A stretch of 64,000 bases of DNA from Dermatophagoides farinae (taxonomy: Eukaryota; Arthropoda; Arachnida; Sarcoptiformes; Pyroglyphidae), in assembly GCF_024713945.1 (NCBI RefSeq), contig NC_134683.1, positions 1,602,501 through 1,666,500 of the forward strand, given 5' to 3'. Position numbers and translations under genes: made by a program. Under the pieces are notes generated by a model that saw only the letters and a list, made by a program, of their open reading frames with translations, was not told where the DNA came from and did no database searches. Of this stretch, positions 1-64,000 are shown in pieces (position 1 is the stretch's first letter; each line of letters begins with the position of its first letter).

Positions 1-1
1 T

Positions 2-1189
2 TCATTAATTGATTATCGTTATCATCGAATAACATTAAAATATAAAACATTCAAACCGGCAATGGTCATGACACCAATATCATGGATTATGATCACAATA
101 TTTTTATCATTAATTTTTTGGCCAAATAATCGATTATTAATCACTGCGAAACATCATGAAGAAATGTTCAAAACACCAGCAATGGATTTATTATTTATTC
201 AAATGGTCATTATGTACACTTTTTTAGAAATGTTATGGTCATTTTTCATGAATGAAGTATTGATGTATCGTTCACCATGGATAGATCTTTTAGCCATTGA
301 TATACCGATACAAGAGAAAAAATTGGATAATAAAATGCGACAAAATTTAATCAATTTCATTATAATAATAAACTTCATGACAACAATATTGTTTTTGATC
401 ATGATGATCATAATGTTTTACATTGGTATACTTATGAATTATTGGTACTTGCCATTTTATTTGGATAGCCGTTTAACATTGATACAATATATAACCGGTT
501 TTCCATCAACATTTTTGTTTGCAATCGATGTTATTTATACGTTTGCTCAATTTGTTACATCAGCCAAATTGTTTCTATTCTATTTATTGTTTTTTTCGTG
601 TCGAATTAAACAATTGTATCGCATTTCACGATCATTAATCAATAGATCATTTTATTCATACAATTTAGCTAAAAAAATATTCTGGCAACAATTTTTTCGT
701 GAATACATTATTCTTTATTCACAAATGGTTCGTTTGAATCGATCAGTTAAAGTGATTTTAATGTTTATGGAAATAACGACAAAATCATTTGTAATGATTT
801 GCTGTGTTTATTTCAGTAAACAATCTACAGTGACCGTTGTCAATAGTATATTTATATTGATGGCAATAATAACATATATTTTCACAAATTTTTCATATTC
901 ACGTATAGCCCGTATACCTGAATACAATAAAAAATGTGTACAATATTTATTCCAATGGTTAGCACGATCACAATTTCACAATACAAAGGTGAATGTTTCA
1001 ATCAAACGAATGGTTGAACTACGGGCAATAATCAAATCAAATCTATTCGTACAGACAATGACCAATAATCAACTTGGTTTCACATGTGGCCATTTATTCT
1101 ACATAACTAAATACAAATATAATGAATTGATCTTGATGAATATACCATTAATATTGATGTTCTATAAACAAGTTTCAAATTTAGATTAG
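2..1189 (+). CDS. Gustatory-receptor-like 7-TM protein, copy A (5' partial)
   Basis: The frame is open from the window edge (codon at base 2) to a TAG at 1187-1189, giving 395 residues without the N-terminus. The upstream residues align with the same part of copy B (SLIDYRYHR against SLSDYYFHR), so the gene begins before the window and the first ATG at 62 is not its start. The product is very hydrophobic with about seven membrane spans. Its C-terminal block contains SNLFVQTMTNN, GFTCGHLF and ELILMNIPLILMFYK, which resembles the conserved last-helix region of arthropod gustatory receptors (Gly-x-Phe region then TM7). The canonical insect TYxxxxxQF motif is not visible, so membership is by overall resemblance. 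It is intronless within the window. The last ~300 bp are almost identical to copy B although the upstream halves differ. An expected role is ligand detection in sensory neurons; this is inference. Confidence 0.75.
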   Translation, partial: SLIDYRYHRITLKYKTFKPAMVMTPISWIMITIFLSLIFWPNNRLLITAKHHEEMFKTPAMDLLFIQMVIMYTFLEMLWSFFMNEVLMYRSPWIDLLAIDIPIQEKKLDNKMRQNLINFIIIINFMTTILFLIMMIIMFYIGILMNYWYLPFYLDSRLTLIQYITGFPSTFLFAIDVIYTFAQFVTSAKLFLFYLLFFSCRIKQLYRISRSLINRSFYSYNLAKKIFWQQFFREYIILYSQMVRLNRSVKVILMFMEITTKSFVMICCVYFSKQSTVTVVNSIFILMAIITYIFTNFSYSRIARIPEYNKKCVQYLFQWLARSQFHNTKVNVSIKRMVELRAIIKSNLFVQTMTNNQLGFTCGHLFYITKYKYNELILMNIPLILMFYKQVSNLD

Positions 1190-1610
1190 ATTAGGATTCA
1201 TTGCAAAAAAAAATAATTTCATTAAAAACATAAATCACCCAGGAAACGTTAATGATTCTTTTGAATACGGTGATTAAATTTTAATTTCAAGGCATACAAA
1301 CAAAACAATTTAATGTATTCACTACAGAAATGTTTTATTTTTGTTCGTTTATTCTTGAGACATGTATAAAACTTTTTGACAACAAACCAAAGAAAAATGT
1401 CATTAATATCAGTCGTTAAAATATCAAATGATTATTGTAGTTTTTTTTCAAACAAAAAAAAATTCATTATCACAATGAATAATCATTTGGCAAATTAATT
1501 AATTTTCTTGAATTTTGAAAAACTTATAAAAACTGAATAACTTAAATGTTCTGCTACAACTTGATTTCACACGCTGTCGTTTGTTTGACTTAAATAAAAG
1601 TATTTTAAAC

Positions 1611-2933
1611 ATGTCTTTAATTCTCAAAATTACCAAGCGAAATCTAAGCTTATCATTGCCGCGGCAAAATTATAATGGATTAATCACAAGAATGTTCAAC
1701 GAAGAGTTGATGCTGACCATATTGTTGACATTCAGATTGAATTTTTCGCTATCTGATTACTACTTTCATCGATTATCAATCAATTTTAAGACATTCAAAC
1801 CGGCATTCGTCATAACAACAATTTCATGGCTAACTATTTCTTTTTTTTCATCATTGGTTTTCTGGCCAAATAATCAGTTATTTATCACTATAAAACATTA
1901 TGAAGAAATGTTTAAAACACCAGCATTGAATTTATTATTTAGCCAATTGGCTATCACGTATACGATCATGGAATATCCATCTTTCTTTTTAATGAAAGAA
2001 ACATTGATGTATCGTTGTCCATTGATAGATTTATTGGCGGTCGATATACCGATTCAGGAAAAAAAATTCTCTACTAAAATGCGTCAAAATTTGATCAAAT
2101 TCTTTGTAATAATAAATTTCATAGCAACAATAACCTATTTGAATATAATTATCTTAATGTTTACAATTAGTATCCTTATGAATTATTTGTACCTGCCATT
2201 TTATCTGGATAATCGCATAACAATGATACAATTTACAACTTGTTTTCCATCATCATTGTTAATGACAATGAATACTATATTCACAACTGCTCAATTATGT
2301 ACATCAGGAAAATTATTCCTTTTCTATTTACTGTTCTTCACATATCGTATCAAACAATTGTACAGGATTTCTTGGTCGATATTCAATACATCATTTTATT
2401 TATCATATATGGCTAAAAAAAGATTCTGGTTTCAATTCTTTCGTGAATACATTATTTTGTATGACACAGTTGCTCGATTAAATCGATCAGTCAAAGTAGC
2501 TTTATTGAGCCTTGAATTAATAAACAAATCGGCTGTTATATTTGGTTGTGTATTTTACAGTAAACAAACTAGAATGTCCGTTGTTAACGTTGCATTTATA
2601 ATATCTGCAATAGTAGCATTTATTTTCACCAATTTTACATATTCACGCATAGCCCGTATACCTGAATACAATAAAAAATGTGTACAATATTTATTCCAAT
2701 GGTTAGAACGATCACATTTTCAGAATAAAAGATTGGATGCTTCAATCAAACGAATGGTTGAATTACGGGCAATAATCAAATCAAATCTATTCGTACAGAC
2801 AATGACCAATAATCGACTTGGTTTCACATGTGGCCATTTATTCTACATAACTAAATACAAATATAATGAATTGATCTTGATGAATATACCATTGATATTG
2901 ATGTTTTATAAACAAATTTCAAATTTAGATTAG
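1611..2933 (+). CDS. Gustatory-receptor-like 7-TM protein, copy B
   Basis: Single-exon gene of 440 residues. The frame extends upstream to a TTG at 1581, but the first ATG, at 1611, gives MSLILKITKRNL, which matches the start of copies C and E (MSPILNIIIRNL), so 1611 is chosen. Hydrophobic spans lie roughly at residues 67-85, 110-130, 165-190, 205-245, 305-325, 335-352 and 417-432. The C-terminal block GFTCGHLFYITKYKYNELI is shared with copies A and D. It belongs to the A/B/D subfamily and its C-terminal half is nearly the same as the truncated copy D. An AATAAA at 2963 follows the TAG by about 30 bp. The assignment to the gustatory receptor superfamily rests on topology and the C-terminal pattern; a mite-specific 7-TM family is the alternative. 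Confidence 0.75.
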   Translation: MSLILKITKRNLSLSLPRQNYNGLITRMFNEELMLTILLTFRLNFSLSDYYFHRLSINFKTFKPAFVITTISWLTISFFSSLVFWPNNQLFITIKHYEEMFKTPALNLLFSQLAITYTIMEYPSFFLMKETLMYRCPLIDLLAVDIPIQEKKFSTKMRQNLIKFFVIINFIATITYLNIIILMFTISILMNYLYLPFYLDNRITMIQFTTCFPSSLLMTMNTIFTTAQLCTSGKLFLFYLLFFTYRIKQLYRISWSIFNTSFYLSYMAKKRFWFQFFREYIILYDTVARLNRSVKVALLSLELINKSAVIFGCVFYSKQTRMSVVNVAFIISAIVAFIFTNFTYSRIARIPEYNKKCVQYLFQWLERSHFQNKRLDASIKRMVELRAIIKSNLFVQTMTNNRLGFTCGHLFYITKYKYNELILMNIPLILMFYKQISNLD

Positions 2934-2962
2934 ATTAACATTCATTCAAAGAAAATCATTTT

Positions 2963-2968
2963 AATAAA
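2963..2968 (+). terminator. Poly(A) signal of copy B
   Basis: AATAAA about 30 bp past the stop codon of copy B, followed by a T-rich stretch. A plausible cleavage/polyadenylation signal. Confidence 0.5.
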
Positions 2969-3089
2969 AGTTCTATAACATTTTTTTGCGTCAACTTTTT
3001 TGAATTCTTAGTATTTGATGTCAATTTTAATAATTTTTCTTAATTTATCTGAAAACCATTCAAAAACACGTTTTGATCATCTAAATTAA

Positions 3090-3231
3090 CTTATTTACCG
3101 AATTCGATAATTGTTATCCGAAATAGTGAAGTTCTTGCCTCCTACCCCCGATATGACATTGATAACCATGGAAACAAAAAAAAAAATTTTTGAAAATCAA
3201 ACAAGATCATTGATTTTGACAATGTTCTAGA
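3090..3231. repeat. Duplicated upstream flank of GR copy C, left part
   Basis: This segment resembles 9075-9240: both contain ACCGAATTC, TTGTTATCC, GACATTGATA(A/G)CCATGG and ATTGATTTT-G(A/G)CAATGTT in the same order. It is the outer part of the 5' flank that was duplicated together with receptor copies C and E. The hAT element now separates it from the inner part (5428-5842). Confidence 0.75.
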
Positions 3232-3239
3232 ATCTAGAT
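3232..3239. repeat. Target-site duplication, left
   Basis: ATCTAGAT immediately before the element's 5'-CAG; the identical octamer follows its 3'-CTG end at 5420-5427. An 8-bp duplication is the hallmark of hAT transposition. Confidence 0.9.
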
Positions 3240-3540
3240 CAGTCATTCTCAACCACTGTGCCGCGGCACTTTTGTGTGCCGCGAAATTCTAAGATTGTGC
3301 CGCCAAATTTTAGATTTAATAAAATGAAAATATTTTTTGTTTTGATACATTTGAATATTATGGCAATCCTGAATCAAAAACATGTACTTCGATTAGTCAA
3401 ATATCTATTAATAGTTGTGCGAATTGTTTGTAGTGGAACCAACATAGGAAAAATAAGTATAATTAAACAAACAAATAAAAGCAATTCTTCTTTAAACAAT
3501 TTTTTATTAATCAATGTTTTACAAAAAGTGCTAGATTCTA

Positions 3541-4028
3541 GAAATGGCAAGTCCAAACTAACACGACCAGTTCAGAATTCAAAATCGAGAAAATAACAAA
3601 TCCAAACTAACACGATCAGTTCAGAATTCAAAATTCACAATCGAGAAAATGGCAAATCCAAACTAACACGACCAGTTCAGAATTCAAAATTCACAATCGA
3701 GAAAATGGCAAATCCAAACTAACACGACCAGTTCAGAATTCAAAATTCACAATCGAGAAAAAGGCAAATCCGACCTAACACGATCAGTACAAAATCAAGA
3801 AAATAACAAATCCAACCTAACACGACCAGTTCAGAATCGAGATAATAACAAATCCAAACTAACACGATCAGTTCAGAATTCAAAATTCACAATCGAGAAA
3901 ATGGCAAATCCAAACTAACACAACCAGTTCAGAATTCAAAATTCACAATCGAGAAAAAGGCAAATCCGACCTAACACAACCAGTTCAGAATCGAAAAAAT
4001 AACAAGTCCAAACTAAAACGACCAGTTC
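3541..4028 (+). repeat. Left satellite arm of the hAT element
   Basis: About ten tandem copies of a unit of ~56 bp containing CTAACACGACCAGTTCAGAA, then TTCAAAATTCACAATCGAGA and AAATGGCAAATCC. Shorter variants of ~43 bp lack the TTCAAAATTCACA part. The units are in the opposite orientation to the right arm. Confidence 0.85.
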
Positions 4029-4197
4029 ATCTTCAATGGCAGAACATCCGATACATATCGAATTAATTAAATGTAACAAACATTATTTAACTCTGAATCT
4101 TGGAAAACACAATTCATCATTGAAAATAATTTTTAATGAATCTAAAAAACGGTATAGAAACCAACCAATTCTGGTAACTAATTCCAATAACTAACCA

Positions 4198-5232
4198 TCT
4201 GAACTGCTCGTGTTAGGATGGATTTGTTATTTTCTCGATTCTGAACTAGTCGTGTTAGTTTGGATTTGCCATTTTTTGATTTTGAATTCTGAACTGGTCG
4301 TGTTAAGTTTGACTTGTTATTTTTTTTATTTTGAATTTTGAATTCTGAACTGGTCGTCTTAGGTTGGATTTGTTATTTTCTCGATTCTGAACTGATTGTG
4401 TTAGGTTGGATTTATTTTCTCGATTCTGAACTGATCGTGTTAGGTTGGATTTGTTATTTTCTCGATTCTGTATTTTGAATTCTGAACTGCTCGTGTTAGG
4501 TTGGATTTGTTATTTTCTCGATTCTGAACTAGTCGTGTTAGTTTGGATTTGCCATTTTTTTGATTTTGAATTCTGAACTGGTCGTGTTAAGTTTGACTTG
4601 TTATTTTTTTTATTTTGAATTTTGAATTCTGAACTGGCCGTGTTAGTTTGGACTTGTCATTTTCTCTATTTTGAATTTGGAATTCTGAACTGGTCGTGTT
4701 AAGTTTGACTTGTTATTTTTTTTTATTTTGAATTTTGAATTCTGAACTGGCCGTGTTAGTTTGGACTTGTTATTTTCTCGATTCTGAACTGGTCGTGTTA
4801 GGTTGGATTTGTTATTTTCTCGATTCTGAACTAGTCGTGTTAGTTTGGATTTGCCATTTTTTTGATTTTGAATTCTGAACTGGTCGTGTTAAGTTTGACT
4901 TGTTATTTTTTTTATTTTGAATTTTGAATTCTGAACTGGTCGTCTTAGGTTGGATTTGTTATTTTCTCGATTCTGAACTGATCGTGTTAGGTTGGATTTG
5001 TTATTTTCTCGATTTTGTATTTTGAATTCTGAACTGGTCGTTTTAAGTTTGACTTGTCATTTTCTCGATTGTGAACTGGTCGTGTTAGGTCGGATTTGCC
5101 TTTTTCTCGATTGTGAATTTTGAATTCTGAACTGGTCGTGTTAGTTTGGACTTGTCATTTTCTCGATTGTGAATTTTGAATTCTGAACTGATCGTGTTAG
5201 GTTGGATTTGTCATTTTCTCGATTCTGAACTG
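4198..5232 (-). repeat. Right satellite arm of the hAT element (inverted)
   Basis: Roughly twenty tandem units reading, on the plus strand, TTCTGAACTGGTCGTGTTAG, GTTGGATTTGTTATTTTCTC and GATT, i.e. the reverse complement of the left arm. It is about twice as long as the left arm. Units of several lengths alternate, with T-tract length variants, suggesting higher-order duplication inside the array. Confidence 0.85.
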
Positions 5233-5419
5233 GAATAAACGAATTAACAACAAATACGCTACATACTGTTATTTTTGTAGTACATATTATATATTATTTT
5301 ATTTAGCACATTTAAAATCATTATCATAATCATTTTATACAGTGCTTTTTCTTTGTGTGCCGCCAAATTTTGAAATCGTAAAATGTGTGCCGCAACAAAA
5401 AAAAGGTTGAGAATCACTG

Positions 5420-5427
5420 ATCTAGAT
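5420..5427. repeat. Target-site duplication, right
   Basis: ATCTAGAT directly after the element's terminal CTG, identical to 3232-3239. Confidence 0.9.
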
Positions 5428-5842
5428 CAATATCGAAAACATTGTGGGTTGAAGCAATAAAAAAAATTCCTCGTAAAACAAGGTTGACAGCAATTGAAGT
5501 TAACGGAAAAAAAGCTAAAATTAATTACAAAAAAGTTGATTCATTCAATACCTTTTTGTTTGGTGGAGCAATTATTTCCCAATTTCTTTAAAGTTCCAAT
5601 TAAAGAATAAAATTCGGTAGAATTCTGTCAATAAAATCAGTAAAAGTTTGAGATAAATTGCAATTGTATTTTTTTTAAATTAACATTTCTATTGAATTAT
5701 AGAATAATAACTGAAATAATATGGCAAATCAACACATTTCATAATTCAGCATTTCATTTTCATACAGGTTTTTCTCATTTACGATCAAAGTTAGTTTGTT
5801 TGAATTTAAAAATTAAATTGTACGATTCCATCTACAATAATC
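5428..5842 (+). promoter_or_regulatory. 5' flank of GR copy C (duplicated with that of copy E)
   Basis: Collinear with 9240-9658 up to and including the start codon. Shared blocks include AACATTGTGGGT(T/A)GAAG, GAGATAAATTGCAATT, AGAATAATAACTGAAATAAT and TACGATTCCATCTACAATAA just before the ATG. The last block abuts the start in both copies and likely contains the leader. No clear TATA box was identified. The region was separated from its original upstream context by the hAT insertion. Confidence 0.6.
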
Positions 5843-7189
5843 ATGTCACCCATTTTAAACATTATTATTAGAAATCTGGACTTTTCATTTATGCGACGAA
5901 ATGATAATGTATCAATCATGGAAATGTTATCAGATGACTTTATTCTGTTAAAATTGTATAGTTTTCGAATGCATTTTTTATTGGCTGATTATCGTGATCA
6001 TCGAATCAAGAAAACATATGAAACATTCAAACCATCAATATGGATTACGATTCATTCGTGGACATTTATTCTACTAATCACATCTATTGTTATTTGGCCA
6101 GAAAATGATTTCATTATGGACTGCAAATTCTATGAACAAATGTTAAATGTTCAAAGATTTGATTTGATAATTCTCGAAATTATTGTTTTAAGTCTGATTG
6201 AAGAATGGTTATGGTTATTTTTTTTTAAAGAAGCAATAACATATAGCTGTCGTTATCTAGATTTCTTGGCCTTTGATCTTTCTGAAGATAGAACAAAAAT
6301 TGATTTAAAAATGAAAAGATATCTAATTCGATATCATTCAATCATGAAATTCATCACTACATTAATCTATTTCACGGTTATTTTATGGTCGATGTTTCTA
6401 TGCATAATGCTTCTCTATTCTATTTTTTTCTCATATTTGGATGACAATATTTATTTCATTCAATTTATCACTAGTATTCCAATTTCGATTCTAATTTGTA
6501 CTAATATCATATACATGTCTGGTCAATTTTTCATTTCTGGTACATTTTTTTTATTTTTTCTCATATTATTTCGTGAAAAAATCAAACAATTAAAAAATTT
6601 ATCATCAACATTACTGCAATATCACGCCAATGTATCACAATATATTGTTAAAAGAATATTCTGGAATCAATTTTATTTTGAATACATTATTCTTTATGGA
6701 AAAATTTCACGTTTAAATGAATCGGCAAAAGTTATTCTCTTAGCCATGGAAATGATAGCTAAATCAGCAATAATGATGTCCTGTGTGTTTTATAGTCAAC
6801 AAATCAAAATGGTCGAATCGAATATATTTCTGGTGGCCATTTTAATTATTGTTTTTCTTTATATCAACATTATGTATTTGCGTATTTCCATTCTGCCAAC
6901 ATATAATGAACAATGTCTTCAATCCATATTACGATGGCTGATACGATCACAATGGCGTGAAAGATTTTCAGTTGTGCAACCGAAACAATCTACATTTCAT
7001 GATCATATTGTTCAACGGATTCATTGGCGACAAACATTGAAATCAAATTTATTCATCCAGGCAATGGCCAATAATCGACTTGGTTTCACTTGTGGCCATA
7101 TGTTTCATATTAATAAATATAAATTTACAGAATTGATATTGTTGAATATACCGTTTGTTCTGATGTTATATAAACATGTTTCACGTTGA
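5843..7189 (+). CDS. Gustatory-receptor-like 7-TM protein, copy C
   Basis: Intronless, 448 residues, starting at the ATG that follows the conserved TCTACAATAATC leader shared with copy E. The protein is close to copy E throughout and more distant from A/B/D. The family C-terminal block is present as SNLFIQAMANNRLGFTCGHM and ELILLNIPFVLMLYKHV. About seven membrane spans are visible, the first around residues 66-84 (SWTFILLITSIVIW). An AATAAA lies at 7212. The reading frame is uninterrupted, so copy C looks functional, but a 2.2-kb transposon now sits about 420 bp upstream of its ATG and could have changed its expression. Confidence 0.78.
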   Translation: MSPILNIIIRNLDFSFMRRNDNVSIMEMLSDDFILLKLYSFRMHFLLADYRDHRIKKTYETFKPSIWITIHSWTFILLITSIVIWPENDFIMDCKFYEQMLNVQRFDLIILEIIVLSLIEEWLWLFFFKEAITYSCRYLDFLAFDLSEDRTKIDLKMKRYLIRYHSIMKFITTLIYFTVILWSMFLCIMLLYSIFFSYLDDNIYFIQFITSIPISILICTNIIYMSGQFFISGTFFLFFLILFREKIKQLKNLSSTLLQYHANVSQYIVKRIFWNQFYFEYIILYGKISRLNESAKVILLAMEMIAKSAIMMSCVFYSQQIKMVESNIFLVAILIIVFLYINIMYLRISILPTYNEQCLQSILRWLIRSQWRERFSVVQPKQSTFHDHIVQRIHWRQTLKSNLFIQAMANNRLGFTCGHMFHINKYKFTELILLNIPFVLMLYKHVSR

Positions 7190-7211
7190 TTAAAAATCGA
7201 ATTTTATTGTG

Positions 7212-7217
7212 AATAAA
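7212..7217 (+). terminator. Poly(A) signal of copy C
   Basis: AATAAA 23 bp after the stop codon of copy C. Confidence 0.5.
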
Positions 7218-7232
7218 TTGTAGTCAAATTGT

Positions 7233-7285
7233 TAACTCATCAGTCAAACATCCAGACAGGTCTTGATTTGAATAAAAATTTTTTC
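7233..7285 (+). pseudogene. Relic of PTER exon 1 and start of its intron
   Basis: AACTCATCAGTCAAACATCC then AGACAGGTCTTGATTTGAAT closely match 12915-12960, which is the 3' part of PTER exon 1 (…HQSYIQT) and the first bases of its intron including the donor. Here it lies after receptor copy C with no following PTER exon 2. It is a leftover of a duplication that once carried receptor plus PTER start. Confidence 0.7.
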
Positions 7286-7541
7286 GCATTTGAATGGTGA
7301 TGATCGATAACATGATTATCCTTAATTTATGAATAAAATTCTCTCAAATTATTGAATAAACAAAATCTTTTCCACTCATAAACGATTGATTTTTTTTATT
7401 CTATTCTTCGTAACATTTACTTAAATTATTGTATTGTTTTATTTTATCAGTTCATAATTATCAAAAAATATGTGTCGTTTGTATTCTATCAATAAAATTA
7501 TTTATCATTTGTTTTTATTATTGGGAATGGTAAAAACAAAA

Positions 7542-7568
7542 TTTTCATTCATTTTGAATGAATGAAAA
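7542..7568. repeat. Perfect 12-bp stem hairpin
   Basis: TTTTCATTCATT, a 3-nt loop TTG, then AATGAATGAAAA: a perfect inverted repeat within the rearranged stretch between copies C and D. No gene overlaps it. It may only mark a fragile site. Confidence 0.6.
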
Positions 7569-7619
7569 TGAAAAAAGAAAATTTCCATCATTATAAAGAA
7601 TATTCACCATGATACAATG

Positions 7620-7731
7620 ATTGATGAGTGCAAATTTTTTTGTAAAAAAGCAAAATCCATGGTGTATTCAACATGATTAATTCTATAAATTTATATTTAT
7701 TAATATGAAATAATGGACCACATGTGAAACA
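7620..7731 (-). pseudogene. C-terminal scrap of a GR-like gene
   Basis: On the minus strand from 7731 the sequence reads CFTCGPLFHINKYKFIELIM followed by LNTPWILLFYKKIC. This is the receptor family's C-terminal signature (compare GFTCGHMFHINKYKFTELI in copy C and FYKKIC at the end of copy F). Nothing receptor-like precedes it: upstream on the same strand is the 3' flank of copy D. It is therefore an orphan C-terminal fragment, probably left by unequal exchange between family members. Confidence 0.7.
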
Positions 7732-7779
7732 ATTTTTAACTTTTATTAAAATGATTATTTTTTTTGAATGAATGTTAAT

Positions 7780-8787
7780 CTAATCTAAATTTGAAATTTG
7801 TTTATAGAACATCAATATCAATGATATATTCATCAAGATCAATTCATTATATTTGTATTTAGTTATGTAGAATAAATGGCCACATGTGAAACCAAGTTGA
7901 TTATTGGTCATTGTCTGTACGAATAGATTTGATTTGATTATTGTCCGTAATTCAACCATTCGTTTGATTGAAGCATCCAATCTTTTATTCTGAAATTGTG
8001 ATCGTGATAACCATTGAAGTAAATATTGATTACATTTTCTATTGTATTCAGGTATACGGGCTATACGTGAATATGCAAAATTGGTGAAAATAAATGCTAC
8101 TATTGCAGATATTATAAATGCAACGTTAACAACGGACATTCTAGTTTGTTTACTGTAAAATACACAGCCAAATATGATAAACGATTTGTTTATTAATTCA
8201 ATGCTCAATAAAGCTATTTTGGCTGATCGATTTAATCGAGCAACTGTGTCATACAAGATAATGTATTCATGGAAGAATTGAAACCAGAATCTTTTTTTAG
8301 CCAAATATGATGAATAAAATGATGCATTGAATATCGACCATGAAATCCTGCACAATTGTTTGATACGATATGTGAAGAACAATAAATAGAACAGGAATAA
8401 TTTTCCTGATGTACATAATTGAAAAGCTAATGATATAACTTTCATTACAAGTAACATTGATAATAGAAAACAAGTTGAAAATTGTATCATTGTAATGCGA
8501 TTATCCAAATAAAATGGCAAGTACAAATAATTCATAATGATACTAAATGAAAATATTAAGATGATCAAATTCAAATAGGTTATTGTTGTTATGAAATTTA
8601 TTAATACAAAGATTTTGTTTAAATTTTGTCGCATTTCAGTAGTGAATTTTTTTTCATGAATTGGTATATCGACCGCCAATAAATCTATCCATGGAGAATG
8701 ATACATCAAAGCTTCTTTCATGAAAAATGACCATAACATTTCTAAAAAAGTGTACATCATGACCAATTGACTAAATAATAAATTGAA
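7780..8787 (-). pseudogene. 5'-truncated GR-like gene, copy D
   Basis: An open frame of 335 codons closely similar to copy B from NLLFSQL (B residue ~105) to the final FYKQISNLD. Homology ends abruptly at 8787: the first ~105 residues, including the start codon and first membrane span, are absent. Upstream on this strand the sequence becomes a reversed copy of PTER intron 1 (8815-8882). The rest has no stops or frameshifts, so truncation is recent. An in-frame ATG pair near 8757-8762 could start a shortened protein, but without TM1 it is unlikely to be a receptor. It is inverted relative to all other receptor copies. Confidence 0.72.
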
Positions 8788-8814
8788 GCAACGAAAAAAA
8801 AAATCTATTATTGC

Positions 8815-8882
8815 ATTGATTTGAATAAAAAATTTTTTTTTCTTAGATTTTAATATTGTTGATTATTCATTGTTATTACAAG
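8815..8882 (+). pseudogene. Relic of PTER intron 1 up to its acceptor
   Basis: ATTGATTTGAATAAAA, then TTGTTGATTATTCATTGTTA and TTACAAG match 12942-13007, i.e. intron 1 of the PTER gene from just after the donor to the AG acceptor. The PTER exon 2 sequence does not follow. Together with 7233-7285 it brackets the inverted copy D block. Confidence 0.7.
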
Positions 8883-9658
8883 TAGATGGATAACTACATT
8901 ATAAAAAGGTGAAGATAAAAGAAAGGGTAAAAAAATAAAAATAAAACATTTCTATAGTGAATACAGTAATAAAGCGGCGGTTACAATGAACGATCAAAAC
9001 AACGCTAATTGGGGGCCATCTTAACATGCAGTTGTCCCCCATTTTGAGGAGTAAAACATATTTTTCCCGAAAAATTTTTTTATTCACCGAATTCCAAAAT
9101 TGTTATCCAAAATATTCAAGTTCTTCTTTCATACCACCCATCCAAAATGACATTGATAGCCATGGAAACAAAACAGAATTTTTTCAAAAATCAAACAAAA
9201 AATTTCCTAATGATCAATGATTTTGGCAATGTTTTAGATCGATATCGTAAACATTGTGGGTAGAAGTAATAAAAAATAGTTCCTCTTAAAAATCGAACGA
9301 AAAAAAAACAAAAAATCAATGAAAAAATACGAATTTATTCAATACATTTTGGTTTGGTAGTGCAATTATTTTTCAGTTTTTTTCCCGATTCGATTTTGAA
9401 AGTTTCCATCAGAGAATAAAATTCCATAGAATTTTGTTAATAAAATCATCAGTAAAAGCTTGAGATAAATTGCAATTTCATTTTTTATTTTTTTCAAAAT
9501 ATTACTTATTCTATCGAATTATAGAATAATAACTGAAATAATATGACAAATCAACTCATTTCATTATTCAACATTTCATTTTTATTCAGGTTTTTCTTAT
9601 TTACGATCAAATTTAGTTTGAATTCATATTAAATAGTACGATTCCATCTACAATAATC
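8883..9658. other. Intergenic; 5' flank of GR copy E and transposon-free paralogous site
   Basis: From about 9075 the sequence is collinear with the split flank of copy C (3090-3231 plus 5428-5842). At 9231-9245 the reading CAATGTTTTAGATCGATATC passes straight across the point where copy C's flank carries the hAT element. 8883-9074 holds nothing recognised. Short frames at 8899-9220 are not credible genes. Confidence 0.7.
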
Positions 9659-11008
9659 ATGTCATCCATCTTAAACGTTATCATAAGAAATCTTAGTTTT
9701 ACATTTATGCGACGAAATGATGATGTATCAATCATGGAAATGTTATCAGATGATTTGATTCTGTTAAAATTATATAGTTTTCGAATGAATTTTTCATTGG
9801 CTGAATATCGTAATCATCGAATCAAGAAAACATATGAAACATTCAGACCATCAATATGGATTACGATTCATACATGGACATTCATTCTATTAATCACATC
9901 TATTATTATTTGGCCGGAAAATGATTTCATTTTGGATTACAAATTCTATGAACAAATGCTAAATGTTCAAAGATTTGATTTGATAATGATGGAAGTTATT
10001 GTTTTGAGTCTGATTGAAGAATGGTTATGGTTATTTTTTTCAAAGGAAGCAATAACATATAGTTGCCGTTATCTAGATTTCTTGGCCTTTGATCTTTCCG
10101 ACGATAAAACAAAAATTGATTTAAAAATGAAACGATATCTAATTCGATATCATTCAATCACAAAATTCATTACTACATTCATCTATTTCACGGTTATTTT
10201 ATGGTCGATGTTTCTATGCATAATGTTTCTCTATTCTACTTTTTTCTCATACTTGGATGACAATATTTATTTCATTCAATTTATCACTAGTATTCCAATT
10301 TCGATTCTAATTTTTATTAATATCATATACATGTCGGGTCAATTTTTCATTTCTGGTACATTTTTTTTATTTTTTCTCATATTATTTCGTGAAAAAATCA
10401 AACAATTAAAAAATTTATCATCAACATTACTGCAATATCACGCCAATGTATCACAATATATTGTTAAAAGAATATTCTGGAATCAATTTTATTTTGAATA
10501 CATTATACTTTATAGAAAAATTTCACGTTTAAATGAATCAGCAAAAGTTATTCTCTTAGCCATGGAAATGATAGCTAAATCAGCAATAATGATGTCCTGT
10601 GTGTTTTATAGTCAACAAATCAAAATGGTCGAATCGAATACATTTCTCGTAACCATTTTCATTATTGTTTTTCTATATGTCAACATTATGTATTTACCTA
10701 TTGCTATTCTGCCTACATATAATGAACAATGTCTCCAATCCATATTACGATGGCTGATACGATCACAATGGCGGCATAAATTTTCAGATGTACAACAGAA
10801 CAAACAATCGACATTTTATGCTCGTATTGTTCAACGGATTCGATGGCGACAAACATTGAAATCAAATTTATTCATCCAGGCAACGGTCAATAATCGACTT
10901 GGTTTCACTTGTGGACATATGTTTCATATAAATAAATTTAAATTTACCGAATTGATAATGTTGAATATACCGTATATTCTGATGTTATATAAACATGTTA
11001 CACGTTGA
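9659..11008 (+). CDS. Gustatory-receptor-like 7-TM protein, copy E
   Basis: Intronless, 449 residues, the sister of copy C with scattered substitutions and a one-residue insertion near the hydrophilic loop around residue 381. The start is fixed by the conserved leader TACGATTCCATCTACAATAA preceding the ATG and the shared MSSILNVIIRNL beginning. It carries the family C-terminal block (GFTCGHMFHINKFKFTELI, LNIPYILMLYKHV). Its 5' flank still has the unbroken arrangement that copy C lost to the transposon. A seven-span membrane protein, probably a chemoreceptor; ligand unknown. Confidence 0.78.
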   Translation: MSSILNVIIRNLSFTFMRRNDDVSIMEMLSDDLILLKLYSFRMNFSLAEYRNHRIKKTYETFRPSIWITIHTWTFILLITSIIIWPENDFILDYKFYEQMLNVQRFDLIMMEVIVLSLIEEWLWLFFSKEAITYSCRYLDFLAFDLSDDKTKIDLKMKRYLIRYHSITKFITTFIYFTVILWSMFLCIMFLYSTFFSYLDDNIYFIQFITSIPISILIFINIIYMSGQFFISGTFFLFFLILFREKIKQLKNLSSTLLQYHANVSQYIVKRIFWNQFYFEYIILYRKISRLNESAKVILLAMEMIAKSAIMMSCVFYSQQIKMVESNTFLVTIFIIVFLYVNIMYLPIAILPTYNEQCLQSILRWLIRSQWRHKFSDVQQNKQSTFYARIVQRIRWRQTLKSNLFIQATVNNRLGFTCGHMFHINKFKFTELIMLNIPYILMLYKHVTR

Positions 11009-11447
11009 TTGAAAATCGATTCTACTTTTGGTTGAATTCTACTTGCATTGTCAATATTGATATAGCATAATTTTCAACAACAGTACCATTATCTTTAATT
11101 TTAAATATAAAATTTAAATTGAATGTCATTAGAGTTTTATTTGAAAAAAAAACAAAATAAAATAAATTGCTGATTTTAGGCAATAACAATAAAAAAAAAA
11201 TCAGTTTTTTCATAGAAATGTCAAAAATCATATGAAATGAAACACCTTTTTATTTACGGTGAATTGGTGTGAATCGAATGCTATTCATTTATAACGTGTC
11301 ATATAATGACGTCAATACGTTTTAAGGTGAATTTGATAACATTGATGATTTTCATATTCCAGATTTTATTTTCGATTCAAAAATCCGAATAAAGTGGTTA
11401 GTATTGATATGGATTTGAATATATCAAGTAACTCGACATGATAAAAA
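11009..11447. other. Intergenic between GR copies E and F
   Basis: AT-rich sequence without a credible gene. No strong TATA box or repeat array seen; the 3' part serves as the upstream region of copy F. Confidence 0.6.
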
Positions 11448-12758
11448 ATGACTCGTCCATTCAACAAAGTTTCCAAAAATAATATAGGAATCGAAGATAT
11501 TCTTCGGGATGGATTTCATTCATGGAAACGTTATGTATTTCGTGTGGATTATTCTATTCAAGATTATCGCCGCCGAACAATACAATGGAATTATTCGACA
11601 TTTAAAATGGCTATTCGTATCTTATTAAATGCATGGATTTCAACGATATTTTTAGCAATACTTGGTATACGTCTCGATAATCATTTAACTATCAATACCA
11701 ATGCAATTGAAAAAATGTTAAATTCACAACGTTTGGATCTAATAGCCTTACAATATGCTATTGTATTTGCATTACTTGAATGGCAATGGATAAGATTATT
11801 TTATGGAATGTTCAAATATCGTTCATCATGGAATGAATTCTTTATTGATAATCTACCATATGTTGATAATCAATTACGAAATGATTGTCGAAAATATCTT
11901 ATCGATTTTTACGTCGTATCAAATATGTTTAGTAGAATAACTTTTAAAATTTCAAAATTATTAATGCTTTTAACCAATTTACTATACATCTATGGTACAA
12001 TAATTCTTCATCGTGATGGCCATATTGATCTCATACAATCGATTATTTCGATAATTCTGATGGCATTTGTTGTCCTATCTATATGGGAAATGTTTGGTCA
12101 AATTTTTATTGCCATGAATTTTCTGCTATTTCTAGTCGAATATATCAAAATCAAGCTACAACAATTATTTCGGCTGAAACAAAATGTGAATGGTGGACAG
12201 AAAAACGATTCAATAATTCTTATAATAATGGAATGGAGAAAAAAATTAATATGGAATCGATTCCAAAGTCGTTATGTTAGATATTATGCTGAAACAATCC
12301 AACTAAATGGAACCGTTCAAATAGTTTTGTTTTATATGGAAATCATATCCAAAATATGCATCATAATATCGTGTATATTCTATAGCCGTCAAAAACAATT
12401 GGGTTTTACCAACACAGCATTGATTCTGTCAATGGTATCGGAATTTTTTTTTGTCACCATTGTTTATTCACGATTGGCAAATATTTTCACATGCAATCAA
12501 TTGATTGCAAAATCAATAATGCAGATGATTGCACGATCACAATGGTTACGTAATAAACATCGTAATCGAAACAATAGATCAATACATTATTGGCCATATT
12601 CAATCAAATCAAATCTATTCGTACAGACAATGACCAATAATGGCTTTGGTTTTACATGTGGACGAATTTTTCAAATTACAAAATATCGATATATTGAATT
12701 AATTTGTTGGAATATTCCAATCATAATTATATTTTATAAGAAAATTTGTTATCCATAA
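11448..12758 (+). CDS. Gustatory-receptor-like 7-TM protein, copy F (divergent)
   Basis: Intronless, 436 residues, starting at the first ATG (MTRPFNKVSKNNIGIEDILR). It is the most divergent member of the cluster but aligns from the N-terminal FRVDYSIQDYR region to the C-terminal GFTCGRIFQITKYRYIELI and IIIIFYKKIC. A ~40-bp stretch at 12603-12644 encoding SNLFVQTMTNN is identical at nucleotide level, including synonymous positions, to copies A, B and D despite the overall divergence, suggesting gene conversion. An AATAAA is at 12798. It is followed on the same strand by the PTER gene, whose first ATG lies 144 bp after the stop codon. Confidence 0.74.
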   Translation: MTRPFNKVSKNNIGIEDILRDGFHSWKRYVFRVDYSIQDYRRRTIQWNYSTFKMAIRILLNAWISTIFLAILGIRLDNHLTINTNAIEKMLNSQRLDLIALQYAIVFALLEWQWIRLFYGMFKYRSSWNEFFIDNLPYVDNQLRNDCRKYLIDFYVVSNMFSRITFKISKLLMLLTNLLYIYGTIILHRDGHIDLIQSIISIILMAFVVLSIWEMFGQIFIAMNFLLFLVEYIKIKLQQLFRLKQNVNGGQKNDSIILIIMEWRKKLIWNRFQSRYVRYYAETIQLNGTVQIVLFYMEIISKICIIISCIFYSRQKQLGFTNTALILSMVSEFFFVTIVYSRLANIFTCNQLIAKSIMQMIARSQWLRNKHRNRNNRSIHYWPYSIKSNLFVQTMTNNGFGFTCGRIFQITKYRYIELICWNIPIIIIFYKKICYP

Positions 12759-12797
12759 GAAAAATTTAGTAATTTAGAAATTTTGTTAGAAAAAAAT

Positions 12798-12803
12798 AAT
12801 AAA
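12798..12803 (+). terminator. Poly(A) signal of copy F
   Basis: AATAAA about 40 bp after the stop codon of copy F. Confidence 0.45.
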
Positions 12804-12902
12804 ATGTACACTAGATGTCACTAGAATTTTATGCACTCAACAGGTGTTTATTATTTTTTGTCATAGAAATTAAATAGAAAAAAAAACAAAACAAAACAAA
12901 AC

Positions 12903-14099
12903 ATGAATACATCAACTCATCAGTCATATATTCAGACAGGTATTGATTTGAATAAAATTTTTTTCATTAATTTTAATATATTGTTGATTATTCATTGTTA
13001 TTACAAGTGCTTGGTCCAATCAAACCGGATCAATTAGGATTTACATTATGTCATGAACATCTTTATCATAAAGCTTATACGCGATATTTTGTACCTAAAC
13101 CATTGGAGAATAAATATTCGCATTTGAATTCAACACCAGTTACAATAGAAAATCTTTGGCATACCGTCTATCATCCACATACTCATGAAGATAATCTAGA
13201 TTTGACTAGTACAGCCGTACAAAATGCTATCGGCGATGAATTGAAATTTTTCAAACGTAATGGTGGTAGTTCTATGGTCGAAGTCACCACTTTTGGTACA
13301 GATTTAGCAAAGTTGGCCGAATTTTCTCGTAAATCTGGTGTCAATATTATTGGTAGTACTGGTTTCTATGTACATCAAGCGTTTTCAGAATCGATTCGAT
13401 CCAAATCGATTGAAAATCTATATGAAACAATGAAAAATGAATTGATTTCTGGTGTTAATGGTATCAGACCCGGTGTTATTGGTGAACTTGGATCATGTTG
13501 GCCTATTGATTCATTTGAAAAAAATGTTTTGATTGCAGCTGCTCAATTACAAAATGAATTACGAGTGCCCGTTATCATTCATCCTGGTCGTCATTCTGAA
13601 GCACCATTTGAAATTATCCGTATATATACTGAAGCTGGTGGAATTGTTTCAAAAACTATCATGTCACATCTTGAACGTTTGTTAATCATTAGTAATTTTT
13701 GCTAATCATAGTAAATAATCTAAATGTTTTTTTTTTAAAATTTCAGGAACATTAGATATCGAACAATTGATTGAATTTGCTCATACAGGTGTTATTTGTG
13801 AATTTGATTTATTTGGCACAGAAATATCTTATTATGAGGCAGCAAGTCATTTTGATATGCCCAATGATGCTACTCGTATACGATTGATTCAAAAATTAAT
13901 CAATGAAGGTTATGATGATCATATAACAATATCACATGATATTCATACTAAACATCGTTTAATGAAATGGTCCGGTCATGGTTTTTCACATATACTATTG
14001 AATGTAATACCAAAAATGATTAGTCGTGGTATTAATGTTAAACAAATTGATCAAATGATGATTAAAACACCATGTCGTTGGTTAACAATCAACATTTGA
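12903..14099 (+). CDS. Pter: Phosphotriesterase-related protein (PTER), 3 exons
   Basis: Exons 12903-12939, 13008-13676 and 13747-14099, joined in frame, give 352 residues, the usual PTER length. The tiny first exon encodes MNTSTHQSYIQT and splices (CAG|GTATTG to TTACAAG) to make IQTVLGP, the family's typical start. The second junction restores MSHLERT. Family features: the N-terminal metal-binding HEH (residues 28 and 30), GELG with the likely bridging Glu, VIIHPGR, MSHLER and the C-terminal ISHDIHTKHRL Asp. PTER proteins are zinc-dependent amidohydrolase-fold hydrolases; the vertebrate enzyme acts on N-acetyltaurine, and the mite substrate is unknown. The start of the second exon alone has no ATG, which supports the three-exon model. 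Copies of exon 1/intron 1 occur at 7233 and 8815. Confidence 0.92.
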
Positions 14100-14116
14100 A
14101 TATATATATATCTGAA

Positions 14117-14122
14117 AATAAA
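14117..14122 (+). terminator. Poly(A) signal of PTER
   Basis: AATAAA 18 bp beyond the TGA of the PTER gene, followed by an A-run. Confidence 0.5.
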
Positions 14123-15121
14123 AAAAAAACATGAAAACATGAAACATTTTATTATTCAAAAACACACATAGAGAAAAATAATAATAATAATAATAAAAGT
14201 TGTGTAATTATCTACCTAAATCGAGAGAAAAAAAATGGAAATAAAACTATTATATATATATATATGTTGTCACTATTTTGTTTGTCTGTCTGTATGTATG
14301 TTAGTGTGTGTGTGTGTGTATCATTTTTATTTTGATATTTCAATTTGATATATAATAAAAAGCAATAAATCTTAAATGTAAATGTATATATATATATCAC
14401 AAGAATATGAACGAAAAAAAAAATTGTTGTAAAATACTACTAATATATACACGTATGAATCATCATTGAAAATTTCTCTGTTTGTTTGTTTGTTTGTTAC
14501 AGATATATATCAATATATCACATATGATGATAGTGTTTGTGACAAAAAAAAGAGATTTTTTTTCTCAGATTTGTCTCTCTCTCTCTCTCTCTCTCCGTTT
14601 GTGTGTGTGTGTATGTCTCCAAATATTAAAATTTCTATAATTTTGAAACTAATTCAATAAGAAAAAAAAACACTAAAATAAATTAAAAATTGAAAAAAAT
14701 AAATGAAAAAAAGCCTAAAAATGAATGAATGAATGATTGATTGATTGTTCCAATGATCAAATGAAAATGAGAAAAAAAATCAATGATGATAAACAGAAAA
14801 ATTTGATTGAAAACAAAAAGATTCAAAAAAATGATGATGATCGGAATTTGAAAAAAAAATTTATATAACCTAAACATGGAATGTGTATGGAATGTAACAT
14901 AAAAATGAATGAAAATTGTTGTGAAATATAAAATACGAAAGCCAAAAATGGTAAATATCAAATAATCTAGTAATAATAATAATAATAATAAAAATCGTTT
15001 AAAACAACAATTGATTGATTCATTGCCCATCAAGTGTGGCCAAATCATTGTTTTCGCCATCTCTCTGTTTTTATTTTTCGGTGATCATTTCGATTTCATC
15101 ATTCATCAATCTGTTTATCGA
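14123..15121. other. Convergent intergenic region with simple repeats
   Basis: Lies between the 3' ends of PTER (plus) and the P450 (minus). It contains (TA)n at ~14251-14264, a (CT)n run at ~14574-14594, (GT)n at 14600-14612, ATGA repeats near 14720 and many A-runs. The frames seen here are low-complexity artefacts. Confidence 0.7.
15070..15075 (-). terminator. Poly(A) signal of the P450 gene
   Basis: TTTATT on the plus strand (AATAAA on the minus strand) 47 bp beyond the P450 stop codon. Confidence 0.5.
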
Positions 15122-17722
15122 TTATCGATGTTTCAATATTAAATCAATCGATTTTTCCGGTGTCGTAATCATACGTAATTTTATATCAATTTCTTTATCA
15201 CTTGTTGGACGAATATGGAATCGTTGTACAAGCTATATATATATATATATATGGATGATAATGATAATTATTTAATTATTTGGGTACAGATTTTACATAC
15301 TCGTGATAGAAAAAATTGCATTTGAATTTCGGCAACACGACGGCCAATACAGCTACGTACGCCAAGACCAAATGGTAAACATGCATGGCTATTGGCAACA
15401 CGATTACGACCATTTTGACGATCACGTAGCCAACGTTCGGGTTGAAATTTTTCTGGCTCATCAAAATATTCATTTTTTCTACCAGTTGTAAATAATGATA
15501 TGACGACTAATTGCTAATCATTTTTAAATAGAGAGAGAGAAAAAAAAATCAAATATTAACCCATTTGATTGAATGGCCAAAAAAAACCACCATTAATCAA
15601 TTGTGTGTGTAACTTACTCCTTTTGGTACATGATAACCACCTAGTATAAGATCATCGGATAGATAACGTGTAAGAAATGGAGCCACGGGGTAAAGTCTGT
15701 GAAGATCAAAAAAAAAGAAAAAAAAAGAATGAAGAAGTGATGAGAAATGAAAAATTTTTTTTTGTTTGTTCAAATCAAAGTTAGTGAACAAGAAAAAAAA
15801 CAGGTTTTAACATCATCATCATCATCATATGACCCTAAATCAAAAAAAAAAAGGTATTCCCTCGAAAAATTGAAAAGAAAAAAAAACAAAATATTCACCT
15901 CAATGATTCTTTGATTATTCCTTTAACATAGGATAAATTTTGTAAATGTTTTACATTAATCGATTCACCACCGGTAACCTGTTCAATTTCATCGCATAAA
16001 CGTTCCTGTACATTTGGATGTCTTGATAATAGATATAATGCCCATTGTGTTGCATGAGAAGTCTATTTATTTAAATGAATAGAAAAGTGGTAAAGAAAAT
16101 TTATATTGATTTTTTTTTCTTGTTCCAAAAAATTTTTTTCCAATCATAATCATAATTATTGATGATACACAATTGACATACATACCGTATCGGCAGCAGC
16201 AATAAATAGATCGACAATTATACGACTGATTTCATCTAATTGCATATGACCATCATTCATCAATTGTTTAATAATACCTTGATTATTCATTGATGATTCA
16301 TCATCATTATTATTTATTTGTCGTGCATTTTCATTCACATATTGAAATGCTAAATCTAATGCTTTACTGGCTGCATCTTCAAATCTACGCCATACTGGTA
16401 AACGAAAATAATGTGCCAATTTTGGTGGTATTAATTGCATATTTGATGATTCAATAAAAATTCTTTGTACACAGTTAACAAATTCATGTATATCAGGTAA
16501 TGCACTTGATGGTTGTGGTGTTATACAACCAAGACGACGTCCAAAAATCATTGTTCCTAATGCTAGTAATGAATATAGGGAGAAAAAAACGAAAAAAAAA
16601 TTTTATTTTCATCATCATATATACTTCAATTATTGTCGAACAGCTGTCCCGGTGTCATGAAACAGTTTCCCAGTAGCTAAACAAAACAAAACAAAAAAAA
16701 AGGGTTTATAAATACAACACTTACATTCAATTGACCAATTGTATAGTTCTTTTTCAAGACCATCAATCAATAGGCTATCCACATGATTTTCTACCATTTT
16801 CATTGACCATTTGTCCAGGATATCGGTGACAACTTGATTAAAAACTTCCGTATAATCATTTATGATATCCGGTTTTAAGAATACTTTATTCAATGCACTA
16901 CGACGTATACTCCATTCTTCTCCTTCCCTATTAAAAAAATATGAAATAAAATTATTAGGTTTTTTTTTGCAAAAACAAAACAGTCAACAGAAAAAAAACA
17001 TACATAAAAAATAATCCACGTTTAATTCCTTTATTTTGATTATAAATAATCCATGGTTCTGGTACCATATGTTGTGGATATTTTCCTTCATGTTTATATA
17101 CTTGTTGTACTAGATTAGCATCGGCAATAAATACTGCTTCAACATTGCCCAATTTTTCACGATAAATTGGTCCTAATTGTTCATGACGTTTATCACAATA
17201 TTGATGTACATATTCAGCACCACCGGCACGTATAAGATCATATAATGTACCAATCAATGGTAATCCGGCCGGTGTTGGTATCTGTTCAAATGATTGATAT
17301 TGTTGTTGTCCATTTTTTAATTGATTATAATGATGATGATGATGATGATGATTATGATCAATATTATCATGATGATGAAATGGACACCGGATTTGATCGG
17401 ATTGCGTCATCGTTGTTGTTGTTGTTGTTGTATCCATAGCTGCTGTTGCTTGTTGTCTATTGATTGTTGATTGTATCATAATTGTACGTTTATTATGTCG
17501 TTGAATATCGATAATTTTATTTTTTTTATTGACCAGATTATACCGGGTTTGTTGTTGTTTTGGAAAATGTGCAAATTTTCTCTGTGATTGTTGTTGGATC
17601 GTTTTTGTCCAACAATTTGATCGAATATTTGCCAATAATAATAATGATGATGACGATGATGATAATTGTTCATTTATGAATTTTTTTACAAACAAAATTG
17701 TTGATGATCGTTGTGAATGCAT
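15122..17722 (-). CDS. CYP315A1: Mitochondrial cytochrome P450, CYP315A1 (Shadow)-like, 7 exons
   Basis: Minus-strand exons 17722-17004, 16927-16725, 16562-16186, 16062-15899, 15696-15618, 15513-15301 and 15232-15122 join in frame to 621 residues. Motifs: AGLPLIGT after a long leader (~150), GLFFM|EGEEW across intron 1, WSIE|SLGTMIFGRRLGC across intron 2, I-helix FIAAADT|TSHATQW, ExxR as ESLR (~485-488), FQPERW, and heme loop FGLGVRSCIGRR with Cys ~569. The LPLIGT/RAGGA/HQY N-terminal block and RGLFFM-x-GEEW are characteristic of CYP315A1, the mitochondrial ecdysteroid C2-hydroxylase of the moulting-hormone pathway. The ~150-residue N-terminal extension is Ser/Gln/Thr-rich with a run of His and is longer than usual; the Arg-containing, acid-poor start fits mitochondrial import. 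An internal Met could be the real start. Substrate is inferred from subfamily. Confidence 0.87.
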
Positions 17723-17993
17723 TTTTTATCGATTTTCTTTTTTTTCTGGAATGCTAATCACAAAATGATTATATTGTCATTTGAAAATCGAACAAGCGAA
17801 AAACAAAAAACAAAAAACAAAAAAAAAAATTTTCTTGGTTCCAAAAATTGTCAGCAAAAAAAAAAAAAATGAATAAAACTAAAATCTGACAACTTATGTT
17901 TGTCAATGTTACTCTCTCTCGATGATGACGATGGTGATCGAATGAATGATTCAATCTAAATGGATGCAATCTAATAGAAACGGACTGGTTATA

Positions 17994-18001
17994 TTTATAT
18001 A
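17994..18001 (-). promoter_or_regulatory. Candidate TATA box of the P450 gene
   Basis: TATATAAA on the minus strand, ~270 bp upstream of the predicted P450 start codon. Not supported by transcript data. Confidence 0.3.
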
Positions 18002-18457
18002 GATATCCCGTATACATAGACAACAACCAAAAAAAAAAAAAACAGACACGGATAGATGAAAAAGAAAAACATCGACAAAAACACTAAAGACACACACACA
18101 CACACACACAAATATTAACCATTGGAAAATCAACTTGGACCTCTATCGAAACAAACCAAACACCATACATACACAAACACAAACAGATGGATACACTTAA
18201 CACTTGATGACGATGATGATGATGATGATGATGAAGACGAAAAAAAAAAATTTTTTTTTTTTTGTTGTTGAAAAAGAGACGTGCAAAAAACGAAACGATT
18301 TTCTTCGTTTTATAAACGTCTGCTTCGGTTTTTTTTCAATTTATTTATTTTTGTTTTGTTTTCTTTCTCTGTTCACACCTTATGTGTGTGTGTGTGTTGA
18401 ATGTAGAAAATGAAAAAAAAAAAATTTTTTTTTGAAATTTTAGAAAAAAAAAAATTA

Positions 18458-18485
18458 TTGTTGTTATTGTCGTCGTCGTTGTTGT

Positions 18486-18546
<61 letters not shown>

Positions 18547-18551
18547 GTTGT
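18458..18551. repeat. (TTG/GTC)n trinucleotide array
   Basis: About 94 bp of GTT units with interspersed GTC, adjacent to homopolymer A and T runs. Confidence 0.9.
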
Positions 18552-18685
18552 TTTCTATTCGTTTTTTTTCCTATCCTAAAGACACACTTTATTTTATTTT
18601 ATTTTATTTTTTTTGTCATTTTAATTTGCAAATATGAATCATTCCAGCAATGATAATAATAATAATATTTGGACTGATGACGTAG

Positions 18686-18689
<4 letters not shown>

Positions 18690-18717
<28 letters not shown>
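18690..18717. repeat. Poly(T) run of 28
   Basis: Uninterrupted T tract; the longest homopolymer in the window. Confidence 0.9.
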
Positions 18718-19164
18718 GATTTGGATCCATATTTTTTTTCACTAGGTGAAATTATTTTTATTTTTTTTTTTTGTTGGGTCCTACCCATTTGTATAGGACT
18801 TTTTAATGTCTAGGACAAAGGGGGAGTATAGTCTATCAAGGTGGAGTTTGTTTCAATGAATTTTGTTGTTGTTGTTGTTCTGCTTATCGTAAAAGGAGGC
18901 ACCTTTTGTATAAACATATCCAGGCTCAACAAATAATGATGATGATGATGATCATATGGTTACTATGGCCATAATAATAATAATCATATAATGATTGTGT
19001 GATGGTAGAGTTTTTTTAATTTTATTCAATCGATTTTGATCGATTCAAATATATCAAACAAACATTCAGTGTATTGATTCGATATATATTGAATTGATTC
19101 GAATAAAAAAAAAATGTAAAATTTCGGGCGCTGTCCGGCCATTATCATGAAAACAAAACAAAAA

Positions 19165-19186
19165 ATCGATTGATCGATCAATCGAT
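19165..19186. repeat. 22-bp perfect palindrome of GATC/CGAT units
   Basis: The half-site ATCGATTGATC is followed directly by its reverse complement. It lies ~100 bp upstream of a candidate core promoter (19290). Possibly a dimeric regulatory site, possibly chance in an ATCGAT-rich stretch. Confidence 0.5.
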
Positions 19187-19289
19187 TCAATCGATCGAAC
19201 CAATCCAGCCAGTCCGATTATTTAATGTACCAGCAATAATAATAATAATGGGACGGGATAATAATGAGACAGGTTATATGAAAACATAA

Positions 19290-19330
19290 TATATATAGAA
19301 AACAACCGAGCCATTCATTTATTCAGTCAA
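19290..19330 (+). promoter_or_regulatory. Candidate TATA/initiator core promoter
   Basis: TATATATAG at 19290 is followed 35 bp later by TTCAGTC, an arthropod-like initiator, in unusually G/C-balanced surroundings (ACCGAGCCATTC). No gene is seen downstream for 7 kb on the plus strand, so any transcript would be non-coding or have distant exons. Confidence 0.25.
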
Positions 19331-19495
19331 AATTGAACACAGAAAAAAAAATTTTCCATTCCAGTATCAGCCAGTTTTGTTGTTGTAAAGAGTTTTTTTT
19401 CATTTTGGTCATGAATTGCAGCAAAAAAAAAAAAATCAAATCGATGATCGAATTTTTTTTCCAAAAATGAAAAATTGGTTATTGAGATCGTATAC

Positions 19496-19497
<2 letters not shown>

Positions 19498-19526
<29 letters not shown>
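19498..19526. repeat. (CA)n microsatellite
   Basis: About 14 uninterrupted CA units. Confidence 0.9.
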
Positions 19527-19529
<3 letters not shown>

Positions 19530-20035
19530 GAATGTGAATTTGATTCAAGTTTGAATAAAATAAAATCAGGTTGTACATTACATTCCTTTCTATTTGAAGA
19601 ATAATAATAATAAGGGGTGTTTAGGGGATGAAAAAAAAGAATGATGATGATGATGATGATGAAAATCGAAAGGGAATGTGTAGTATATAAATATATAAAA
19701 AAAATGCAATGTTCACGAATTGACAAATCAGCTAAAAACAAGAAGAAAAAGATGAAGAAGAAAAAAAAAATTCTTTGCAAACATTATTTATACACATCCA
19801 CACACACACACAGGGCAACAGTTCAAGGACAATTGAAATTTTGAAGGGCACCTTTACTTTGTGTGTGTGTGTGTGTATAAGTAATAGCTGATGGTGGTAA
19901 AGGTCAGCGAAGCAATCAAAAAAAAATCATTTTATATCATCATCATCATCATCATTATTATAATGATTGTGAAAATGATTTCTCAACATCATTAATAATT
20001 AAACGATTCTTAAAGTTAAATTCCATTTCGTCATT

Positions 20036-20071
20036 TGTGTGTTTGTGTGTCTGTGTGTGTGTGTGTGTGTG
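20036..20071. repeat. (GT)n microsatellite
   Basis: GT units with two T/C interruptions at the 5' end and 10 clean units at the 3' end. Confidence 0.85.
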
Positions 20072-21905
20072 TTTTGTAAACCAGAATTTTCTTGAATAAA
20101 AGAATAAATAAATTCTGAATGAATTTCAGTTGAAATCAATGAAAAATAAATAATTTTCAACGATCAAGGTTATGTGATTCATCAAAATTTATTCATTGCA
20201 CTGGAAATTTTTGTCATTTACGTAATTTGTGTGCATCTGTGTCTGTGTCTGACTGTGTGTGGGACCAGATTGATGGCTGAAAAAAAAATTTAAAAGTACG
20301 CGCAACTTGAAATTCAACGTGTTTCAGATGAAGACCAAAAAAAAAAGAAAAAAAAATCTAGATGACGATAACAAAATCAGGTGCTAACCAGTTGAAAGAA
20401 TTTCGCAATCAATTCAAAAGAGTTTAAATGAAAACGAAAAAAAAACAAGAACCAACCGGTGAAAATAATCACCAAAAATGAATCCGAATGAATAAAAAGT
20501 GTGGGAAAATTTAATTGATTGAAAAATCCGGGATCAAAAACAACAAAATTTTTCGATTTGAATGAAATGTATTTTATGGTACAAATGACAATTACAGAAT
20601 AGAGAATTTTTACAGAGAAATTGTGGAATTTGTACTCGATTCTTGATGATTAGAAATGGAAATTTGAATTAAAATTTGATAAATAACCACAACAACAACA
20701 ATAACAACAACTCAATCACAATGAAAAAAAAAACAAGGTTAGCTGGTAATCCAAATCAATATTTTTTTTCACACATCTAATTATATCTTTCAAACAAACA
20801 GACTGGACATTTTTTTTGCCGGTTTCTGTTGTTGCCATTGAAAATTTGGCCTTGGTCTTGACATCGATGACCTAATAATCTCAATTTACGTCTAGTATAT
20901 GCTCATTCATTACCACAATGAAAATCAGTTAGTAAGGAGAAACAAAAAATGAAATGAAATAAAATGCAAAGCAAACACACACACACACATATTATATGCC
21001 ACAAGGTCATCTGATTCATGGCTAGGTCGAAACTAGAGTAGGAGGAACCAGAATAAGTAGGAAAACAAAATAATTGTAGAGTTGTTTTCCTGTTTTATTC
21101 ATTTTTCAATTTTTTTTTTTTTTGCTGTTTTCTGCAATTGTCTGCTGCTGCTGTTGTTGTTTGTTATTCACACAATGATAAACAAGGACAAATGATTTTG
21201 TTTTTTTTTCTGATCATTATGTGATCGATTACCTGTATGAAGGTCAAAGGTTTTCTTTTCGACAATTTTTTTTTTGTTGTTGGAATTGTCACCCAAAAAT
21301 AACCAAATGTTGATGACGACAGACAAATAAATGGACAAAGAATGATGGTGGTTTTTTATTTATATATATAAAAAAAGTAAAAGTAAAATAAAAAGTGAAA
21401 AATTTTATTTTGGAATTTATAAATCCAAATGTTACACACATATGTGTACTACAGGATTAATATGAAAAAAAATTTCCACGTCAAAATGATCAATAACTAT
21501 ACAACCATCAAGCCATTGAACCCGAAAAAAAAACAATAAACCGTAAGCTGTGGATCTCAACTGTAAAAGGCAATGATTTTTTTTTTTTGAACAGATTTTT
21601 GATGAAAAAGCAAGAATATGAACCAATCAGGATCAAATAATATTGGATGAGGGGAAAAAGAAAGAGAGAGAGAGAGAGAGGGTTTCTTTTATCCAACAGT
21701 TCAACAAATCCTAATCATTTGTGGATACCTGTTTCGTATATATATCTAAAAATGATGTTGATGGAACCATCCATAATATATACACACATTTGTGGATGGT
21801 CATTGGCCATAGAATAAATGAATGAATACATAAAGAAAATGATGGTCAAATGATTATGTGAAAAAAAAACTCGATCGGACTTGATTATCATTTACTCTTG
21901 TTTGG

Positions 21906-21906
21906 G

Positions 21907-21941
<35 letters not shown>

Positions 21942-21962
21942 GATGATGATGATGATGATGAT
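21906..21962. repeat. Compound (GTT)n(GAT)n microsatellite
   Basis: Twelve GTT units pass directly into seven GAT units. Confidence 0.9.
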
Positions 21963-23276
21963 TGTGGTCAAAAAACTTTTGATCATTTTTTTTTTACTTT
22001 TTTTTTGCTTTTCGAATACTAATTTGAAAAGGAATATTTGATGATAAAAAAAAAGATTCCAAGAAGATGGATTGGCCCAACGGTCAATTGATGTGTGAAA
22101 AAAAAAACACAACAAAAAACGGATGACGATGACCTTCAAACTTGAAATCAATGACAAGAAAAAAAGAAAGAGAGAGAGAGAGAGAAAGAGAGGGAAAAAC
22201 ATTATAACTGATGATGATGATACGTTATCTTACCAAACCTGTTGAGAATTAATTTTTTTTTTCTATTTTCCTATTTACCGGATCTATTTCGGATTATTAT
22301 AATTACCGATGTTTGGTTACTATTGCTGATGATGATGATTTTTTCATCGGTCATCATTTTATCAAAGTGAAAAAAAAGAAAAAGAGAGAGAGAAAGAGAA
22401 AAAAAATCATTGGTCAACAAACTTTTTCTCATTCAATTAATTTCTTATCATGAAGGAGAAAAAAATAATTATTACGGTTCCGATATCATCATCATCATCA
22501 TCATCATCATGATCATCATTTGACGTGACAAATGTTATGGATTCCATGAGTAATAACAAATGATATACGAACAAATCTACAATACCGTTATTTGATCGAA
22601 TTTGAATTGAAATCAAATGGAAATGAATGAATGAAAAACAAAACACAAAATGGGAGAAAACAATGAAACCGAAATTTTTTATTTTTTAAATGTCTTTGCA
22701 TGTGAACATTGTTGAATATTTTTTTTTTGTTGAAACCTGTTGCGTCTGGTTAGTTATGATGATTAAAGAAAAGAAAAATAAAGACATGGCAACAAGTCAT
22801 GTTTTGAATAAGCAAAAGGAGAGAAAAAAAAACAAAATTTATTGTGACAATTGAACCTTGAACTTGAAATTTAAAAAAAAATTATTATTATTATTACCTG
22901 GTGTGATTATTGATTGGATATGATTGAATTTTCTCCATTTCAACATTTGTTTGCACCCATAGAAAATTTGTTTACAAATCATTGTTATTGTTGGTCCATG
23001 TTGAAAATGTAACAGGCAAACAAACACAGATCCAAATTGCACCCGTTAGTTACACTGGTTTACAAACATTTCTGTCCACTGTATTTGTCAATTGTTTTCG
23101 GACAATAGAATCAAATGAATAATGGGTTTATTTGTGCAAACCAAAAAGAAGAATAGAGAAAAAAAAATCCAAAGAGAGAAAAATAAAATGAAAAATTTCT
23201 GGACCAAAAAAAAAAAAAAAATGGAAAGTTGAAAACACAAACTATTATGTCACTATTATTGAATACTGTCATCATG

Positions 23277-23285
23277 TCAAGGTCA
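23277..23285 (+). promoter_or_regulatory. Candidate FTZ-F1/ERR-type nuclear receptor site
   Basis: TCAAGGTCA, a perfect extended half-site for monomer-binding nuclear receptors of the FTZ-F1 class. It lies in the desert 5.5 kb upstream of the P450 start. Function is inferred from the motif only. Confidence 0.25.
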
Positions 23286-23726
23286 CTCATCATCATCATC
23301 ATCAGGTGTTGTTGTTGTCCATTTTTTTTTTGTTTTGTTTTGCACACCCTTTACTCTTCTTTTGAAATAATGGTCATTTCTAGACACAAAAAAAAACAAA
23401 AATTAAATTTCATAGAAATAAAGTCAAAAAAACATTGAAATCTAGATCAGTAGTAGTCAATCTTCCTGGTATAATATACAATATATTGGTCATCATATAT
23501 ATATTACAAATATTCTGCTATATAGATTTTTTTTCCAGTGATTTCCCCTGGTTCTTAAAATGTTTCAGTGGTAATTTTTTTCTCTTTATTTTTAGAGAAA
23601 AAAAAATTTAATTTCGAAATTTTTGAAATCAAATTTTTTATTCAGACTTTTTTTTTGATATCGTTTACACTTTCACACACACACACACATGCTCACATAT
23701 AGTTGAGAAAGTCAATCTCAGGATCT

Positions 23727-23853
23727 ACCAATCGACTAACCAACCAACCAACCAACAAACCGACCGATCAACCAACCAACCAACCAACCAACCATTCCTC
23801 TTAGACAACAAAGCTAAACAGAAAAAAAAACCAACCAACCAACCAACCAAAGC
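23727..23853. repeat. (CCAA)n tetranucleotide arrays
   Basis: Two blocks of ACCA/CCAA units (about 23737-23793 and 23831-23850) separated by a short A-rich spacer, with GACC-containing variants at the edge. Confidence 0.85.
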
Positions 23854-24219
23854 AGTTCAAGAACAAGTAGAAACACAAAAAAAAATCGACCAACAAACCA
23901 ACTAAATCTAAAGAAAGAAACAAAAAAAAAATTTTTCACCAGTTTAAACCAGTGAATGGATAATGAAAAGTAACAAAAAAAAATATAAAATTTTTACATC
24001 ATCATCATCATCATCATCATCATTATTATTATTATGACCATCAATGCCATCTTCATTATCATCATTATTCTCACAAACATTCAATGTCAGTCAACACACA
24101 CACACCAATGAAATGAATCTAGTCCTTTTAAATATCAATCAATTCAATGTGGTTAATAATTTTTCGTTCATTTAAATTTCACTTATTCAACTTGATTACG
24201 GAAATGGAACTAGTGATAT

Positions 24220-24287
24220 CTACTACTACTACCAATGCTGATATCACTTCTACTACTATAGTAGTAGTACTACTACTACTACTACTT
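24220..24287. repeat. TAC/GTA trinucleotide inverted array
   Basis: TAC units switch to GTA units and back. An 18-bp perfect palindrome (half-site CTACTACTA) lies at 24250-24267, so the array can extrude a hairpin. Confidence 0.8.
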
Positions 24288-26059
24288 TCTCCGGGAATGT
24301 CTATTTTTTTTTTTTTTTTTTGTCCAAACATTTCTAAACATTGGAAAAAAAATACCTGATTATCCGGATCCATTAGAAAATAAATAATCGGATAAATGAA
24401 TCGATTAAATGGCCATTTTTGATCAAATGAATCGTGTGTGTGTGTGTGTGTTGTAATTTTCGTTTCTATAAATTCATGATCACGATCATCATCGACCTGT
24501 TGCTTTTCACAATCAAAATCTGGAATTTTCTAAATTTTTTTCAATCATTATTATCGATGATATAATAATTTATCATTTATTCACCAAAAAAAAAAAAAAA
24601 TTATTTAAAACGTTTTTTTTGTTTCTCTTATTTTAGCCATCAGAAACAATCTGATCATCATCTAAGGGCCAAGACCTTGACATTAAAATTTATTACCATA
24701 TGACAAGAATATTTCGAAGAAGAAGAAGAAGAAAAAGAAAAAGAAATGAAGCAGTTTGTTCTAGTGTATGGGATTTTTTTTTTGTCCAATTCATTCATTC
24801 ATCCATTTACCATCATCGTAATATGGTTGACTGATTTGTGGCCAAATAAAAAAAAACCACTTGTTGCACTTGGATGCAACACGTTGAACTAGCAACAATA
24901 GTACACACACACATACACACACACACATTATTAGTGAAGTTGTCCATGGAATCAGATTTAGACTAGATTTTTTTTTCATTCATTCATTGATTCAAAATAA
25001 TTCATGGATACACAGAACGTACATCTATGGTAATTTGTCACTAGGTGTTAGTTATTTTTTTTTTCTTTCTTTTTCTCATACTTTTTTTTTGCTCTATACA
25101 ACAACAGAGAAATTTTTTTTTCAGACAGGAAAAACACAGAAACACAAAAAAATTCTTCACTAAATGTGACTACCACATGACAAGAAGATCGAGGCCAATG
25201 CAAGAAAAAAAAAGAATTTCAAATGGCAAACCACATCATCATCATCGTGGACATTTTCAATCACCATGATGATGATTGTTGTCAAGGGGACAGGTATGGT
25301 CTTGTGATATTCACATTCACAACATTTAAACTTATAAAACACACACACACACACACACGCAAAGAGAGAGAGAAAAAAAATCCAACATAAAATACATTTA
25401 AAAGCTTTACATAATTTCTTTGTGATTGAAAGAAAGAAAGAAAGAACGAAAAAAAAACAAAAAAACCAAAAATTCCATAACCATTTGTTTTCAGATTTCA
25501 TCATTTGTTTTTGTTTTGTTTTTTGTTTTGGTGACATATTTTGTACAATGATTATGATCAGGAAAAAAAAATTGAATGAAAGAAATCTCTATCATCAACA
25601 TCATCATAAATAATGTCAAAATGATCATTATGATGATGATGATGATCTTGATAATCAATTTTATCGTCAAATCACAAAAAAAAACATTTCATTATCATCA
25701 TCATCATCATCATGTCCTTGGCAATGAAATTAATAACGGATTGAAAAACAGAAAAAAAATATATTTAAAAAAAACGAAAAAATCCCGGCAAAAAAAAATT
25801 CACACTGCGATTGGAATTTGACAAACATATTTTTTTTTTGCTTATCATTTTTTTTGTTGTGAAATAACACATAAACACAGCAAAAAAAAATAACCCAAAA
25901 TGATGAAAAAACATATAATAAATTTTATTATGAATGAACACCGCAGGCAATCCGTTTAGTACCAGAAAAACATGATAACGGTATGATAACATTTTTTTTC
26001 AATAAATTTCTCTCTCTCTCTCGCTCTCTATATACTTAATAAATAACTATTTATAAATG

Positions 26060-26074
26060 CCAAGGTCAAGGTCA
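26060..26074 (+). promoter_or_regulatory. Overlapping FTZ-F1-type sites (direct repeat of AGGTCA, no spacer)
   Basis: CCAAGGTCAAGGTCA contains CCAAGGTCA and TCAAGGTCA overlapping by three bases, i.e. two AGGTCA half-sites in direct repeat with zero spacing. It lies ~375 bp beyond the 3' end of the ABCH gene. Target gene, if any, is unknown. Confidence 0.3.
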
Positions 26075-26448
26075 AAGACAAAACTTATTTGTTTTCTTTT
26101 TTTTTCTTGATTACCACATATATTACTACACAACACAGCACATTGTGGTTTATCAATAAATTCAATCCATTGATAAATGATGATGATGATGATGGTGATA
26201 AACAAGAAAAAAAAACAAACATGTTTTCCTTCATTTCCGCGTGACTTATTTCTCCTATAAATAAAGGGAAAAGAAGGGAGAACAAAAAAAAATTTTTCTT
26301 AAAGAAAATCCAAAAATGACGTTACAAATAAATATGAAAAACAAAAAAATTAAATTCAAATTTTGAAATGACGTTTATTTTCGCCATCTAGTGATGGTGA
26401 TTTTATTTTATTTTTTTATTCCAAAAAAAAAATCAAAAAATTAATTTT

Positions 26449-28611
26449 TTAGGAAAATTTTTTGAATAAAAATCCAGAAATAATCAACAATATGATGGTG
26501 GAAATAATATTCAATGCAAGACCATTATAAACATTTGGATGTGTTATTGGCCATGAACGTAACATTACATTACGTAATGATTGTGATGGTATACCAATAG
26601 GACTGAAATCGACTAAATATTGAAAATTTTGTGGAACTAATTCACGTGGAAATATTGTACCACTGGTGAATACTTGTGAAAATGTTATGAATATTGAAAA
26701 CATTGTTGCTGTTGATCCTTCTTTCACTATAGATGATATTAATAATCCTAAAATTCCAAAAAAATAAATTAATAAAAATGAAAAAAAAGTGTACACAAAC
26801 ACAAACCAGTTGCAACTGAAGATAAAGCCTGTGCCATGACCATTGTGAATACAAGCCAAATTGGACCTTCATTAATCATTTCGAATAAAAATAATCCAAC
26901 ATATAACATTAATGTAACTTGAATGGCTGATGCAACAAAACTGGAAAAAAAATGTGATAATAAAACAAGATTATGGCTAACACCGGCCACTAATGAACGT
27001 TCAAATAATCCTTCACTACGTTCTTGTACTAAAAGTTGTGCTGATATTGTTAATTGTGAAAGATAAATGAATGCAATCAAATAACCAGGTAAAAGAAAAT
27101 CAGATAATTTTGAATCTTTTGCATAGATTATATCATGTAAATCTATTGGTGCTTCAAATCTGGTTAGATTTTGTTCTTGATGTACCATTGTAAGAAAATT
27201 ATATACAGTTTGTCGTAATGAATCAATAAAACCATTGGCAAATAAAAAATTTGAATTATCCATATGAATACGTATGATACTTGATAGATATGTTTCATTT
27301 GTCATTGAATCTGGATCATTAACACGTGTAATCATGGCATCGGTGAAATTTGAATCAAAAATCAATATGCCAACAATATGGCCATATTTCAATGCATTCA
27401 TTGCTTGTTCTTCATTATCATAATATTTTGGTTTCAAATAATAGATATCGACTTTTTCAATAAAATCAAATAAACGAACAGAATAATATGGATCTGGTTC
27501 ATTGTTACAAACACCAATGGGTATCTATAATGGTAAAAGAAAACAAAAAATTAGAATGATAAGCATGGTAAATTTCAATATACAAATAAAAAACAAATAC
27601 CGCAACTTCATCCACATCGTACATAAGACCAAGAATGAGAGCTTGAAATGCCGGTATCAAGAATATTAATGTAGTGATGTTTAGTTGAAAAAATCTGGAT
27701 AAATTTTTATGCACCAAAACAATCAGTATCCATAAATTGAGAATAATTTTAGACCAATTTGATGTTTGATACATGTTGGATGTTGATTCTTCCGGATTAA
27801 TAGTATCGATCGTTTTATGATTACCATTTTTGACGATAATTTCATCAATTTTATCAGTTTCATTATTATTATCATCGTTATCGATAATTTTTGGTTTTGG
27901 ATCATTATGACAAAGATAGAGAAAAACATCTTCTAATGTACGTTGTTCATAACGTTCTATCAATGCCATAGGATCATCTTCTTCAAGCATACGACCTTCA
28001 CGCATAATACCAACAATATGTGCACGTACAGCTTCTTCAATATAATGTGTTACAACAATAATGACAATATTATCTTGTTGACAAAGTAGATGCAGATATT
28101 TCCAAATATAATCACCCAATGTTGGATCACTACCAACTGTTGGTTCATCCAATATCATTAATTTTGGTCGCTGTAAAAATGTCACTGAAAGTGATACGAT
28201 TTTTTGTTGACCACCGGATAATTCTGAAATACGTTTATCATCATCGGGTAGGCCAAGAATTTTTTGCAGATTTTGTTTACGTACACGAAATTCTTTCCCC
28301 GTTAATCGATAAAGATTGGCAAAATATTGTAATGTTTGTCCAACGGTAAACGTACGACATAATGCCTGATCTTGTGGCATATAACCAACGATACGATTAT
28401 TTTGTCCGGGCAAACCACCTAGTACATGGATTTCACCGGAATTGGCTTCAATACGGCCAAGTATAAGTCGAAGTAAAGTGGTTTTACCGGCACCACTTGG
28501 TCCAAGTAGACTATATATTTTACCATATGGTACCTGAAGATTTATATCTTCCAATATTGGACGTTGTTTTGCGTAGTAAAAATTCACATTCGATAATTGT
28601 ACGGCTGTCAT
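26449..28611 (-). CDS. ABC transporter, subfamily H (ABCH half-transporter), 3 exons
   Basis: Exons 28611-27601, 27524-26807 and 26747-26449 join in frame to 675 residues. The N-terminal nucleotide-binding domain has Walker A GPSGAGKTT (37-45), Q-loop GYMPQDQ (~76-82), signature LSGGQQ (131-136), Walker B LMILDEP (151-157) and switch His in VVTHYIEEA (~188). The LSGGQQK, THYIEEA and LEDVFLYLC pattern and the NBD-then-TMD order match the arthropod ABCH subfamily rather than ABCG. Exons 2-3 encode an ABC2-type membrane domain with a large extracellular loop (~340-470) and about six spans. ABCH proteins act as homodimers; in insects some move lipids to the cuticle or confer resistance, and the mite substrate is unknown. 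Divergently arranged with Orai. Splice junctions: GCG|GTATTT to TTATAG|ATA, and ACTG|GTTTGT to TTTTAG|GA. Confidence 0.9.
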
Positions 28612-29206
28612 TGTTTTTTTTTTATTTTTTTTCCTTCAGTAAAACAACAATCGTTGTCAAAATGATGAATGATTGAATATCAAATTACCTGTGTTGATGT
28701 GGAATTAATCATTATTTTCGACAGCCAATTTTTTTTTCCTATAAGATGTGGTGCAAATTTTTTTTATATTCACACCATCAACAACAAACATACTGATGAT
28801 GATGATGACGAATGAATCAAATAATAATAGAAAAATTTTTTCAAGGAAATTTTGATCTTAAAAACTGTTAATAATAATATATCAAAGACATACTTGAACA
28901 TTTTTGTATTTTTCAGTTTTGACATTGAATATGTTCATTCAATTGGGTTGCGCGCCAAAATCACTATGGAAAATTCAAATTTAAATGACAAGAATCAAAT
29001 TCGTGATACGTTATCTATGACCGGTTCTATGTTGGTTCTGTTTTGGTTTTTTTTTCTGGTTGCAGAAAATAATCAAAACAAAATGACAAATTCATGTGTA
29101 TTATCATAAAAAAAGAAATGGGAAAAATTTTCATGATAAAATTAGAATGATTGATTAAAAATTTTTTCCCCCACCCAAATTCTAATCATCAAATTAATAT
29201 TGAATC
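28612..29206. promoter_or_regulatory. Divergent intergenic region between ABCH and Orai
   Basis: About 600 bp between the two start codons, A/T-rich with T-runs and a GAT repeat. A Kozak-like ATG at 28966 opens a 20-codon stretch (MENSNLNDKNQIRDTLSMT). It can splice in frame (ACCG|GTTCTA to TGTCAG|CAATTT) into Orai codon 3, so an alternative Orai first coding exon is possible. Confidence 0.4.
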
Positions 29207-30116
29207 ATGTCAGCAATTTTAAGTGATCATAATCTAGCCATTTTATCGTGGAAAAGGCTTCATTTAGCACGTGCCAAATTGAAAGCCAGTTCACGAACAT
29301 CAGCATTATTATCTGGATTTGCCATGGTAAGTTGATTTGTTTTCAATGATATCTAATCTAATAATTTTTATTTGAATTATCATATTTAGGTTGCTATGGT
29401 TGAATTACAGATAACAAGCAAAGTGCCAATGGGTCTATTGATAACATTTACAGCATGTACAACATTATTAGTATCTGTACATATGCTTGCATTGATGATA
29501 TCTACTTGTATATTACCAAATCTAGAAGCAGTTGGATCAGTTACATCATATGAATATGGATTAACAGCTGTATGTATTATAACTATCAACTATCTGATAT
29601 ATAGATTAATTCTATTCTATTTATATACACAAACAGGTACAAGAATCACCACATGAAAGGCTAAGATTTTGTATAGAAATGGCATGGTCATTTAGTACGG
29701 TTTTTGGTATATTTTTATTTTTATTCGAATTGGCCATACTTTGTTGGGTTAAATTATGGGACATTCAATATGGAAAGAAAGCAGCATTGGTTGCAACAAT
29801 AATGCTCATACCGATTGGTATTATATTTATTGGATTTGCTATACATTTTTATCAGGCATTAGTTGCACATAAATATGAACGTACTGAACGTAATTATCAA
29901 GAATTGGAATATCTTGTCAATCAATTAAGTAGTCTACGTAGTGGTGGTGGTGGTGGTGGCGGTGCTGTCAGTGTTAATGTTGAAAATATAATCGATGCAA
30001 ATAATCATGCCAATTCAACTACGACAATACCTATTGAACAATCAATACCGATTGTCGAACAAAATATGCCAATGAAATCAACGATTCAAACATCAACAGT
30101 AATTGAAAGTATTTAA
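29207..30116 (+). CDS. Orai: Orai calcium release-activated channel subunit, 3 exons
   Basis: Exons 29207-29326, 29390-29569 and 29637-30116 give 259 residues. The block [20 protein letters not shown] followed by AMVELQ is nearly invariant in Orai. Pore residues by alignment to human ORAI1: Arg30 (R91), Gly37 (G98), Val41 (V102) and Glu45 (E106 selectivity filter). TM2 has [17 protein letters not shown]3 has ESPHERL…IEMAWSFST with the E190 equivalent, and TM4 has [20 protein letters not shown]. The C-terminal helix [20 protein letters not shown] is the expected STIM-binding coiled coil. A Gly run and Thr-rich tail follow. The N-terminus is short; an upstream exon may add residues (see 28612-29206). 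Forms the hexameric plasma-membrane store-operated Ca2+ channel. Poly(A) signals near 30245. Confidence 0.96.
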
Positions 30117-30244
30117 ACGAAAAAAAAATCAAAGATGGAGAAATCAATTGAATTCGAACATTCAAACATTTGCGAAAAGCTTTGTCATGTTTTCATCATC
30201 ATCAACGCCATGATTTTTTTTTCTTGTTATAAATTAGAAATTTT

Positions 30245-30250
30245 AATAAA
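30245..30250 (+). terminator. Poly(A) signal of Orai
   Basis: AATAAA about 130 bp past the Orai stop codon, followed by a second overlapping-type AATAAA a few bases on. Confidence 0.45.
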
Positions 30251-31661
30251 AATAAAAATTATTCATTAACTGGAACGTGATTGATGTAATTTTATCGATG
30301 AAAATGTTTTTTTTCCCATTTTGGTTGTTATAAATGAATCTATATCCAATACAAACTGATTATCATTTTGAAAATTCATCATGATCATCAACACCAGATA
30401 AACATATCGTGTGTTTGAAACAAAACAAAACAAAAAAATTCGTGAACAAAAAACAACGAATATATAAGTAATTGAATATAACGAAACAAACCACGATAAC
30501 AATTTTTTGATCAACAGGTTATCATGTATATGATTTGACTAAAAATAATAACCACACACACACGCACACAAACACGAGCATGACTATAGTTCCGGTCACC
30601 TATAATCATCAAAATAATGATCAAAATTATGGCTATCGTTGATCGAAAACAGCAGCATTCATTTCTAAATTTTTAAAGAAAAGTTTCTGTAAATTTTTTT
30701 CCAATTGAATCCATTCAATTTTTTTTTCAATCCAATGTATGAATGGGCGCCATAAAAAAACTTTCATTTTTTATTCACTTCTCACATTCGCAATTATGAC
30801 CATAATGAGCTTAATGATAGTAGACATTTCCAAAGACCCATAATTGATGTAATCCGTACAATAAATCGATTTGTTGTTGTTTTTTTTTCGGACACAATTT
30901 CAATTTTCAATCATCACGAATCAGATAGGGAAAACAATCATATGTGCCTGTCATTATTGATCAAATTCATCAAAGAAAATCTTTATTATTTTTAACACGA
31001 ATAAAATTGAAAAAATTTTTTGAAAAACAAAAATTTCAAATGTCCATCAAATCATTCGAATCAATCCAATCCACCGAAAATCATTTCATTTCATTTCCAG
31101 GATCAATTATGAAATATCATCGACAATTGATAGGAAAAAAACCTGAATACATTTGATCCAGCGATCGATAATCGTTGAAAAAAAATACAAAAATAAATCA
31201 ATCATTCATCATCATCGATTGATTTTTCATTGAAGATTCTTCTGATCAATCTGGACTGTAATTTTTTTTAATGAATACAATCATTCAAACATTCAACATC
31301 TATTCACATTCATCAATCTAAATCTCATCATCGCATCAAATCTTGTCATGTCATATCTCATCGACATAATCATCGCCATCATCATCATTTTTTTCCGGTC
31401 AATTCATTTTTTTGGTTTCTGTTTCTGTTTTTTTTTTTTTTTTTTTTTGCCATGGATATATACCATAAACTGACAACAAAAAAAACAAAACAAAACAAAG
31501 ATGTTTCGATGTAACAAAAAAAAAACTTGCCAAACAACTCTCTCACGCGCAATGTCTCTTTTTTTTGTTATTTGAATTTCATATATTCATCATAAATGGC
31601 GCCATTGCATGCAATTTGTTTTTTTTTTTTGTGTGAAAAAATATTTTTATTCACCTGTAAT

Positions 31662-31663
<2 letters not shown>

Positions 31664-31693
<30 letters not shown>
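31664..31693. repeat. (AGT)n microsatellite
   Basis: About ten AGT units followed by degenerate AGT/AGC units to ~31718. Confidence 0.85.
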
Positions 31694-33408
31694 AAAGCAG
31701 TAGTAGTGGTAGTAGTAAAGCAACAGGTAAAATAAAAGCCGTACATTTTAAATCATTCAATTTAGTGGGTGGTTTCAATCTCTTTTTTCGGAAAAAGGAA
31801 CAAAAAAAACTATTTGCTTCAATTGTTCATTCAATTCATTCAAATCATTCATTCATTCATTGAAAAAAAATTTCAAAAAATTTTTATTTTCTCCTGTTGT
31901 TATTGAATCTTGTTGCATGAATGCAAAATGATTTTTGATCTGAATTTCATCTTCACAATCATATTCAGATTCAGCAATGATAAATAATCATTAAATCCAT
32001 AATATGTGTGTGTTGCAATGATCGTTTGATGTGATATTGTTGTTGATGATGAGCTTAATCATGTTGCCATGAATCAAAAACAGGTGAGCCATTTCTTTCT
32101 CTTTTTTTTTCTCTCTCTAGTTCTTCATTCACTTGCATATATTTGAAGCAAAGCTGAAAAAAATATATCCAAAAAGAAAGGTTTCCAACGTCATTGATGA
32201 TGATGATGATGATATGTTTTTGATGTTGTTGTTGTTGTTGTTGGCTCCAACAAACGAACGAAATATTCATGGCTACACATGCTGTTTCATGTTTTAGTTT
32301 AGTTTTTGTTGTTGTTGTTGTCTGAATCCTATACACACATTTGTGTGTAGGTTTTAGATTTTTTTCTAACATACCAAACTACCACTGTCTTTAATCAAGT
32401 GCTGTGTGTGTCCAAAATCACAAAAAAAAAGATTTTTTTTCTGGTTGTTGATAATTTTCATAATCAATTCCTGTAGTATTTGTTTGACCGTTTTTTTTTT
32501 GTTTATCATATTAATCGTCCATGTGAATCCAACTGTAAAAAACACTATGAAAAAGTTTTTTTTGTCATTTCAAAGTGATTGATTTTAGATTGACTGGAGA
32601 AAAGTTTTTTTTTTGTTCTTCCATCTATGATGGTCATCATGTACATTGCAAACCATTCAAAGTGCCAACCAAAAAAAAAAAAAAAAATTTGCTTTCAAAT
32701 TTTCAAAATTTTGTGATTTCAAATTGGTGAATTGTGTCCGTGTGTGTGCAGTTTGTTTCAACCTGGTAATATTATGGTGGTGCCAGATTCATAAATTCTT
32801 TTTCCATAAATTCAATTTACACACACACACACACATTCATTTCATCATAAAATGTCCATATTTAGATTTTTTTTTTCGTTTCGTTGATTGAAAAAATGAT
32901 TTTGTTTGGGCGAGTTCGACAATAATTTTCCATGAAAATGAATATCATCAAGCCACAATAATAATATCATCATCACCATTTACATCATTCAAAAGGTTTT
33001 CTTCATCATCATTGACAAATTCGGCTTATTCAATTGATTTTGACGCCATTTTTTCATGTGCAAATTTGTGTGTGCGTGTGTGTTTTTTTTTAGATTTTCT
33101 TCTTGAAGCTTTAAAGTTTTTTTTTTCGTCCTCCCACATTTTCATCTTCATTGTCATCATCATTCCAATACGGGTAAATATTGTCAAATTTTTTATCATT
33201 TTTTTTCTCCATAAATATCGATCGATAGAATTCATCATCATCATCAAAAAAAAAAAATTGGTGAATTTTTCAACACAAACAGGTGTCAATGGCATCGGCA
33301 TAAAAATCATACACACACACACCAATAGAAATTTCTTGTTGTTACGAAAAAAAAACAACATCAACAATAGGTATGATAAAGAAGAAGAAAAAAAATAATC
33401 GGACAATG

Positions 33409-33433
33409 AACACACACACACACACACACACAC
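33409..33433. repeat. (AC)n microsatellite
   Basis: About 12 uninterrupted AC units. Confidence 0.85.
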
Positions 33434-33616
33434 ATGCATGGGTAAACAAATGTGGATTATATCCGGTGGCAATTCATTGTCCGAATAATATAGACAAACA
33501 CAATGTGGTAGGCAAAGTAAATTTATACTTTAAAAAAAAAGAAAACAAGACAGAAAAACAACATTTATAACCATTATACCATAATTATATATTCAGAGAC
33601 AAAATCCAATTGGAAC

Positions 33617-33642
33617 AACAACAACAACAACAACAACAACTA
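33617..33642. repeat. (ACA)n microsatellite
   Basis: Eight to nine ACA units. Confidence 0.85.
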
Positions 33643-36600
33643 CAATGATAAAACCGGACATTATCATTGAAGAAAAAGACCATCACCATCACCACCAAAA
33701 GAAAAAAAAAGACAATGATCATTATAATTGTATTGTGTGTGTGTGTGTGTACAGAAGAGACAAATTTAAATTTGAAAAAAAAAAATTTTTTTTTACTTTT
33801 CATTTTAAAATTGTGTGTGCATATATTTTATGTGTTCAATTTATATAGAATAAATAAACACCGTGAATGAAATGAAATTTTCCATTTCATAATATATTCG
33901 GTAAAGTTAAGAACAAAAAAAAAAATTTAGTCGTTACGTTTGGTTTCACAATAAATTTTTGTTTTCCGTTTGTTTTGCTGTTTTTGTTTGTTTGTTTGAA
34001 GAAAGAAATTCGGCCAGAAAACAAAAATCTTGTTATCGTTTCTCATTCATTCATTTGTTCGATGATTTACACGATTTTTTTTTCTTCATTGACATACAAA
34101 CACAAATAGACACAGATGAATGATTTAATAGTTTTTTCAGCACTTCAGCTCCATTTTTTTTTTTGATTTTTTTTCTTGTAAACTTTACGATGTAAATCTT
34201 GTTTTTTCACAAGTTAATCAATCGATTAATAATGTAATATAATCAGATTATCGATCAATCAGAATTATATTGATAGATGAAGATATACTCTAAATATATT
34301 CAGAGTAAGTTTCACAACAATTTTGTTTGTGTGTGTGTGTGTGAAAAAAATTATTATTGTCTCACTTGACTTGTTTGGATAAACGTTGTTGTCGTCGTTG
34401 GTCTTGTTGTCACAATTTCTACCAAAAAAAAAAAATTAGTTATCAATTGCAAAAAGGTAATAATAATGATTGTTTGTTACACATGTGAACACACACACAC
34501 ACACACAGTGTGTGTCATTGACAGGTCACACAAGGTTTTCTTTCTTCTGTTAAGTTTTCTGGTCAAGCGAATCAAATATTTTTCAATTTAAATTCTGGAA
34601 TTTAAAATGTTGAAAAAATTTATGCAAATTCAATTTGAATGATAACACAACACGTGTGTGTTTGTTCGCGTGTTTGTATCCACATCATATCATCACCATT
34701 ATCGTTTTTTTATCTGGATATGACATGATAACAAGGTGACATTTTATGGTTTATAATGTCACATCATCATCATCATTATTATAAATGTTGTTAAAAGTCA
34801 CGAATAATTGAATGAAATGAAATGAAAAAGAAAAACAAAAAAATTCTCACCATTGTTATCATTATGTATTAATAATAATGATGATGATGATAACGATGGT
34901 CTTGCTGCTGTTATTGATACTGATAAAGATGGTGACAAACCTTAATCTTGAATGAAAATGAAATGTGATAATAATAATAAGAATGATGATGATGATGAGG
35001 AAGAAGAAGTGAAAAAAAATGTCGCAACATTATGATGGCCATAGGCAATGTCATCGTCATCATCGAATGATTGACATTTTTTTTCCTTATCTAAAATGTC
35101 GTGATGCTTTTACATATATGTCAGCTGACAATTCCGAATCTAGAGCTGAGAATTTTTTTTTGTCCAAATCAATTTGATATATATGCACCTAATCAAGTTA
35201 ATCGAATAAAAGAAAAAGAAAAAAAATTACCATCAAATGATGATTAACATTGACATTTGATGATCGATTTGTATTGAAACCTAAAACTAAATGTGACAAT
35301 TATAATAATAATCATCATAATTTTTCATAATTAAAGAGCATATAATGGGCACATACTGGTTTGATTCGGTTGGTTGAACGATTGGTTGTTTTTATTTTTA
35401 TTTTTTGGCCGATATTAATTAGAAAGAGACGCGACAGTATAATTATTGGCTGAATCAACAAAAATTTTTTATGTTTATTGTCTTCTATCACATTTGCCAT
35501 CATCATCATCATATGATATGACCTGATCAATGACCTAGGTGATGATGAGTTAAAAGGCAAGAGCAACATCAACAACAACAACAACAAAATTAAGGTCAAC
35601 AAAATCAGGTATCATATATGATTTTTTTTGTTTGTTTGTTTGTTTGACGTCCTTGAAATGTATGGTAACCAATTTTTATTTTATTCATTCAATCGAAGAC
35701 GTTTATTTGCCAAATAAAAAAAAGCTCACACAATTTTTTTTATATTATCATCATCATCATCATTATTATTATGTAAGAGAAGAAAAAATAATTCGGAAAA
35801 AAAACACTATCCGCCGGCATGTTGTTGTTATGTATGAAATTTTTTTTTGGTGGTGGGATTATACAACGATGATGATGATGATGAACAAGTGAATAACCTG
35901 ATTTTTTTCCGTTCGTTCGTTGTTGATGATGATGATTGCACTTACCATGGATTCAGGTGAATTTTATTTTTCCAAATTTTCTCCTTATTCGAATCACTTA
36001 TTGAGAAGGATTTTGAGAAAAAACAAAAAAAAATGACGGATTGTAAATGTCGATGAGATTTTTTTTCTGCTTCTTCTTTTTTTTCTTCTTCGTTTCAGAT
36101 ATTGTTTGTGGTCATTGGAATAATAATGAATGAAATGTTAATTCGGCAGCCAAAGGTTTTTGTTTGAACTTAATTTTTTTTTTGTCAAAACATTCATTCG
36201 AAAAACGTTAATCGATCACTATATAACTAATTAAAATGAGATGATGATAATGATGGATATTTTGGGTGATTTCAAATTGAACTTGTTCTACTCTCCAAAT
36301 AAAATGCCTCGAATCAAAATCTTTTTTTCGTTTCCATTTTAACCTTGGGCTATTTTAATGGGTAAAAATAGTATGAAGAACATATATTGACATTCGAAAA
36401 TAATTTTCTTTTGTGTGGGTATATGTTACCAGAAAAAAAATTATCTGAATAAATGACTTGTATGTTCTTCGTGTTGTTTTTTTTTTGTTGTCATTTTTTT
36501 GTTGTTCGGCACACAAAAACCCGATGATTACGGTCATCATCATAATCATCATGTGTTTTTTTTTCATATATAAATTCGAATTCACAATCGATTGAAAAAG

Positions 36601-39600
36601 AAGTGATTGTGAGAAAGAATTGTGTGAATGAATAAAAGAAAAAGAACAAGAACAAGAAGAAAAACTCGTTTACAATCGATTCGGTTTGGATTTATTGATC
36701 ATCATCACCATCGCTATTGATGATGATCATATACGATTATCGTTACCATCGTCATCATTGTAATACCATTGGGTAAGAAAAAAAAACCTAAATAAAACTA
36801 ATGGGTATATTTCTGTAAAGGATTCAATTAACACGACAACATATAAAAATCCATCAAACATTGAATGCATCCATTCATTTGATCGATCAATCGATCGATC
36901 GATTATTATTATGATGATTATCTTTATCCTTTTTTTTGAATCTTGTTTTTTGTCCGATTTTCAATTCAACGTATATGAATGAATCGTTTTCTTTTTTTTT
37001 GATTTTGGATGATGACATCGATTAGATTTCTATCATCATCGATTAATAATTCATCTTTTCTTGGAATTTTTTTTTTCTATTTCCATTTATCAATCCTTTT
37101 TTTTCATTTCTGTGATGTTGTTTATTTTCAACAAATTACAAAACCTCAAAAACTAAGTTGAACTATTTTTTTTCATTCGTTTTATTTGATGAATGAATTT
37201 ATTTATTTTCCAGAACTAAGTTTAATCGTATGTGAAATAATTTATACAATGGTTGAAGGAGCTAATGAATTAAAATTATCATTGATTGATATGTTTGTCA
37301 TTGTCGTTGGCCATAAAAAAAACCATCATTACCACCCATAATCAACTTTATCTGTGCAAATTTTCATCATTTTCAATTTTGAATTGCAAATTAAATTCAT
37401 CAAAATGGATGATATTTTTTTTTCTTTGTTATTCGAATTCGAATTCAAATCAAACTAAGAAAAATCGATTGGCTGTCAAATCAATCAAACAAACAAAACT
37501 TGCTTGGCTGATATTACATTGACACCTCTGTAATTATAGTAGTGAATAGACAAAAAAAAACTCTGGTTTTCCATACTACGGAAAACAACACCGGAGACAG
37601 TCTTTCCCGTTTTTCGGAATTGACATGAACAAAGAAAAATGAATAAAAAAAACAAATCCTGTCATTCGATCTGTCATTGTTGTATTATATGTGTGTGTGT
37701 GAGTGGAGGGGGAGGGGAGAGGGAAAATAAGAAAAAGAAATACCGTAACTAGCTGTAAAAATTTAGTGAGAAAAATAAATAGTTAAAAATTATATTGACA
37801 CCTGTTGTATTTTTTATCACATTTGAACATTCAATCACACTCAATCAGTTTTTGTTTTTCTTATTCCGGATGCCATTCTTTGATTTAACATCGATTCATC
37901 TTTGTCATGAAACACACCAAATAGCTTCAAGCAGTATATTTGTGTGTGTGTGTGTGTGTGTATGCAAGTGATCAATAATCAAGCGATGATAATGATGATT
38001 GACAATACATACGAATTTGAATTATAATCATCATTAGTCTGTGTCCGTGTGTGTGTGTGTATGTTTGTTTGGTCATGGCCATGGCTAGAAGATATCGATT
38101 CGTAATGGCCATCCAAGAAATTGGAAGTAGAAGTGAAGAAAATAAAAAAAAAATCTGTTCAATAATTTTCACGGTATTGATCATTGTCTATATCATTTCT
38201 TTATGAAAAACAACTATATAGCAGTAGTGGCGAAAAAAAAGTGAGAGAAAAAATTTTTTTTTCTGTTTTTTTTTGTCTTAACGAGAGAGTTGAATGAGGC
38301 CAGAGAGATTTTTTTTTGCCTAAATTTGGATAATTTTTTTTTTTGGCCATTTTGGCGACAACAAAAACTTTATGAATTTAAACGAAAAGTTTTTGTTTTC
38401 AGTGGATGAAAATTTAATTGAATTCAATTTGTTCCAATTAAATAGTTTTTGACATTGAATCGATCTGATTGATTGATTGAAAAATTTTCCAATCAATCCT
38501 AAATATGAACTTTCATATGTGTGTGTGTGTGGTTCAAACTTTTATCACCATATATATGTGACACACACAAGTTTCATCAGTTCAGTTATATGGAAAAACA
38601 TTTTCTAAATTTATCATTTGTAAATTATACAAGTAAATTCACAACGAAAAACAAAAAAAAATTGTTGATTTTTACCATTTTCTTTCAGGTGAGTGAATTA
38701 AGTGAGAGAGAACGAAGAGAGTTTTATTTTTTTTTCGCTATAAAAAAAAATTTCAAAATCATGATTATCGTTACTCATACAAAAACATCTTCCATATGTG
38801 TGCATCGATTTAGATTTTGAATCAACAACAAAAAAAAAACTTGATCAAACGACCTTTTTTTTCTATTTTCTTGTTATTTCTCTTTTTTTCTGTTTCAACA
38901 TTCGTATTTTTAGAAAATGTTTCTGGAATTTTTTTTTTTTTTTTTTGATGATCATTGACTTGACCAAAAAAAAAAGTTGATATTAACCCTTTTGAATATC
39001 CGTATATATTTTTTTTTCGAAAGGTTTTCAATGGTTTTTTTTCTGTAAATATGATCATTGAATAGCCAAATTGTTGTTGGCTTGGCCTTGTTGTTGTCAA
39101 TGTTTTTATTTTCTCATTCATTTTGTTTACTCATTTTCTTACACTGTGTTTAACCGGAAATATAATTAAGCAACAAACAAACAAACAAAAAAAAAGCCTG
39201 TGACAGGTTCATTTTGGTTGTCAAGTCAGGTCTAATCATCAATCATTGGTGTGTGTGTAAACATTCAAATCAAGTCAATTCGAGTAATATTCACAGAGAA
39301 AAACAATGTTATTTCGGTGTAAAAAAAATATATTGCTAGATTTTTTTTTCTTGTTGTTTTTTCTATATTATAGTATTTATAATGACCAAAATGACCAACA
39401 AAATATGCGATTTTTGACATGTAAACATTCATTCATCAATCATAATCTCATCACCACCATCATATTTTTTTTTTTGCTAGATGTCGAATTGTGAATTTGT
39501 ATAGAGAAAGAGAGAAAATTGCAATTTTTTCATTCGAAAAACATAAACATAAACATAAATTACAAAACGAAACGAAAGGAAAAAAAAATCAAATACAAAT

Positions 39601-40634
39601 ATCGAAACAAAAAAAAAATTTGTTTCAGGATCACTATGGTGAAATGGAAAATCTTGATTTTTTTCCCTGTTTTTTTTGTTGATCATCATTGAATGTAATT
39701 TTGTTCTCTTTGGATCAAGATCATGTTGATGATGATGATGATTACATTCACTCTAAATATAATCTTGATATGTGCATCAATCAGTTTTTTGTTGACCGAT
39801 TTCTCCTTTAATTTTTTCTTGTAGAAAGATTTTTTTTTCTTTCTTTCATATAATTAGATATGTATCATTAATACAACATGGATTCAACAGCTATATATAT
39901 TCATCTTTTACATCATTTTTCTGCCTTTAATTTTTCGTTTTTGTTTTTGTTTTCGTTTTCTACTTTGAAAAACTAACAATTTTTTTTTCTATTTTGTTTC
40001 TTATTCCAGGTTATAAAATGCCGAATGAAATGGAATGATAATCATAATAACAATCAAACAGCAACAAGTGACTTATATAAGCTTTATATAATTTTTCCAC
40101 ATAAAATGAATGAATCCAGAACAAATAAACTAGCAAACAAACAAACAAAGAAACAATGGATAAGATGATGAATTAGTGTATTATTGAAGTTTTTTTTTCT
40201 TTATTTTCTTGGCTAAATGTCAATTATAATCATTATATGAAGATGAAAATGATGATGATGATGATGATCGTGATCCATAAGACAGAATAATAATAGAATG
40301 AAACAAGTAATGAACAACAATTGCAACGAAGCATAAAATCATTCGAGCAAAACCATTTGACCATCGACCATTTTTTTTTCTTATTATTATTATTATTTTG
40401 TTTTGTATTTTGCAAATGTGAATGAAATTATCATAATGTCCATAACGGCAATCATTACCGTTAACGCCTCTTCATTTCAATTGAATTTTTGTTGTTGTTG
40501 CTGTTGTTCAAGACATTCACCTTCATTGTAACAACAACAACAAAGAAGAAATTTTTTTTCATCATCATCATCTTTACTCCCCCGGTCGGTTTTCTTTTTC
40601 AATATTATTATAAATATAATAAACTGAAGAAAAA

Positions 40635-41804
40635 ATGAAACCAAAGTTCATTTACATATTATGGCTACCATTATCATTATTATGGCTACTACTACTACTA
40701 CTACTATTACTGTTATCGATAATGCCATTTCCAGATGTTGTCTATGGATATCATATGAACAATAATAATGATCCAACAGGTGTCGTTGTTGATGATTTAA
40801 ATGTTGAATGTCCATTATCATATTTAATTGAATTGAAAACCGCTTCGAATCATCTATATTCAATCGATAAAACAACAACAACAACGAATATTACATATGT
40901 CAATCAAGATGCTGATATATATTTTACAGTATTTCTTCCTGCATTCGATTGTCGTCTGGATACAATACAGAAACGTGATTCATTAATATATTTAAATGCA
41001 ATAAAATATGCATTAAATCTATTAAATCATCACCAACCTAATGGTAACGGTCAACATTCAACGACAAGCGATGATAATAATCAAACAACGCCAATATCAT
41101 CATCATCATCATCATCATCGTCATCATCATTATCGATATTGAATCTATTTCCATTGTTCTCTTCGATAATGAACAATAGAAATGGACAAATGAATAAACA
41201 ACGAGTCACTTATGGTGCTAAAATCATTTTCATCAATAATAATAATGATAATAATGGCATTGTTGGTGGTGGCAACGGTCATCAACGACAGTCTTTTGAT
41301 CATGTTGAACATTTGGTATGTTTGTTGTTGTTCAATTTTTTTTTCTTTTGTTGTTAATTGCACGTGTTTCGTAAGAAATGAAATTTTTTTCAATTAACTA
41401 TTTTTTTTTCTATTTTCCTTTTTTTAAATCAAAATTTTTTTGCGAATTAATGAAAAATTTTGTATGTAGAAATGTGTACCAGTTAAAAAACAACAACAAT
41501 CTATTAATGATGATGTTGATGATGAACTAATGAGAATCAAAACGAAACAAACAATAGTACATGATTTAGCATTCATCGATGGTGCACAAATATTTGATAA
41601 GAACAATAAAGAAGCATTGGATAAACATATACCAATAATACCATTAACAACATCCGAATCAATTTTGACCGCACCATTTCGTGCCAGTTTAATCATCAAT
41701 CTGCTTGATATACTTGAATGGAAACATTTTTCCATAATCACTTCACGTAATGAAGATTCATTGTATATTGTAAGTATTGTGTGAAAATTTCACATGAACA
41801 TTTG

Positions 41805-41835
<31 letters not shown>

Positions 41836-44800
41836 TAATCATAATCGATTTTTCTTTGTCTATTAATAGGTCAAAATACTAGGTCAATTGACTCATAATG
41901 AACAAATTTGCATTAGCGATTTATTAGAATTGCCTACAATCAATAATGAATTAGATGAAACAATTATTTGGTCACAATTTGAACAACGTCTTTATACATT
42001 CATTAATGCTATATTTCATCCGGCCAAACGAATACCGATATTGGTCATATCAAGTGATCAAAATGAATTGATACGTATAACGGAATTATTGTCAAAAAAT
42101 TATGATAAACAGATACAAAATCATCAATTTTTTTTTACAATCATACCATCACCGGAACTATTGATTCGCCTGCAATATTTATCGCAATCAACCAAAGTAT
42201 TGACTTTAACATCGAAATTACCAGATGTACCACTATTGAAAGAGACAAAGGTTAGTTGGATTTTTTTCCTCGATTTTTTTTTGTTTCGTTTTGATGCAAT
42301 TACGTAATCAATAACTGATTGATTATGGTTTATTGTATTGAGTTTTTTTTATCAAATCGAATGTTTTAATTTTTTTTTCTTTTTATTTGATTACATAAAC
42401 GCACACACACACAGGATTGTTTCAATATTAATGACCAAAATTTCAATAATGACATCTGGAAAAATTGGCTTTCATTTTCACCAATACGTTATATTGTATT
42501 CATGTCAATTGCACTTAATCTAGCACGTAATGATATCTGTGTCAATAATAACAATACTGATCGAACGACAATCACTGATTTTTGGTGTGATGATCTTATC
42601 CAATTTGAACGGAAATTATTTTTCAATTATCTAAGCGATCTAGAAGATAAAGTTGAAATGCCTGTTATGAGTCTTAGTTCAATAGATAAATCGGGTCATT
42701 ATCAAGATTTATTATTATATAATGGAAATGAATTTAAATTTGTTGATGCTGATTATTCATTGGATCAAAGTAATTGTATTAATAATAATGATTGTCAATC
42801 ATGTATTAAATTTCGTCAATCACGTACACAAGCAATGTTGGATGATGATGATTTGGCTAGTAATACTAGTGATGATGAAGATGTAAATCATAATAATGAT
42901 AAAACTAGTCACGAAGATTTAAATCATAGACATCATCATCATCATCATCATCATAATCATCCGCAGACAAATTCTATATTAAATGATGAAAAAAATAATG
43001 TAGTGGCCACTAGCAACAATAATGAAGATGAAGAAATGGTACCGAATGAAGATGTATCAATGATGCATGTTGAAACATATGAAATTACACTTGGTCTATT
43101 ACTTCCTTTACATAAAATTGGTAGCTCTATATTGGATTGTTCATCGGAACTTAATTTACCTGCATATTATATTTATGAAGCATCCAAATGGATTGTTGAA
43201 AAAATCAATCAAAATAATTATCTTATACCGGGTATTGAAATAAAATTAGAATTAATCGATACTTGTTCATCACCATTCTATGCAACACAAGAATTAGCAC
43301 ATCTGACAAGTTCAGATGCAAAAGTTCAACCAATTGCATTCGTATCATCATTACCACGTGATCATTATAAACAAATTGTTGAATTTGTATCATCTATTAA
43401 TTATACATTGATTGCAACACAAGATATATCAATAATGGATTTTCCATTTGGTCCAAAACATGGTATACTTCAAACAGCAACAACAAGTCAATCGTTGATT
43501 AAAACAACCATTGAACAATTGAAATATTTTGGTTGGCGTTATGTATCCATAGTAATCGATCCAACTGATTTAGTTTCATCGTCAATGTATCATCATTTTC
43601 AAGAGATGGCTATACAGGAAAAAATTTGTTTCATATCAATAGAATTTGTTGATGGTAATGGTGGTAATACTACTGTCAATAAATTGATCGAAAATCATAA
43701 AAATGGAGCAAACATTGTCATTCTATTCACCAATTATGTGAATACAATAAATCTAATGCAATCATATCGATCATACAATAAATTCAACAACAATGAACGT
43801 AATTTTAATAACAATTTACATTTCATAATTGTACGTGATCAAAATCTTGAACTTGTTTATGGTTTTGAAGAAGAGTATTTGGGTTCTATTTTTATACGTG
43901 AATCGATTGGCAATATAAATCATTTTGACAATCATTTTTTGGATCTTGTTTCCAATCCATCATCATCATCATCATTATCATCATCAACGACATCGACTTC
44001 AACTTTATCATCGTCGAGAATAAAAGATAAATTGTTACATCAATTTATTAAACAATGTGGCGTGAATAGTCAACAATGTTTACGTACAATTTCATCGTTC
44101 GATAAAACGATCACGACAAATACAATGCAAGCAATTTTATCTATTGTTGGAGGTTTGTATTTATCTATAATTTTTTTTGTCGAAATCTTTACAATTTTCA
44201 TTCAAAAATTTAGTTTATTTTTATGCCTACCTTATTTTTTTTTTTGTTGATTGATCAATTTTTTTTATTTTTATTTTTTTCCCCGTTTTTTCAAATATAT
44301 CAACCACAACGACAATAACAACAATTGGTAACAAAAAAAAAAAAAAAAAGGTTTCGCACGAATGCGTAATCAAACCTGTGCAAATGAAAAAGGAATCTGT
44401 AATGAAATGCTTTACGCTGATTTTCATCGTAATCTTCTCAAATTTATTCTCAATACTCGTTCAATGCGTATCGATTCAGAGTTGGATAAAAAATTTAAAA
44501 GTGAAAATTTTGACATTTTCGAATTCGCTACCGATGGTTCATCGGCTAGAGATATAGAAATATTGAATTTTAAACATGATCATTCAAATGGATTTTTTCG
44601 TTTCGATAATGTTGCCTTGTATAATCATAATCAACAGGCATTGATGAAGAATCCAAATGTTCGTTATATATTCTATAAATTCAATGGTTTCATAAATGGA
44701 CATAAAGAATATAATGAAACTGAATTTATTGGTTCAGATTGTATAAATCTAAAGAAATGTATTCAATGTGAACCACAAAGTCCGGAATTTATTTATATGC

Positions 44801-46759
44801 CATCATGGGATAATCTAATTGTTAGCGGTATTTTCGATGTACACCAACATTCAACACAAAATCCATTCATATGTGAACGAAATGAAACGATATTCGATAA
44901 TATACAAAATGTTGAAGCATTCATTTGGACTATTGATTTAATTAATCAAGATACGAATATATTGCCCGGTGTACATCTTGGTACATTAATCTTTGACACT
45001 TGTTCATCATATCAGAAAATTTATCGTGATGTTTCAAATTTTCTAAGTAATTCTTTATTGCTTGGTGATTATAAAGTTCAGATACCAAATTCTGAATCAT
45101 TAGCCGGTTTTATTGTCGATGGTAGTACAACAAAAGTTATTGATTCAGTATTGGATCTAACAAAACCATTGAATATGTCTGTATTGGCAACCGATGCACG
45201 TGAAATCAAATATAATGATATTCGTCATTATCCACAATTTCTTGGGTTTTCATTGCCAAACAATATCTATGTTGATGCAATGATTAGTTTTTTGAAAAAA
45301 TATTCATGGACCTATGTTTCAGTATTATATGAAAATAATAATTTCGTCACCTATCGTCATGTGGATGCATTTTCATATTTTCAACATAAAGCACAACAAA
45401 ATGGTGTACAAATTGCAACAAAAGAAGCATTCAATGAGAATAATATTCCTAACACTATTAAGAATCTGAAATCATTTGCTCAAATTGGATCACGTTTAGT
45501 CATTGCATTTTTATCACCGGAAAATCTAAGAAAATTTCTTGAATTTAATGGTGAACAATTGGAAGAAAGTGGCCGATTACAATCACATGAAGTAATGTTT
45601 GTGACAATTGATTCACAAAATGTTCTCCAAGAATTTGCAAGACAACAACCAGAATCACAAACAATGATAAATGCTATTAGTTTAGGACCAGATGAACATA
45701 TTATTACGGAATTTGAAGAATATTTTTTCGATTTATCCATACAAAATAATCAAAAAAATCCATGGTTTGTACAATATTGGGAAAAAGTGAACAATTGTAA
45801 AGGTTATAATTGTAATAAGATTCAAACAAATTTAAGAAAGAAAAATATAACGATAAGTTCACGTACTACAAATATAATACATTCGGTTGTAGCCATAGCA
45901 CATGGCCTAGAATATCTTCGAAGAAAACTTTGTCCTGATAGCTATAGTGGCCTGTGTCCAGAATTTCATCAACATATTCGACAAGATTCACAAATGATTT
46001 ATAATTTTATCAAACAAAATGGATTCATCAGTCTTGATGGTAGTCAATTTCGTTTCACACCAAAATCCAATTATCTTGTTGGAAATTTAAATATATTTCA
46101 TCTGCAACGACATCATAATATGCTCATGTGGAACGAAATTGGCCGTTTCGATTATGAGAACGGTTTACAAATGGGAAAAATGAAAATAAAATTCAATGCA
46201 ATTAACGGTACAACCGTATCATTTTCGAAATTAATTTCCTTGTGTCAGAATTCATACGAATGTGCAGCATTAAAAGAGATGAATCAAGTGAATCAAACAT
46301 TATTACCATTGTTACCAATGAAATTAGCGCAGGCAACAATTGCATTATTCATACCATTACATGATATAGAAAGATCATCAAATGGCGTGAATCGTACCTG
46401 TGGCCACATTAATCCAGGTAATAACCCATTAACGATTTTATTATTATTTTTTTCAATTTAATTTTATTATTTTATTCATAGATGTATTTGAAAAATTTAT
46501 GGCCATCTACTATTCACTTGATCACATAAACAATCAACTTCAACAGCAGCAGCAACAACAACAACAACAACGACAATTGTCCTCAAATGAACTTCCAACT
46601 TCAAATTTAAATATTCTTTTACTTGATCTTTGTACATTGAATGAAGAAAAATTGACTACCATTTTGTCTGATTATAATTTTACGCCCAAAGTTGTTGCCG
46701 TACTTAGTCTAGCTGGTGAACAAAATTTGATGATCAATGGTAATAGAAATGGCAACGGA

Positions 46760-46790
<31 letters not shown>

Positions 46791-49466
46791 TTGTTCATCA
46801 ACTTGGCCAACGTTTTAAGAACCAGTTTTTGAATCTTCTTGGTGATTATAATCCTTTTGTCTATAGTTTCCATCAATCATCGAAGAATGAGAAGCAAAAT
46901 TTTTTCTTTACAAACAATGAAAATAATGTGGCTGAGCTTGATATGAAAAAAAATCATCAAATGTTAACATCACGTTTGATTATTGATCTTTGTGTACGAA
47001 TGAAATGGACGACAATCAATATAGTCTATTCAAATGAATTTGTTAGAAATTATTTTCAATTTGAAGCAAATAAAATGAATATTTGTGTGGATAAAACCAT
47101 ACAGATTACCATAAAAGATATTGGAAGGCCATTATTTGCCAACGAATGGCAATCATTCACACAGACATTCGATACAAACATCATAATTCTATTGACCAAT
47201 ACGGATATCAATGAATTTCTTATCAAATATTCACCTAAATATATTCTAGATCGTTATATATGGATTGGTGATAAATATCTAAAAACAGCGGCAACAAATT
47301 CATTGAAAAATTATCGAAAAAGTGTTGAATATGCTATCGTTTTGAAACGTTATCAAAAAGATCATTCAATTGATCAAGAAATGACCATGGCATTAGATGA
47401 TTTATCGAAATATTTTAATATCAATCATAAACGAGTAGGAAATAAAATGATCAATAAATGGCTACATGAATATTGGCAAAGAAAATTTCATTGTTCACCG
47501 TATACACAGAAACATGATTCAAAATGTTTTGATAGTAAATATGCCCGTAAAGCAATGTTGAATATCAAAGATATTAAACGATTAATGGATTTTGGTAAAA
47601 CATTGAGTACATCGATAACAAAATTCGTGGCCAATAAATGTCTAAATGTGACCACAAATCAACAGCAGCAGCAGCAGCAGCCACAGCAGCAACAACAACA
47701 ACAACAACAACAGTTCGATGAACTTTGTCTATACAATTTTCATCTACGAAATGAACTAAAACAAAATATAATCGAAGATCTAAGCAATAATAATTATTAT
47801 CTAAATGATTATAAACAAATCAATATAGATAATCATTATGAAGTTGAAATTTTATCAAATCAGGCCAAAACAATCAACCTTTTTAATTCATTAAATTGGC
47901 CAAATATTTCGGATTTTTTGGCCACACACATTAATGGCCGTAGCCATGTTATCAAATGTCGTATGAGCTGTAACTATTGTACGTTACAATTATCACAAAG
48001 TAAAAATAAAAGTGTTAATATGTTATTTTCTGGTTAGTATTATCATAATGATTCTGGAGATTTTCATTCTATAATTTTTATTCATTTCACATTAGATACA
48101 TTACAATCATCATTGATCAGTGAAAATAATCTTTATCGAACATGGTACATTGTTCTTTCGATCTTGTCTACGTTAGGCATCATCATGGTTTTGATTTGTG
48201 TTCTATATTTTATTCTTATATTTCCCGTTGCATTGGGCACAACCATTATTGGCTATCAGATTCTTGTTGGATTATTTTTTTGTTTTTTGATTAATTTTGC
48301 CTATTTACTTCCAATCACTCATACAGTGTGCTGGGTTCGTCAATTTGGTATGTATACATTTGAAAAATTTAAATTTTTTTGACTAATTTTCCCTTACTAA
48401 ATATAATAGGTCTACCATTTGCATATTGTATTGTATTGAGTGGATTTTTTGTTAAATCCTATAATTATTGGTGCCAGATTCTATTGAAAAAATCCACCAC
48501 AACACTACGATATAATACACCATTTGCGCAGATTTCCATATCATTGGTTTTTGTCATCATGCAATTAATATTAACATTAATCACTATGCATCAATTACAA
48601 ATTGGTCCTGCTTTTGATATGCTATCCACTCGTTGTACATTTATCGATATGAATCGTTTTGTTCTATCACAACCACAATTCATATTACCATTAACATTAT
48701 TGATTATATTATTCGGTTTTATCATGTTTTTTACGATAAAAACTTTTAATAATCAAGAATCCAGATGGATTTTTGTTTGTAGCTTTATAACTGCTTTAAT
48801 ATGGATTGGATGGCTTACAACAATCACATTACGTATGTGTTTATTATTAATTATTATATGTAAAAGTTTTAAAATTCGAAATCTAATCATCAATTTCATT
48901 ATAGATTTACATGAAAAATTCATCTTAACAATTGTGGCCAATTTGACCAATGCATTCATCATCATTGTATTTCTATATATTCGAAAATTGTATCTATTTT
49001 CCAAGATATCTCGAAAGATTCTCAAAGAACGACGTATGAATATGGAGGTGACATTGCAGGGTGAACCATTTGCCGATAGTCGTCAACAGTATGGTGGTAA
49101 GTGAATTTAGAATTTTTTTTTATTCAATAATTTCAATATTTTGTTTTACTATTTACAGCATTCAAAACCTGTACTGATCACATCTCCTGGAGTAATGTAC
49201 ATAATCGAATCAATTTTCGACAGGCAACAAGATCTCCATTCGAAGGTGACCAAGAAGATAATATTAGTTCATGTGGATCGGTTAAATCGACCAGTTCATC
49301 ACAGGTACAATGTCAAGAATTATATCCAATGGAAGTGTATGATAATCAACAGCTAAATAGCAGTAGCAGTAGTAGTAGTGGTGTATCATCATCGAGTAGA
49401 GAATCTAAAATAACACAATCAACTCGTTCAATATATGATCTGATTGATGATGAAAATATGAAATGA
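40635..49466 (+). CDS. Giant class C GPCR with four tandem Venus-flytrap modules, 10 exons
   Basis: Exons 40635-41315, 41470-41769, 41870-42250, 42415-44152, 44351-46417, 46482-48032, 48096-48347, 48410-48832, 48905-49096 and 49159-49466 join in frame to 2,630 residues. A signal peptide (1-39, Leu-rich) leads into four modules, ~58-585, ~675-1172, ~1186-1672 and ~1692-2222. Modules 2-4 open with a strand like LGLLLPLH, and each module has a W-x-x-(V/F/I)-(S/N)-(I/V) second-lobe start (LEWKHFSII, FGWRYVSIV, YSWTYVSVL, MKWTTINIV). Modules 2 and 3 keep the mGluR-like DTCSS. Each module ends in a Cys cluster (e.g. CINNNDCQSC, CINLKKCIQC). Residues ~2245-2500 form a class C 7-TM domain (FGLPFAYCIVLSGFFVKSY, RWIFVCSFITALIWIGW, NAFIIIVFLYIRKLY), with the TM3/ECL2 cysteines in THTVCW and STRCTF. 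The tail is Ser-rich. Acidic/His, poly-Q and poly-N linkers separate parts. Ligand unknown. Confidence 0.85.
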
Positions 49467-52400
49467 TGACAAAATCAACTTGCCCAACAACGGATAACAA
49501 TGGGTTCCAACTTTTTGATGATTGGAACATATTTTTTTTTTCTCAAAATCTGGTCCTCATCTATTTCTGGTCATTATTCAGTACAATTTCCTACAATTAG
49601 GAATGTTTTTTTTTATTTCAACACTTTTAAATGCCATCCACTCATTTATTTTTTATTTTTATTTTTTTATTGAAAATAATTTATCATTTTCATTTTTACA
49701 ACCATAAATGATGAATGAATGAATACAGTGATTTTGAACAATATTGCTGATTTCAGTGTTTTTTTTCAGATATATACTCTTTCATATTAATTTTATGACA
49801 ATTTTTGCTCTTTCTTTGATTGTGATAATTTTTTTTTTGTATTTTACTTCCGGATTTTTGCAAATAAATTTTGTTTTTTTTTTGAAATTTCACTTCTATA
49901 TTGATCCATTAATTCAATTGAATCACAATTTTTTTTTCATTGTTATGGTACGAAAACCTTGATTTATCGATTATTTTGAATGATATGATATGATGATGAA
50001 TAGAAAAAACCAAAATCGATCATGGCCAAAAATTCTTGTTGTAGTCGTCTGTTTATTTTTTTTTTTTTTGATTAATTGTTATCATCACCATTCTAAGGCA
50101 GCTAAATTGCATTGGACATACATACATCAAAGGATTATTAAGTTTTGATAATGATGATGATAATGATAATATGAATGTAATGATAATGATGGGAATCGTT
50201 TATGTTATGTTAAAATGAAATAAAATAAAAAAGTAATGCCATCATGCCCTTGAATAATTGAATTTTTCTTCTTTCAATTATTATAATAATAAAAAGCGAC
50301 ATATTTTTTTTTTGCACGAATCAATGTCATGATGTATCAATCGATAGATAATGATTTGATTTTTTTTCTTTTTTTTTATTAATCAAAGAAAAAAAAACCG
50401 AATGAAAACAAATTTGATATATACCATAACATGTACACGATGATGGATTCATCATCATCGAGTGATGGACTGACAACATATAAAGATTGTTTATTTGAAA
50501 GAGAAAAATGTTTGAAATATTCGACATTTTCTTTCGAATTTACATGATGATCCATATACGATAATCCAGTTTTCCAAAGAAATTTTCGGAATACTTGTAC
50601 TCCCTCTATGTATGTAGAAGGGTGGACGATGTTTTTGGATTTTTTTTTTTTGGCTTTCATTCGCAATGAACTTTAAAATTGTGATTTTTGTTTTGTTTTG
50701 TTTTTAGTTTTATGTAAGTGTAAAATGTTTTTATGTTTTGCTTTTGAATTTTTTTTTTAATTCATCATTAATCATCATTGCAATCGGCCATAAATGATGT
50801 ATACATAATATATGTGATTTATGTTTTTAATTTCACATTTTCAGATAAAATTCTAGTGTTTAAAAAATCAAAGAAACAAAAAAAAACTTTCAAACACACA
50901 CACACATGTGATTTTCTAATGCATTAAAAATCAATGTCAATGTCGTCGTTATTATTGCTGCTGTTGCTATTCTGGCCATTTCAAAAAAAAAAAATCCAAA
51001 TTGATAATTGAAATTTTAAAATAATAAAAAAAAATTTCATTTTCACCACATTCAATCATCAATAGCTTATTCTGCTACAGCAGCAGCAGCAAAAAAAAAC
51101 TTTGATTCACCTCATTTTTTTCACACTTTCTCTTCTGATATCGTAGATAATAATAGTTATTATTATCGATGAAATTTCTTTTTTTATGTTTTAAGATTTG
51201 TCATGTAAAAGAATGAAACAGAAAAAAAAGACGAAATAACTAGATAGCGCTAGCCATCACACATCATCATTACTCGTTTTTTTTACACCGAATTGTGCAC
51301 AATTGGTGTACCTCTAACCCAAAAAAAAAAAAAAATTTCATTTTTCCGGTTGCTTGCATCTGTTTGTTTGTTTGTGCATGTGTCAAATATGTGAACAAAA
51401 CAAAACAAAACAAAACAAAAAAAATTCCAAATATTGATTCGATCAATTCGTTCCGGTTGAATCATCATCATCATCATCATCATTGATCAAACTGAAAAAA
51501 AAAATTTAAATTTAATTTATCGATTATGAATTTATGTATGTATGTCAAACTCACGAATTTTTTTTTCATCATTGAATCGTAAAATAACAAAACGAACAAA
51601 AAATTTCATCTGATTGACGAAATTATATTGTTTATGTGTTTTTGTTCTTGCCAATGTTTCGGTGTGTGTGTCCAATCGTCTTGTATCAATCATATATATG
51701 AAAAAAACCAAATATATCCATTTGAATACATCATCATCATCATTAGTACCTGGGTTTTTTTTATCGTCTTGTTTATTATGAGAGAGCGAGCGAGAGAGAG
51801 AGGGAGAAAGTTGATGAAATAAAATAGATTTCATCACATATATTTTTTTTCACATCATTGACATTTACATTGAAATAATTTCGATGTCATGTCATTTTGG
51901 TATTGTTTTTTGTTGTTGTTGAATTAGAAACCAATCAATTGGTCATCATCATCATCATAGTTGTGTTTTCGCGGTGATGGTGTACTTGTTTGTCTTTAGT
52001 CATCATGTCATGTATATATAAGTGGACTGAATCACATTAAAATGTTTTGTTGTTTTTTTTTCGTTCTGTTTTGACATTGATTCAATTCATAAGTGATATA
52101 TAAGCATAAATGTGTGCGTGTGTGTGATTTTAAAAATAACAACAAAAAAAAATTGACCCATAAACCAGATTAATGAGGAAGTTTTTCTCTTTTGTATTTT
52201 CTGGTTGTTAATCGCACTAAACATTTGCAATTTTGTTCCAATTTTTTTTTTGTATCTCTGTATTTTAGTTTTGTTAATTTTAACCTGTATTTGTATTTTT
52301 CGTGTTTTTTTTTTACTCGATGATGGTTAATGGTGGCCACTTGAATTGCAAATTTTTTTTTATCTTTTCCCACCGTTTTTTGTTCTTTCAACTTGATTTT

Positions 52401-52492
52401 TTTTTGCATTCATTCATTCATTCATTTTTTATTGGTTCCGCACACACACACACACAAAGCACAGCAACTGGTGAAAAACTTTAGCTTTCAAA
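49467..52492. other. 3-kb intergenic region with microsatellites
   Basis: Between the GPCR and the ABCC gene. It holds GATGAT/AATGAT repeats (~50147-50190), (AAAAC)n near 51399-51418, (ATC)n at ~51462-51484, an AGAGAG run near 51781-51800 and many T-runs. No credible coding frame was seen. Confidence 0.65.
52013..52022 (+). promoter_or_regulatory. Candidate TATA box for the ABCC gene
   Basis: TATATATAAG about 470 bp upstream of the ABCC start codon, the best TATA match in the preceding kilobase. It implies a leader of ~440 nt, or an unseen leader intron. Confidence 0.35.
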
Positions 52493-55400
52493 ATGAATGA
52501 TATTTGCTACATTTCTTATGATCCGTTTTCGATTCCGGATCAAATGAATGAATCGACTACCATACGACATAATGGATATCTATTGAAAAATGTAACGGAA
52601 CCATTGATATTTAATCTAAAATCATTGTTCAACATTGATCTCAACGGTCAAGATCATCATCATCATCATCGATCTGATATTAATCTCAACTTTTTACGTA
52701 TCATTCTGTGCTTTCATCATGAAGCTAGTTTAATAGGATTTTTATCAATTTTTTTCATTCAACAATTCATTTCATTTGTAATCAATTGTTTTGGCGTCAA
52801 AATTCATCAGTCAAAAATTGATTATTCATCCAATCATAATGATAATGATAATAAATTTAATCATCAATATGATCAGAATAGAAATTCAATAATTGTCAGT
52901 GATTATAGATCAACAAAATTTGCCACACATGATTCATATCAAACAACTAGATATTATAGAATTAAAAAAGTGAGTCTTTTTCAATTTAAACAAACAAAAA
53001 AATGAAAAATAAAAACTCATTCAATTTGCAATCAGATCATATCCGGAATAATTGTCTTTACATATTTGGTGGAAATTTCCATAATTTTATCTCTATATAA
53101 ATATGATGTTTTCGGTGAAGCATTGCCATATTTTTGTTCAAATTTCTTGTCATTAGTTTGTACGGTAAGTTTTCTTCAATGTTTTCAATAATTTTGAATT
53201 TTCATTTTCTTTTCTTTGTTTTAATAGCTATTTGCAATCTATTATATGTTCGTTAATCCATCGGTAAATCGACAAAGACAAAAATTCATTTGCTTTTATT
53301 GGCTCATATCAATGTTGAATTTCGTATGGAATATTATTTCATTATACATTCACATAGATAGTGATGGATATTCTATATGGAAAATTTGTTCAACATGTCA
53401 TTGGCAATCATCAGAATTTTTATTTGATAAACATCAATTATCGTCGTATGATAAAGATTTCCATAATCAGATCATTATATCCAATCACAGTGATGATGAT
53501 CATGATTTTCGTTACAAAACCAGCATTATCTGGATGCATTTCAATTATTTTTATGCAATACTATTTACGTTACAATTTTTTTGTTGTTATTTACCCGATT
53601 TTGAACCAATTGTTTCCGTACATCCAGAATCGAATGCAACATTGATTGGTCGAACAATTTATATATGGATGAGCCATACAATTTTCTGTGGTTATCGTCG
53701 ACCATTAACTTTTGAAGATATATTTCCAACATCCATACCTGTTGAACATGTGGAAAGCTATTTCTATCGTTGGCTTATTCAACAATCAAATAAATATTCA
53801 AAATCATTTAAATTGATCAGAATTTTAATCTATCAATTTGGTGGTGAATTTATTCGAATTTCATTCATTAAATTGATACCAACATTGACTACGTTTATTG
53901 GTCCATTATTATTAGATCGTTTGATCAAATTTACTACTACTACTACTACTAATACATCATCGATAATCGATAATGAACAACCACAATGGCATGGATATTT
54001 CTATGTAATCGCTATGTTCATTTTGTTTGTGAATGAATCAATATTGAATTCTTATTCTGATTATCAACTAATGATATTGGCATTAAAAATACGTTCATGT
54101 TTAACGGCTTCTATTTATAGACGTTTACTTTTGTCGAAAAATATCGGCAATATGACAATGAATACAAATTTAAAACGGAAACAAACTTTAAATACATCTG
54201 GACAAATTGTTAATCTTATGTCAACTGATACACAACGTATTTTTGAATATGTTAAGAATGTCAATCTATTCTGGATTTGTCCACTTCAAATTACCATTGC
54301 TATATTTATGTTATGGCAACTACTTGGATATGCATCATTAGCTGGATTGGCCGTATTATTACTATTGTTACCATTTAATATGTTTATTGGAGCTCGAATA
54401 CGATCATTACAATCAAAATTACTTGAATATAAAGATCGAAGAATTAAATCATTGACCGAAACATTGAATGGAATAAGAGCAATAAAACTGTATGCATGGG
54501 AAGATTTTTTCCATAAACGAATCGATCAATCAAGACAATTAGAATATTTAAATCTTCGTCATCAAGCATTGTATTCGACTGCCATTTCATTTGCATTCAC
54601 ATCGGCACCATTTTTCGTTGCATTATCCAGTTTTTCATTGTTTCTATACATTAATGCAAATACGGTTAATGAAAATTTAGATGCCCAGAAAGCATTCGTA
54701 TCATTAGCCATATTCAATATAATTCGACGTCCAGTAGCCTTTATACCACAATTAATCACTAATTCGATGATGTTTTTAGTTTCATTGAAACGCATCAGTG
54801 ATTTTATCAATGATAACAATGATGTCAATACAATTCAACTACCAAAAAATAATAATAATAAACAATATCAGATAGCGATATCATCAGTGACCAATAGCGT
54901 CAAAACTTGTCCACAAATTCGGTTACAAAATTGTCAATTTTCTTGGTCTCAACATATTGGATCATCATCATTTCGATTGAATAATATTGATGTTAATATT
55001 AATCGACCACAATTATGTGCGATAGTTGGTTTAATTGGTGCGGGTAAATCATCATTATTGGCAGCCATTTTAGGCCAGATGAATTTGAAGCCCAATGATT
55101 TCTATCGAAGTATGTGTCATATTCAAGGAAGAATTGCATATGTTCCACAGAATTCTTGGATTCAATCTGGAACCATTCGTGACAATATCCTATTTGGAAA
55201 TGAATTCGATCCAATCCGATATTGGAAAGTTATTGATGCCTGTGCATTGTTGGAGGATATTAAACAAATGATTGATGGTGATAAAACATTGATTGGTGAA
55301 AAAGGTGATAATCTAAGTGGTGGTCAACGGCAACGAATTTCGTTAGCACGAGCTGTTTATTCAGATGCTGATCTTTATCTACTTGATGATCCATTATCGG

Positions 55401-57913
55401 CACTTGATTCACAAGTTTCTCGTCATGTATTTCGACGTGTTATTAGTAATCGTGGATTATTGGCAAACAAAATCCGATTGTTTACTACACATAATATGGC
55501 TTTGTTACCAAATGTTGATCATATTGTTCTCATGGAAAAAGGTTCAATCGTTGCACAAGGAAACTATCAGGATTTGATCAACATGGACAATGAATTTACT
55601 GAATTTCTAACTACTTATTTCTCATCAATAACTAAAGATATTAGACATTCAACAAATGAAACTATCTATGATGATGATGATGATGATTATGGTAATAGTT
55701 TGATAGTCGATGAAGAAGAAAATTATAATATTCTCGTTGAAATGGCTCAACGATTAGAGCGACAATTTGCTTCATTTACACGACGTGGTAGTGTGATGAA
55801 AAGAATTTCGTTATCTAAAAATCATTTGATTGAAAAAGCAGACAAAAATAATAATAATAAAAAGAAAAGAAAAAATATTTTTAAAAATTTTTCAAAAATT
55901 ACCCCGAAAAAAGAATTGGAATTGAAAACAGATTACAGTGAAACCAAAGCTAGTACTGGTTCAATATCGTTGAAAATTTATTGGTATTACATTCGAACTA
56001 TTGGATTATTGCCTTTGGCATTGATATTATCAAGCTATACATTTGGATACTGTTTTGTTGTATTGACCAATGTTTGGCTAAGTTCGTGGAGTAATGATTC
56101 TAAAATACCATCATCATCATCATCATCGAATAGCTCAATAATAATTGAAGATAATTTATGGATGAATAATCTATTGATTCGATTACGATTAATTGATCCA
56201 TTAGAATCTATTAACCAATGGACACGATTGAATGTTTATGCAATACTTGGTTTTGGACAAACGATATTCATTTTGATTGCCACTTTATTACTACAATTAG
56301 CTTGTCTTCGTGGATCACAACGATTACATCGGTCAATGTTATATCGATTAATGCATGCACCGATATGGTTTTTTGATCAAGCAAATTCTGGCCAAATATT
56401 GAATCGTTTTAACAAAGATATTGATCTAGCCGATACGACATTGATATCATCACTTAGATTATTTATGATTGAAATATTTCGTGCATGTGCATTATTCACC
56501 ATCATTGTTACCGGAACTGATTCACCAATTTTAATTGGAATATTTTTACCACTAATCATTTGTTATATTCTCATCTATAAATATTATGTTTCAACATCAC
56601 GTCAATTGATGCGTATTGAGTCAACATTACGAACGCCGATTTATCAACAATTCAATGAAACATATACAGGTGTAACCGTTATACAGGCATTTGGACGTGT
56701 AGAAATGTTTCTTAGAAAAATCTACAAAAACATTGATATGAATACTAGTGCAATGCATATGAGTATTGCTGCTGCAAAATGGCTTACCGTTCGATTAGAA
56801 TGTCTTGGTAATATTGTTGTTTTGATTACATCATTAAGTTGTGTACTGCTTCGTGGTCATATTTCACCTGGTATGGTTGGTCTTTGTATCACCAGTTCAT
56901 TGTCCATAACTGGTACGTTGAATTTTCTTCTACAATCATCCATTGAATTGGAAAACAATGTCGTAACAGTTGAAAGATTGGTTGAATATACCAATCTACC
57001 ACAAGAAGATGATTGGCATCATCATAAACAAAGTGACATGACCGAAACAATAACAAAGAGGAAAAATTTCTTCAATTTTATTAAAAATTTTCTCCATAAG
57101 AAATTGTTTCGAAATTTTCTGATTTCAGAAATTGTTGCCGATACAATGCCAACCGGTGTAGTTTTTTGTTCCAGTAGTCAAACTAATCAAAATCATTGGC
57201 CAACGGATGGTTCAATTTCATTTTTTCAATATTCAGCACGATATCAAAATTCTTCGACATTGTGTTTGAAACAGCTGAATCTGTATATTCCATCCGGAAC
57301 GAAAGTCGGCATAGTTGGCCGTACAGGTGCTGGTAAATCATCATTTGCATTGGCTTTATTTCGATTGATCGATGCTGAAACCGGTGCTATACGTATTTCA
57401 AATAGAAATATTCATGAAATTGATCTACATGAATTACGATCAACATTGACGATAATTCCACAGGAACCATTATTGTTTGCTGGAACACTACGTAATAATC
57501 TTGATCCATTCAATCAATATACGGACGAACAAATAATCATTGCATTGAAAAAAGCTAATCTTGGCCATATGATCACAATGTTAGATCAATCGATTGATCA
57601 ACAATTAAATCGTTTATCATTTGGACAGAAACAATTACTTTGTTTATCACGTGCATTATTACGAAAATCTCAAATTCTTGTATTGGATGAAGCTACAGCT
57701 GGTATTGATCCGGCTACCGATAAATTAGTACAGGAAACCATACATCATGAATTTGTCCATTGTACAGTGTTGACTATTGCACATCGTTTGAAAACAATTC
57801 TATCATATGATCAAATCCTAGTGCTTGATCAAGGACAAATCGTTGAATTTGATACACCAAAATCATTGATGTCTGATTCATCAACATTTTTCTATAAAAT
57901 GATTGCACAATAA
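52493..57913 (+). CDS. ABC transporter subfamily C (MRP-like, long form), 3 exons
   Basis: Exons 52493-52969, 53036-53164 and 53228-57913 join in frame to 1,763 residues, longer than typical ~1,500-residue MRPs. An N-terminal membrane region (TMD0-like, ~75-330) precedes TMD1. NBD1 has Walker A GLIGAGKSS (~803), signature LSGGQRQ (~898) and Walker B LYLLDDPLSALD, with the Asp in place of catalytic Glu that is usual for ABCC. A long acidic and Lys-rich linker leads to TMD2. NBD2 has Walker A GRTGAGKSS (~1566), signature LSFGQKQL (~1664) instead of the usual LSVGQRQL, and Walker B ILVLDEATAGID with catalytic Glu. ABCC proteins export glutathione, glucuronide and drug conjugates; a SUR-like role cannot be excluded. 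It ends only 126 bp from the convergent CBM14 gene. Confidence 0.93.
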
Positions 57914-58039
57914 ATTTTTTTTTTTCGTAAATTAAAAAGGTAATTTTTTTTTATTAAAATTTTCATAACATAATTGATAATATATTTGTTTTCATTTCAA
58001 TTTTTTTTAGATCCAAACCATGATTTTTTTTGTAACATT

Positions 58040-58387
58040 TTAATGTTTTGGCTTAGCTGTTGTGCCCAATACAAAATGTCCAGCGGATTTACAATCTTTT
58101 ATTGTTTTATCAAAAAATAATGTACCTGGACAATCGAGCAAAAATGGTACAAAATTATCACAAAGATAATATTTTTTTGGATCAATACGACATGCAAAAC
58201 GTCCATGTTGTGCAGGACAAAGAAAACGTGGATGACTTGGTTGATTATGATGTGGTGTAGTTGCTGAATGTTGATCACCACCACCACCACCACCACCACA
58301 TTGTACGGATGGCTGTTGTTCAATCAATTGGATGATCACCATGAAACCAATAATGGTCCATATAATTTGACGAAATGAATTGTACAT
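58040..58387 (-). CDS. Small secreted CBM14 (peritrophin-A) protein
   Basis: A frame open from 58552 contains an internal ATG at 58387 that starts a good signal peptide (MYNSFRQIIWTIIGFMVIIQ…, cleavage likely before or near the Gly run), so 58387 is chosen: 115 residues. After a Gly7 run and a His/Pro linker comes a single chitin-binding domain with six cysteines (FLCPAQHGRFACRIDPKKYY, LCDNF, LDCPGTLFF, KDC). Its spacing and aromatic residues fit CBM14. It is a shorter cousin of the neighbouring group-23-like allergen and probably binds chitin in the peritrophic matrix or cuticle. The 55 residues upstream of the chosen start look like leader sequence. Confidence 0.82.
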   Translation of the reverse strand: MYNSFRQIIWTIIGFMVIIQLIEQQPSVQCGGGGGGGDQHSATTPHHNQPSHPRFLCPAQHGRFACRIDPKKYYLCDNFVPFLLDCPGTLFFDKTIKDCKSAGHFVLGTTAKPKH

Positions 58388-58793
58388 TTTTTCGATGAAA
58401 CGAAAATTTTTCTGTTCACTTGTTTTTTTTACTGTAAATTCAAAAATAGTCAGAAGAGAATGGAATTTGATTTGATCTATGCATTCGATTCGATTGTTTG
58501 CAGTCGATTTAAATAGGCTGCAAAGAAAATTTTCATCGATTCCTTTTCTCATTTGGTGATTTATAACTTTTATATAATCAAAATACTTATGTGATTGACA
58601 TTTTTATTTTTATTTTTTTTATTTTGTAAATATTTGTATTTTGATTGATCAATTACATAGGTAGATTAGGGATATTAGCATACAAAATGTGTAAAAGAAT
58701 TTATATATATAAAAAAAAATCAAATTTATGATTATTATGAAAAATGACATTTTTAGACAACTACAATCATCATTGTGGACAATATTACAATTA
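58388..58793. other. Intergenic region upstream of the small CBM14 gene
   Basis: Short A/T-rich spacer between two minus-strand CBM14 genes. It contains the candidate TATA box at 58567-58576 and a (TA)n stretch near 58700. Confidence 0.6.
58567..58576 (-). promoter_or_regulatory. Candidate TATA box of the small CBM14 gene
   Basis: TATATAAAAG on the minus strand, ~180 bp upstream of the chosen start codon. Confidence 0.4.
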
Positions 58794-59423
58794 TTATGTA
58801 CATGTTAATTCTTTTTCATTCCATCTTGTATTACCTGGACAACTTTTATGTATAGCTTCCCAATTTGAACAAATATAAAATTTACATGGATCTTTCGGAT
58901 CGGCAAAATAACCAAATCTTGTTGGACATTCAAATTCATCTTCTGGTTGTTCAGTAGTAGTAGTAGTAGTTGTTGGAGATGGTTTTACCGTTGTTGTAGT
59001 TGGTTTTACCGTTGTTGGAGATGGTTTTACCGTTGTTGTAGTTGGTTTTACCGTTGTTGTAGTTGGTTTTACCGTTGTTGTAGTTAGTTTTACCGTTGTT
59101 GGAGATGGTTTTACCGTTGTTGTAGTTGGTTTTACCGTTGTTGTAGTTGGTTTTACCGTTGTTGTAGTTAGTTTTACCGTTGTTGGAGATGGTTTTACCG
59201 TTGTTGTAGTTGGTTTTACCGTTGATTGAGATTCTGATGTTGTTGGCATGGAACTCGGTTGTACTGTCGTAGTTGAAACATCATCAATCATGGTGTTTCG
59301 ATCATCATCAGATTTAGATGTGGAACTATTCTGATCATCATTATCGAAATGATCAATATTAGCATATGATGAATGAATCAAAATGGCCAATGAAACAAAA
59401 GCGATAGTTATGTTGAATTTCAT
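58794..59423 (-). CDS. Der f 23: Group 23 dust-mite allergen-like peritrophin with expanded Thr/Pro linker
   Basis: Single-exon gene of 209 residues. The signal peptide MKFNITIAFVSLAILIHSSY is followed by an acidic/Ser region, then twelve 7-residue units (KPTTTTV, KPSPTTV, KLTTTTV), then EQPEDEFE and one CBM14 domain (CPTRFGYFADP, FYICSNWEAIHKSCPGNTRW) ending in TCT. The signal peptide and C-terminal domain closely resemble the group 23 major allergen described from Dermatophagoides, whose D. pteronyssinus form is about 90 residues; the long repeat linker makes this form much larger. The linker is a likely O-glycosylation site. Expected role: a peritrophic-membrane protein coating faecal pellets. 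An extra Cys (DPCKFY) in the domain is worth checking. A TATA box lies ~105 bp upstream. Confidence 0.9.
   Translation of the reverse strand: MKFNITIAFVSLAILIHSSYANIDHFDNDDQNSSTSKSDDDRNTMIDDVSTTTVQPSSMPTTSESQSTVKPTTTTVKPSPTTVKLTTTTVKPTTTTVKPTTTTVKPSPTTVKLTTTTVKPTTTTVKPTTTTVKPSPTTVKPTTTTVKPSPTTTTTTTEQPEDEFECPTRFGYFADPKDPCKFYICSNWEAIHKSCPGNTRWNEKELTCT
58972..59223 (-). repeat. Coding 21-bp minisatellite in the group-23-like gene
   Basis: Twelve in-frame 21-bp units encoding K(P/L)(T/S)(T/P)TTV. A higher-order period of four units (84 bp) is visible: P-T, P-SP, L-T, P-T. Confidence 0.9.
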
Positions 59424-59785
59424 TTTTAAAATGGTTATGAGAATATTGATATTTTGGTGTCAACGTTGGATTTTTTTTTTTTTTTTTTGATTAATGATTT
59501 GTATTGATCAATGGAAATCAATATCATTTATATACTATTCAATTATGGTGACATCGATTAATCAATTGATTGATCCATGATTGTTTGCGTCAATATGCTA
59601 TCAATAGCACATCTCTAATCTACGCATCACAAATCTACACACAAAGATAGACATAATCAATTGTATCATCACTTTTTTTTAGTTTTAAACAACAATAAAA
59701 AAAATAGAAATTTAATAGCAAAAAAAAATATTTCAATGATAAGATAACAATAACTTTTTATATGATTTCATTTTGTTTTCTTGGA
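59424..59785. other. Intergenic region between the allergen-like gene and the seven-domain peritrophin
   Basis: A/T-rich spacer carrying the allergen-like gene's promoter and the 3' flank of the larger peritrophin gene. No other feature was seen. Confidence 0.6.
59527..59534 (-). promoter_or_regulatory. TATA box of the group-23-like gene
   Basis: TATATAAA on the minus strand about 105 bp upstream of the start codon, leaving a short leader of ~75 nt. This is a classic spacing for a highly expressed gene. Confidence 0.5.
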
Positions 59786-61688
59786 TTATGGTCGAACACA
59801 ATCAGTTAAATGATCGCAATTCAAAATTGCCTGATTCCATTGAGTGCCATTAGCACATGTCTTTTCATAGGCAATTCCGTTACCACATTGGTAAAACATC
59901 CAACAATTTTCATGTGGATAATATCCATTGGATTCAGGACATTCAAATTGATTATGAGAAGTTGTTGTTGTTTCATTCTCAGTAGTTGTTTCCGTATCTT
60001 GATCATCATCATCATTATTATTATCATCGGAGATAGTTGTCAAATCGATTTCGGTTGTTATTTCTACCGTAGTCGTTTCTTCTTCATTTTCATTGTTTGA
60101 TGTTGTCGTTTCTTCTTCATTTTCATTGTTTGATGTTGTCGTTTCATTGTCTTGTACATCGTTGGTTGTTGTCTCATCCATATCGGGTCGTACACAATCA
60201 GTCAAATGGTCACAGGTTAAAATTGTCTGATTCCATTGAGTGCCTTTTGGACACGTCATTTCATAGGCAATTCCGTTACCACATTGGTAGAACATCCAAC
60301 AATTTTCATGTTCATAATATCCAGATGGTTCAGGGCATTGAAAACCGCCTTCAGTGGTTGTTTCCGATTCCGTGCTGGATTCCATGGTTGTAGTTTCATC
60401 ATCGTTGTCGTTATCATTAGATGTTGTCGATTCTTGTTCTGTTGTCGATTCCACAGTCGTAGTTTCATCATCGTTGTCGTTATCATTAGATGTTGTCGTT
60501 TCTTGTTCTGTTCGATTCAATGGTTGTAGTTTCGTTGTCGTTATCATTAGATGTTGTCGTTTCTTGTTCTGTTGTCGATTCAATGGTTGTAGTTTCTTCG
60601 TCATTCGAATCGGTTGTTGTTTCATCCATATCGGGTCGTACACAATCAGTCAAATGGTCGCAGGTTAAAATTGTCTGATTCCATTGAGTGCCTTTTGGGC
60701 ATGTCATTTCATAAGCAATGCCATTTCCACATTGGTAGAACATCCAACAATTTTCATGTTCATAATATCCAGATGGTTCAGGGCATTGAAAACCACCTTC
60801 AGTGGTTGTTTCCGATTCTGTGCTGGATTCAATGGTTGTAGTTTCATCATCGTTGTCGTTATCATTAGATGTCGTGGTTTCTTGTTCTGTTGTCGATTCC
60901 ACAGTCGTGGTTTCATCGTCATAGTCGTTAGAAGTGGTTGTTTCTTGTTCTGTTGTCGATTCCATAGTTGTAGTTTCATCATCGTTGTCGTTATCATTAG
61001 ATGTTGTTGTTTCTTGTTCTGTTGTTGATTCAATGGTTGTAGTTTCTTCGTCATTCGAATCGGTTGTTGTTTCATCCATATCGGGTCGTACACAATCAGT
61101 CAAATGGTCGCAGGTTAAAATTGTCTGATTCCATTGAGTGCCTTTTGGGCACGTCATTTCATAAGCAATGCCATTTCCACATTGGTAGAACATCCAACAA
61201 TTTTCATGTTCATAATATCCAGATGGTTCAGGGCATTGAAAACCACCTTTAGTGGTTGTTTCCGATTCTGTGCTGGATTCAATGGTTGTAGTTTCATCAT
61301 CGTTGTCGTTATCATTAAATGTCGTGGTTTCTTGTTCTGTTGTCGATTCCACAGTCGTGGTTTCATCATCGTTGTTGTTATCATTAGATGTCGTGGTTTC
61401 TTGTTCTGTTGTCGATTCCACAGTCGTAGTTTCATCATCGTTGTCGTTATCATTAGATGTCGTTTCTTGTTCTGTTGTCGATTCCATAGTTGTGGTTTCG
61501 TTGACATCATCATCATCGTTTGATGTTGTCGATTCTTGTTCGGTAGTTGATTCTATTGTTGTAGTTTCATTATCATCATCATCATCATCGTTATTCGATG
61601 TTGTTGACTCAATGGTTGTGGTTTCTTTGTCGTCTTCATTGTTTGAAGTTGTCGATTCTTGTACGGTAGTTGATTTCATTGTTGTAGT

Positions 61689-61720
<32 letters not shown>

Positions 61721-62741
61721 TCGATGTGGTTGACTTAATGGTCGTGGATCTAATTGTGGTAGGAGTTGATGTAGTGGGCATTGTAGTTGTTGTTTGATTA
61801 TGATTCGATGTTGTTGTAGTTCCACCGATATCAGGTCGTTCACAATCACTCAAATGATCGCAAGTCAAAATTGCCTGATTCCATTGAGTTCCTTTTGGAC
61901 AAACCATTTCATATCCGATTCCATTACCACATTGATAGAACATCCAACAATTTTCATGTGGAAAATACCCAGCTGGTTCTGGACAACTGTATCCTAATGC
62001 TGGTCTTGGACAATCGTATATTGGAACACAATCTTGTTGATTTTCATCGAATTGTGTACTTTTTGGACATGTCATTTCAATGGCATTCCATTGTGTGCAT
62101 TGATAGTATTTATAACATTCTTTATGTTTAAATCGGCCATTTGCTTTCGGACATTCAAAACGAGAATTATCTGATTTACGGGTTGTAGTTGAAGCTCGTG
62201 TTGTTGTCGTTGTTTGCCTTAGGGTCGTTGTCGGAGCCCGAGTTGTTGTTGTTGGTCGACGGGTTGTAGTTGTTGGTCGACTTGTTGTGGTTGTTGGTCT
62301 TAGGGTCGTTGTCGGAGCCCGTGTTGTTGTTGTTGGCTTTAAGGTCGTTGTCGGAGCCCGAGTTGTTGTTGTTGGTCGACGGGTTGTGGTTGTTGGTCGA
62401 CTGGTTGTGGTTGTTGGTCGACGGGTTGTGGTTGTTGGTCGACTGGTTGTGGTTGTTGGACGACGGGTTGTGGTTGTTGGTCTTCGAGTAGTTGTCGGAA
62501 AAAACGATGGTCGTTCACAATCGGTGAGCCATCGACAAGTAAGAATTCGTTGATCCCATTGTGTAAACGGTGGACAAGTGATTACATGCGGTGTATACCA
62601 TGAACATTGATAAAATTGCCAACAATTTTCATGTTCATAATAACCAAATGGTTGTGGACATTTAAATTTACCAGCATCAACATCATTCGGTACGAATGAA
62701 ACAATGATTATGATGATGGATAAAGCTATGATTGCTTTCAT
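59786..62741 (-). CDS. Mucin-like peritrophin with seven CBM14 domains (frame broken by 2-bp deletion)
   Basis: The start is the ATG at 62741 (signal peptide MKAIIALSIIIIIVSFVPND); the frame runs further upstream only to a TTG. Five CBM14 domains follow: KFKCPQPFGYYEHENCWQFY, RFECPKANGRFKHKECYKYY, GYSCPEPAGYFPHENCWMFY, and two GFQCPEPSGYYEHENCWMFY. The frame then hits a TAA at 60486-60488 because, near 60511, one repeat unit has TCGAACAGAAC where its sisters have TCGACAACAGAAC (2 bp missing). In the shifted frame two further intact CBM14 domains continue to the TAA at 59786-59788. Linkers are Thr-rich (TTTRRP units N-terminally, ETTTxESTTEQE units later), i.e. mucin-like. Expected role: cross-linking chitin in the peritrophic matrix. 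The break may be an assembly error in a repeat, a real truncating allele, or a recent mutation. Confidence 0.82.
60541..61440 (-). repeat. Two ~450-bp tandem units, each a CBM14 domain plus linker
   Basis: 60541-60990 and 60991-61440 are nearly identical at a 450-bp offset, each coding one CBM14 domain and ETTT/EST linkers. A third, less exact unit lies at ~60100-60540 with a 448-bp offset, which reflects the frame-breaking deletion. Confidence 0.85.
62200..62505 (-). repeat. Coding TTTRRP/TTTSRP repeat
   Basis: In-frame units of 21 bp encoding (T)TTT(R/S)RP with APTTTLRP variants, in the linker between the first and second CBM14 domains. The repeat also creates meaningless open frames on the plus strand. 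Confidence 0.85.
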
Positions 62742-63688
62742 CCTTTTTTTCGAATGATTAATTAACAATTACAAAAAAGCTGATTAATTTGTCGATTTAT
62801 TTTTGGAATTATGATTAAAAACTTAATTAGTAATGATGATATGGTTACAAATTTTTTCGGTCATTTTTATATTAAAAAAAAATTAAAATCCAGAAAAAAA
62901 AACAACAACAACAACAAAAGACAATGAATTACATCGAAATTAATTATTATCCCATTGATGCATTTGTGATGTAATTTATTATTTTATGATCCATATATTT
63001 TTTTTTGTTTTGCATCTTGTTATAATCCATAAATGGATGTTTTTTTCCGTTGACAATCGTTGCAAACAATTGATAATGAATTTCATTTGAAATTTGTAAG
63101 CCATTAAAATGTAATACAACAACAACAACAACAACAATTAGCGAACCACATAGTTTATTCACGTGGTTTTTTTTTGTTTCTGGTTTTTAATCGATTACTA
63201 TTTTTGAAAAACGGGTGAAAAACAGGTTTGTACCCTGTTTTTTTTTGTCAGCAGAAAAAAATGCCATAAATTATTAAATCATTCATACCAAAATTGGTCA
63301 TAAATAGATCAAAATTTTTGATCATGACATTTGTCCATAATCCAATACAATTACCGCATACAAACGGATCATATCGTGTATAGATTATATGCGAAACCGA
63401 CATGTCCGTAATGTTTTACGTTTGATAATTATGACAAAACGGTTTGTATGATAACAAATGATTTTCAGTTGTTGATTGCAAAAAATGGATTGCACTCATT
63501 TTTTTTTGTTATTTTATTTTTATTACACTAAAAAAAACGGTACTCATTATTATTTTCAAGAGGATTAATCTAGAATTTTTATTATCACGTGAAAACATAA
63601 TGCCATGATATCATTATAATTGATTTATTATTGTGACCAAGTAAAAAAAAAAATAAAACTTGTTGATAATAATGGTAATAAAAATTGA
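62742..63688. other. Intergenic region between the peritrophin and adenosine kinase genes
   Basis: A/T-rich with an (ACA)n run at ~63119-63136 and several T-runs. It holds the peritrophin promoter and the 3' flank of adenosine kinase. No coding gene recognised. Confidence 0.6.
62864..62871 (-). promoter_or_regulatory. Candidate TATA box of the seven-domain peritrophin
   Basis: TATAAAAA on the minus strand about 123 bp upstream of the start codon, similar spacing to the neighbouring allergen-like gene. Confidence 0.4.
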
Positions 63689-64000
63689 TCAATTTGATAA
63701 TCGAAGTTCGTTGGATTCGGGCAATGTACAACCACAACATCGTATCACCTGTTGTGCTGCATATGTGCCAGCATTGATGCAATCGATCATTGAATGTCCG
63801 GTCAGATGGTAGGCAAGAAATCCGCCAACAAATGCATCTCCAGAACCATTAGTATCGATAATCTCACCGGTTGGTATTGATGGTACAGGAAATTTTTGAA
63901 CAAAAGAATTGGTTGATACAACAATGATTTCGTCTGGTCCTTGTGTAATGATCACTGTGCGATTGGTTTTCTTTGATTCCAGATGGGCCATTTTTTCCAC
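63689..64000 (-). CDS. Adk: Adenosine kinase, C-terminal part (runs off the window)
   Basis: 103 C-terminal codons ending at TGA (63691-63689); the frame is open to the window edge and the first codon is GTG, so the start lies outside. The PfkB signature DTNGSGDAFVGGFL carries the catalytic Asp and the anion-hole Gly-x-Gly-Asp. Flanking blocks TVIITQGPDEIIV, INAGTYAAQQVIRCCGCTLP match adenosine kinase of the ribokinase fold. The enzyme phosphorylates adenosine to AMP in purine salvage, in cytosol or nucleus. No intron is seen in this part. Confidence 0.94.
   Translation of the reverse strand: MEKMAHLESKKTNRTVIITQGPDEIIVVSTNSFVQKFPVPSIPTGEIIDTNGSGDAFVGGFLAYHLTGHSMIDCINAGTYAAQQVIRCCGCTLPESNELRLSN

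Follow-up and report, generated by a model that had tools for sequence, protein, structure and literature searches.

Organization of the receptor gene

The window (the whole stretch of 64,000 nucleotides that was analysed; G+C 0.29) contains, at 40635-49466 of the forward strand, a gene of 10 exons that splices into a single open frame of 7,893 nt. The encoded chain has a class C 7TM domain (PF00003) with PF01094 flytrap sequence N-terminal to it, as in class C GPCRs. The features of the gene, including the four extracellular modules named here V1 to V4, are as follows.

40635..49466, + strand: complete coding sequence in 10 exons (2,630 codons and the stop)
40635-41315, 41470-41769, 41870-42250, 42415-44152 and 44351-46417, + strand: exons 1-5 of the splice model
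46482-48032, 48096-48347, 48410-48832, 48905-49096 and 49159-49466, + strand: exons 6-10 of the splice model
40635..40754, + strand: putative signal peptide region, aa 1-40, with a hydrophobic segment at aa 3-39; assigned from hydropathy only
40899..42813, + strand: module V1, aa 89-587, exons 1-4; a probable flytrap, diverged, into which poly-Ser and Asn-rich stretches are inserted
42814..43068, + strand: V1-V2 linker, aa 588-672; acidic, His-rich and of low complexity, read from the sequence
43069..44775, + strand: module V2, aa 673-1175, exons 4-5; assigned by Pfam, the mGlu3 match and hhalign
44785..46281, + strand: module V3, aa 1179-1677, lying entirely in exon 5; the flytrap with the highest conservation
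46312..47986, + strand: module V4, aa 1688-2224, beginning in exon 5 and continuing in exon 6; with inserts of poly-Gln and poly-Asn
48137..48987, + strand: class C 7TM domain (PF00003), aa 2254-2492, exons 7-9
49159..49466, + strand: exon 10 of the splice model, with the bulk of the Ser-rich cytoplasmic tail and the stop

All nine introns have GT-AG ends, junctions 1-3 being in phase 0 and junctions 4-9 in phase 1. When the sequence was spliced again, the ten-exon join, the intron ends, the consistent frame and the phases given in the original prediction were all reproduced. The introns are short (62-198 bases) and poorer in G+C than the exons (0.14-0.28 vs 0.29-0.35), and the longest stop-free run in the region of the gene extends over 709 codons, compared with at most 233 in 300 dinucleotide shuffles. 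The least typical acceptor of the gene is that of intron 4, which has a run of A before its AG. Between the AG that ends at 44213 and this acceptor at 44350 lie 135 bases without a further AG, and V2 is aligned to the mGluR profile without a gap over junction 4/5. Separate adjacent genes were considered and rejected on the intron sizes and on the position of junctions inside modules; they are unlikely, since a single exon, exon 5, contains the end of V2, the whole of V3 and the start of V4. Exons 5 and 6 (44351-48032) are symmetric (phase 1-1), and skipping of exon 6 would leave three flytraps and the start of a fourth.

The borders of exons and modules differ, V1 being spread over exons 1-4. 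With the module boundaries that we set, V1, V2, V3 and V4 are 499, 503, 499 and 537 residues long, and the predicted order, with a signal peptide followed by four modules of about 500 residues and a single class C 7TM domain, is supported, least firmly for module 1. The hydropathy scan reveals one signal-peptide-like segment (aa 3-39) and the 7TM block from about aa 2251, with no convincing transmembrane segment between them; the hydropathy peak of the ectodomain (1.57) is located at aa 1683-1701, just before and at the start of V4. The linkers vary from 85 residues (V1-V2) to 3 (V2-V3) and 10 (V3-V4), and about 30 residues separate the last cysteine of V4 from the 7TM match. There are 20 N-glycosylation sequons in the chain, of which 17 lie before the 7TM domain. 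The NCD3G cysteine-rich domain (CRD), in turn, has no Pfam match anywhere in the chain at E up to 10. V1 and V2 end with the pattern C-x5-C-x2-C, V4 with C-x3-C-x2-C and V3 with C-x5-C, and these endings could have been left over from the beginning of the mGluR cysteine-rich domain. The V1-V2 linker (42814-43068) contains eight consecutive His and several acidic runs, which could be metal-binding or simply of low complexity.

Identity of the extracellular modules

Searched as a whole, the chain matches PF01094 with E 6.5e-46, in four stretches when E values up to 10 are allowed, and only the best of them, V3, is placed on the chain; beyond these and one PF00003 match, Pfam gives nothing else credible. 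The expected four PF01094 hits and one PF00003 hit were thus nominally obtained on the whole chain. Module by module, three modules have a PF01094 match, that of V1 lies below the cut-off, and V4 has none. The match of V3 (aa 1177-1681; E 7.7e-28) and that of V2 (aa 657-1176; E 1.4e-12) exceed the cut-off. V1 (aa 54-600) reaches 23.4 bits against a cut-off of 25.4 (E 3.7e-5), and its trimmed core (aa 254-533) 25.2 bits (E 1e-5). V4 alone (aa 1679-2251) gives no PF01094 match, and neither does its trimmed core. Among solved structures in the PDB, the best match of both V3 (E 5.8e-29) and V2 (E 1e-10) is mGlu3. For V4, mGlu3 appears with E 0.081, ranked under a poly-Gln match, and the alignment is in register, including the motif N-x-W-[FL]-x-[DE]-[FY]-W. 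No relevant PDB match was found for V1.

Further comparisons were made with a mGluR profile built from mGlu3 and four mGluRs of the same genome, which had been stitched from phmmer-matched exon pieces, with sequence of the window excluded. The modules score 151.3 (V3), 65.3 (V2), 29.6 (V4) and 13.4 bits (V1) on this profile. Not one of the 4,000 shuffles of each module (2,000 block and 2,000 full) reaches the score of its module, the highest shuffle giving 11.9 bits and the maxima for V1 and V4 being 9.5 and 11.4 bits, although not every shuffle received a score from HMMER (e.g., 1,204 of the 2,000 block shuffles of V1). Fifty other open reading frames of the window (at least 100 aa) score -0.4 bits or less. 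When V2 and V3 were added to the profile, V4 scored 20.0 bits (shuffle maximum 9.6) and V1 10.6 bits (9.9). In hhalign against five mGluRs, the probabilities are 99.9% for V3, 98.5% for V2, 96.5% for V4 (E 8.2e-10) and 2.9% for V1; all modules exceed their own 100 shuffles, V1 barely (25.9 vs 24.8). By these sequence comparisons, the assignment of V2 and V3 as mGluR-like Venus flytraps is secure, that of V4 as a flytrap is well supported, and V1 is a probable flytrap.

Compared with one another, V2 and V3 give 27-28 bits, which none of 1,000 shuffles reaches, and V1 and V3 give 4.4-4.8 bits, reached by 5-6 of 1,000. All remaining pairs score below 0 and are matched by 119-974 of 1,000 shuffles. 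Since V1 and V4 have no clear pairwise similarity to other modules, internal duplication is supported only through the common relation to mGluRs, and since the pairwise comparison recovers V2-V3 only, the order of duplications cannot be read from it.

Ligand pocket and 7TM domain

The modules also differ in what they keep of the mGluR flytrap. Out of 75 columns that are invariant in mGlu3 and in mGluRs A, B and E of the same genome, V3 keeps 36, V2 25, V4 20 and V1 19 in the MAFFT alignment, and 35, 27, 11 and 8, respectively, by hmmalign, these counts being given without a chance baseline. mGluR D, whose stitched sequence lacks the first part of the flytrap, keeps 53 of the 75.

The residues that we take to be the glutamate contacts of mGlu3 are R64, R68, S149, S151, A172, S173, T174, Y222, D301 and K389. 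According to hmmalign, V3 has two of the ten identical (S149 and D301) and three conservatively replaced (S151 to T, Y222 to F and K389 to R). V1, V2 and V4 have no identical contact, with 9, 3 and 3 positions, respectively, unaligned. Single contact positions are uncertain because, for some modules, the MAFFT alignment disagrees at D301 and K389, setting a K of V1 at K389 and a Q of V3 at D301. The pocket is partially lost in ordinary mGluRs of the same genome as well, as judged from the same alignments: A keeps 10 of the ten contacts, B 6, D 5 and E 5, the stitched B and D missing 1 and 2 of the ten positions, respectively. All four of these mGluRs have S151, T174, Y222 and D301, of which V3 keeps only D301. 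The glutamate pocket of the receptor is largely lost.

The 7TM domain matches PF00003 over positions 5-251 of the 251 in the profile (E 7.5e-16; 59 bits, cut-off 33.5), and its best PDB match is mGlu2 (E 6.8e-8). Of 64 positions that do not vary among mGlu2 and the genome's four mGluRs, it keeps 19; in the leave-one-out control, each omitted mGluR keeps 64 of 65-80 invariant positions. The domain retains the TM3-ECL2 cysteine pair and the W of TM6, and has altered motifs in the first loop, at the end of TM3 and in TM7, the mGluR cytoplasmic motifs KASGREL of the first loop, TKTNR and the P of PKLY being absent. Since these motifs are missing and so few invariant positions are kept, coupling to a G protein is uncertain.

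Relatives in the same genome

The size of the 62.4 Mb assembly (22 contigs), its CBM_14 genes and the low G+C would fit an astigmatid mite. It contains 46 PF01094 matches, which grouping by strand and 10 kb reduces to 26 loci. Tandem PF01094 occurs at one of these 26 Pfam-visible loci, that of the receptor described here. Weak tandem modules at other loci could be missed, because V1 and V4 themselves are not among the 46 matches. In each of the mGluR-type genes A, B, D and E there are one flytrap, NCD3G and pieces of the 7TM, NCD3G being over the curated cut-off in A, D and E and below it in B. A search of the genome with exons 4, 5, 6 and 8 found no close paralogue. All five weaker matches of exon 5 lie, by coordinates, within the mGluR-type loci A, B and E; the second-best match of exon 6 (E 5.4e-6) is poly-Gln; and exon 4 has weak matches, the best with E 2.3e-4. 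The receptor may be lineage-specific, as exons 4, 5, 6 and 8 have no close copy in their own genome.

An intron ancestry shared with mGluRs was also considered. The intron between exons 7 and 8 (at 48347) is at most 2 nt from an intron in the 7TM region of mGluR A (L003, about position 5998), but the phases, compared by eye, are different (1 vs 0, respectively), and it was not counted as a shared intron.

Proposed mechanism and alternative explanations

The gene structure, the open frame, the order of domains, the absence of the CRD and the loss of most glutamate contacts are established. The simplest reading is that of a mGluR-derived gene, the ectodomain of which was multiplied and is without the CRD, the product being read as a fast-evolving, multi-flytrap class C receptor with module 3 as the likeliest sensor. 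In the explanation that we prefer, to which we assign a probability of roughly 0.5, a single-chain class C GPCR has arisen from mGluRs by multiplication of the flytrap to four and loss of the CRD, V3 would be a sensor of something other than glutamate, and V1, V2 and V4 would form a stalk. It is proposed that the receptor forms dimers or multimers and that its ectodomain is long and stacked. A small ligand would be bound by module 3, which alone is mGluR-like along its whole length, and modules 1, 2 and 4 would serve mainly as a rigid, glycosylated dimer or adhesion stalk. As V3 is not adjacent to the membrane, its signal would have to cross V4: closure of module 3 would be passed to module 4 and, via the short Cys-containing linker, directly to the 7TM domain, as in the CRD-less GABA-B receptors. 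The position of V1, below the Pfam cut-off and weak in hhalign, counts against this explanation, and the two contacts of ten kept by V3 count against its being a ligand sensor. That the four-flytrap array constitutes one allosteric relay, running from the distal module 3 through module 4 to the CRD-less 7TM domain and representing a new architecture, is rather less likely than not and is put forward tentatively.

The receptor could also be a scaffold or adhesion protein, none of its flytraps binding a signalling ligand, with the chain serving as a long arm for cell contact or as the obligate partner of a signalling class C subunit. Pocket residues are mostly gone from all four modules, the three mGluR motifs of the 7TM domain are missing, and long low-complexity inserts accompany the 85-residue acidic, His-containing linker, all as such a role would have it. 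We consider it unlikely, however, in view of the mGluR-like character of V3 over its length, the identical S149 and D301, the conservative replacements at three further contacts, and the retained cysteine pair and TM6 W.

The original prediction proposed that four modules on one chain could integrate several ligands, i.e., that several modules each bind a ligand of their own and together determine the output. The presence of several flytraps in the chain, V2-V4 being well supported, is consistent with this idea, but no positive sequence support for it emerged: V1, V2 and V4 have no identical glutamate contact in the profile alignment (ligands of other kinds being possible), V3 has two, and V1 and V4 carry large inserts. 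Integration in this sense seems improbable, and three modules acting as a stalk or dimer scaffold would fit as well.

It is decidedly improbable that module 1 lacks, or has lost, the character of a flytrap and that the receptor has three flytraps. Such a count would agree with the Pfam score below cut-off, the 2.9% in hhalign and the lack of a relevant PDB match. On the other side, Pfam gives V1 E values from 1e-5 to 3.7e-5 with profile positions 106-306 covered, its 13.4 bits on the mGluR profile exceed the shuffle maximum, its length equals that of V3 (with our boundaries), and it shares its C-x5-C-x2-C ending with V2. Finally, an artefact of the gene model, in which at least two adjacent genes, or isoforms starting within exon 5, were joined on paper, would find room in the weakly hydrophobic, Met-containing stretch just ahead of V4 (aa 1677-1703) and in the preserved frame after skipping of the symmetric exons 5 and 6, but it is highly improbable given that intergenic space is absent (introns of 62-198 bases), that V2 and V4 need splices 4/5 and 5/6, which fall inside them, that there is a single strong signal-peptide-like segment, and that no 7TM lies between the modules.

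Comparison with known receptors

In the textbook picture of class C receptors, a flytrap moves a 7TM domain through a dimer, and the usual descriptions give each chain one flytrap. A natural chain in which four flytraps are combined with a diverged 7TM domain and the CRD is missing would make it possible to test how much extension the flytrap-to-7TM relay tolerates, and whether additional flytraps can turn structural. The nearest relatives are mGluRs, given the best PDB matches (mGlu3 for V2 and V3, mGlu2 for 7TM) and the combination of PF01094 with PF00003. The receptor differs from the mGluRs proper, which have one flytrap per chain, NCD3G and the glutamate-contact residues: it has four flytraps and no NCD3G, and has lost most of the contacts and many 7TM motifs. 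GABA-B receptors also carry one flytrap per chain. The best sequence matches of the receptor are mGluRs, and no GABA-B chain is present among its PDB matches (all 30 for 7TM, all 26 for V4, the best 60 of 93 for V3 and the best 60 of 81 for V2), so by the best matches of V2, V3 and 7TM it would not belong to the GABA-B subfamily. It resembles GABA-B receptors in the joining of flytrap to 7TM without a cysteine-rich domain, as described in PMC12716839, where ANF+NCD3G, ANF alone and Cache+EGF are given as the main metazoan architectures.

Full-text literature searches listed no tandem-flytrap class C GPCR; databases beyond these searches may contain two-flytrap gene models. No tandem flytraps in a GPCR are reported in the consulted passages of PMC9138782, PMC12193088, PMC3863949, PMC6027212, PMC8174306 and PMC3703292. 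Flytraps have been reused in other signalling proteins. Venus kinase receptors of invertebrates are reported to have a flytrap related to PF01094 (PMC3703292), but their output is a tyrosine kinase and they have a single transmembrane segment (PMC4026697). Most Trypanosoma receptor-type adenylate cyclases have two N-terminal flytrap domains, the role of which is described as unknown in PMC6027212. Compared by description, they differ from the receptor in the cyclase output, the one transmembrane segment and the number of modules, two. The flytraps of the bacterial proteins EvgS and CdgH belong to another family. The likeness to these is an analogy only: two tandem periplasmic flytraps per signalling chain, as stated in PMC8174306 (EvgS) and PMC5431781 (CdgH), are combined with unrelated output domains.

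Neighbourhood of the gene

Four hydrophobic open reading frames of 437-467 aa are located at 1530-12758 (+) of the window, with a shorter relative at 7780-8862 (-), and their C-terminal ends are alike by eye. Three of them, searched against Pfam at E 0.001, gave no match; the group has the look of multi-TM proteins of chemoreceptor type that have expanded locally. The receptor gene is flanked by ABC transporter genes at 27508-28635 (-) and 53228-57910 (+), the open frame of the downstream one being 1,561 codons long. At 58043-62768 (-) there are CBM_14 chitin-binding proteins (two open reading frames tested), one of which has five matched stretches with Thr-rich repeats between them.
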